Of a stretch of DNA of 37,662 nt, positions 1 through 37,662 are shown in pieces. This DNA comes from Rhodovarius sp. (GTDB lineage Bacteria; Pseudomonadota; Alphaproteobacteria; Acetobacterales; Acetobacteraceae), in contig JANWYF010000130.1 of assembly GCA_025057055.1 (NCBI GenBank), forward strand, positions 1-37,662, written 5' to 3'. Each line of letters starts with the position of its first letter. The stretch's first letter is position 1. The notes beneath the pieces are model-generated. The model saw only the letters and a list, made by a program, of their open reading frames with translations. It made no database searches and was not told the DNA's origin. Position numbers and translations under genes: made by a program.

Positions 1-27
1 GCGCGCATCGCCGCCGCGGTCAGGACC

Positions 28-417
28 TCAGCCTTCAACCTTGGCCACGACGTAGGTGTGCATCTGCCCATCCGCCCCGCGGATCGAGACGTATTCGCCC
101 GGCACGAAGCGGTGCTGGCCCAGGCGATAGCCGGGTTCGTCATCCTCGCTGCTGTCGAGGTCGTAGTCGAAGGCCCAGGTCGCCCCGCCCGGACCGCCCG
201 GCTTGTGCACCAGGAAGCCGTGCTCGTCCGGCTGGCCGGCCCAGAAGCGGCGGACCACGCAGTGCTCGCGCTGGCGCTTCCAGGCCTCGGCGTCGATGTG
301 CCCATCTTCGGTGAGCGGGGCGCGCAGGGAATAGCCGTGCGCCGTGCTGCCGTTCGGGAACTCCTTGCAGCGGGCCAAGTGCAGCACGATGTGCTTGAGG
401 CCGTCGGGTGATGTCAT
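28..417 (-). CDS. Small conserved-looking protein of unknown function
   Basis: A 129-residue soluble acidic protein that I do not recognise as a named family. It starts MTSPDGLKHIVLHLAR, is rich in charged and aromatic residues, and has an Asp/Glu patch (DLDSSEDDEPG) around residues 87-97, followed by a basic/aromatic C-terminal part (RFVPGEYVSIRGADGQMHTYVV) that could form a small beta barrel. There is no signal peptide or membrane segment. A GGAGG Shine-Dalgarno lies about 7 nt before the ATG, which supports both the gene and its start. It lies 66 bp downstream of the oxidoreductase gene on the same strand, so co-transcription is possible. The function is unknown. The antisense ORF at 58-411 is treated as a shadow because it lacks comparable start signals. 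Confidence 0.72.
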   Translation of the reverse strand: MTSPDGLKHIVLHLARCKEFPNGSTAHGYSLRAPLTEDGHIDAEAWKRQREHCVVRRFWAGQPDEHGFLVHKPGGPGGATWAFDYDLDSSEDDEPGYRLGQHRFVPGEYVSIRGADGQMHTYVVAKVEG

Positions 418-483
418 CGGGCCAAACCTCCGTCTCGGACAATCTGGGGCGGACCGGCGGCGCCGGCCTTGCGCTGGATCAGA

Positions 484-1506
484 TCAGGCGTCGATCTGCA
501 CGACGAGCTTGCCGAAGTTGCGCCCCTCCAGCAGGCCGATGAAGGCGCGCGGGGCGGCGCGCAGGCCGACCACGATATCCTCCCTGACCTTCATCCGGCC
601 GGCGCGCAGATGGCCCAGCATCTCGGCCCGGAAGGCGGGATAGCGCTGCCAGCCCGTATCGCTGACGATGAAGCCCTGGATGCGCAGGCGCTTGCGCACC
701 ACGGGGCCGAGGTTCGGGCCGGGTGGTGCGCCCGCGGCATCGGCGCCCGGGGCGATGTTGTACTGCGCGATCATGCCGCACATCACCATCCGCCCGAAAT
801 CGCGCAGCCGGGGAAAGACCGCCGCCTGCACCGCGCCGCCGACATTCTCCCAGTAGATGTCGATCCCCTCCGGACAGGCGGCGTCGAGCTGCGTCGGCAG
901 GTCTCCGCGGTGGTCGAGGCAGGCATCGAAGCCCAGCTCCTCACGCACGAAGCGGCATTTCTCCTGCCCGCCGGCAATGCCCACCACCCGGCAGCCGGCG
1001 ATGCGGCCGAGCTGCCCCACCACCTGCCCCACCGCGCCCGAGGCGGCGGAGACCACCAGCACCTCTCCGGGCTTGGGGCAGCCGATGTCCTGCAGGCCGA
1101 CCCAGGCGGTCAGCCCCGGCATGCCGAGCACGCCGAGATTCCAGGACAGCGGCGCATCCTCGGGCGAGACCTTGAACAGCCGCTCGGGCCCGACCACCGA
1201 ATAACGCTGCCAGCCATAGCCGCCGAGCACCCACTCGCCCGGGGCGAAATCCGGGTGGCGGCTCTCCACCACCTCGCCCACCGTCTGGCCTTCCATCACC
1301 GCCCCGATCTCGACCGGCTTGGCGTAGCTCTTCGCATCCGACATGCGGCCGCGCATGTAGGGATCGAGGCTGAGGTAGCGCGCGCGCACCAGCACCTGCC
1401 CCTCGCCGGGGCGGGGGATCGGCTGCTCCACGATCTCGAAATCCTCCTCCACCGGCGCCCCCACCGGGCGGCGGCGCAGCAGCACGGCCAGGTTCTGCTC
1501 ACTCAT
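484..1506 (-). CDS. NADP-dependent MDR oxidoreductase (CurA / prostaglandin reductase-like)
   Basis: A 340-residue zinc-free medium-chain dehydrogenase/reductase. Family members reduce the C=C bond of enones and similar alpha,beta-unsaturated carbonyls with NADPH. The N-terminal GroES-like part has the family pattern LSLDPYMRGRM (46-55) and MEGQTVGEVV (71-80). The Rossmann part has the nucleotide loop AASGAVG (154-160). No Zn-binding Cys cluster is visible, as expected for this subfamily. I chose the ATG at 1506, not the longer ORF start, because the protein then begins MSEQNLAVLLRRRP as homologues do and GGAGG sits about 9 nt upstream. The gene is divergent from the VOC gene at 1630. The physiological substrate cannot be told from sequence. 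Confidence 0.93.
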   Translation of the reverse strand: MSEQNLAVLLRRRPVGAPVEEDFEIVEQPIPRPGEGQVLVRARYLSLDPYMRGRMSDAKSYAKPVEIGAVMEGQTVGEVVESRHPDFAPGEWVLGGYGWQRYSVVGPERLFKVSPEDAPLSWNLGVLGMPGLTAWVGLQDIGCPKPGEVLVVSAASGAVGQVVGQLGRIAGCRVVGIAGGQEKCRFVREELGFDACLDHRGDLPTQLDAACPEGIDIYWENVGGAVQAAVFPRLRDFGRMVMCGMIAQYNIAPGADAAGAPPGPNLGPVVRKRLRIQGFIVSDTGWQRYPAFRAEMLGHLRAGRMKVREDIVVGLRAAPRAFIGLLEGRNFGKLVVQIDA

Positions 1507-1629
1507 CGCGCGGGCACCTCCCTTAACCCCATGCGGATATGGCCGGCCCAAGGCTAGCCCCGGAGGGCTCACCCGGCCATGCCGGGGCGGGGTTGCCGCC
1601 CCCGGGGGCGAGGGCTAGCGTGCGAGGCG

Positions 1630-2019
1630 ATGAGCGCGCCCCGCTACCGGATGGACCATCTCCACTACCGCTCCCCTCGCCCCGAAGAGGCGGCCGCATG
1701 GTGGAAGACAATGTTCGGCGCCGAGGAGAAGGCGCGCCTGACCACGCCCGCCGGCACGCTGCGCATCATCCTCGGCCTCGCCGGGCAGGACATTTTCGTC
1801 GAGGAGGTGGCGGAGGGCGCGGGCAGCCCCCCGCCGGCGCCGCATCGCGGCCTTGAGCATATCGGCCTTGCGGTCGATGACATCGAGGCGGCGGCGGCCG
1901 ACATCACCGCCAAGGGCGGGCAGCTGGCTCGGCCGGTCACATCGCCCCGGCCCGGGGTGCGCATCTGCTTCGTCGCCGGGCCGGACGGGACGCTGGTCGA
2001 GCTGATCGAACGGCGCTGA
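1630..2019 (+). CDS. VOC (glyoxalase/bleomycin resistance/dioxygenase) superfamily protein
   Basis: A 129-residue protein with paired beta-alpha-beta-beta-beta modules. HLHYRSPRPEEAAAWWKTMFG (about residues 10-30) is a typical opening with a metal-ligand-like His. HIGLAVDDIEAAAADITAKGG (about 77-97) opens the second module. The segment FVAGPDGTLVELIE at the end carries the usual C-terminal Glu ligand. This is a single-domain VOC of usual length. The VOC fold supports isomerases, dioxygenases, epimerases and binding proteins, so the reaction is open. The ATG at 1630 gives the compact family-like N-terminus; the longer ORF start at 1579 adds a low-complexity Arg/Gly stretch. It is divergent from the MDR oxidoreductase and convergent with the flavin monooxygenase-like gene (12 bp gap). 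Confidence 0.85.
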   Translation: MSAPRYRMDHLHYRSPRPEEAAAWWKTMFGAEEKARLTTPAGTLRIILGLAGQDIFVEEVAEGAGSPPPAPHRGLEHIGLAVDDIEAAAADITAKGGQLARPVTSPRPGVRICFVAGPDGTLVELIERR

Positions 2020-2031
2020 GGGGCTAGGCCC

Positions 2032-3462
2032 TCACTCCGCCGCGAGCTGCGTCAGGTCGAGTTCGACCTGCGGCACGTCATAGGCGCGCAGTTCGGCATA
2101 AAGCCGGGGCAGATCGGCGCGAAACAGGCCCCGCGTCACCCCGGCGGCCAAGCGCGGCGCGCTGATCGCCATCGCGTTGATCGAACTGCCCGAGGGGCCG
2201 AAGCTCATCGTCGTGCCGATGCCGAAGAGGTGGATGTCGGCGATCCAGGGCGTCTCTCCCGGGCGGCGTTCGACGAAGGCACTGTCCTGGTTGAGGTAGG
2301 GAAAGCAGCCGAGGCGTTCGTTCGCCTCCTCGGGCGGGGGGGTGTAGCGGTCGCGCCAGAGCGCGATGTTGTGCGCACATTCGGCCAGTTCCGGGCAAAG
2401 GGTCGGGTCCATTCTGACCCCCGTCGCCGTGATGCAGAAATCGGCCCGGAACTCCCCGCGCGGGGTGGTCAGCACCACCCGTCCCTCCTCGATGCGCGCC
2501 GCTTCCCACGGGGCGCCGACATGCATGCGGAAGTTGGGAAAGCGCCGCACCCGGTCGTAGTGGTCCTGGGCGAAGCCCTCGCGCAGGCCGAGGATGTAGG
2601 ACATGAAGCGCCAGCGCCATTCGTCCGGCATCTCGCCCAGATGGCGCAGGAAGCCGGCGAAGGTCAGCCAGCGATAGGGCTGGATCACCACCGGTTCGGC
2701 GCGACGGCAGAAGAGGTGGACCTCGGCCGCGCCGGCCTCGAGCGCGACCGCGGCATTGTCGAAGGCCGAGGCGCCGGCGCCCAGCACCGCCACCACCTTC
2801 CCGCGCAGGCGGGTGAAGTCGATCATCTCGCTGCTATGGGCACGGAAGGGCCGCGGCAGGGCCGCGATCTCGGGCGGCATCCACCACCCCCCCACCCCCT
2901 CCTGCCCGGTGGCTAGCACCACCTTGCGCGCATGCATCGGGCCCGCGCTGGTCTCCACCCTGAGCGCCGGCAGCCCATCATCCGTCCGGGCCGGAGAGAT
3001 GCGCCCCGCCTCGATCCCGTTGCGCACCGGAATGCCGGTGACGCGGCGGAACCAGAGCAGATAGTCGTTCCAGTATTCCTTCGGGATCCAGCGCATCTCC
3101 TCCCAGTCGGCGCGGCCGAAGCGGGCTTCGTGCCAAGCCTGATAGGTCAGGCTCGGCATCCGCAGATCGGGGCCGGTCTGGTCTTTCCAGGAGCGCAGCG
3201 CCTTCATCCGCCCGTAGGTGACCCAGGGCCCCTCGCGCCCGTATTCCGCCCGGTCGATGCAGAGGATGTTGGTCACCTGGTCGCGCCGCAGCGCATGGGC
3301 CACCGCAAGCCCGCATTGCCCGGCGCCGATGATCAGCACATCCAGGCAGGGCGCGCCCCCCACCGTCTTGGGCGTGAGCCAGGGGGCGCGCGGATGGGCC
3401 GTCAGCTCCAGATCGCGGGCGATATCGGCCTCGAGCTCGACGAGGTTGCGGGGGGCGGGCAT
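2032..3462 (-). CDS. FAD/NAD(P)-binding monooxygenase-like flavoprotein
   Basis: A 476-residue flavoprotein resembling flavin-containing/Baeyer-Villiger-type monooxygenases. The first dinucleotide fold is LIIGAGQCG (about 44-51) for FAD. A second one, VAVLGAGASA (about 224-233), would bind NADPH. A late CITATGVRMD segment is the typical ATG motif linking the domains. There is no signal peptide, so it should be cytosolic. It lies 43 bp downstream of fhs on the same strand and may be co-transcribed. AAGGA about 6-8 nt before the ATG supports the start. Substrate unknown: the family oxygenates N, S or ketone groups. I do not see a clear FxGxxxHxxxW/P Baeyer-Villiger fingerprint, so I leave it as a general flavin monooxygenase-like enzyme. 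Confidence 0.9.
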   Translation of the reverse strand: MPAPRNLVELEADIARDLELTAHPRAPWLTPKTVGGAPCLDVLIIGAGQCGLAVAHALRRDQVTNILCIDRAEYGREGPWVTYGRMKALRSWKDQTGPDLRMPSLTYQAWHEARFGRADWEEMRWIPKEYWNDYLLWFRRVTGIPVRNGIEAGRISPARTDDGLPALRVETSAGPMHARKVVLATGQEGVGGWWMPPEIAALPRPFRAHSSEMIDFTRLRGKVVAVLGAGASAFDNAAVALEAGAAEVHLFCRRAEPVVIQPYRWLTFAGFLRHLGEMPDEWRWRFMSYILGLREGFAQDHYDRVRRFPNFRMHVGAPWEAARIEEGRVVLTTPRGEFRADFCITATGVRMDPTLCPELAECAHNIALWRDRYTPPPEEANERLGCFPYLNQDSAFVERRPGETPWIADIHLFGIGTTMSFGPSGSSINAMAISAPRLAAGVTRGLFRADLPRLYAELRAYDVPQVELDLTQLAAE

Positions 3463-3505
3463 GGATCGTCCTTGTTGCGCCGCATCATAGAGCGGCTGCG
3501 GAGCG

Positions 3506-5182
3506 TCAGAACAGGCCTTCGATCCGCCCTTCCTGGTCGAGGCGGATGGATTCTGCCGCCGGCACGCGCGGCAGGCCGGGCATGGTCATGATCTCGCCGC
3601 AGATCGCCACCACGAAGCCCGCTCCGGCGGCGAGCCGCGCATCGCGCACCGGCAGGCTGTGCCCCACCGGCGCGCCGAGCAGGTTCGGGTCGGCGGCGAA
3701 GGAATATTGCGTCTTGGCGATGCAGACCGGCAGGCGGCCGAAGCCCATCTCCTCGAAGCGGCGGAGCTTCTCCGCCGCGGCGGGGGCGAAGTCGACATGC
3801 TCGGCGCGGTAGATGTCGCGCGCGACGGTGGCGATCTTGTCCGAGAGCGAGACATGGTCGCTGTAGAGGGGCGCAAAGCCCGCGCCGCCGCCTGCGGCGA
3901 TGCGCGCCATCACCGCCTCGGCCAGGGCGACCGCCCCCGCCCCGCCATCGGCCCAATGCGTGCAGGCGATCGCCTCGCTGCCCGCGGGCGCCAGCGCCTC
4001 CTGCAGCGCCTGGAGCTCGGCCGGGCTGTCCTGGGCGAAGCGGTTGAGCGCGACGACGGGATCGAGGCCGAATTTGCGGATGTTCTCGATATGGCGCAGC
4101 AGATTGGCCGCCCCGCGCCGCACCGCCGCCGCATCCTCCTGCGCCAGGGCGGCACGCGGCAGGCCGCCATGCATCTTGAGCGCGCGCAGGCTGGCCACGA
4201 TCACCACCGCATCGGGCCGGAGCCCGGCGATGCGGCATTTGATGTGCATGAATTTCTCCGCGCCGAGATCGGCGCCGAAGCCGGCCTCGGTCACCACCAC
4301 GTCGGAGAGGTGCAGGGCGAGCCGTGTTGCCATGACCGAGTTGCAGCCATGGGCGATGTTGGCGAAGGGCCCGCCATGGACGAGGGCCGGGTTGCCCTCC
4401 AGCGTCTGGACCAGGTTGGGCGCCAGCGCATCGCGCAGCAGCACCGCCATCGCGCCATCGGCCTTGAGCTCGGCCGCCGTGACGGGCCGCCCCTGCCGCG
4501 TATAGCCCACGATGATGCGGCCGAGCCGGGCGGAGAGGTCGGCCAGGTCATCGGCAAGGCAGAGGATCGCCATCACCTCGCTCGCCACCGTGATGTCGAA
4601 GCCGTCCTCCCGCGGGAAGCCGTTGGCCACCCCGCCGAGCGAGGAGACGATGCTGCGCAGGGCGCGGTCGTTCATGTCGAGCACGCGCCGCCAGGTGATC
4701 CGCCGCGCATCGAGCCCGAGCGCATTGCCCCAGTAGATGTGGTTGTCCACCATCGCCGCGAGCAGGTTGTGCGCGCTGGTGATGGCGTGGAAATCGCCGG
4801 TGAAGTGGAGGTTGATGTCCTCCATCGGCACGATCTGGGCATGGCCGCCGCCGGCCGCTCCGCCCTTGACGCCGAAACAGGGCCCGAGGGAGGGTTCGCG
4901 CAGGCAGATCATGGCGCGCTGGCCGATGCGGTTCAGCGCATCGCCCAGGCCCACGGTGGTCGTCGTCTTGCCCTCCCCGGCCGGGGTCGGATTGATGCCG
5001 GTGACCAGCACCAGCCGCCCGGGCGGGCGTTCGCTGCGGATGCGGCGGCAGAAATCGAGCGCCACCTTGGCCTTGTGGCGGCCATAGGGCTCCAGCGCCT
5101 CCGCCGGTATGCCGGCCTGCGCGGCCACTTCCTGGATCGGGCGCAGGCGGGCCTGCCGCGCGATGGCAAGATCGATGGACAT
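3506..5182 (-). CDS. fhs: Formate--tetrahydrofolate ligase
   Basis: A 558-residue formate-tetrahydrofolate ligase (EC 6.3.4.3), which makes 10-formyl-THF from formate, THF and ATP and feeds purine, formyl-Met and C1 metabolism. Length and features are standard: a P-loop [11 protein letters not shown] (about 66-76), then [33 protein letters not shown] and the C-terminal [16 protein letters not shown]. The ATG at 5182 gives the family N-terminus [10 protein letters not shown] and is preceded by GGAGGGG about 9 nt upstream. The longer ORF start at 5266 adds 28 residues without family character. It is the likely first gene of a unit with the flavin monooxygenase-like gene. No serine-cycle or methylotrophy genes are near it, so the role is probably general C1 supply. 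Confidence 0.97.
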
Positions 5183-5357
5183 CTGGAACAATCCCCTCCG
5201 CCTGCTCATGTTGCCAGGATGAGAGGGCGCGTCCACCTGCCCACCCGCCCGCGCGGCCGACATCAAAATGCCGCTGGACGGACATGCGGCGTTGGTTCAT
5301 GACCGCCACGGCAATGTGGATGCAACGGATGCGGGGCGGGGGCATCGATTCTCGGAC

Positions 5358-6176
5358 ATGGAGGCGGTGACCCAGCCCGGCGCATCCGGTCCGGATGCCG
5401 GCTGCACTGGCGGCTGGACCGGCCTTGCCTCTGCCCCCCCGCGGGATGGGGGGGGCGGATCCTCTTCGGCCGCTCCTGCGGGGGGCAGAGCGCCGCCGGG
5501 CGAGGCCGAGGCCCATGCCGGCCCAGGCGGCGCGGGGCGGGCGCCTGGGCATGGCTGGCATGGCGATGGCAACGGCAACGGGGAATCCGCCCCGATCTCG
5601 CGCATCGTCCACCAGGTGGCGGCGCGTTTTCCCGGCGATCGCATCACGCTCGGCCAGATGGCCGAAGCCTTCGGGGACCGCGCCTTTGGCCTACTCATCC
5701 TGCTGCTCTGCCTGCCGGCGCTGCTGCCGGGCATGGCCAGCGTCTTCGGCCTGCCTATGCTGGTGATCGGCCTGCAGATGGGCATGGGCCGGCGCATTCC
5801 CCGCCTGCCGCAGTTCATCGCGCGCCAGTCGATCCGGCGCACCGATCTGCTGCGGCTGGCCGAGGGCTCCTCGAAATGGCTGCAGCGGGTCGAGCGCTAT
5901 GTCCGCCCGCGCCCCGGCCCCTTCACCGGCCCCTGGGGCGATCGGGTGGTGGGCTGGCTGACCGTCTATGCCTCCCTCATGCTGATCCTGCCCGGGCCGG
6001 GCACCAATGGCCCGCCCGCCTTCGGCACCATCGTCATGGCGCTCGGCGTGGTGGAGAACGACAGCAAGGTGGTGGGCTGGGGGGCGGCGATCTGCCTCGC
6101 CGGCTGCCTGTTTGCGAGCGGCGTTCTCCTGGTCCTGGCCTGGGTTGCGATCCGCGCCATGGGCTGGGTGGTCTGA
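5358..6176 (+). CDS. ExoD-like exopolysaccharide synthesis membrane protein with low-complexity N-terminal extension
   Basis: A 272-residue protein. From about residue 80 it matches ExoD: ISRIVHQVAARFPGDRITLGQM, then hydrophobic helices around GLLILLLCLPALLPG, MLVIGLQMGMGRRIPRLP, and two C-terminal membrane segments (VVGWLTVYASLMLILPGPGTN; AAICLAGCLFASGVLLVLAW). ExoD family proteins are inner-membrane proteins linked to exopolysaccharide production and alkali tolerance in rhizobia. The start is uncertain. No ATG, GTG or TTG exists between 5370 and the ExoD domain, so a Gly/Pro/Ala-rich extension of about 75 residues appears unavoidable. ATG 5358 is my choice; ATG 5268 and GTG 5367 are alternatives, and none has a good Shine-Dalgarno. 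It is divergent from fhs. Confidence 0.85.
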   Translation: MEAVTQPGASGPDAGCTGGWTGLASAPPRDGGGGSSSAAPAGGRAPPGEAEAHAGPGGAGRAPGHGWHGDGNGNGESAPISRIVHQVAARFPGDRITLGQMAEAFGDRAFGLLILLLCLPALLPGMASVFGLPMLVIGLQMGMGRRIPRLPQFIARQSIRRTDLLRLAEGSSKWLQRVERYVRPRPGPFTGPWGDRVVGWLTVYASLMLILPGPGTNGPPAFGTIVMALGVVENDSKVVGWGAAICLAGCLFASGVLLVLAWVAIRAMGWVV

Positions 6177-6211
6177 GGCGGGCGCCTCGGCGACCGGGGT
6201 GGCCGGGCGGC

Positions 6212-6232
6212 GCAGCGGCCCCCGGGGGCTGC
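6212..6232. terminator. GC-rich hairpin between convergent genes (possible terminator)
   Basis: GCAGC-GG-CCCCC facing GGGGG-CTGC forms a strong imperfect stem with a 2-nt bulge in the 97-bp gap between the convergent exoD-like and Bug-receptor genes. There is no T-run on either strand, so this is only a placement-based suggestion of a bidirectional stop. Confidence 0.28.
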
Positions 6233-6272
6233 CGGCAGCAGGTGATGCGGCCAGGCGAGGGCTCTGCCCCGC

Positions 6273-7250
6273 CTATTCGGCGCTGGCGCCGGAGAGGCGC
6301 ACCGCCTCGGCCCATTTCTCCACCTCGGCGCGCAGGAAGGCGGGGAAGCGGTCGGGGCCGATCTCCGCCGGCTCCACCCCCATGGCGCGCAGCCGCGCTG
6401 CCTGGGCGCGCGTGGCCGCCAGCACGATGCCGGCGATCCGTTCGATGAGCGCCATCGGCACCCCGCGCGGGGCGACCAGCCCCTGCCAGGCCACGGCCTC
6501 AAAGCCCGGCCAGTATTCGGCCACCGCCGGCACCTCGGGCCACTCGGGCAGCCGGGCGGAGGTGGAGACCGCAATCGGCCGGATCGCGCCGGCCCGGGCA
6601 TGCGGGGCGGAGGGGGGCAGGTTCTCGAAGGTCGCGTGGATGCGCCCGGCCACCAGTTCGGTGATGGCCGGCGCGCTCCCGCGGAAGGGCAGATGGACCG
6701 CCGCAAAGCCGCCGCGATGACGGATCAGCTCCATCGCCAGATGGGGCAGCGTGCCCACGCCCGCGCTGCCATAGCTGATGCCCTGCGGCTGCGCCCGGGC
6801 CCAGGCCAGGAAGCCCGGGAAATCCCGCACCGGGACGGAGGGATGGACGGCCAGCAGATTGGGCACGAGCCCGATCACGCAGGCCGGCGTGAAATCGCGC
6901 AGCACATCGAAGGGCAGCCGGCGATAGAGGGTGACATTGGCGGCATGGGCCGCGGCCAGGGTCAGCCAGACCGACCCGTCGGCCGGGGCGCGCGCGACAT
7001 GTTCGGCGCCCAGATTGCCCCCCGCCCCGGGCCGGTTCTCCACCACCACCGGGATGCCGAGCGCCTCCGCGATCGCCTGGGCGGCGAAGCGCGAGAGCAT
7101 GTCCGAAGCCCCGCCCGGGGTATAAGGGCTCACGATGCGCATGGCGGCCGGCTGGGCCCGGGCGAGGGCGGGCAGGGCGAGCGCGGCGACCACGGCGCGT
7201 CGGCCGGGCGCCAGGGGATGCGGGCGCGCAGGGGGCGGCTTGCCGGTCAT
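6273..7250 (-). CDS. Bug/TctC-family tripartite tricarboxylate transporter solute receptor
   Basis: A 325-residue periplasmic binding protein of the TctC (Bug) family, which captures carboxylated or aromatic small molecules for TTT-type uptake. It has an exported N-terminus (GRRAVVAALALPALARAQ, about 16-33). The mature start MRIVSPYTPGGASDMLSR is the family ligand-binding pattern, followed by VENRPGAGGNLGAEHVARAPADG. The ORF track merges it with an upstream shadow (6273-8090); the real ATG at 7250 overlaps the acyl-CoA dehydrogenase stop by ATGA, which indicates translational coupling. No TctA/TctB membrane genes are in the window, so it is an orphan receptor, as is common in Acetobacteraceae and Burkholderiales. 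The partner enzyme suggests an acid that is activated to a CoA thioester. The ligand is unknown. Confidence 0.92.
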   Translation of the reverse strand: MTGKPPPARPHPLAPGRRAVVAALALPALARAQPAAMRIVSPYTPGGASDMLSRFAAQAIAEALGIPVVVENRPGAGGNLGAEHVARAPADGSVWLTLAAAHAANVTLYRRLPFDVLRDFTPACVIGLVPNLLAVHPSVPVRDFPGFLAWARAQPQGISYGSAGVGTLPHLAMELIRHRGGFAAVHLPFRGSAPAITELVAGRIHATFENLPPSAPHARAGAIRPIAVSTSARLPEWPEVPAVAEYWPGFEAVAWQGLVAPRGVPMALIERIAGIVLAATRAQAARLRAMGVEPAEIGPDRFPAFLRAEVEKWAEAVRLSGASAE

Positions 7251-8425
7251 GGCCTCTCCTCCCTCAGCAGCGTCCTGCCGATCAGCAGGCGCTGGATGTC
7301 CGAAGCGCCTTCGAAGATGCGAAACAGCCGCGCATCGCGGTAGAATTGCTCGACCACGCTGCCGCGCATGTAGCCCGCCCCGCCATGCAGCTGCACCGCG
7401 CGATCGGCCACCCGGCCCAGCATCTCGGAGGCGAAGAGCTTGCAGCAGGCGATATCGGCGATCAGTTCGCCGCGCGCCTCGCCGGCGGCATCGAAGGCGC
7501 GCGCGGTCTCGAGGACCATGCTGCGGGCGGCCAGGATCTCGGCCCGGCAATCGGCCAGCGCCGCCTGCACGAGCTGGAAGGAGGCGAGCGGCTGCCCGAA
7601 CTGCCGCCGCCGCTGAGCGTGGCCGACCATCTCCTCGAGCAGGCGTTCGGCCTGGCCCACGCAGGCGGTCGCGACATGCAGCCGGGCGTGGTTGATGCCG
7701 CGCATCGCGGTCTTGAAGCCATCCCCTTCCCGCCCGCCGATCAGATGATCGGCCGGGATGCGCACGCGGTCGAAGAAGACCTCGCAGGTCGAGCTGCCGT
7801 CCTGGCCCATCTTGCGGTCGGGCGGGCCGCAGCGAATGCCGGGCAGGTCGGCCGGCACCAGGAAGGCGGAGATGCCCGAGGCGTCCCGGCTGCCCGGCCG
7901 GGTGCGGGCCATCACGATGAACAGCTGCGCCTGCCGCGCATTGGTGATGTAGCGCTTGCGCCCCTCGATGACCCACTCTTCGCCCTCGTGCCGGGCGGTG
8001 GTGGTGATGCCGCCGGCATCGCTGCCCGCTTCGGGTTCGGTGAGGGCGAAGGCGGCCGTGACCTCTCCGCGGGCCATGCGCGGCAGCCATGCCGCGCGCT
8101 GCGCATCCGTGCCGTTGTAGAGGATCGGCTGGCTGCCCAGCCCGATGGTGGTCGAGAAGCGCGCGCGATAGACGGCCGAGGCGCGCGTGACCTCGAACAT
8201 GACGCGCACCTGCTGTTCCATCGACAGGCCGAGGCCGCCCCAGCGCGCCGGGATCGAGATGCCGAACAGGCCGGCCGCGCGCAGCCGGTCGGTGAGGTCC
8301 TCGGGCAGGGTCTCCTGCCCCTCAAGCCGCGGCTCGTTCGGGATCAGCACCTCCCGCACCAGGCGGCGGATGGAATCGAGATAGGCCGCGAAGTCGACCG
8401 CGGGGGGCGGCGGCGCATCGGGCAT
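7247..8425 (-). CDS. Acyl-CoA dehydrogenase
   Basis: A 392-residue FAD-dependent acyl-CoA dehydrogenase of usual length. [19 protein letters not shown] (about 130-150) is the flavin/substrate signature. [23 protein letters not shown] is the second ACADH signature, and [10 protein letters not shown] (369-378) carries the Glu at about 372 expected as catalytic base. Family members insert the alpha,beta double bond of an acyl-CoA and pass electrons to ETF. The gene starts at ATG 8425 and overlaps the Bug receptor by 4 bp, so the two form an operon. This pairing suggests uptake and beta-oxidation-like breakdown of an unidentified carboxylic acid. It is divergent from uvrB with a 70-bp gap. Confidence 0.95.
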
Positions 8426-8480
8426 GGCGTCTCCTCCGCCGCCGAGCCTCGCGCGCGGTGGTCGGCCGGGTCAAGCGCCC

Positions 8481-8495
8481 TATATTGCGGCCGGC
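8481..8495 (+). promoter_or_regulatory. Possible uvrB -10 element giving a near-leaderless mRNA
   Basis: TATATT at 8481-8486 stands out in GC-rich surroundings and lies only 9 nt before the uvrB ATG. No Shine-Dalgarno is present in the last 9 nt (GCGGCCGGC). If it is the -10 box, transcription would start within a few bases of the ATG. The -35 region at 17-18 bp spacing (GTGGTC/GGTGGT) is poor. I found no GTTC-N7-GTTC alphaproteobacterial SOS box here. Confidence 0.35.
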
Positions 8496-10709
<2,214 letters not shown>

Positions 10710-10726
10710 GTCACGCGATTCCGATT

Positions 10727-10755
10727 TTGCCAAGCCGGCAGCCTTGGGCTAGTAT
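10727..10755 (+). promoter_or_regulatory. Candidate sigma70-type promoter for the intergenic RNA
   Basis: TTGCCA (10727-10732), a 17-bp spacer, then TAGTAT (10750-10755). This is a good housekeeping-type promoter by sequence and lies just after the uvrB stop. The predicted start is near 10762, immediately before the first hairpin of the candidate RNA. Confidence 0.5.
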
Positions 10756-10761
10756 TTGTCC

Positions 10762-10881
10762 ATCCGGCGCTGCCCCCACAGCGCCGGTGGACGGTCCGGT
10801 ATCCCCTGCCGGCTCGCCCTACCATTCCGATCGGAACAATAACCATGGCGCCCGGTCACCCCCCTGGCCGGGCGTTTTTTT
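10762..10881 (+). ncRNA. Candidate small RNA (about 120 nt) or terminating leader between uvrB and the FAH-family gene
   Basis: The 285-bp gap after uvrB holds no convincing ORF but does hold a complete RNA-gene layout. There is a promoter (TTGCCA-N17-TAGTAT), a perfect 9-bp stem CCGGCGCTG/CAGCGCCGG with a 6-nt loop (10764-10787), a 12-bp perfect palindrome TTCCGATCGGAA (10825-10836), an A-rich single-stranded stretch (ACAATAACCA), and a GC hairpin followed by seven Ts. It could be a stand-alone trans-acting small RNA, or a leader that terminates early before the gene at 10995. I do not recognise it as a known family such as 6S, SRP RNA, tmRNA or RNase P. The evidence is structural only. Confidence 0.45.
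10849..10881 (+). terminator. Rho-independent terminator
   Basis: CGCCCGG (10849-10855) pairs perfectly with CCGGGCG (10868-10874) and is followed directly by TTTTTTT (10875-10881). It is one of only two clear intrinsic terminators I found in the window. It would end the candidate RNA and any read-through from uvrB. Confidence 0.82.
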
Positions 10882-10994
10882 GCCGCCATTTGCGGGGCTT
10901 GCAGCCGGGACTTGACATCCCGCGCGAAGCGCCCCGCCCCTGTTCAGCCGGCCCTCCTGTGCTAATGCGCGCACTCCCCGCGAGGAGGCCCGTG

Positions 10995-11681
10995 ATGCCA
11001 GAATATGTCTTCCCGCCGCCGCCCCAGCCCTTCCTGCCGATCCGCGGCAGCAGCGCGGTCTTTCCGATCCGGCGCATCTTCTGCGTCGGGCGCAACTACG
11101 CCGAACATGCGATCGAAATGGGCAGCGACCCGACGCGGGAACCGCCCTTCTATTTCACCAAGCCCGCGGATGCGGTGGTGATCGGCGGGGCGGATACGCC
11201 CTATCCTACCCGCACGCGCGACCTGCACCATGAGATGGAGCTGGTGGTTGCCATCGGCCGCGGCGGCAGCCACATTCCGGTGGGGGAGGCGCTTTCCCAC
11301 GTCTTCGGCTATTGCGCCGGGCTCGATCTGACCCGCCGCGACCTGCAGAACGAGGCCAAGAAGACCGGCCGCCCCTGGGATATGGGCAAGGCCTTCGACC
11401 ACTCCGCCCCGATGGGCGATCTGGTGCCCGCCGCCGGCATCGACTGCAGCCGCGGCCGCATCGAACTGCGCGTCAACGGCGAGCTGCGCCAGGCCTCCGA
11501 CCTCTCCAAGCTCATCTGGTCGGTGCCGGAGGTGATCGCCAACCTCTCCGAACTGGTCGCGCTGGCGCCCGGGGATTTGATCATGACCGGCACGCCCGAG
11601 GGGGTGGCGGCGGTGGTGCGCGGCGATCTGCTCGAGGGCTTCATCGAGGGCGTGGGTGAGGTCCGCACCCGCATCGTCTGA
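10995..11681 (+). CDS. Fumarylacetoacetate hydrolase family protein (fumarylpyruvate hydrolase-like)
   Basis: A 228-residue single-domain FAH-family enzyme. RIFCVGRNYAEHAIEMG (about 27-43) is the usual opening. HHEMELVVAIG (78-88) gives the metal ligands Glu80 and Glu82, and GYCAGLDLTRRDLQ gives Asp111. MTGTPEGV near the end is the family signature. The size and the RNYAEHA/KPADA pattern fit fumarylpyruvate hydrolases of gentisate degradation and acylpyruvases/oxaloacetate decarboxylases. No gentisate dioxygenase or maleylpyruvate isomerase is nearby, so the substrate is not settled. The ATG at 10995 is preceded by GAGGAGG about 6 nt upstream. The longer ORF from 10845 would run through the terminator and is rejected. 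It is followed after 4 bp by xth. Confidence 0.92.
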   Translation: MPEYVFPPPPQPFLPIRGSSAVFPIRRIFCVGRNYAEHAIEMGSDPTREPPFYFTKPADAVVIGGADTPYPTRTRDLHHEMELVVAIGRGGSHIPVGEALSHVFGYCAGLDLTRRDLQNEAKKTGRPWDMGKAFDHSAPMGDLVPAAGIDCSRGRIELRVNGELRQASDLSKLIWSVPEVIANLSELVALAPGDLIMTGTPEGVAAVVRGDLLEGFIEGVGEVRTRIV

Positions 11682-11685
11682 GACG

Positions 11686-12498
11686 ATGGCAAGGCCGCTG
11701 CGCATCGCGACCTGGAACATCAACTCGATCCGCTTGCGCCTGCCGCTGATCGGGCGGGTGCAGGCGGCGCTCGATGCCGATGTGCTCTGCCTGCAGGAGA
11801 CGAAGTGCCCCGATGAGCTCTTCCCGCGGGCCGAACTCCAGGCGCTGGGCTTTGCCCATGTCGCGGTGCGCGGGATGAAGGGCTATAACGGCGTGGCCGT
11901 CCTCTCGCGCCTGCCCTTTATCGAGCTCTCTGGCCTGCCGGACTGGGTGGGGCGGGCGGATTGCCGCCACCAGGCGGTGCTGCTCGACGCCCCGGGCGGG
12001 CCGATCGAGCTGCACAACTGCTATGTGCCGGCGGGTGGCGATGTGCCAGACCGGGAAGCCAACCCGAAATTCGCCCACAAGCTCGATTTCCTGGCCGAAA
12101 AGGCGGCCTTCTGGGCCCCGCGCGCCGGCCAGCCGCGGCGGGTGCTGCTTGGGGATCTCAACATCGCCCCGCTCGAGCACGATGTCTGGTCGCATCGCGA
12201 GCTTCTGGATGTGGTCAGCCACACCCCGATCGAGGTCGAGGGGCTGACCGCCTGGCAGCAGGCCGGCGCCTGGCACGATGCGGTGCGGCATTTCGTGCCG
12301 GCTGACCAGAAGCTCTACACATGGTGGTCCTATCGCGCGCGCGACTGGGCGGCCTCCGACCGCGGGCGGCGGCTCGATCACATCTGGGTCTCGCCCGATT
12401 TGGTCGGCAATCTGTCGCGCCAGCTGGTGCTCAAGCCCGCCCGGGGCTGGGAGAAGGCCTCGGACCATGTGCCGGTGATGGTGGAGCTTGCGCTGTGA
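11686..12498 (+). CDS. xthA: Exodeoxyribonuclease III (AP endonuclease)
   Basis: A 270-residue Mg-dependent exonuclease III of the EEP fold, acting in base excision repair on abasic sites and 3' blocks. Motifs in order are ATWNINSIRLRL (about 9-20), LQETKCPDE with the metal-binding Glu, GYNGVAVLSR, GDLNIAPLEHDVW with catalytic Asp/Asn, RLDHIWVS, and SDHVPV with the catalytic His near the C-terminus. It starts 5 bp after the FAH-family stop, so the two are probably co-transcribed. The upstream ORF extension to 11656 overlaps the previous gene and is unnecessary. The symbol follows the common name for this family. Confidence 0.95.
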   Translation: MARPLRIATWNINSIRLRLPLIGRVQAALDADVLCLQETKCPDELFPRAELQALGFAHVAVRGMKGYNGVAVLSRLPFIELSGLPDWVGRADCRHQAVLLDAPGGPIELHNCYVPAGGDVPDREANPKFAHKLDFLAEKAAFWAPRAGQPRRVLLGDLNIAPLEHDVWSHRELLDVVSHTPIEVEGLTAWQQAGAWHDAVRHFVPADQKLYTWWSYRARDWAASDRGRRLDHIWVSPDLVGNLSRQLVLKPARGWEKASDHVPVMVELAL

Positions 12499-12523
12499 GG
12501 CGGGGCCCGGCCCGCGCGGGGGC

Positions 12524-13117
12524 ATGAGGCTGCTTGCGCTCGAATCGGCCGGGCCGCGCTGTTCGGCTGCGCTGCTTGAGGATGACCGGGTGCTGGCCCA
12601 TGCCGCCGCCGCGGCGCCGCGCGGCCATGCCGTGCTGCTGCCCGTGCTGGCGGCGCGGGTGCTGGGCGATGGCGCGATCGATCGGGTGGCGGTGGGGGTG
12701 GGGCCGGGCGGCTTCACCGGCCTGCGGGCCGGCCTCGCCCTGGCCTTAGGGATTGCGGCCGGGCGGGGGGTGCCGGTCATCGGCGTCTCGACCGGAGATG
12801 CGCTGGCCGCGCTGACCGACGCCCCGCCGGGCTGGGCGGTCTGGGCTGCCATCGACAACAAGCGCGGCCTGCTCTTCCTCGAACGGCCGGGGGCCGATCC
12901 GATCGCCTGCGCCGAGGCGGCCCTTCCCGCTCCCGAGGGGCCGGTGGTGGTGGTGGGCGATGCCGCCCCGCGCGCGGCGGCGCGGCTGCTTGCCCGGGGG
13001 GCGCGGGTCATGCTGGGCGAGGCGCGGCTGGCGGATGCGATCGGGGTGGGGCGTGCGGCGCTGCGCGCGCCGCGCCCGCCGGTGCCGATCTATGTCGACC
13101 CCCCCGCCGTCACCTGA
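12524..13117 (+). CDS. tsaB: tRNA threonylcarbamoyladenosine biosynthesis protein TsaB
   Basis: A 197-residue TsaB (YeaZ), the non-catalytic ASKHA-fold partner that assembles with TsaD and TsaE for t6A37 modification of tRNA. LLALESAGPRCSAALL (3-18) is the phosphate-1 type strand. VGVGPGGFTGLRAGLALALGIA is the highly conserved TsaB helix, with VPVIGVSTGDALA after it. The ATG at 12524 gives a start typical of the family; ORF extensions upstream are not. It overlaps rimI by 26 bp, the usual tsaB-rimI pairing of Alphaproteobacteria, which supports both calls. TsaD itself is not in the window. Confidence 0.94.
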   Translation: MRLLALESAGPRCSAALLEDDRVLAHAAAAAPRGHAVLLPVLAARVLGDGAIDRVAVGVGPGGFTGLRAGLALALGIAAGRGVPVIGVSTGDALAALTDAPPGWAVWAAIDNKRGLLFLERPGADPIACAEAALPAPEGPVVVVGDAAPRAAARLLARGARVMLGEARLADAIGVGRAALRAPRPPVPIYVDPPAVT

Positions 13118-13550
13118 GGCCCCGGCCATCCGGCCTGCGGGGGCGGAGGCTGCGGGCGAACTCGCCGCCATCCATGCCGCTGCCTTTCCGCCCGGGGAGG
13201 CATGGGCAGAGGGGGCGATCGCCGCCCTGCTCGCCACGCCGGGCTGCTTCGCCCTGCGGCAAGGGATGGCGGGTTTCGTGATGGCGCGCGTGGCCGCCGA
13301 TGAGGCGGAGCTCCTCACCCTGGCCGTCTGCCCGCCGGCGCGGCGGCGCGGCATCGGGCTCGCGCTGGTCGATCAGGCGGCGGCGGTCGCCCTCGCTCTC
13401 GGTGCGCGCAGCCTCTGGCTCGAGGTCGGGGCGGAGAATGCCGCGGCGCGCGCGCTGTATGCCAAGGCAGGTTTCGTCGAGGCGGGCCGGCGGCGCGACT
13501 ATTACGGCGCGGGGCGGGATGCCCTGGTGCTGCGGCTCAGCCTTTCCTGA
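13092..13550 (+). CDS. rimI: Ribosomal-protein-alanine N-acetyltransferase RimI
   Basis: A 152-residue GNAT acetyltransferase. The acetyl-CoA loop is seen as CPPARRRGIGLALVDQ (motif A, about residues 78-93: R-R-G-I-G-x-A). It is preceded by AELLTLAV and followed by LWLEVGAENAAARALYAKAGFVEAGRRRDYY, the typical RimI motif B with catalytic Tyr and the NAAARALYxKxGF pattern. RimI acetylates the N-terminal Ala of S18, and TsaB/TsaD neighbours are known RimI partners by context. I start at ATG 13092, inside the end of tsaB; the longer ORF from 12960 lies wholly over tsaB coding sequence. Its 3' end overlaps the opposing TusA-like gene by 14 bp. Confidence 0.91.
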   Translation: MSTPPPSPEAPAIRPAGAEAAGELAAIHAAAFPPGEAWAEGAIAALLATPGCFALRQGMAGFVMARVAADEAELLTLAVCPPARRRGIGLALVDQAAAVALALGARSLWLEVGAENAAARALYAKAGFVEAGRRRDYYGAGRDALVLRLSLS

Positions 13551-13782
13551 GGAGGAGGCGGCCCGGCTCGTGCAGCAGCACGGCATGGCCTTGTTCCGCG
13601 GCGGTGCGGGGCAGGTTGCGCGCCGGCTCCTCGCCGGCGTAGAGCACCTCGAGCACCTCGCCGGGTGCCATCCGGTCGAGCATCAGGCGGGTGCGGACGA
13701 AGGTCATCGGGCAAGTCTCCCCCCGGATGTCCAGGCGCCGCTGTGGCGAAATACCTTCCGGCGGAATGTGCTGGTCAGCCAT
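13537..13782 (-). CDS. TusA/SirA-like sulfurtransferase
   Basis: An 81-residue TusA/YedF-family protein. RLDIRGETCPMTFVRTRLML (16-35) carries the signature Cys-Pro dyad (C24-P25), whose Cys accepts persulfide sulfur in 2-thiouridine or molybdenum-cofactor/sulfur-oxidation pathways. It is full length for the family. GEVLEVLYAGEEPARNLPRTAAEQGH corresponds to the second half of the fold. It is divergent from mucR (94-bp gap) and overlaps the rimI 3' end on the opposite strand. No tus or dsr partner is adjacent, but the sox/DsrE-like cluster at the window end shows that the organism handles inorganic sulfur. Specific role unknown. Confidence 0.9.
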   Translation of the reverse strand: MADQHIPPEGISPQRRLDIRGETCPMTFVRTRLMLDRMAPGEVLEVLYAGEEPARNLPRTAAEQGHAVLLHEPGRLLLRKG

Positions 13783-13876
13783 GCGTCAATCCAGCCCCTT
13801 GGCCGATATTGCGAAACGCCCAGCATCCCGTGTATCCAGCGCTGCGGGCGGCAATGCTGCTCCGGTAGAGGACGCC

Positions 13877-14311
13877 ATGACGAACGACAGCCCGAATAGC
13901 CCGGACCTTCTCGGCCTGACCGCCGAAATCGTGTCCGCCCATGTTGCCAACAACCCCGTGCCGATGACTGAGCTGCCGACGTTGATCGCGCAGGTGCATG
14001 CCGCCCTCGCCAACCTCGGCCGCCCGGCCCCGGCGCCGGAGGTGAAGCGGCAGGAGCCTGCGGTCCCGATCAAGAAGTCCGTCCATCCCGACTATCTGAT
14101 CTGTCTCGAGGACGGCAAGAAGCTCAAGATGCTCAAGCGCCACCTCAAGACCGCCTACAACATGACGCCGGAGCAATACCGCGAGAAGTGGGGCCTGCCG
14201 CCGGACTACCCCATGGTGGCCGAGAACTACGCCAAGCGGCGTTCCGCCCTGGCGAAGGAGATCGGGCTCGGCACCCGCTCGCGCAACCGGCAGGCCAAGG
14301 CGAAGGCCTGA
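13877..14311 (+). CDS. MucR/Ros-family transcriptional regulator with altered zinc-ligand set
   Basis: A 144-residue MucR/Ros protein, a DNA-binding regulator that in Alphaproteobacteria controls exopolysaccharide, motility and virulence genes. The N-terminal part (LLGLTAEIVSAHVANNPV, about 11-28) is the conserved oligomerisation region. The DNA-binding part is YLICLEDGKKLKMLKRHL (73-90) then MTPEQYREKWGLPPDYPMV. Compared with Ros (C-x2-C-x9-H-x3-H-H), Cys76 and His89 are kept, the second Cys is Asp79, and the following His pair is Ala93-Tyr94. Metal-free versions of this fold are known, so the protein may fold without zinc. The ATG at 13877 gives the family N-terminus. It is upstream of fur on the same strand. 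Confidence 0.95.
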   Translation: MTNDSPNSPDLLGLTAEIVSAHVANNPVPMTELPTLIAQVHAALANLGRPAPAPEVKRQEPAVPIKKSVHPDYLICLEDGKKLKMLKRHLKTAYNMTPEQYREKWGLPPDYPMVAENYAKRRSALAKEIGLGTRSRNRQAKAKA

Positions 14312-14334
14312 GCGGTCAGGGCACGCTTTCCCCG

Positions 14335-14361
14335 GGCCGGAATGCCGCCTATCTTCCGGCC
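14335..14361 (+). promoter_or_regulatory. Inverted repeat over a possible fur promoter
   Basis: GGCCGGAA (14335-14342) and TTCCGGCC (14354-14361) are perfect inverted arms 11 nt apart. They enclose and overlap TATCTT (14350-14355), a plausible -10 box with TTTCCC 17 bp upstream. The site could be an operator or a mucR-fur intergenic hairpin. A 10-codon ORF (ATG 14363 to TGA 14395) follows at once. Confidence 0.33.
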
Positions 14362-14442
14362 GATGAGGCAAGGCCGCAACCCGTGGCGGTGGTGAGCGAG
14401 GCAGGAACCGCACGACGCGGGACCGTCGGGGAGGCGCGCCCG

Positions 14443-14865
14443 ATGTCCCGCATCGAACAGATGTGCGTCGAACGCGGCGTCAAGATGACGGGCCAGCGGC
14501 GGCTGATCGCGCGCGTGCTCTCGGAGAGCGACGATCATCCGGACGTCGAAGAGCTCTACCGCCGCGCCGCGCGCATCGACGAGCGCGTCTCCATCGCCAC
14601 CGTCTATCGCACCGTCCGCCTGCTCGAGGAGAAGGGCATCGTCGCGCGGCGCGATTTCGGCGAGGGTCGCGCCCGCTATGATCCGGCCCATCGCGGCCAC
14701 CACCACCACCTGATCGACGTCGACACCGGCAAGGTGATCGAGTTCAAGGACCCGGCACTCGAGAAGCTCGCGGCCGAGATTGCGGACCGGCTCGGCTTCT
14801 CGCTGGTCGATGTCCGGCTGCAGCTCTTCGCGCGCCGCAACGAGGGGACAGGGCCCAAGCCATGA
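14443..14865 (+). CDS. Fur-family metalloregulator (Fur/Mur type)
   Basis: A 140-residue Fur-family repressor. The winged helix spans KMTGQRRLIARVL, HPDVEELYRRA and VSIATVYRTVRLLEEKGIV (about 14-67). The regulatory metal site is HRGHHHHLIDVDTGKVIEF (83-101). There are no CxxC zinc motifs in the C-terminal half, which is normal for alphaproteobacterial Fur/Mur and Irr. The sequence after HHHH (LIDVDTGKVIEF) fits Fur/Mur better than Irr. In Rhizobiales such proteins sense Mn or Fe; which metal applies here is unknown. The start MSRIEQMCVERG matches homologues and has GGGGAGG about 9 nt upstream. Its stop overlaps the start of the OlsB-like gene by ATGA, so the two are translationally coupled. 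Confidence 0.93.
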   Translation: MSRIEQMCVERGVKMTGQRRLIARVLSESDDHPDVEELYRRAARIDERVSIATVYRTVRLLEEKGIVARRDFGEGRARYDPAHRGHHHHLIDVDTGKVIEFKDPALEKLAAEIADRLGFSLVDVRLQLFARRNEGTGPKP

Positions 14866-15659
14866 GCCCGGTCTTCGAGGAGATCCGAGCCGGCCACCTC
14901 GGTGTCCGGCTGGCCGAAACGCAGGCCGAGATCGAGGCCGGCCTGCGCCTGCGCTATGAGGTCTTCGTGCGCGAGATGGGAGCCACTGCGGATGAGGAGG
15001 CGCGCGCGACCGGCCTCGAACGCGACGCCTTCGATGCGGTGGCCGACCATCTGCTGGTGCTCGACCATGACCGCGGCGAAGGCGCGGCGGGCGTGGTCGG
15101 CACCTACCGCCTGATCCGCCGCCCGGCGGCCGAGAAGATGGGCCGCTTCTACAGCGCCGACGAATACGACATCTCCCCCCTCCTCGCCTTCCCGGGAGAG
15201 ATCCTGGAGCTCGGCCGCTCCTGCGTGGCGGCGGCCTATCGCACGCGCGGGACGCTGCAGCTGCTCTGGCAGGGCATTGCCGCCTATGTCTTCCACTACC
15301 GCATCGCCCTGATGTTCGGCTGCGCAAGCCTGCCCGGCCTCGATCTTGAGGCCAATGCGGCGCAGCTCTCCTACCTCTATCACCACCACCTCGCGCCGCC
15401 CGAGCTGCGGCCGCGCGCCATCCCCTCGCGCTACGTGGCGATGGAGCGGCTGCCCCGCGGCGCCTACGACCCCAAACGCGCCCTGCACGAGCTGCCGCCG
15501 CTGATCAAGGGCTATCTGCGCCTCGGCGGCTTCGTGGGCGATGGCGCGGTGCTGGATGCCTCCTTCAACACCACCGACGTCTGCGTGGTGGTCAAGACCG
15601 ACCAGGTCACCGAGAAATACTACCGCCACTACGAACGCAAGGTGGGCGGGGCCGGTTGA
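14862..15659 (+). CDS. olsB: OlsB-like ornithine N-acyltransferase / GNAT-fold acyltransferase
   Basis: A 265-residue acyltransferase of the OlsB/hemolysin-like family. OlsB transfers a 3-hydroxyacyl group from ACP to ornithine, the first step to phosphorus-free ornithine lipids. Seen are LRLRYEVFVREMGA (about 28-41), the family N-terminal pattern, AFDAVADHLLVLD, VVGTYRLIRR, the Tyr/Ser segment GRFYSADEYDISPLL, LELGRSCVAAAYRTRGTLQLLW, and a C-terminal LPPLIKGYLRLGGFVGDGAVLD. These match OlsB closely in order and spacing. No OlsA is nearby. Coupling by a 4-bp overlap to a Fur-type regulator suggests that membrane lipid make-up is linked to metal status; this is inference. The symbol is assigned on family resemblance only. 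Confidence 0.84.
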   Translation: MSPVFEEIRAGHLGVRLAETQAEIEAGLRLRYEVFVREMGATADEEARATGLERDAFDAVADHLLVLDHDRGEGAAGVVGTYRLIRRPAAEKMGRFYSADEYDISPLLAFPGEILELGRSCVAAAYRTRGTLQLLWQGIAAYVFHYRIALMFGCASLPGLDLEANAAQLSYLYHHHLAPPELRPRAIPSRYVAMERLPRGAYDPKRALHELPPLIKGYLRLGGFVGDGAVLDASFNTTDVCVVVKTDQVTEKYYRHYERKVGGAG

Positions 15660-15690
15660 AGCGCGGGCGCCGTCCCGCCAAATACGGACC

Positions 15691-16506
15691 ATGCCAGTCT
15701 CCATTCTGCCGGACCGGGCGGTGATCGAGCTCGCAGGAGAAGACCGCATCACCTTCCTGCAGGGCCTCGTCTCCAACGATGTCCGCCAGGCCGGGCCGGG
15801 CCGGGCGGTCTTTGCCGCCTTCCTCACGCCCCAGGGCCGGTGGCTGGCTGATTTCTTCATCCACGCCACGCCCGATGCCCTGCTGCTCGATTGCGAGGCG
15901 GGGCATGTGCCCCTCCTGGTCCAGCGCCTCTCCCGCCTGCGCCTGCGCGCCCGCATCCGCCTCTCCGAGACGGGGCGGGCGGTCCTCGTCGGCTGGGGTG
16001 ATGCCGCGCCGATCCCGGGCGCCGTCCCCGACCCGCGCCTGGCCGAGGCCGGCTGGCGTGCCATCGGCGCGCCGGGCGATGCGCCCGACCTGTCGGAGGC
16101 CTATGATCTGCATCGCCTCGCCCTCGGCCTGCCGGATGGCAGCCGCGACCTGCGCGCCGAACAGACCCTGCTGCTCGAGGCCGGCTACGACGAGCTCCAC
16201 GCCATTTCCTGGGACAAGGGCTGCTACCTGGGCCAGGAGCTGACGGCGCGCACCCGCTACCGCGGCCTGATCAAGCGGCGGCTGATGCCGGTCAGGGTGG
16301 AAGGGCCGCTGCCCGCCCCCGACACGGCGGTGCTGCTCGATGGCGCCGAGGTGGGGGAGATGCGCTCCGGCCGCAGCGGGCTTGGCATCGCCATGCTGCG
16401 GCTGTCCGCGCTGGCGGCCTCCCGCCCCCTCGCCTGCGGCCAGGCGCTGCTCCACCCCGCCCCGGCGCCCTGGATGCGCCTGCCGGCCCTGAGCGATGCC
16501 GGCTGA
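15691..16506 (+). CDS. ygfZ: YgfZ/GcvT-family folate-binding protein (Fe-S maintenance)
   Basis: A 271-residue protein with the GcvT fold. The decisive motif is KGCYLGQE (176-183), the K-G-C-Y-x-G-Q-E signature of YgfZ/IBA57. It is followed by TARTRYRGLIKRRLMPV. The N-terminal ITFLQGLVSNDV and AFLTPQGRWLADFFI are also typical. YgfZ/IBA57 proteins bind folate and support assembly or repair of [4Fe-4S] enzymes such as radical SAM proteins. It is slightly shorter than E. coli YgfZ but usual for Alphaproteobacteria. The ATG at 15691 excludes a shadow N-terminus over the previous gene. Its end overlaps the methyltransferase-like gene by 11 bp. Confidence 0.9.
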   Translation: MPVSILPDRAVIELAGEDRITFLQGLVSNDVRQAGPGRAVFAAFLTPQGRWLADFFIHATPDALLLDCEAGHVPLLVQRLSRLRLRARIRLSETGRAVLVGWGDAAPIPGAVPDPRLAEAGWRAIGAPGDAPDLSEAYDLHRLALGLPDGSRDLRAEQTLLLEAGYDELHAISWDKGCYLGQELTARTRYRGLIKRRLMPVRVEGPLPAPDTAVLLDGAEVGEMRSGRSGLGIAMLRLSALAASRPLACGQALLHPAPAPWMRLPALSDAG

Positions 16507-16972
16507 GGGCGAAGCACCGCCCGACCGGGGGCCGGGCGTTGGGATCCCGCCGCCCGCCGGGGTGCTGGCCGGCCTCATCGCCGCCCAGCTGCTCAACCTC
16601 CTCCTGCCCCTGCGGCTCGGCCCGCCGGCGGTGCCGCTGGCGGTCCTGGTCGCGCTCTTCGCCCTGGTCTGGATCGGCTGGGCGCTGATCGTGCTGGTCA
16701 AGGCCGGCAATGATCCGCGCCCTGACCGGCCGGATACCGCGCTGGTCGAGCGCGGGCCCTATCGCCTGTCGCGCAATCCGATCTATTCGGGCTTCGTGCT
16801 GTTCCTGACGGCGGTTGCGCTCTACGACGGCATGTTGTGGTCCTGGCTGGCGGTCGGTGCGGTCTTCCTCTGGCTCGACTTCGCCGTGGTGCGGAAGGAG
16901 GAGGCCTATCTCGCCCGCCGCTTCGGCCCGGCCTATGAGGCCTATCAGCGCCGCGTCCGGCGCTGGCTGTAG
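16496..16972 (+). CDS. Isoprenylcysteine carboxyl methyltransferase (ICMT/PEMT)-family membrane protein
   Basis: A 158-residue integral membrane protein. The C-terminal catalytic region is easily recognised: TALVERGPYRLSRNPIYSGF (81-100) binds the SAM methyl donor, and the end has EEAYLARRFGPAYEAYQRRVRRWL with the usual Glu and Tyr/Arg pattern. Three or four hydrophobic helices lie at about 22-40, 46-69, 98-113 and 117-133. Bacterial members methylate unknown lipophilic or small substrates; eukaryotic ICMT methylates prenylated Cys. An 11-bp overlap with ygfZ implies co-expression. The exact substrate is unknown. Confidence 0.87.
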   Translation: MPAEGEAPPDRGPGVGIPPPAGVLAGLIAAQLLNLLLPLRLGPPAVPLAVLVALFALVWIGWALIVLVKAGNDPRPDRPDTALVERGPYRLSRNPIYSGFVLFLTAVALYDGMLWSWLAVGAVFLWLDFAVVRKEEAYLARRFGPAYEAYQRRVRRWL

Positions 16973-17040
16973 GCGAAGAGGGCAGGGGCCCCCGCTGCGC
17001 GCGCGGCCCTCCTCGGTCGCCTCCTCCCGCCGCCTCTCTC

Positions 17041-17054
17041 CGAACCCGGGTTCG
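17041..17054. other. Perfect 14-bp palindrome in a convergent intergenic gap
   Basis: CGAACCCGGGTTCG is a perfect palindrome, followed 12 nt later by CCCAGCCTGGG (17067-17077). Both lie in the 152-bp gap between the convergent ICMT-like and TRAP-receptor genes. Neither has a T-run. They could be transcript-end hairpins or a protein-binding site; nothing decides between these. I see no gene in the gap. Confidence 0.33.
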
Positions 17055-17124
17055 CCCCCTCTCCCAGCCTGGGTGCCGGGGCCGGCTCACCCCTCCGGCT
17101 CGCTGCGGCCCTCCGCCATCCGCT

Positions 17125-18111
17125 CTAGGACGCGCGCAGCGCCGCGCGGTAGGCCTCCAGCACCTGCCGCCCCTCGGGGCCGGCGCGCTGCGCCCATTCC
17201 TCGGTCTGGCGGGCGCCGATCTCGCGCAGCTGGGCCATCAGCTCGGCCGAGGGTTGGCTGATCACCATCCCCCGCTCGCGCAGGCGCGCGACCATCTCGC
17301 TCTCCGCCGCCTTGGCCCAGGCGAGACCCCGGCTGCGGGCGCGTTCGGCGGCGGCCAGGATGGCCGATTGCGTGGCCTGATCCAGCGCGCGGAAGGCCCG
17401 GGCGTTGACCAGCACCGCATTGCGCGCGCGCATGCCGCCGACATCGGTGAAGACGCGGGCATAATCCCAGGCGCTGGTATCGACCCCGGTCTGGGCCGAG
17501 GTGAACATCGCCGCGATCACGCCGGTGGCGAAGGCCTGCGGGATCTCGGCCACCTGCACAGTGACCGGGATCGCGCCCATCAGCTCGGCCATCCGCTGGG
17601 TGAGCGCGTTGTAGGTGCGAAAGCGCACGCCACGCAGATCGGCGACGGTGCGGATCTCGCTGCGGGTGTAGAAGCCCTGGCTCGGCCACGGCACGAGATA
17701 GAGCGGGATCAGCCCCTGCCGTTCCAGCCGCGCGCGGATGAAGGGTTCCGACACGCGATCCAGCGCCGCCGTGGCCTCCCAGGTGTCGGCGAGGAAGGGG
17801 ATGCTGTCGAGCTCGAAGAAAGGGTCCTCGTTGCCGTGGACCGACAGCAGCACTTCGCCGAGCTGGATCTGCCCGGTCTGCACGCTGCGCTTGATCAGCG
17901 GCATCGACAGCAGCGAGGCCGCGGCATGGAGCTGGATGGCGAGCCGACCCTCGGTGGCCTGCTGCACATCCTCGATGAAGGCGCGGATGTTGCGGGTATG
18001 GAAATTCCCCTCCGGATAGGCGCTGGCCATGGTCCAGCGCAGGGGGGCCTGGGCGAGGGCGGCGGGGCCGAAGGCGGCGGCCCCAAGCAGGCTGCGGCGG
18101 CGGATGGTCAT
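17125..18111 (-). CDS. TRAP transporter solute receptor, DctP family (orphan)
   Basis: A 328-residue periplasmic receptor. The leader MTIRRRSLLGAAAFGPAALAQ has a twin-Arg plus hydrophobic core, cleaved near residue 21. The mature protein begins APLRWTMASAYPEGNFHTRNIRAF. GVRFRTYNALTQRMAELMGAIPV includes the conserved Arg that binds the substrate carboxylate in DctP proteins, and the QVAEIPQAFATGVIAAMFT region follows. No permease gene is attached. It is divergent from the LigI-like hydrolase at 18335, while the next TRAP operon 1 kb away has its own receptor. It may serve that transporter as an alternative receptor. The 678-aa ORF on the same strand in another frame (17087-19123) is a shadow. 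Confidence 0.92.
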   Translation of the reverse strand: MTIRRRSLLGAAAFGPAALAQAPLRWTMASAYPEGNFHTRNIRAFIEDVQQATEGRLAIQLHAAASLLSMPLIKRSVQTGQIQLGEVLLSVHGNEDPFFELDSIPFLADTWEATAALDRVSEPFIRARLERQGLIPLYLVPWPSQGFYTRSEIRTVADLRGVRFRTYNALTQRMAELMGAIPVTVQVAEIPQAFATGVIAAMFTSAQTGVDTSAWDYARVFTDVGGMRARNAVLVNARAFRALDQATQSAILAAAERARSRGLAWAKAAESEMVARLRERGMVISQPSAELMAQLREIGARQTEEWAQRAGPEGRQVLEAYRAALRAS

Positions 18112-18236
18112 GCTCTGTTCCCTCCCGGTGGCGATCGCGCACCGGGGGCAGCATCGCGCGCGCGCGGCGGCCGGGGCAAGGCCCGGGCTGGCCGGGACCG
18201 CAGGCCGGGAGTAGCCTGCCGCTGCGGAGGAAACCG

Positions 18237-18338
18237 ATGAGCGAGAGACCGGCGCCGATCCCGCCTGCCCTGCCGCCCGCCCGGCGGCGCAACCGCTGCC
18301 GCAGCCGCTCAGCCGAGAGGGGGGCGGGCGCGGCATGA
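18237..18338 (+). CDS. Possible 33-residue small ORF translationally coupled to the amidohydrolase gene
   Basis: ATG 18237 lies 6 nt after GGAGG (GCGGAGGAAACCG), a better ribosome site than any near the next gene. The ORF reads MSERPAPIPPALPPARRRNR and continues basic and Ser-rich to a TGA at 18336-18338. That TGA overlaps the amidohydrolase ATG at 18335 (ATGA). The peptide is Pro/Arg-rich with no domain. It may be a leader that couples translation of the downstream gene, a small protein, or a remnant. The rest of the 223-bp gap shows no other gene. No ORF of this length would normally be called without the Shine-Dalgarno and the overlap. Confidence 0.32.
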   Translation: MSERPAPIPPALPPARRRNRCRSRSAERGAGAA

Positions 18339-19192
18339 AACCCTGTCTGCCCCCGCTCGATGTCACCCCGGCCCCCTCCTGGAAGGCACCGCCGCTCTCC
18401 TGCGACTGCCATTTCCACATCTTCGGGCCCTATGCGCGCTTTCCGCTCGACCCCGGGCGGCACTACGACCCGCCCGAGGCGCCGATCCCGGCCTATCTCA
18501 GGGTGGCGGAGGCGCTCGGGATCGAGCGGATGGTGGTGGTGCAGCCTTCGGTCTACGGCACCGACAATGCCTGTTCGCTCGATGCCGCGGCGCGCTTCGG
18601 GCTGGATCGCGCGCGGGTGGTCGCCGTCATCGACGAGAGGGCGGATGCGGCCGCGCTGCGCACCCTGCACGAGGGGGGCGTGCGCGGGGTGCGCTTCAAC
18701 GCCGTCTCGGGCAACGGGACGCCGCTCGAGCAGCTCGAGCTGCTGGCCCGGCGCATCGCCCCTTTCGGCTGGCATATCCAGCTCTACGCCGAGGGCCGGC
18801 AGCTGCCCGAGCTGGCCCCGCGGCTGCTCGCCCTGCCGGTCGAGGTGGTGATCGACCATATGGGCGGCGTGCGCACCGCCGATGGGCTGGATGCGCCAGG
18901 CTTTTGCGCGCTGCTGCGGCTGCTCGAGAGCGGGCGGGCCTGGGTCAAGCTGTGCGGCTATCGCATCTCCTCGCTCGGGCCGCCCTTTGCCGATGTGGCT
19001 CCCTTCGCCCGCGCCCTGCTGGCGGCCGCGCCCGAACGCTGCGTCTGGGGCACCGACTGGCCGCATCCCTCGCTCTCCGAATGGATGCCGGAGGATGGGC
19101 AGCTCTTCGACCTGCTCGGCCAATGGGCGCCGAGCGAGGCCGAACGCCGCCGCGTGCTGGTCGAGAACCCGGCCCGGCTCTACGGGTTTTGA
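18335..19192 (+). CDS. Amidohydrolase-superfamily lactonase (2-pyrone-4,6-dicarboxylate hydrolase LigI-like)
   Basis: A 285-residue TIM-barrel amidohydrolase. CDCHFHIFGPYARFPL (23-38) gives the strand-1 HxH (H26, H28). VVVQPSVYGTDNACSLDAA, GVRGVRFNAV, VIDHMGGV and WVKLCGYRISS follow in family order. CVWGTDWPHPSLSEWMPEDG holds the strand-8 Asp near residue 240. This series fits the LigI/COG3618 group, which opens lactone rings such as 2-pyrone-4,6-dicarboxylate in lignin-derived aromatic breakdown. Many relatives with other or unknown substrates exist, so the exact reaction is not fixed. It lies between a divergent TRAP receptor and the convergent dctM, which suggests a linked uptake-catabolism function. 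Confidence 0.92.
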   Translation: MKPCLPPLDVTPAPSWKAPPLSCDCHFHIFGPYARFPLDPGRHYDPPEAPIPAYLRVAEALGIERMVVVQPSVYGTDNACSLDAAARFGLDRARVVAVIDERADAAALRTLHEGGVRGVRFNAVSGNGTPLEQLELLARRIAPFGWHIQLYAEGRQLPELAPRLLALPVEVVIDHMGGVRTADGLDAPGFCALLRLLESGRAWVKLCGYRISSLGPPFADVAPFARALLAAAPERCVWGTDWPHPSLSEWMPEDGQLFDLLGQWAPSEAERRRVLVENPARLYGF

Positions 19193-19204
19193 CCCGCGCC
19201 CTGC

Positions 19205-20485
19205 TCAGCGCGGGGCGGGCTGGAGCAGGAGGGCAAAGCCCGGGATGTAGGTCAGCAGCAGCAGCACCGCGAGCATCCAGAGGATCTGCGGCCAGATGGC
19301 GCGGCTGATCGCGCCGAGCGGAAGGCCGCTGATCGCCATGCCGATGAACAGGCAGTAGCCGACCGGCGGTGCCGCCATGCCGATCGCGACATTGGTGACG
19401 ATGATCGCGCCGAAATGGATCGGATCGACGCCGAAGCGGTTGGCGATCGCGATCAGCAGCGGGCCCAGGATGACCATGATCGCGATCTCGTCCATCACGG
19501 CGGCCAGCAGGAAGAAGGCGAGGTTGAGCAGCAGCAGGGCAAGCCACTTCTCCTCGATGCTCGCCGCCAGCCAGGAGGCGAAGCGGGTGGCGATCTGCTC
19601 CTGCGCGATCAGGATGCCAAAGCCCGCCGAGACGGCGATGATCGCGCAGACGATCGCGCTGGTGCGCATCGCGCTGACGAAGATCTCGGGCAGGGCGCGC
19701 AGGGTCAGGCGGCGTTCCACCAGGAGCCCGACCAGCAGCGCATAGACGCAGGAGACGGCCGCCGCCTCGGTCGGGGTGAAGACGCCGCCATAGATGCCGC
19801 CCAGAACCAGCAGCGGGGAGGCCAGCGCCCAGCGCCCGCGCGCGAAGGCGACGGCGATCTCGCGCAGGGAAGCGCGGGGCAGCAGCGGCACCTGCCGCCG
19901 GGCCGCATGCAGCCGGCAGATCACGAGCAGCCCGGCCGCCAGCACCACCCCCGGCACGATGCCCGACAGGAACAGCCGGCCGATCGACTGTTCGGCCACG
20001 ATGCCCCAGATGACGAAGGCGATGGAGGGCGGGATGAGCGGCCCGAGCACGCCGGCACTGACCGCGATCGAGGCGGCGAAGGCCCGGTCATAGCCGGCCT
20101 TGACCATGGCCGGGATCATGATCGTCCCGATCGCCGCCGTGGTGGCCGGCGCCGAGCCGGAGATCGCCGAGAAGATCAGCGCGGCCAGCACCGTCACCAT
20201 GGCAAGGCCGCCCCGCCGATGCCGCACCAGGGTGGAGGCGACATCGATCAGGCGCTGCGACATGCCCCCGGCACTCATCAGCTCGCCCGCCAGCATGAAC
20301 AGCGGAATCGCCAGCAGGCTGAACTGCTGCGACCCGCTGATCATAGCCTGGGCGAGGAATGCCGGCTCGATCCCGCCCGCGACCAGCGCGCCGGTGATGG
20401 CGAGCGCGATCGCCACGGCGAAGGGAAAGCCGGCCAGCACGAGCAGCGGAAAGCCCGCGACCAGGAACCAGCCGACCTCGCTCAT
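19205..20485 (-). CDS. dctM: TRAP transporter large permease DctM
   Basis: A 426-residue, almost wholly hydrophobic DctM/SiaM-type permease, the Na+-coupled translocating subunit of a TRAP transporter. Typical blocks are LAIPLFMLAGELMSAGGMSQRLI, ISGSAPATTAAIGTIMIPAMVKAGYDRAFAASI, GVLGPLIPPSIAFVIWGI, FTPTEAAAVSCVYALLVG, and the C-terminal ISRAIWPQILWMLAVLLLLTYIPGF. About a dozen membrane helices are expected. The true start is ATG 20485, overlapping the dctQ stop by 4 bp; the longer ORF extends over dctQ in another frame. It is the last gene of the dctP-dctQ-dctM operon and ends 12 bp from the convergent amidohydrolase. Confidence 0.95.
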   Translation of the reverse strand: MSEVGWFLVAGFPLLVLAGFPFAVAIALAITGALVAGGIEPAFLAQAMISGSQQFSLLAIPLFMLAGELMSAGGMSQRLIDVASTLVRHRRGGLAMVTVLAALIFSAISGSAPATTAAIGTIMIPAMVKAGYDRAFAASIAVSAGVLGPLIPPSIAFVIWGIVAEQSIGRLFLSGIVPGVVLAAGLLVICRLHAARRQVPLLPRASLREIAVAFARGRWALASPLLVLGGIYGGVFTPTEAAAVSCVYALLVGLLVERRLTLRALPEIFVSAMRTSAIVCAIIAVSAGFGILIAQEQIATRFASWLAASIEEKWLALLLLNLAFFLLAAVMDEIAIMVILGPLLIAIANRFGVDPIHFGAIIVTNVAIGMAAPPVGYCLFIGMAISGLPLGAISRAIWPQILWMLAVLLLLTYIPGFALLLQPAPR

Positions 20486-20961
20486 GCCCTGCGCGCGCCT
20501 TCGGGGCCGAGGGCCCGTTCCAGCCCGAACAGGGCCGTCAATGCCCCGCAGGCGATGGCGAGCGCGTTCAGGATCTCGGTCGGATAGCCGATCGCGGCGG
20601 AGACGGAGCCCGCCGTGATGTCGAGGAAGCGCCAGCCCGACCAAGCCAGGAAGAGGCCGAGCGCGGCGGTGGTGGCATCGAGCAGCCGCCGCAGCGCCCC
20701 GCGCAGCGGCCCCGGCAGCCGGTCGGGCAGCAGGGCGAGGCGGACGTGAAAGCCCTCATGCACGCCGAGGGCGAAGCCGCCCAGCACGGTCCAGGAGAAG
20801 AGCAGCACCGCTGCCTCCTCGCTCCAGAAGGAGGCGGCGCCGACGACGTAGCGCATCACCACCTGATAGGCGATGAAGGCGAGCATGCCGGCGGCGGCCA
20901 GCGCGATGGAGAAGCGCGTGAGGGCCGCGGCGGCGCGGGCGGAGGCAGAGAGGATCCTCAC
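20482..20961 (-). CDS. dctQ: TRAP transporter small permease DctQ
   Basis: A 159-residue four-helix small TRAP subunit. MLAFIAYQVVMRYVVGAASFWSEEAAVLLFSWTVLGG (about 26-62) shows the family pattern of a helix, RYV, a W-S-E-E segment and the second helix. HVRLALLPDRLPGPLR and two further hydrophobic stretches follow. It overlaps both neighbours by ATGA (dctP stop/start at 20958-20961 and dctQ stop/dctM start at 20482-20485), showing a tightly coupled operon. DctQ bridges the receptor and DctM in the inner membrane. Confidence 0.93.
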   Translation of the reverse strand: MRILSASARAAAALTRFSIALAAAGMLAFIAYQVVMRYVVGAASFWSEEAAVLLFSWTVLGGFALGVHEGFHVRLALLPDRLPGPLRGALRRLLDATTAALGLFLAWSGWRFLDITAGSVSAAIGYPTEILNALAIACGALTALFGLERALGPEGARRA

Positions 20962-21950
20962 TGCACCGCGGCCAGCGCGTCGCGCACGATCTCGGCTCCG
21001 ATCTGGCCGCGGAAGCTCTCGTACATCGGCAGCACGGCGCGGCGGAAGGCGGCCTTGTCGGCGACCTCGTTGATCTGCATGCCATGCCGGCGCAGGCTGG
21101 CGAGCAGCCCTTCATTGGCGGCGGCATTGGCGGCGCGCTGGGCCGGCGTCGCTTCGGCCGCGGCCTCCTGCAGGGCAGGGCGCAGCTCCGCCGGCAGCCG
21201 GTCGAAGCTGCGCCGGCCGATCAGCAGGCCGATCATCGAGTAGATATGCCCGGTCAGCGAGAGGAACCGCGTCACCTCGTAGAAGCGGTTCTGCTCGATG
21301 ACGCCGAGCGGGATCTCGAGCCCATCGACCGCGCCCTGCTGCACGGCCGTGAAGGTCTCGCCCCAGGCCATGGGCACGGCATTGCCGCCCAGGGTGCGGA
21401 ACATCTCGATGTAGATCGGGCTTTGCAGCACGCGGAACTTGATGCCGCGCAGGTCCTCGGGGCGGTGGATCGGGCGGATGTTGTTGATCATGTGGCGGAA
21501 GCCGCCCTCCATGTAGCCCAAGGCGATCACCCCGCGCGCCTCCAGCCGGCTGCGCAGGGCGGCCCCGACCGGCCCGTCGAGCACGGCGTGGGCCTGCGCC
21601 TCGCTGCCGTAGAGGAAGGGCATGTCGTTGACCTGGAAGGCCGGCTCGATCTGGGCGATGACGGCGTTGGTGATGATGCCCATATCCACCGTGCCGAGGC
21701 GCATGCCATCGAGCATCGGCCGTTCGTCGCCCAACGCGCGGTTGGGGAAGAGCTGCACCTCCACGCGCTCTCCGACGCGGCGTTCCAGGGCGGCCTTGAA
21801 GAGACGGGCGCCGTTGGCATAGGGGTCGAGGGCGCCATCGCCGCTGGTCCAGCCCAAGCGCAGGAGGATGCGGCCCTGCGCCCGCGGCAGGGCGGGGGCC
21901 GAGAGCAAGGCGGCGGCAGTGGCCAGGCCGCGGCGGCTGATGCGGGTCAT
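20958..21950 (-). CDS. dctP: TRAP transporter solute receptor DctP
   Basis: A 330-residue periplasmic receptor with the leader MTRISRRGLATAAALLSAPALPRAQ (twin-Arg, Ala-rich, cleaved near residue 25). LRLGWTSGDGALDPYANGARLFKAALERRVGERV is the family opening. GIKFRVLQSPIYIEMFRTLGGNAVPMAWGETFTAVQQGAVDG (about 188-229) contains the carboxylate-binding Arg and the usual P-M-A/W-x-E-x-x-A-x-Q-G-x-V-D-G run. DctP of this kind binds carboxylic acids. First gene of the operon with dctQ and dctM; GGAGACGCCC precedes the ATG. The ligand is unknown, but the adjacent amidohydrolase and racemase-like genes suggest an organic diacid or lactone product. Confidence 0.95.
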   Translation of the reverse strand: MTRISRRGLATAAALLSAPALPRAQGRILLRLGWTSGDGALDPYANGARLFKAALERRVGERVEVQLFPNRALGDERPMLDGMRLGTVDMGIITNAVIAQIEPAFQVNDMPFLYGSEAQAHAVLDGPVGAALRSRLEARGVIALGYMEGGFRHMINNIRPIHRPEDLRGIKFRVLQSPIYIEMFRTLGGNAVPMAWGETFTAVQQGAVDGLEIPLGVIEQNRFYEVTRFLSLTGHIYSMIGLLIGRRSFDRLPAELRPALQEAAAEATPAQRAANAAANEGLLASLRRHGMQINEVADKAAFRRAVLPMYESFRGQIGAEIVRDALAAVQ

Positions 21951-22024
21951 GGGCGTCTCCTCTGGCGGTCTTCTGCGGTATGTCGGCCGCGATCATAGGC
22001 GCAGCCACCCTCGCGGCAAGCGAT

Positions 22025-22750
22025 TCAGGGCAGGCCCATCAGCCGTCCGAAGCCTGCCGCACCGCCGGCGATGCCGCAGCGCCGCAGGGCATACCAAGCC
22101 ATGGCCTGGTTGCTCGTGATGACCGGCAGGCCAAGGCTCTGCTCCAGCGCGGCGATCAGCGGGGCCGATCGGACCGCGGTGCAGGAGAGGAACAAGGCCT
22201 CCGCACCGGGGGCGGAGGCACCGAGGGCATCGCGCGCCAGCTGTGCGAGCCGGTCGGGCGGCAGCGCCGCCATCTCCGCATTGGTGGCCAGGCCGAGCAT
22301 GGCGCCGCCCAGCACCTGCCGGCCATGGCTCTCGAGGAAGGCGACCTCCCGCGCATGAACGGCCGCCAGATAGGGGGTGGCCAGCACCAGCCGCCGGGCG
22401 CCGAAGGCCTCCAGCGCGGCCAGGATGGCATCGGCGGTGGCGGCGGCGGGCAGGCCGGTGGCGGCGGCGATGCGGGCGGTGATGTCCGCCGCCATGGCGG
22501 GGGCGAAGGTCGACACCGCCGTGCAGTGAAAGCAGATGAGGTCGGGCCCGGCATCGGCGATGAGCCGCGCCGCCTCCTCGAGCCGGGCGAGCATGGCGAG
22601 CAGCTCCTGCTCGCTGCTGCCCCGCAGCGGCAACCGGGTGAAGACCGGCGCGACGCCTGAGGGAAGCAGGGCGCGCAGTTCGGCCTCCACCACCCGGTTG
22701 CCGGAGGGGATGAGGAAGCCGATCCGCGCCCGGTCACCATAGTCGATCAT
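22025..22750 (-). CDS. Maleate isomerase / arylmalonate decarboxylase-type Asp/Glu racemase-superfamily enzyme
   Basis: A 241-residue enzyme with the two-domain Asp/Glu racemase fold. RIGFLIPSGNRVVEAEL (9-25) is the anion-binding start. The first Cys region is LICFHCTAVSTF (71-82; C76 fits the catalytic position). The second is LFLSCTAVRSAPLI (187-200; C190). Two Cys in matching halves are expected for maleate cis-trans isomerases and racemases, while arylmalonate decarboxylase needs only one. NAEMAALPP and GLPVITSNQAMAWYALRRCGI are also typical of the maleate isomerase group. The ATG overlaps the stop of the upstream binding-protein-like gene by 4 bp. The substrate may be a small dicarboxylate, in keeping with the TRAP operon just downstream; this is inference. 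Confidence 0.88.
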   Translation of the reverse strand: MIDYGDRARIGFLIPSGNRVVEAELRALLPSGVAPVFTRLPLRGSSEQELLAMLARLEEAARLIADAGPDLICFHCTAVSTFAPAMAADITARIAAATGLPAAATADAILAALEAFGARRLVLATPYLAAVHAREVAFLESHGRQVLGGAMLGLATNAEMAALPPDRLAQLARDALGASAPGAEALFLSCTAVRSAPLIAALEQSLGLPVITSNQAMAWYALRRCGIAGGAAGFGRLMGLP

Positions 22751-23646
22751 GGGACGAGGGAGGCCCGCGCCTCGGCCAGGAAGGAGCGGTCGATGTAGTC
22801 CGCCGCGCGGCTGCGGGCGCGGGTCGGCAGGTCGCGGATCAGCGCGCTGGTTTCGATCAGCGCCTGCACGCCTGCCTCCGAGGCTTCGCCGTCGGCGGGG
22901 AAGATCGCCTCGCGCGTGTAGTGTTCCCAGGCGAGGTCGGCGTGGCGGGCCGACAGCTTCGCCTCGCGCATCGCGACGTGGCGCGCGAAGTCGCGGTCGG
23001 CGAAGAAGCGCTCATGCGCGCGCAGGAAGCCGCGCAGGAAGCGCAGCAGCAGGTCGCGATGGGCGCTGGCCCAGCCGAGGTCGACATCCAGGCTGGTGAA
23101 CTGGAAGTCTTGCCGCGGCGCGCAGAGGCGCACGAAACCCTGTTCCTGCGCGATCAGATCGAGCGGGGTGCCCTGCAGGCCGGCGTCGATCTCGCCGCGC
23201 TGCAGCAGCGCCCAGCGCGCCAGGATCGGTCCGCAGGGCACCAGCTCGTAATCGTCGGGCCAGGAGAGCCCGGCCTCGGCCAGCAGTTTCATGATCAGCG
23301 AGGAGGAGCCGGCGCGCAGCGAGGAGACGCCGATGCGCCGCCCGCGCAGGTCCGCGAGGCTCGCAATGCCCGGCCGCGCGATCAGCGAGAAGGGCAGGCG
23401 GTTGACGTTGCCGCCGATGATCGCCTGGCGCCCGCCGGCCTCAGCATCCAGGATGACATGTTCCGTCACGCCATAGGCGAGCTGCACATGCCCGGCGCGG
23501 AGGCGGTCGTTGACCTCCTCGATGCCCTCGATGTGCTCGATCGCGAGCTCTATGCCCTCGGCGGCGAAATAGCCGGCGTGCAGGCCGAGCCAGACCGGCA
23601 GGTTGAAGTAGTTGCGCGAGACCACGGCCATGGCGAGCCTGTCCAT
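22747..23646 (-). CDS. NMT1/SsuA-like substrate-binding-fold protein without a signal peptide
   Basis: A 299-residue protein of the NMT1/THI5-like, SsuA/TauA-type periplasmic-binding fold. NLPVWLGLHAGYFAAEGIELAIEHIEG (15-41) and IASLADLRGRRIGVSSLRAGSSS (about 108-130) are characteristic. The start at ATG 23646 has GGGGGG about 6-8 nt upstream and gives MDRLAMAVVSRNYF, with no Lys/Arg-hydrophobic leader. The in-frame extension up to 23853 is Arg/Pro-rich and not leader-like. So it appears cytosolic, like enzyme relatives in this fold (THI5, 4,5-dihydroxyphthalate decarboxylase), or it has lost its leader. No ABC permease or ATPase is near. Its 4-bp overlap with the maleate isomerase-like gene points to a shared pathway. 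Confidence 0.86.
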   Translation of the reverse strand: MDRLAMAVVSRNYFNLPVWLGLHAGYFAAEGIELAIEHIEGIEEVNDRLRAGHVQLAYGVTEHVILDAEAGGRQAIIGGNVNRLPFSLIARPGIASLADLRGRRIGVSSLRAGSSSLIMKLLAEAGLSWPDDYELVPCGPILARWALLQRGEIDAGLQGTPLDLIAQEQGFVRLCAPRQDFQFTSLDVDLGWASAHRDLLLRFLRGFLRAHERFFADRDFARHVAMREAKLSARHADLAWEHYTREAIFPADGEASEAGVQALIETSALIRDLPTRARSRAADYIDRSFLAEARASLVP

Positions 23647-23741
23647 CGGCGATCCCCCCCGCCGGTTGCGACGTGGCTCAGGGTGGGGCGGAGGCGCGGG
23701 GCCGGCAAGGCGGCAGGCGCCAGTTCTTCGGCCAGGCCGAC

Positions 23742-23777
23742 AAAAAAAGGCCCGGCGATCCAGGGGATCGGCCGGGC
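23742..23777 (-). terminator. Rho-independent terminator (minus strand)
   Basis: Read on the minus strand: GCCCGGC, a one-base bulge, GATC, a CCCTG loop, GATC, GCCGGGC, then a T-run of seven (A-run at 23742-23748 on the plus strand). The arms pair perfectly apart from the bulge. It stands about 150 bp past the lysR stop and 96 bp before the start of the binding-protein gene. Confidence 0.82.
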
Positions 23778-23846
23778 AGTGATACAGGGAGGCTTCACGT
23801 CTGGGAGACGAAGGATCCGAAGACCCTGCCGGCGCAACATGCCGAC
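23742..23846 (-). ncRNA. Candidate small RNA downstream of the LysR gene (minus strand)
   Basis: The 282-bp gap 23647-23928 contains the terminator above and, upstream of it on the minus strand, TATCTT (23853-23858) with TTCCCT 17 bp away, a weak promoter. The RNA of about 105 nt would carry CGTCT-CCC-AGACG, a small hairpin with a CUCCC loop inside longer CUUC/GAAG arms, then GCCTCCCT, and end in the terminator. CU/CCUCC-rich loops are typical of alphaproteobacterial small RNAs that pair with Shine-Dalgarno sequences. It could equally be the 3' end of the trxB-lysR transcript. I see no ORF in the gap. Confidence 0.35.
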
Positions 23847-23928
23847 GGCGCAAAGATAGGACCGCCGGCCTGCCTAGGGAAAAGGCAAGCCGGCGCGCCT
23901 GCCATGCGCCTTGCGCATGCGTTCGCGC

Positions 23929-24822
23929 TCAGCCATGGGATTGTGCGAGTTCTGCCACCAGGAAGTCGCGGAAGACGGCCACGCGTTTCGAGTTCCGCAT
24001 CTCCTCCGGATAGACGAAATAGGCATGGATCTTGGGCGCCTTGAGGTCGGGCAGGACCCGCACCAGCCCTTCGAGCTGGTCCTCGAGGTAGGACGGCATG
24101 GCGGCGAGGCCGAGGCCGGAGCGCACCGCGGCCATGATCCCGGTCAGGCTGTTCATCTCCACCGCCGGTCGGCGGTTGGCGCCGTTGCGGCGGCCGACCT
24201 CGGCCAGCCAGTTCACCCCCTCGACCGGCGGGCGGTAATCGCCCCAGATGATCAGCCGGTGCGCGTCCAGATCCTCGGCCCGGGTCGGCACGCCGTGCTG
24301 CTTGAGATATTCCGGCGCCCCGTAGACCGCCCAGTCGAAGGTCGCGAGGTGGCGCTGGATCAGGTCGGGCTGCTTCGGGGCATGCATGCGGATGGCGACA
24401 TCGGCCTCCCGCATCGCGAGGTCGAGGTCGGCATCGTCCAGCAGCACCGAGACCGAGACCTCCGGATAGAGGTCGAGGAAGCGCTTGAGCCGGGGGGCGA
24501 GCCAGATGCTGCCGAAGCCGGCGGTGGTGGTGATCTTGAGCCGCCCGGCCGGGCGTTCCCGCCCCTCGGTCAGCAGCGCCTCGGTCATCGCGAGCTTGGC
24601 GAAGACCTCGCGCACGGTGCGATAGAGGGTCTCCCCGGCCTCGGTCAGGATCAGGCCGCGGGCGTGGCGGTGAAACAGCGGCACCGAGAGGGCTTCCTCG
24701 AGCGCCTGGATCTGGCGGGAGACGGCGGATTGGCTGAGGTTGAGCGTCTCTCCGGCATGGGTGAAGGACCCGGCCTCGGCCACCGCGTGGAAGACGCGCA
24801 GCTTGTCCCAGTCGAGCGGCAT
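23929..24822 (-). CDS. LysR-family transcriptional regulator
   Basis: A 297-residue LysR regulator. The winged HTH is LRVFHAVAEAGSFTHAGETLNLSQSAVSRQIQALEEALSVPLFHR (about 8-52). A linker helix and a two-lobe effector domain follow (RLKITTTAGFGSIWLAPRLKRFLDLYPEVSVSVLLDD). It most resembles the GcvA/DsdC-like branch by general pattern; the ligand is unknown. Its ATG overlaps the trxB TGA by one base (TGATG on the minus strand), so it is the second gene of a trxB-lysR operon, an arrangement I have seen in Acetobacteraceae-like genomes but cannot verify here. Its target could be itself, trxB, or the catabolic genes downstream. Confidence 0.95.
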   Translation of the reverse strand: MPLDWDKLRVFHAVAEAGSFTHAGETLNLSQSAVSRQIQALEEALSVPLFHRHARGLILTEAGETLYRTVREVFAKLAMTEALLTEGRERPAGRLKITTTAGFGSIWLAPRLKRFLDLYPEVSVSVLLDDADLDLAMREADVAIRMHAPKQPDLIQRHLATFDWAVYGAPEYLKQHGVPTRAEDLDAHRLIIWGDYRPPVEGVNWLAEVGRRNGANRRPAVEMNSLTGIMAAVRSGLGLAAMPSYLEDQLEGLVRVLPDLKAPKIHAYFVYPEEMRNSKRVAVFRDFLVAELAQSHG

Positions 24823-25796
24823 CAGGCGGCCTCCTGCCCGGCGAAGCGGCTGGCGGCCAGGAAGCGTTCGGCATCGAGCGCCGCCATGCAGCCGGTGCCG
24901 GCCGCGGTCACCGCCTGCCGATAGATCTTGTCCGCCACGTCGCCGGCGGCGAAGACGCCGGGGACGCTGGTGCGGGTGCTGCCCGGCTCGACCAGGATAT
25001 AGCCCGCCTGGTCCATCGCCACCTGGCCGCGGAAGACGGCGGTGGCCGGGTCATGCCCGATCGCGACGAACAGGCCATCGACCGGCAGTTCCGACACCGC
25101 TCCGCTGCGCAGGTCGCGCAGCCGCAGCGCGCGCAGGGAAGGGCGGGGCGAAGCATCGGGCAGGGCGGCCTCGACCACCGTGTTCCAGAGGAAGCGGACA
25201 TTGGGCCGGGCGAACAGGCGCTGCTGCAGGATCTTTTCGCTGCGCAGGCTGTCGCGCCGGTGGATCAGGATCACCTCGGCGGCGAGGTTGGAGAGATAGA
25301 GCGCCTCCTCGGTCGCGCTGTTGCCCCCGCCGACCACCGCCACCCGCCGGCCGCGGAAGAAGAAGCCATCGCAGGTCGCGCAGGCCGAGACGCCGAACCC
25401 CGCGAGCTCCCGCTCCCCCGGGATGCCGAGCCAGCGCGCCTCCGCCCCCGTGGCGATCACCACCGCATCGGCCAGGAACTCATCCCCGCTGTCGCCGCGG
25501 CAGCGGAAGGGCCGGGTCGAGAAATCGGCCGCGATCACCACATCCTGGATGATCCTTGCGCCGACATGCTCGGCCTGGGCCCGCATCTGTTCCATCAGCC
25601 ACGGCCCCTGCACGGCCTGGGCGAAGCCCGGGTAGTTCTCGACGTCGGTGGTGATGGTGAGCTGCCCGCCGGGCCTGAGGCCGGCCACCACCAGAGGGGC
25701 GAGCCCGGCGCGCGCGGCATAGATCGCGGCCGTGTAGCCGGCCGGGCCGGCGCCGATGATCAGAAGCTGGGTGCGATGGGTCGTAGGCACGGGCAT
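24822..25796 (-). CDS. trxB: Thioredoxin-disulfide reductase
   Basis: A 324-residue low-Mr thioredoxin reductase, which passes electrons from NADPH via FAD to thioredoxin. FAD motif LLIIGAGPAGYTAAIYAARAGL (about 9-30), GGQLTITTDVENYPGF (about 43-58), redox dithiol SACATCDGFFFRG (CxxC about residues 140-143), NADPH motif VAVVGGGNSATEEALYL, and the C-terminal GVFAAGDVADKIYRQAVTAAGTGCMAALDAERFL are all intact. ATG 25796 gives the normal length; the ORF extension to 25952 runs through the promoter region. It is followed by lysR with a one-base overlap and is divergent from the Lrp gene with a 158-bp shared upstream region. Confidence 0.97.
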   Translation of the reverse strand: MPVPTTHRTQLLIIGAGPAGYTAAIYAARAGLAPLVVAGLRPGGQLTITTDVENYPGFAQAVQGPWLMEQMRAQAEHVGARIIQDVVIAADFSTRPFRCRGDSGDEFLADAVVIATGAEARWLGIPGERELAGFGVSACATCDGFFFRGRRVAVVGGGNSATEEALYLSNLAAEVILIHRRDSLRSEKILQQRLFARPNVRFLWNTVVEAALPDASPRPSLRALRLRDLRSGAVSELPVDGLFVAIGHDPATAVFRGQVAMDQAGYILVEPGSTRTSVPGVFAAGDVADKIYRQAVTAAGTGCMAALDAERFLAASRFAGQEAA

Positions 25797-25885
25797 GTCC
25801 AGTTCGCTGTCCGGGTGCGGGGCCCGGTTATTCGGCGCGGCAGGCTCTGCGGCAAGGCTCCTGTCCCCCCTGCGGGGCAGATCAC

Positions 25886-25917
25886 TTGCCCCCGCGGCCA
25901 TTCGCAATGATATTGCG
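25886..25917 (+). promoter_or_regulatory. Likely lrp promoter with an overlapping palindromic operator
   Basis: CGCAAT-GAT-ATTGCG (25903-25917) is a perfect inverted repeat with a 3-bp centre, AT-richer than its surroundings, 37 bp before the lrp ATG. TTGCCC (25886-25891) and GATATT (25909-25914) with a 17-bp spacer form a plausible promoter whose -10 box falls inside the palindrome. This is the layout expected for an autoregulated Lrp/AsnC gene, and it could also affect the divergent trxB. Basis: sequence plus family habit. Confidence 0.5.
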
Positions 25918-25954
25918 CCTGGTGGCGCCAGCGCGCAACGACAAGTGGACACCG

Positions 25955-26437
25955 ATGGCCGGCAGGACGCAGCCTGAGCTCGACGCCGTGGACCTGCGCA
26001 TCCTGGCGGAGCTGCAGGCGAACGGGCGAATCACCAATGTCGAGCTGGCGCGGCGCGTCGGCCTCTCGGCCCCGCCCTGCCTGCGCCGGATGCGCCGGCT
26101 GGAGGAGGCGGGGATCATCCGCGGCTACCGCGCCCTGCTCGCCCCGGAACCCTTGGGCTTTGAGGTCACCTTCTTCGCCCTGGTCGGGCTCGAGTCGCAG
26201 AAGCAGTCGGCGCTTGACGCCTTCGAGGCCGAGGTCGCCGCCTGGCCCGAGGTGCGGGAGGTGCACATGATCCGCGGCGGGGGGGATTTCCTGCTGCGGC
26301 TGGTCGCGCGCGATACCGCCCACGAGAATGCGCTGACCGCCCGGCTGACCGGCATGCCCCTCGTCTCCCGCGTGACCACGCTGCAGACGATCCGCAGCGC
26401 CAAGGACGAGGGCGGCGTGCCTATCGGAACATCCTGA
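25955..26437 (+). CDS. Lrp/AsnC-family transcriptional regulator
   Basis: A 160-residue Lrp/AsnC regulator of usual length. The HTH is VDLRILAELQANGRITNVELARRVGLSAPPCLRRMRRLEEAGII (about 10-53). Then comes the linker RGYRALLAPEPLGFEVTFFALVGLESQ and the RAM effector/oligomer domain, including VREVHMIRGGGDFLLRLVARD and TLQTIRSAKDEGGVPI at the end. Such proteins form octamers or hexadecamers that sense amino acids or related ligands. ATG 25955 gives the family N-terminus. It is convergent with the HIBYL-CoA hydrolase-like gene (17-bp overlap), a valine-catabolism type enzyme, so a branched-chain amino acid link is possible but unproven. Confidence 0.95.
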   Translation: MAGRTQPELDAVDLRILAELQANGRITNVELARRVGLSAPPCLRRMRRLEEAGIIRGYRALLAPEPLGFEVTFFALVGLESQKQSALDAFEAEVAAWPEVREVHMIRGGGDFLLRLVARDTAHENALTARLTGMPLVSRVTTLQTIRSAKDEGGVPIGTS

Positions 26438-27434
26438 GGATCGCGGCCGGGTCCACCTCCTCGAGCCGGGGCGGGGTCCAGCGCGGGGCATTGTCTTTGT
26501 CGACCAGCACGGCGCGCACCCCCTCGCGAAAATCGGGATGGTCGTGCACCACCGCAGAGGTCAGGTGGAGCTCCTCGGCCAGGCATTCGGAGAGGGAGAG
26601 GCGGGCGCCGCGGCGCAACAGCTCGAGCGAGACGCAGAGGCTGGTGGGCGACATCCGCCGCAGCAGCGCCGCCTGCTCGGCCGCCCAGGGCGTGCCCTCC
26701 CGCTCCAGCGCGCGCAGGATCTCGAGCACGCTGGGCTGGGTGAAGCAGCGGGCGATGGCGGCGCGGTGTTCCGCGAAGCTGGCCGGCGGCAGCGGGGCGG
26801 CGAAGCGCTCCACCACCGCGGCATCCCCCCCTTCGATCAGCGCCGCGCGCAGCGCCGGCAGCCGTTCGGAGGGGACGAAATGATCGGCAAGCCCCGCATG
26901 CACCGCATCGGCCCCGGCCAGCCGCACGCCGGTCAGCGCGATCCAGGCCCCCATCCCCGGCGCCAGCCGCGGCAGAACATAGGAGGTGCCGACATCCGGA
27001 AAGAGCGCGATCGCGGTCTCGGGCATGGCAAGCAGGGCCCTCTCGGTGACCACGCGCGGCCCGTTGTGGACCGACAGGCCGATGCCACCCCCCATGCAGA
27101 CCCCATCGATCAGCGACACCCAGGGCTTGCCGAAGCGGGCGATGCCCTCGTTGACCGCGTATTCCTCCGAGAAGAAGGCCGCCACCGCGGCGCGGTCGCC
27201 GGCCAGCGCCGCCTCGCGCACTGCGCGCACATCGCCCCCGGCGCAGAAGGCGCGCCCGCCCGCCCCCTCAAGGATGACGAGGCGCACCGCCGGATCCTCC
27301 CGCCAGGCGTCGATGGCGCGCCGGATCTCGCGGATCATGCCGAGGGTGAGGGCATTGAGCGCGCGCGGGCGGTTGAGCAGCAGCCTGCCCGCCTGCCCCT
27401 CCCGCGTGGCGATGACCTCCGCTTCGGTCGACAT
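26421..27434 (-). CDS. Enoyl-CoA hydratase/isomerase family protein (3-hydroxyisobutyryl-CoA hydrolase-like)
   Basis: A 337-residue crotonase-fold protein, longer than simple enoyl-CoA hydratases (about 260) and matching 3-hydroxyisobutyryl-CoA hydrolase (HIBCH), which acts in valine breakdown. LLLNRPRALNALTLGMIREI, GRAFCAGGDVRAVREAAL (oxyanion-hole strand), GVCMGGGIGLSVHNGPRVVTERALLAMPETAIALFPDVG (oxyanion loop with the Glu/Asp of HIBCH), and the C-terminal HPDFREGVRAVLVDKDNAPRWTP (ECH_2 ending) are all present. ATG 27434 has a GGAGGGG about 8 nt before it. No other valine-pathway gene is adjacent. Confidence 0.92.
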   Translation of the reverse strand: MSTEAEVIATREGQAGRLLLNRPRALNALTLGMIREIRRAIDAWREDPAVRLVILEGAGGRAFCAGGDVRAVREAALAGDRAAVAAFFSEEYAVNEGIARFGKPWVSLIDGVCMGGGIGLSVHNGPRVVTERALLAMPETAIALFPDVGTSYVLPRLAPGMGAWIALTGVRLAGADAVHAGLADHFVPSERLPALRAALIEGGDAAVVERFAAPLPPASFAEHRAAIARCFTQPSVLEILRALEREGTPWAAEQAALLRRMSPTSLCVSLELLRRGARLSLSECLAEELHLTSAVVHDHPDFREGVRAVLVDKDNAPRWTPPRLEEVDPAAILRMFR

Positions 27435-27540
27435 CCGGCCCCCCTCCCCCTCTCGGTCCGCTCGGCCGGGGTTAGCACGCCGGGCCTGCACGGACAGCCC
27501 CATCCGTGGTAAGCCTGCCCCTATTGAGGGAGGGATTGCC

Positions 27541-28269
27541 ATGTCCATTGCCGCCACTGCCGCGAAGCGCCGTTCCCTTCTGCTGGGGGCGGCGGGAAGC
27601 CTGCTGTTTTCGGGCCGGGTCTGGGCGCAGGCCGCCCCCTCCGGCCCGCATGTGCTGCCGCCGCTGCCCTATCCGCCCAACGCCAATGAGGCCGCGATCG
27701 ACACCCTGACCATGGAGATCCACCACCAGCGCCACCACGGGGCGCAGGTGGCCGGGCTCAACGCCGCGCTGCAGGGCCAGCCCGAGTTCGCGGCGATGGC
27801 GCTCGACGATCTGCTGATGAACCTCTCGCGCGTGCCGCAGAACATCCGCACCGCCGTGCGCAACAACGGCGGCGGCCATGCCAACCACTCCATGTTCTGG
27901 GAGATCATGGGCGGCCGCGGCGGCCCGCCCACCGGCCCGGTGGCCGAGGCGATCGCCCGCGACCTGGGCGGTTTCGACAAGTTCCGCCAGGACTTCAACG
28001 CGGCGGGGATGAGCGTCTTCGGCTCGGGCTGGGTGTTCGTCACCGTCACCAACAGCGGGCAGCTCGCCATCACCACCCGCCCTGGGCAGGACAGCCCGCT
28101 GATGGACGGGCTGCGGGTGCTGATGGGCAACGACGTCTGGGAGCACGCCTACTACCTGCGCTACCAGAACCGCCGCGCCGATTACCTGCAGGCGTGGTGG
28201 AACGTCGTGAACTGGGACAAGATCAACGAGCGCTACGCCGCGGCGCTGTCGGGCACGCTGCGGGTCTGA
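27541..28269 (+). CDS. Exported Fe/Mn-family superoxide dismutase, Mn-type, with Tyr34 replaced by Gln
   Basis: A 242-residue SOD. The leader KRRSLLLGAAGSLLFSGRVWAQ (9-30) is Tat-like, so the enzyme should fold in the cytoplasm and act in the periplasm. Metal ligands are intact: MEIHH, NHSMFW, and DVWEH (Asp and His). In E. coli MnSOD numbering Gly77 (NNGGGHANHS) and Gln146 (GQDSPL) are kept, both Mn-type. The gateway Tyr34 (HHQTYV in E. coli) is Gln here (RHHGAQV); the codons CAC CAC GGG GCG CAG GTG confirm it. Tyr34 tunes proton delivery and product inhibition, so the kinetics may differ. AGGGAGG about 7 nt before the ATG supports the start. A GC hairpin follows the stop. Confidence 0.96.
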   Translation: MSIAATAAKRRSLLLGAAGSLLFSGRVWAQAAPSGPHVLPPLPYPPNANEAAIDTLTMEIHHQRHHGAQVAGLNAALQGQPEFAAMALDDLLMNLSRVPQNIRTAVRNNGGGHANHSMFWEIMGGRGGPPTGPVAEAIARDLGGFDKFRQDFNAAGMSVFGSGWVFVTVTNSGQLAITTRPGQDSPLMDGLRVLMGNDVWEHAYYLRYQNRRADYLQAWWNVVNWDKINERYAAALSGTLRV

Positions 28270-28280
28270 ACGGTCCCGGC

Positions 28281-28307
28281 GCGGGGGTGGCGCCCTGCCG
28301 CCCCCGC
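28281..28307 (+). terminator. Strong hairpin after the SOD gene (likely terminator)
   Basis: GCGGGGGTGGC (28281-28291) pairs with GCCGCCCCCGC (28297-28307) over 11 bp, with one G-T wobble and a 5-nt loop. It begins 12 nt after the SOD stop. A second small hairpin (CGCCC-TC-GGGCG) overlaps its 3' arm. There is no T-run (CCCTTTG lies further on), so the call rests on position and stem strength. The remaining gap up to 28384 has no gene, only the Shine-Dalgarno for the next gene. Confidence 0.45.
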
Positions 28308-28384
28308 CCTCGGGCGGCCTGCCCCTTTGCGGATCGGCCCTTCCGCCCCATCCTCCAACGCAGCCGAGGGAGAGAGAGTGAGCG

Positions 28385-30694
28385 ATGGCGAAGTTCGGCC
28401 TCAGCCAATCCGTCCGCCGCGTGGAGGACCCGCGCCTGCTGGTGGGTGCGGGGCGCTACACCGACGACATCGCCCTGCCCGGGCAGGCCTATGGCGTGGT
28501 GCTGCGCAGCCCGCACGCCCATGCCCGCATCCGCAGCATCGATACCACTGCCGCCCGCGCCATGCCGGGGGTGCTGCTGGTCCTGACCGGGGCGGATCTG
28601 GCGGCGGCGGGGGTGGGGGAGCTGCCCTGCACCATCCCGCTCAAGAACCGCGACGGCACGCCGCGGGCCGACACTCCGCGCCTGCCGCTCGCCACCGACA
28701 GGGTGCGCCATGTCGGTGACCCGGTGGCCTTCATCGTGGCCGAGACCCTTGAGCAGGCGCGCGATGCGGCCGAGGCGGTGGTCGTCGACTACGAGCCATT
28801 GCCGGCCGCCACCGACCTCGCCACCGCCTGGCAGGCCGGCGCGTCGCAGATCTGGCCGCATGCCCCGAACAACATCTGCTTCGACTGGGAGACAGGCGAT
28901 GCCGCCGCCACAGATGCCGCCTTCGCCGAGGCGGCGCACATCACCCGCCTGACCGTCGTCAACAACCGGGTGGTGGTGGCCAGCATGGAAGGGCGCGCCT
29001 GCGCCGCGCAATACGACGCCGGCAGCGGCAAGCTCACCCTCTACTGCGGCACCCAGGGCTCCTGGCTGGTGCGCGATCTGCTCGCCGAGCATGTGCTGAA
29101 GGTCCCGCCCGAGACCATCCGCGTCGTCACCCCCGATGTGGGCGGCGGCTTCGGCATGAAGCTCTACCTCTATGCCGAATATGCGCTCTGCGCTCTGGCC
29201 GCCCGGCAGCTCGGCCGGCCGGTGAAATGGACGGCCGAGCGCAGCGAAGCCTTCCTCTCGGACACGCATGGGCGGGACAACATCACGCTGGGCGAGCTCG
29301 CCCTCGACAAGGAGGGGCGGTTCCTCGCGCTGCGCACGCGCAACTACGCCAATATGGGCGCCTATCTCTCGACCTTCGCGCCCTATATCCCGACCCTCGC
29401 CGGGACCAAGGTGCTGGCCAGCGTCTATCGCTTCCGCGCCATCCACGCCCGGGTCATCGGCGTCTTCACCAACACCGTGCCGGTCGATGCCTACCGCGGC
29501 GCGGGGCGGCCGGAGTCGAACTATCTCGTAGAGCGGCTGATCGACACCGCGGCGCGGGAGATGGGGATCGACCGCATCGAGCTGCGCCGGCGCAACATGG
29601 TGCCGCCCTCGGCCATGCCCTACACGACGCCGGTCGGGCAGCGCTACGACAGCGGCGATTTCCTGACCGTGCTCGAGGCCGCCCTGGCGCGAGCCGACTG
29701 GGCCGGCTTCCCGGCACGGCGGGAGGAGGCGGCCCGCCGCGGCAAGCGGCGCGGCATCGGGCTCGCCTATTACCTGGAGGCGACCGGCGGCGCGGCGACC
29801 GAGCGGGCGGAAGTGCGCTTCACCGCCGATGGCTTCGCCGAGGTCTGGGTAGGGACCCAATCGACCGGCCAGGGGCATGAGACCGCCTACGCGATGCTGA
29901 CGAGCCATGAGCTCGGCATCCCGATCGAGAAGATCCGCGTGCGCCAGGGCGATACCGATGAGGTGCCGACCGGCGGGGGCACCGGCGGGGCGCGCAGCCT
30001 CTATTCCGAGGGCGCGGCGATCCTGGCCACCACCGCGGCGGTGATCGAGAAGGGCAAGCAGGCGGCGAGCGAGGTGCTGGAGGCGGCGGTGGCCGACATC
30101 GAGTTCGAGGCGGGCCGCTTCCGCGTTGCCGGCACCGACCGCGGCATCGACATCCTGGAACTGGCGGCCCGCCAGCGCGCCCGCGCCGCCGCCGGGGAGG
30201 CGGCGACGCTGCTCGATGCGGCGGAGGTGGCCAAGATCCCTGCCCATACCTTCCCCAATGGCTGCCACATCGCGGAGGTGGAGGTGGACCCCGAGACGGG
30301 GGTGATCGAGATCGTGCGCTATGTCGTGGTGGATGATGTCGGCCATGTGCTGAACCCGCTGATTGTGCGCGGGCAGGTGCATGGCGGCGTGGCGCAGGGC
30401 ATCGGCCAGGCGGTGCTGGAGCGCGCCGCCTATGACCCCGCTTCGGGCCAGCTGCTGACCGCCTCCTTCATGGACTATGCCCTGCCGCGGGCCGAGGATC
30501 TGCCCGCGATCGAGGTCGACCTGATCGAGGTGCCCTGCGAGACCAATCCGCTCGGCGTCAAGGGCGCGGGGGAGGCGGGGGCGGTGGGCAGCCCGCCCGC
30601 GGTGATCAACGCCCTGGTCGACGCGTTGGAGGGGCGGCACATCGACATGCCAGCCACCCCCGAGGCGGTCTGGAAAGCGGTGCGCGCGGCGTGA
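28385..30694 (+). CDS. Xanthine dehydrogenase-family molybdopterin subunit (CoxL form II-type), without partner subunits
   Basis: A 769-residue large subunit of the xanthine oxidase/CO dehydrogenase family. SVRRVEDPRLLVGAGRYTDDI (about 9-29) opens the first domain. VDAYRGAGRPESNYLVERLID includes AYRGAGR, the form II CoxL-type loop, not the AYXCSFR of true CO dehydrogenase. GQGHETAYAMLTSHELGI and GTGGARS lie in the Moco region, and KGAGEAGAVGSPPAVINAL contains the active-site Glu. Small 2Fe-2S and medium FAD subunits are not adjacent: SOD lies upstream and tiny membrane proteins lie downstream. So either they are encoded elsewhere or it pairs with other partners. The substrate is unknown; aldehydes or N-heterocycles are typical. 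Its stop overlaps the next GTG start. Confidence 0.94.
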   Translation: MAKFGLSQSVRRVEDPRLLVGAGRYTDDIALPGQAYGVVLRSPHAHARIRSIDTTAARAMPGVLLVLTGADLAAAGVGELPCTIPLKNRDGTPRADTPRLPLATDRVRHVGDPVAFIVAETLEQARDAAEAVVVDYEPLPAATDLATAWQAGASQIWPHAPNNICFDWETGDAAATDAAFAEAAHITRLTVVNNRVVVASMEGRACAAQYDAGSGKLTLYCGTQGSWLVRDLLAEHVLKVPPETIRVVTPDVGGGFGMKLYLYAEYALCALAARQLGRPVKWTAERSEAFLSDTHGRDNITLGELALDKEGRFLALRTRNYANMGAYLSTFAPYIPTLAGTKVLASVYRFRAIHARVIGVFTNTVPVDAYRGAGRPESNYLVERLIDTAAREMGIDRIELRRRNMVPPSAMPYTTPVGQRYDSGDFLTVLEAALARADWAGFPARREEAARRGKRRGIGLAYYLEATGGAATERAEVRFTADGFAEVWVGTQSTGQGHETAYAMLTSHELGIPIEKIRVRQGDTDEVPTGGGTGGARSLYSEGAAILATTAAVIEKGKQAASEVLEAAVADIEFEAGRFRVAGTDRGIDILELAARQRARAAAGEAATLLDAAEVAKIPAHTFPNGCHIAEVEVDPETGVIEIVRYVVVDDVGHVLNPLIVRGQVHGGVAQGIGQAVLERAAYDPASGQLLTASFMDYALPRAEDLPAIEVDLIEVPCETNPLGVKGAGEAGAVGSPPAVINALVDALEGRHIDMPATPEAVWKAVRAA

Positions 30695-30885
30695 GCACGC
30701 TGCTCACCATCCTCTTCGTCTCGGCCCTGGTCGGGACGCTGGTGGTGCTCGGCCTCGGCGTGGCGCAGATGGCGCGGGGCGGCGGGGATGGGCGGCGGTC
30801 CAACCGGCTGATGCAGTATCGCGTGCTGTTCCAGGGGCTTGCGGTGCTGCTCTTCCTCGCCCTGCTGCTGCTCGCACGGGGCTGA
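30691..30885 (+). CDS. HIG1-domain-like twin-transmembrane small protein
   Basis: A 64-residue protein with two membrane helices (LLTILFVSALVGTLVVLGLGV, 4-24; VLFQGLAVLLFLALLLLA, 45-62), separated by a short basic loop GGGDGRRSNRLMQYR. The loop-plus-helix NRLMQYRVLFQGLAVLLF fits the HIG_1_N pattern of bacterial twin-transmembrane proteins associated with respiratory membranes. It starts at GTG 30691, overlapping the molybdoenzyme stop (GTGA), so it is translated with that gene. A role in quinone or respiratory-chain coupling of the enzyme is conceivable but not shown. The ORF track also gives this start. Confidence 0.83.
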   Translation: MSTLLTILFVSALVGTLVVLGLGVAQMARGGGDGRRSNRLMQYRVLFQGLAVLLFLALLLLARG

Positions 30886-30921
30886 GCGCTGGAGACGCCG
30901 CTCGGCCAGGGGCTGGCGCTG

Positions 30922-31332
30922 TTGCTGCCCGGGCGGCGGGCGGAGCGGCGCCTGTTCTGGTCGGCCCTGCCGCCGCTGCAGGCCGGCCTGCTGGGGGCTG
31001 CCACCCTTGCGGAGGAGGCGCCGCTGCCAGGCGGGCTGTTGCTGGCCGCCGGCGGCTGGGTGTGGGGGGTGCTGCACGCCAACCGGCTGCGCGATGCCGG
31101 GCTCTGGCCGCTGCCGGGGTGCCTGACCGGGCCGGTGGCGCTGGCGGCGGCCGTCGCCCTGGCGGCTTGGCTCGGCGCGCTGCTGGGGGCGCCGCCGCAG
31201 CGGGGGTTGCCGGGGCTGTGGTGGCAGGTGATGGGTGGGGCGGCGGCGGGGTGGCTCGCCGCGCTGCTGGCCGGGCCCTGTCTGCTCGCCTCCCTGCTCT
31301 GCGGAGTGGCCGGGCGGGGGCGGGGCCGGTGA
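30922..31332 (+). CDS. DUF805-like small membrane protein
   Basis: A 136-residue hydrophobic protein in the same frame as the preceding one, after a 36-nt gap. With a TTG start at 30922 it reads MLPGRRAERRLFWSALPPLQ, similar to the basic start plus FW of DUF805 proteins. HANRLRDAGLWPLPG matches the RLHDxG-type loop of that family. Helices lie around 15-27, 40-55, 66-90 and 105-128. No Shine-Dalgarno is obvious, and the composition (very high GC, Leu/Ala/Gly) makes chance ORFs likely, so confidence is moderate. It would be the third gene after the molybdoenzyme. Its function is unknown. The gap to the Hint gene end is 48 bp. Confidence 0.58.
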   Translation: MLPGRRAERRLFWSALPPLQAGLLGAATLAEEAPLPGGLLLAAGGWVWGVLHANRLRDAGLWPLPGCLTGPVALAAAVALAAWLGALLGAPPQRGLPGLWWQVMGGAAAGWLAALLAGPCLLASLLCGVAGRGRGR

Positions 31333-31380
31333 CAAGACGGGCCGCCACCAGCCGCGGGGGCGGCCCGGCTTCTGGCCGAC

Positions 31381-32307
31381 TCAGGCCGCGGCGGCGGAGG
31401 CCGCGGTCATCTCTGCCGCCACGGCGGCGATGCGCGCACGGATGGCGGGCGGCACCTGCCGGGCCGAGATGGCGCGGGGGAGATGGAGCTCCTCCGCCAC
31501 ATCCTCTGCGGCGCGGGGCCTGCGGTCCGTCACATTGTCGAACTGCGCGGGCTCCGCCGTCTCGAGCCAGGATTCGGCCGGCGTGCCCTCGGCCAGGATC
31601 AGGGCGTGGCGGTCGAGTTCGATGTGGTAGTAGGGGAAGACATAGGGCACCGAATCGTCCTGCCGGATGGTGGTGCCGTTGACCAGCGCGATGGCGTTGA
31701 CCAGCACGCCGTCGATGCAGAGGGCGTGGCCGGGGGAGAGGAGCAGGTCGCGCCGCGGCAGCCCATGGCCCAGGGCACCGGCCGAGATCCGCACGGGCAG
31801 CACGCGCAGCGGGTCGCTGAAGCGCCGCGCGATGGTCTGGCGGCCGACCCAGCGCACCGGCATGGCTGGACCATCGGCGGTCAGCACCAAGTCACCGGGC
31901 CGGAGGGAATCGACCGGCACCTCTCCCTGCGGCGTGGCGATCAGGGTGCCGGGGAAGAAGCAGACGACGCTGTAGGAGGGGGTGGTCGCGCTATAGGTGG
32001 TGCTGCCCCCGGGGACGGAGGCGGTGACGGTGAAGGTGGTGCCGTTCGGCTTGCCGTTGAGGAAGGCCACACCGGCCGAGTTGAGCGTCGTGCTCCAGTC
32101 CTTCAAGTGAGTCAGGTTCTGGCTGAAGCTGAAGCTTTGGGTATGCGTCGTGGAGTCGGAGGCGGTCACGGTGATCGCCACCGTGCCACCGGTCATCCCA
32201 GAACCGCTGAACAAGCCCGACATCGTCAGGTTCGTCTCGCTCGACCTGTCCCAATCGCCGTCCGTCGCGAAGGCTGGGGTAGAGATGCTTATGCCGGTCA
32301 CAGGCAT
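31381..32307 (-). CDS. Hint (hedgehog/intein-type) domain protein
   Basis: A 308-residue protein in two parts. Residues 1-112 are Ser/Thr/Gly-rich (TASDSTTHTQSFSFSQNLTH, GGSTTYSATTPSYSVV) and look like a beta-sandwich, surface-exposed segment with no classical leader. From Cys116 a Hint_2-type domain follows: CFFPGTLIATPQGEVPVDSL, LRPGDLVLTADGPAMPVRWVG, LPRRDLLLSPGHALCIDGVL (H194 in the SPxHAL motif), and YYHIELDRHALILAEGTPAES. Hint domains can cleave or splice themselves at the N-terminal Cys; many bacterial versions have unknown function. The tail of about 50 residues is Ala/Arg-rich. ATG 32307 has GGAG about 7 nt before it. It is divergent from the TPR-glycosyltransferase gene. Confidence 0.92.
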   Translation of the reverse strand: MPVTGISISTPAFATDGDWDRSSETNLTMSGLFSGSGMTGGTVAITVTASDSTTHTQSFSFSQNLTHLKDWSTTLNSAGVAFLNGKPNGTTFTVTASVPGGSTTYSATTPSYSVVCFFPGTLIATPQGEVPVDSLRPGDLVLTADGPAMPVRWVGRQTIARRFSDPLRVLPVRISAGALGHGLPRRDLLLSPGHALCIDGVLVNAIALVNGTTIRQDDSVPYVFPYYHIELDRHALILAEGTPAESWLETAEPAQFDNVTDRRPRAAEDVAEELHLPRAISARQVPPAIRARIAAVAAEMTAASAAAA

Positions 32308-32543
32308 GGGTTTTCTCCGTCAGCTGTTAATGAGTATGCCGACACAGCCCTTCGCTGTTGAGAACATGTTTCGGCGCGAGGAGAGGTGTGATCTCCCGCC
32401 TGGCCGCCAGCCCTGCATGGCCTGCCCTTCCCAGGCGCTGACGTCGCGGCCGCTGCGACCCGCTGGCGATCCGGGCCGGTGTGGGCTTGGGCTCGGGCGA
32501 GTGCTCTGGCCGCATCGCCGCAGGCGGCTATAAGCCTGACCTG
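32308..32543 (+). promoter_or_regulatory. Divergent promoter region between the Hint and TPR-glycosyltransferase genes
   Basis: The gap between the two starts is AT-richer near the Hint end (TTAATGAG, GAACATGTTTCGG), with an inverted repeat ACAGC-CCTTC-GCTGT (32344-32358) and the 8-bp palindrome AACATGTT. At the other end TATAAG (32529-32534) is a good -10 box, with CTGGCC 17 bp upstream. It lies exactly 9 nt before ATG 32544, the same spacing as the TATATT/ATG of uvrB. I see no gene in this region. Confidence 0.4.
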
Positions 32544-32600
32544 ATGCCCGGCGAAGACGACGAAAACGCCTTGCGCAGAGGAGCACGCAAGCCTTGCTGA
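32544..32600 (+). CDS. Short upstream ORF overlapping the TPR gene start, or displaced true N-terminus
   Basis: ATG 32544 opens MPGEDDENALRRGARKPC and stops at TGA 32598-32600, which overlaps the TTG assumed to start the TPR gene (32594). It lies 9 nt after a TATAAG box with no Shine-Dalgarno. The TPR frame is open back to 32540 without any ATG or GTG. One extra base in the AAAA run at 32563-32566 would fuse the two frames. So it is either a coupled upstream peptide or the real N-terminus displaced by a frameshift or sequence error. Confidence 0.3.
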   Translation: MPGEDDENALRRGARKPC

Positions 32601-35600
32601 GCGCGGCCGATCATGCCGCGGCAGGTGCCAAGGCTTGGGCGGCAGGCGATGTGTCCCGCGCGCTGGACCATTTCCGCGCCGCGCATGACCTTGCGCCGGA
32701 ATACCTGCCCTATCGGCTCGATCTGGCCTCCGCTCTGCTCGATCTCGGGCGGCTGAAGGAGGCCGAGCCGCACATTCTGCATGCCGCCGCGATCGATGCG
32801 ACCGGGGTGCGCGTGCTGTACCTTCGCGGGCGCCTGGCCCACGCTCGGGGGGATGCCCAGGCGGCGCTCAACTGCCTTGAGCAGGCGGTGGCGGCAGCCC
32901 CGGATCAGCCTTGGCCGCGAGTCGCGTTGGGGGCAGCCCTGGCCGCACTCGGCCGGCCAGAGGCGGCGGAGCGCGCTTGGCGCGAGGCGGAAGCGCTGGC
33001 GCCAGGGGATGCATGGCTGGCTGCCAAGCTGGCCGATCTCCGGGCGAGCCTCCGGCCCGCTGGCCGCGCCCGCCCTCCCCTTCCGCCCGAGGCGGAAGCC
33101 CGGCGGAAGGCCGCCCATGCGGCCTCCTACACGGGTGATGGCGCCCGCGCCATTGCGGAAATGGACGCCGCCCTGGCCCTCGCGCCCCAGCATCCGGAAC
33201 TTTTGTACGAACGCGGCAGGTTGCTGCTCGGCCTTGGACGGGTGGAGGAGGCCGAGCAGTCCTTCAGGGCGGCGGAGGCAGCGGCCCCCGACCTCGCGCC
33301 GGCGATCCTCGGCCTTGCCCAGATCGACCAGCGGCGCGGCCAGCGGGAGGCGGCCATCGCCCGGCTCCAGGCGGCCCTCGCCGCCGGGAACAGGGATGTG
33401 CGCATCGCCCTCGAACTCGGGCGCTGCCAGCGGGAGGCCGGCGATCTCGACGCTGCACGAGCGGCCCTGGCCCTGGCGCGGGAGATCGATCCGCGCAACT
33501 GCTGGCCCCTCATCGGCCTTGCGGAAGTGGCCGAGAAGGCCGGCGATGTCACGGAGGCGCTGCGCCTGCTCGAGGAGGCGGCAGCACTCGGGCCCGACAA
33601 CCCGATTCCGCGCATTCGGCGGGTCGAGCTGCTGCTCGGACAAAGGGAGGAGCGGGCGGCCGCTGCCGCCTGCGCGGCCGCTCTTGAGCAGTTTCCGGAG
33701 GACCCGCATCTCAACCGTCTCGGCGCCAGAGTCGCGCTGGCGCGCGGGGAGATCACGGCGGCGGCGGCGCGGCTTGGCCGGGCCTTGGCCGGCGGGCTCC
33801 GGCTGCCCGATCTCGTCGTCGATGTCGCCCGCGCGCTGATCGAGGCGGGCGAGACGGAGCAAGCCCTGGCCCTGGCCGAGGCGGCGACACCCGAAGCCCG
33901 GGTCTGGATCGCTCGCGCGGCGCGCTCGGCAGGGCAGGAGGAGGCGGCGCAGAGCCTGCTCGAGCAAGCCCTGGCCGCCGCGGCGGGGGATCGGCGCGTC
34001 CTGCTCGCCGCCGCGCCCGAGCTTGCGGCCCAGGGCCGGCCGGAGCAGGCGATCGAGCTGCTGGAGGCGGCGCTGCGCGGCAATGACCGCGATGCCGAGC
34101 TCTGGCTTGCCCTCGGCCGCGCCCGCCGCGCCGCCGCGGGCGGTCCGAGCAGGCGCGCGCTCGAGGCCTTCCTGCGCGCTGCCGAACTGGATGGTGCCGG
34201 CGCTCCGCCCCTTCTGGAAGCGGCGCGGGAGCAGCGGGAGCTCGGCGATCCCGCGGCGGCGGAGAGGCTCCTGCAGCGGGCGCTGGCCATCGCCCCCGAG
34301 GCGCTCGGCACGCTGGGTGCGGCGGTCGAGCTGCTCCGCCAGACAGGGCAGGACGAGGAGGCGCTGGCGGTCGCGGAGCGCATCCGCACGGCCCACCCCG
34401 AAGCGATCTGGGCGCTGGATCACGCCGTGCAGATCCTGATCCGGCTTGGTCGACCCGACGACGCCCTGGCGCTGCTCAAGCAGGCAGAAGCGGCGCCTGG
34501 TGCTCCCGGCGCGGCCCTGGCCGCCCGGCGCGCGAGGCTGCTGGTCAGCCGCGGCGACCCCGCCGCCGCCAAGCTGCTGGAGGAGGCGCGCCAAGCCTGG
34601 CCTGACGATCCGGAGCTGTGGTGGGCGCAGCTCGAACACTGGGTGCTGCATGGCGCCGTCGCCGAGGCGAGCGCGGCCCTCGCCGCGCCGCCGCGCTTTG
34701 CCGGCGCCGATCCCGGGCGGCTCGCCGCGCTGCGCGCCCGCCTCGCGGATGCGGAATGGCGGCTGGAGGCGGCGGCCGAGCATCTGGAGGTTGCCCTGCA
34801 GGCCAAGCCGCGGGATGCGGCGCTGCTCGAACGCCTCGCGCGCATCCGGCTGCTGCTCGCCGAGCCCGCGGCGGCGCAGGCCGATCTGGCCGCCCGCAAT
34901 GCGGTGCTGATGCCCTCCTGGCGCGCCAGGGGCTACACCCCGCGCGGCCTGAGCAGCCTGACCGGCCAGCTGGTCAACGAATATCTGCTCGCCCCCGATC
35001 TTCTCGCCGCGCTGCGCGGGCTTAAGGGGCTGCCGCCGGCTGAGCGCATCGCCCCGCTGCGCCGCCTGCTCCGCGAGGCGCCGGAGCATATCGCGCCTGC
35101 CCTCGCTCTGCTGCTCGCGCTGCGGCAGGCCGGGCTGTTGCGCAGCAGCCCGGCCGAGGCACCCGGCGGCTCGCCCATTCCCTGGCGGATCTCCCAGTTC
35201 TGGCACGATCCCCTGCCGCCGCCGGATGTCGAGCCCCTGCTGCGGAGCTGGCCCAACCTCAACCCCGGTTTCGCCTATGTCCGCTTCGACCGCTTCTCGG
35301 CCGTCGACTACCTGCGCGCCCATTACCCGCCCGAGGTGTGGCAGGCCTTCCACCGGGCCGAGCACGCAGCGGCCAAGGCTGACCTGTTTCGCCTGGCGGT
35401 GCTGGCGCGGGAGGGGGGCGTCTATGCCGATGCCGATGACCGCTGCGTGGCCGCGCTCGGCTCGCTCCTCGCCCCCGGCGTCGAGAGCGTCTTCTATCAG
35501 GAGGAGCTCGCCTCGGTCGCCAACAGCTTCTTCGCCATCGTGCCCGGCCATCCGGTGCTGCGGGCGGCGCTCGATCAGGCGGTGGCGGCGGTCAACCGCG

Positions 35601-35914
35601 GGGATCGCAGCACGCCCTGGCTCGAGACCGGCCCCGGGCTGCTCTCGCGCTGCTTCGCCGCCTGGCTCGCGGAAGGGACGGAGGAGGAGATGCGGGCGCG
35701 CCTCTCCCGCTGCCTGGTGCCGAGCCACTTCGACATCCGCCGCGTGGTCGCCATCGGTTGCGTGGCGGCCTACAAATCCGGCCTGCGCAACTGGCAGCAC
35801 CCCGGGCGGCGGGCCGCGGCCTTCCGCATCAGCCCGGAGAGCCGGGCGCTGCTTCGCCTGCCGGAGGAGGCGGAGGCGGCCCCCTCCCGCTCAGCCCCCG
35901 CCCTCAGATCTTGA
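32594..35914 (+). CDS. Large TPR protein with a C-terminal DXD-type glycosyltransferase domain
   Basis: 1106 residues. Roughly 1-840 are tandem TPR-like repeats (A-x-G-D-x-x-A-A-L/I-x-x-F/L-x-x-A-L-x-L-A-P, for example GDVSRALDHFRAAHDLAPEY near residue 17). From about 860 a glycosyltransferase of the sugar-binding DXD (Gly_transf_sug, GT32-like) type follows: PIPWRISQFWHDPLPPPDVE, LRSWPNLNPGFAYVRFD, and AKADLFRLAVLAREGGVYADADD, with the DADD at about 945 as nucleotide-sugar/metal site. No leader is present, so it is probably cytosolic or membrane-associated. The TTG start is forced by the frame; a weak AGAGGAG lies about 11 nt upstream. TPR arrays on glycosyltransferases usually present protein or glycan acceptors. 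It is divergent from the Hint gene. The 1090-aa antisense ORF is a shadow. Confidence 0.9.
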   Translation: MLSAADHAAAGAKAWAAGDVSRALDHFRAAHDLAPEYLPYRLDLASALLDLGRLKEAEPHILHAAAIDATGVRVLYLRGRLAHARGDAQAALNCLEQAVAAAPDQPWPRVALGAALAALGRPEAAERAWREAEALAPGDAWLAAKLADLRASLRPAGRARPPLPPEAEARRKAAHAASYTGDGARAIAEMDAALALAPQHPELLYERGRLLLGLGRVEEAEQSFRAAEAAAPDLAPAILGLAQIDQRRGQREAAIARLQAALAAGNRDVRIALELGRCQREAGDLDAARAALALAREIDPRNCWPLIGLAEVAEKAGDVTEALRLLEEAAALGPDNPIPRIRRVELLLGQREERAAAAACAAALEQFPEDPHLNRLGARVALARGEITAAAARLGRALAGGLRLPDLVVDVARALIEAGETEQALALAEAATPEARVWIARAARSAGQEEAAQSLLEQALAAAAGDRRVLLAAAPELAAQGRPEQAIELLEAALRGNDRDAELWLALGRARRAAAGGPSRRALEAFLRAAELDGAGAPPLLEAAREQRELGDPAAAERLLQRALAIAPEALGTLGAAVELLRQTGQDEEALAVAERIRTAHPEAIWALDHAVQILIRLGRPDDALALLKQAEAAPGAPGAALAARRARLLVSRGDPAAAKLLEEARQAWPDDPELWWAQLEHWVLHGAVAEASAALAAPPRFAGADPGRLAALRARLADAEWRLEAAAEHLEVALQAKPRDAALLERLARIRLLLAEPAAAQADLAARNAVLMPSWRARGYTPRGLSSLTGQLVNEYLLAPDLLAALRGLKGLPPAERIAPLRRLLREAPEHIAPALALLLALRQAGLLRSSPAEAPGGSPIPWRISQFWHDPLPPPDVEPLLRSWPNLNPGFAYVRFDRFSAVDYLRAHYPPEVWQAFHRAEHAAAKADLFRLAVLAREGGVYADADDRCVAALGSLLAPGVESVFYQEELASVANSFFAIVPGHPVLRAALDQAVAAVNRGDRSTPWLETGPGLLSRCFAAWLAEGTEEEMRARLSRCLVPSHFDIRRVVAIGCVAAYKSGLRNWQHPGRRAAAFRISPESRALLRLPEEAEAAPSRSAPALRS

Positions 35915-36371
35915 GATAGGCGTATCCCTCATGCTGCAGGGCCGCGATGCGGCCGACGCCGGAGGGCACCACATCCTCCTCGCTCGCGTCATAGAGCTGC
36001 GAGAGGGGGATGTTGCCGCGCGTGAGGGTGATGCGGCAGATCTCGAACTTGACCCCGGCGAGCTTGAGTTCATCCACCGCGGCGGCGATCTGCGGATCAT
36101 TGCGCGCGGCAAAACGCAGAAGATTGATGCCGGGGCCGTGCATCACCACCTTGAGGTCGAACTGCCCGGGGGTGAGCACCGTCAGGTGGTTGGCCACATT
36201 GGTCAGCATCTGGCGGTAGTAGGAGAACTCCTCCCCGCCGGGCTGGTTGAGGTGATAGACGATTTTGGCGCGCGGTGACGACTGAGCGCCGGCGGCGAGG
36301 GGCACGGCGGCCCCTATGCCGGCCAGGGCGGCCAGACCGCGACGCCGGCCCATCCGGTTCTTCTGCACCAC
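35904..36371 (-). CDS. Exported DsrE-family protein
   Basis: A 155-residue protein with the leader RMGRRRGLAALAGIGAAVPLAAGA (6-29, twin-Arg type) and a DsrE/DsrF-like mature domain: AKIVYHLNQPGGEEFSYYRQMLTNVANHL, FDLKVVMHGPGINLL, and LAGVKFEICRITLTRGNIPLSQLYD. Cys112 is at the position expected for the family's sulfur-carrying Cys. DsrE-type proteins move sulfane sulfur; exported ones often sit in sox clusters. It starts at GTG (36371, or 36368) close behind GGAGGAG. It is 69 bp downstream of soxD on the same strand, with a hairpin between them. Its end overlaps the TPR-glycosyltransferase end by 11 bp (convergent). Confidence 0.88.
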   Translation of the reverse strand: MVQKNRMGRRRGLAALAGIGAAVPLAAGAQSSPRAKIVYHLNQPGGEEFSYYRQMLTNVANHLTVLTPGQFDLKVVMHGPGINLLRFAARNDPQIAAAVDELKLAGVKFEICRITLTRGNIPLSQLYDASEEDVVPSGVGRIAALQHEGYAYLKI

Positions 36372-36390
36372 CTTCTCCTCCCTCTCTCGC

Positions 36391-36410
36391 GGGGCGGCAT
36401 GTGCCGCCCC
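36391..36410 (-). promoter_or_regulatory. Perfect 8-bp hairpin between soxD and the DsrE-like gene
   Basis: Minus strand GGGGCGGC-ACAT-GCCGCCCC, a perfect stem with a 4-nt loop, directly before the GGAGGAG Shine-Dalgarno of the DsrE-like gene. No T-run. It could protect the upstream soxCD mRNA 3' end, weaken read-through, or tune translation of the DsrE-like gene. Confidence 0.4.
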
Positions 36411-36440
36411 TTGCCTGTGGGCCCGGCGGTGGCCGCGGTG

Positions 36441-37196
36441 TTATTGCGGCTCCGCCGTGCCGGATTCGGAACCAGGCCGCACGAATTGGCGGCTGTCCAT
36501 GGTGATGGTGACGGGCCGGCCGCGGCGGCAGTTGCTCATGCAGGCCTCATTCGGCGTATCGGGCCGTGCCTCGAGCACGAAGCCGTCTCGGTTGGGCATT
36601 TGCACGCGCGGCAGGCTGTCGCGGTCCATCACCTCCTCCTCGCCGATCAGCTCGTTGAGGTAGAGGACATAGGCGGTGATGGCGTAGTATTCGTCGTTGC
36701 TCAGGCTCTGCGGCGCGGCATAGGGCATGGCGCGGCGGATATAGTCGAAGACCGCCGGCGCGTGCTGCCAGAAGGAGCCGACGGTCCGGCGCGGCGCATC
36801 GGTGGTGAGGCTCCCGCGCCCGCCCATCAGCGCCGGCCAGCGGTCGATCCCCTCGCCGAAATCGCCGTGGCAGGAGGCGCAGTGCTGGAGGTAGAGCTCC
36901 TCTCCCTCCTTGGCGGTGCCGCGGCCCGGCGGCAGGTTGTGGCCATCGCCGCGCACCGCGATGTCCCAGCCTCTGATCTCCTCCGCCGTGGCGGGCCGGC
37001 CGATGCCGGGCAGGGCGGCAGGCAGGGCGATGTCGGCCGGGGCGGGCCAGGGCACATCGACCCGCGTGCGCTCTCCGGGCGGGGCTTCGAAGGGGCGGTA
37101 GAGGGAGGCGACATCGCGGGTCTGCGCGAGCGCAAGCCCGCCCAGCACCAAGAGACCGCCTGCGGCCAGGACGAAGCTACGCATCGATCTGGACAT
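36441..37196 (-). CDS. soxD: SoxD-type mono-heme c cytochrome (sulfite/sulfane dehydrogenase subunit)
   Basis: A 251-residue periplasmic cytochrome c. The leader RSFVLAAGGLLVLGGLALAQ (about 6-25) is a Sec signal. GIGRPATAEEIRGWDIAVRGDGHNLPPGRG (64-93) is the SoxD spacer region. Heme binding is CASCHG (C106, C109, H110), with the axial Met likely in RRAMPYAAPQSL (M157). It is a one-heme version (Paracoccus SoxD has two). A further CMSNC pair lies near the C-terminus. SoxCD oxidises the sulfane sulfur bound to SoxY. The gene overlaps the soxC 3' end by 20 bp with the start at 37196; ATG 37184 is an alternative, overlapping by 8 bp. The context (SoxC-like protein, DsrE-like protein) supports the role. 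Confidence 0.92.
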   Translation of the reverse strand: MSRSMRSFVLAAGGLLVLGGLALAQTRDVASLYRPFEAPPGERTRVDVPWPAPADIALPAALPGIGRPATAEEIRGWDIAVRGDGHNLPPGRGTAKEGEELYLQHCASCHGDFGEGIDRWPALMGGRGSLTTDAPRRTVGSFWQHAPAVFDYIRRAMPYAAPQSLSNDEYYAITAYVLYLNELIGEEEVMDRDSLPRVQMPNRDGFVLEARPDTPNEACMSNCRRGRPVTITMDSRQFVRPGSESGTAEPQ

Positions 37197-37662
37197 TCAC
37201 CACCGTCCCATCGGGCTCGACCAGCCAAGTGTGGATGGAGTTCTTGTGGTAGATGCTCTCCACGCCGCGGGCGGCGCGCAGAGCCGTGATGGTGGGCTGC
37301 ACCCGCCCCGTCTCGTCCATCGCGCGCGATTGCAGGAAGGCGGTCTGCCCCTCGCGCCATTCCCAGGGGATGCGGAAGCGGGTGAGCGCCATCGGCAACA
37401 CCGGCTCCTGCAGGGTGGCGGTGCGCCAGTTATCGCCGCCGTCCACGCTCACATCCACCCGCGTGATCCGCCCGGCGCCGGACCAGGCAAGCCCCTGGAT
37501 CTCGACGAAGCCGGGCCTGCCATGCAGCGGCTTTTCCGGGCAGGGGTAGGTGATGACGCTGTTGACCTCGTTGACGAAGGTGAATTGGCGCGACAGCCCG
37601 TCGGGCATCAGGTCGGTGTAGGTGCGCGTCTCCCAGCGGGTGAACCAGGGCCGGTCGCCCAC
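37177..37662 (-). CDS. soxC: SoxC-type molybdopterin sulfite/sulfane dehydrogenase, C-terminal part (runs off the window)
   Basis: The last 161 residues of a SoxC/sulfite oxidase family molybdoprotein; the 5' end lies beyond position 37662. The fragment contains the dimerisation Ig-like domain (Mo-co_dimer). RQFTFVNEVNSVITYPCPE, GFVEIQGLAWSGAGRITRVDVSVDGG, NWRTATL, RIPWEWREGQTAFLQSRAMDETGRVQP, and the ending SIYHKNSIHTWLVEPDGTVVNVQIDA are typical of SoxC. The ORF-track Met at the edge is an internal GTG, not the start. It is upstream of soxD in the operon. In the periplasm SoxC provides the Moco active site, while SoxD passes the electrons on. Related SorA sulfite dehydrogenases are an alternative, though SoxD as partner favours SoxC. 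Confidence 0.92.
   Translation of the reverse strand: MGDRPWFTRWETRTYTDLMPDGLSRQFTFVNEVNSVITYPCPEKPLHGRPGFVEIQGLAWSGAGRITRVDVSVDGGDNWRTATLQEPVLPMALTRFRIPWEWREGQTAFLQSRAMDETGRVQPTITALRAARGVESIYHKNSIHTWLVEPDGTVVNVQIDA

Follow-up and report, generated by a model that had tools for sequence, protein, structure and literature searches.

The described family nearest to the RNA reported here is alpha-r14/NfeR1 (Rfam RF02344), which has C-rich anti-Shine-Dalgarno (anti-SD) loops and is activated by LsrB. In alpha-r14, the anti-SD motif CCUCCUCCC is present in each of the three hairpin loops. NfeR1, with its CCUCCUCCC anti-SD loops, is activated by LsrB at the box TGCA-N6-GCAT, located at -72 to -60 (PMC10746234). 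GsrN of Caulobacter crescentus, likewise an alphaproteobacterial sRNA, acts with an exposed C-rich loop on the G-rich leader of katG mRNA (PMC5869019). C-loop sRNAs of this kind, which pair with G-rich mRNA sites, typically expose near-invariant C runs while their stems diverge (NfeR1, PMC10746234; GsrN, PMC5869019). Furthermore, AbcR1 and AbcR2 (alpha-r15) are trans-acting alphaproteobacterial sRNAs linked to the LysR-type regulator LsrB/VtlR (PMC7486931, PMC8844928), which activates an AbcR sRNA in Agrobacterium (PMC7486931). In the transcriptome paper on M. gryphiswaldense, BjrC80 is the only sRNA from Rfam that is given.

Here we analyzed a stretch of 37,662 nt from Rhodovarius sp. (Acetobacteraceae; contig JANWYF010000130.1), referred to as the window. 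The gap 3' of uvrB contains a real, previously uncatalogued sRNA gene; many Alphaproteobacteria have kept it next to xthA, a DNA-repair gene. Rfam 15 had no match at the window; gathering and permissive scans gave sub-threshold noise (FsrA with 19.2 bits and others). A literature search, with most subscription papers and the non-Rfam sRNA databases outside its range, found no sRNA described at this locus.

The predicted sRNA gene and its parts

The predicted gene is freestanding, covers positions 10761-10881 of the forward strand (about 120 nt), and has a sigma-70-like promoter and four hairpins, namely H1, H2, H3, and the terminator. A promoter scan matched the -35 region TTTTGCCA (10725-10732, forward strand), which contains the hexamer TTGCCA (10727-10732), and, after a spacer of N17, the -10 element TAGTAT (10750-10755, forward strand). 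From this promoter, transcription is predicted to start at approximately 10761-10763. The pattern TTTTGC-N17/18-TANNNT was present in 53 of the 93 acetobacterial members, which are related and thus do not represent independent events, while 0.1 was expected from mononucleotide shuffles. A GANTC site (GATTC) lies at 10717-10721, just 5' of the -35 region, and is found in several relatives too; it is a possible input for CcrM/GcrA.

H1, the 5' hairpin (10764-10787, forward strand), is composed of 9 perfect pairs (10764-10772/10779-10787) and the loop CCCCCA. Its sequence varies among relatives, and in other families its pairs show two-sided changes. H2 (10789-10819, forward strand) has an imperfect stem and the exposed C-rich loop UCCCC (10802-10806), a candidate seed for target pairing; 8 of its 11 pairs showed two-sided changes in the alignment made outside the window's family. 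H3 (10825-10836, forward strand) is a UUCC/GGAA hairpin with the self-complementary loop GAUC and corresponds to the palindrome TTCCGATCGGAA. The equivalent hairpin outside the acetobacterial members is GCUCC..GGAGC, with non-palindromic loops. The A-rich linker CAATAACCAT (10837-10846, forward strand) was single stranded in the ensemble calculation and may contact Hfq.

The intrinsic terminator (10847-10881, forward strand) has a stem of 12 pairs (10847-10858/10865-10876), seven U residues (10875-10881), and the exposed loop CCCCCC (10859-10864), the second candidate seed. Its upper stem shows covariation, but the loop, (A)CCCCCC(U), hardly varies. In order, the loops of the window RNA are CCCCCA, UCCCC, GAUC, and CCCCCC. 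Two of them, UCCCC of H2 and CCCCCC of the terminator, are C rich, predicted to be unpaired, and nearly invariant.

Most of the earlier note's description of the gap agrees with this anatomy. TTGCCA, the N17 spacer, TAGTAT, the palindrome, and the A-rich linker are all where it had placed them, and the perfect 9-bp hairpin at the predicted 5' end was confirmed. The note had assigned to the terminator a perfect 7-bp stem and seven T residues; the T residues stand, and the stem has to be corrected to 12 pairs. The two structured parts that it had seen before the terminator are both present, but it missed a fourth hairpin, H2, the loop of which is among the two most conserved parts.

A small open reading frame was considered and rejected: an ATG at 10845 in the linker opens a frame that runs through the terminator into the gene downstream (10845-11681, 278 amino acids), an arrangement that is not conserved. 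As a coding start, the linker ATG is not conserved; it was present in only 17 of 93 members and was rarely in frame.

Could such a set of elements arise by chance, from GC-rich intergenic inverted repeats and a uvrB terminator? The earlier note had held that terminators are very rare here and that the complete set is therefore improbable. This argument is not enough by itself: in positions 1-20000 of the window, we found 5 terminator-like sites with 5.1 expected, and 3 promoter-like sites with 1.2 expected from shuffles. Since the counts of consensus promoters and terminators are close to the shuffled expectation, rarity alone does not exclude chance. The fold of 10760-10882 was more stable than that of shuffled sequences (z of -4.7). 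Chance is nevertheless untenable, because the element is conserved in other genomes. Conservation, covariation, the fixed position, and recovery with an independent model, as described below, refute it, and we give it virtually no probability.

Conservation, covariation, and genomic position

A DNA search of 60 relatives detected the element both in the genus and more widely in the family, with matches down to an E value of 4e-36, and 14 sequences aligned over the whole element. In this alignment, the H2 loop with its 3' arm (UCCCC-U-GCCGGCUCGCCC), H3, and the terminator were nearly invariant, while H1 varied. According to RNAalifold, the uppermost pairs of the terminator stem have changed in a compensatory manner, with the loop CACCCCCCUG unchanged. 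Model R1 matched 105 of 300 genomes of the same family at an E value of ≤0.01; roughly 80 of these matches were above 40 bits, and the remainder were weak, including some near the cutoff.

The H3 loop (10829-10832 in the window) was self-complementary in 88 of 89 acetobacterial members (GATC in 81, GTAC in 6, and AATT in 1) and in none of the other members. This sequence pattern looks as if it were selected, perhaps for dimerization by kissing or for a DNA site that overlaps the loop. Additionally, in Pseudoroseomonas/Roseomonas variants (L126, L141, L179, and L200), the H2 loop was shortened to GGUCCCCAACC or AGUCCCCAUGG, and one more run of CCCCCC was located just 5' of the terminator.

Matches to R1 were likewise obtained in genomes from many other families of the Alphaproteobacteria. 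The elements in these genomes have a common plan, which comprises H1, H2 (with a loop of the UCCCC type), H3 (GCUCC..GGAGC), and the terminator GCGCCCGG..CCCCCC..CCGGGCGC. Weak R1 matches of about 20 to 35 bits (L068, L074, L076, L085, and L086) were judged by eye to be chance. Alignment A4, for which the structure was named by hand, comprised 29 sequences, and the window's family was left out. In it, 81% of the cells paired, and 27 of the 37 pairs showed two-sided changes. Altogether, 109 cells had two-sided changes, compared to 48.8 in shuffles and 38 to 72 in slid controls; the structure was partly derived from the same sequences, which biases the comparison toward the unslid register; the excess is nevertheless large.

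Model R2, built from A4, matched the window at 10766-10881 with 54.4 bits (E value of 5e-8). This was the only significant match in the 3.07-Mb genome, the next best having an E value of 3.7. Since the window's family is not represented in R2, the window served as an unseen test sequence, although the R2 members were first found with R1, so that the discovery itself is not independent. In 385 genomes of the class, R2 yielded 60 matches at an E value of ≤0.001 and 33 matches of at least 45 bits in approximately 19 families. The sole match outside the class in a sample of the phylum was weak (36 bits), and we therefore trusted matches from about 45 bits upward. A plasmid collection searched with the Paramagnetospirillum RNA gave no match. 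In a subgroup (L071, L089, L256, and L260), a 5' GCCCCCCCGCT-GCA segment and an H2-like hairpin with the loop AUCCCCUC were seen; in some of these, the terminator had no C loop, and none of the four had xthA within the fetched flank.

Thus, the covariance comparison with relatives that the earlier note had proposed was run, and conserved structure was present in the relatives. The reading as a small RNA is borne out by deep conservation, covariation, and recovery with a model trained outside the family.

In the window, the gene order is uvrB, sRNA, FAH, and xthA. FAH, a gene of the FAA_hydrolase family (10995-11681, forward strand; Pfam PF01557), is a conserved neighbor and was taken as a separate transcription unit. 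The exonuclease III-like xthA (11656-12498, forward strand; Pfam PF03372) is the conserved neighbor of the RNA across the class. On the upstream side, uvrB (8424-10709, forward strand) is the neighbor in the window's genus; elsewhere, it is lolA, often with ftsK (both names come from reading the translations and not from a family search). The usual order in relatives is (ftsK-)lolA, sRNA, (FAH), and xthA, all on one strand.

This constant same-strand place upstream of FAH/xthA, together with a terminator that ends 113 nt before the FAH start, would suit a cis-acting leader or attenuator, in which transcription starts near 10762 and termination or readthrough controls FAH and xthA. The earlier note had raised such a leader ahead of the gene at 10995. 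However, the regulated gene of an attenuator should be constant, and here the downstream gene alternates: FAH follows in some families, while in others (L063, L121, L127, and L134) it is missing and xthA lies directly 3' of the RNA. The distance from the RNA to FAH ranges from about 70 to 940 nt in different relatives, and both genes are absent within 1.5 kb in several members. Moreover, the terminator stem is always formed (helix 5, 100% of the cells paired in the 29 class sequences), and no conserved antiterminator alternative was noticed in the class sequences. Because the downstream gene and the distance vary, an independent gene fits better than the leader of one operon. In view of the element's own conserved promoter and terminator as well, the leader is disfavored, and we regard it as improbable.

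In summary, the computation revealed a conserved promoter, a four-hairpin fold with covariation, near-invariant exposed C runs, and a conserved position. The general characteristics of an intergenic trans-acting sRNA, that is, its own promoter and terminator, a conserved structure, and the lack of a conserved open reading frame, are all found at this locus. We conclude that 10761-10881 is likely to be an independently transcribed trans-acting sRNA of about 120 nt, belonging to an uncatalogued alphaproteobacterial family upstream of xthA and acting through C-loops directed against G-rich sequences.

Exposed C runs and putative upstream regulation

The C-run loops were nearly invariant while the stems diverged. 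In the ensemble calculation, the mean unpaired probability of the H2 C run, evaluated in each sequence at its most open C run, was 0.94 in the 93 acetobacterial members and 0.94 elsewhere. For the C run of the terminator loop, the corresponding values were 1.00 and 0.98. Since NfeR1 and GsrN also show near-invariant exposed C runs on diverging stems, multitarget antisense control is proposed. By analogy to rhizobial NfeR1, the two exposed C runs probably pair with G-rich ribosome-binding sites of mRNAs. The C-rich loops would base pair with several mRNAs at G-rich sequences in the SD region or 5' UTR, which would alter the translation or stability of these mRNAs, as the NfeR1 anti-SD loops do. 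Hfq perhaps binds the A-rich linker and the U tail.

Exposed C loops alone are not proof of mRNA pairing, and the RNA may instead bind a protein. A conserved fold carrying two loops with similar C runs would also suit a sponge, with the repeated C-rich loops titrating an RNA-binding protein instead of contacting mRNAs. To our knowledge, there is no matching protein for CCCC(CC) loops in this clade, which counts against such sequestration. Furthermore, the functionally studied alphaproteobacterial C-loop sRNAs, NfeR1 and GsrN, pair with G-rich mRNA sites (PMC10746234, PMC5869019). Protein sequestration is thus very unlikely in our estimation, and pairing with mRNAs remains the preferred reading.

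Upstream of the promoter, most non-acetobacterial lineages have a candidate activator box. We searched the upstream 100 nt of 49 members that were assigned to the non-acetobacterial group by sequence signature; two or three of these could be divergent acetobacterial sequences. A perfect ATGC-N7-GCAT dyad was present in 23 members, and 33 had it when up to one mismatch was allowed; the dinucleotide shuffles gave a mean of 5.8 and a maximum of 12. The enrichment was confined to a spacer of 7, with no other spacer from 4 to 10 comparably enriched. In the upstream regions of L062-L088 and L097-L188, the dyad was often followed, after about 9 nt, by a third ATGC half-site. Read as sequence, ATGC-N7-GCAT is a LysR-type T-N11-A box. 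It was not recognizable in the window, where the best match had 2 mismatches, or in the acetobacterial clade. In most non-acetobacterial members, an LsrB/VtlR-like LysR-type regulator would activate transcription at this box, with LsrB itself as a candidate.

These data add an uncatalogued conserved sRNA family, which covers Paramagnetospirillum and Roseomonas-type lineages, for which almost no described sRNAs were found. The family comes with a fixed address upstream of xthA and two defined candidate pairing loops. Together with the activator box, these features make an LsrB-to-sRNA circuit, as known from rhizobia and relatives, testable as a class-ancestral trait. It is conceivable, albeit doubtful, that a redox-sensing LysR protein of the LsrB/VtlR type activates the lolA-xthA sRNA, which would be an ancient regulator of the Alphaproteobacteria and would couple oxidative or nutrient signals to multitarget translational control via C-loops. 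In the Rhizobiales, NfeR1/alpha-r14 and comparable C-loop sRNAs would then be its descendants or paralogues, and the Acetobacterales would have gained the self-complementary H3 loop, which could allow dimerization by kissing.

Comparison with described alphaproteobacterial sRNAs

GsrN differs from the window RNA in several respects. It is under the control of sigma-EcfG and carries the functional loop close to its 5' end, and its homologues are typically located near ecfG/phyR. As judged from the conserved promoter pattern and the neighbors, the window RNA has neither the sigma-EcfG promoter nor the linkage to ecfG/nepR/phyR; its promoter is the sigma-70-like TTTTGC-N17/18-TANNNT, and the neighbors are uvrB or lolA, FAH, and xthA. 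The AbcR genes of Agrobacterium differ in location, since they lie downstream of vtlR, and whole-library Rfam scans of the window and 20 relatives gave no match to the AbcR family (alpha-r15).

The resemblance to alpha-r14/NfeR1 is closer, and the window RNA could be a true divergent orthologue and family member, not a look-alike, which would be compatible in mechanism with a trans-acting sRNA. Both share a plan of a hairpin with a C-rich loop, a middle hairpin, and a C-loop terminator. In the relatives, ar14 was the only plausible family among the sub-threshold Rfam matches. With the ar14 model, the best relatives (L064 with 31.8 bits and L072 with 28.7 bits) gave weak, full-length matches exactly on the element, compared to a gathering score of 58.8. 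In addition, a differently built C-loop RNA is located directly upstream of xthA in L218 (1500-1622); it has a hairpin with a UUUCCCCCCUG loop and a terminator loop containing CCCC, and it scored 35.2 bits with the Rfam ar14 model. This match beside xthA hints at a common origin, and the shared format of the LysR-type box, seen in most non-acetobacterial members but not in the window or the acetobacterial clade, is in line with orthology. However, among 372 class genomes, none reached 58.8 bits with the ar14 model, and the matches were mostly at different loci; two genomes, G565 and G485, had the R1/R2 match at a locus separate from that of the ar14-like match. The window itself had no ar14 match and no CCUCCUCCC motif, and assignment to alpha-r14 was therefore rejected. 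Orthology is thus unlikely, and we retain the reading as a separate family.

This family differs from alpha-r14 in its loops (UCCCC and CCCCCC instead of CCUCCUCCC), in having four hairpins and not three, and in its place at lolA-(FAH)-xthA. Like alpha-r14/NfeR1 of Sinorhizobium meliloti, it is a predicted trans-type sRNA of similar length with a C-loop terminator at its end, and C-rich, anti-SD-like loops are kept while the stems diverge (PMC10746234). NfeR1 also has a sigma-70 promoter with an LsrB T-N11-A box upstream, and the ATGC-N7-GCAT of many members has the same format (PMC10746234). Although not filed as a member of the alpha-r14 family, the window RNA would, as far as its anatomy tells, work like alpha-r14/NfeR1.
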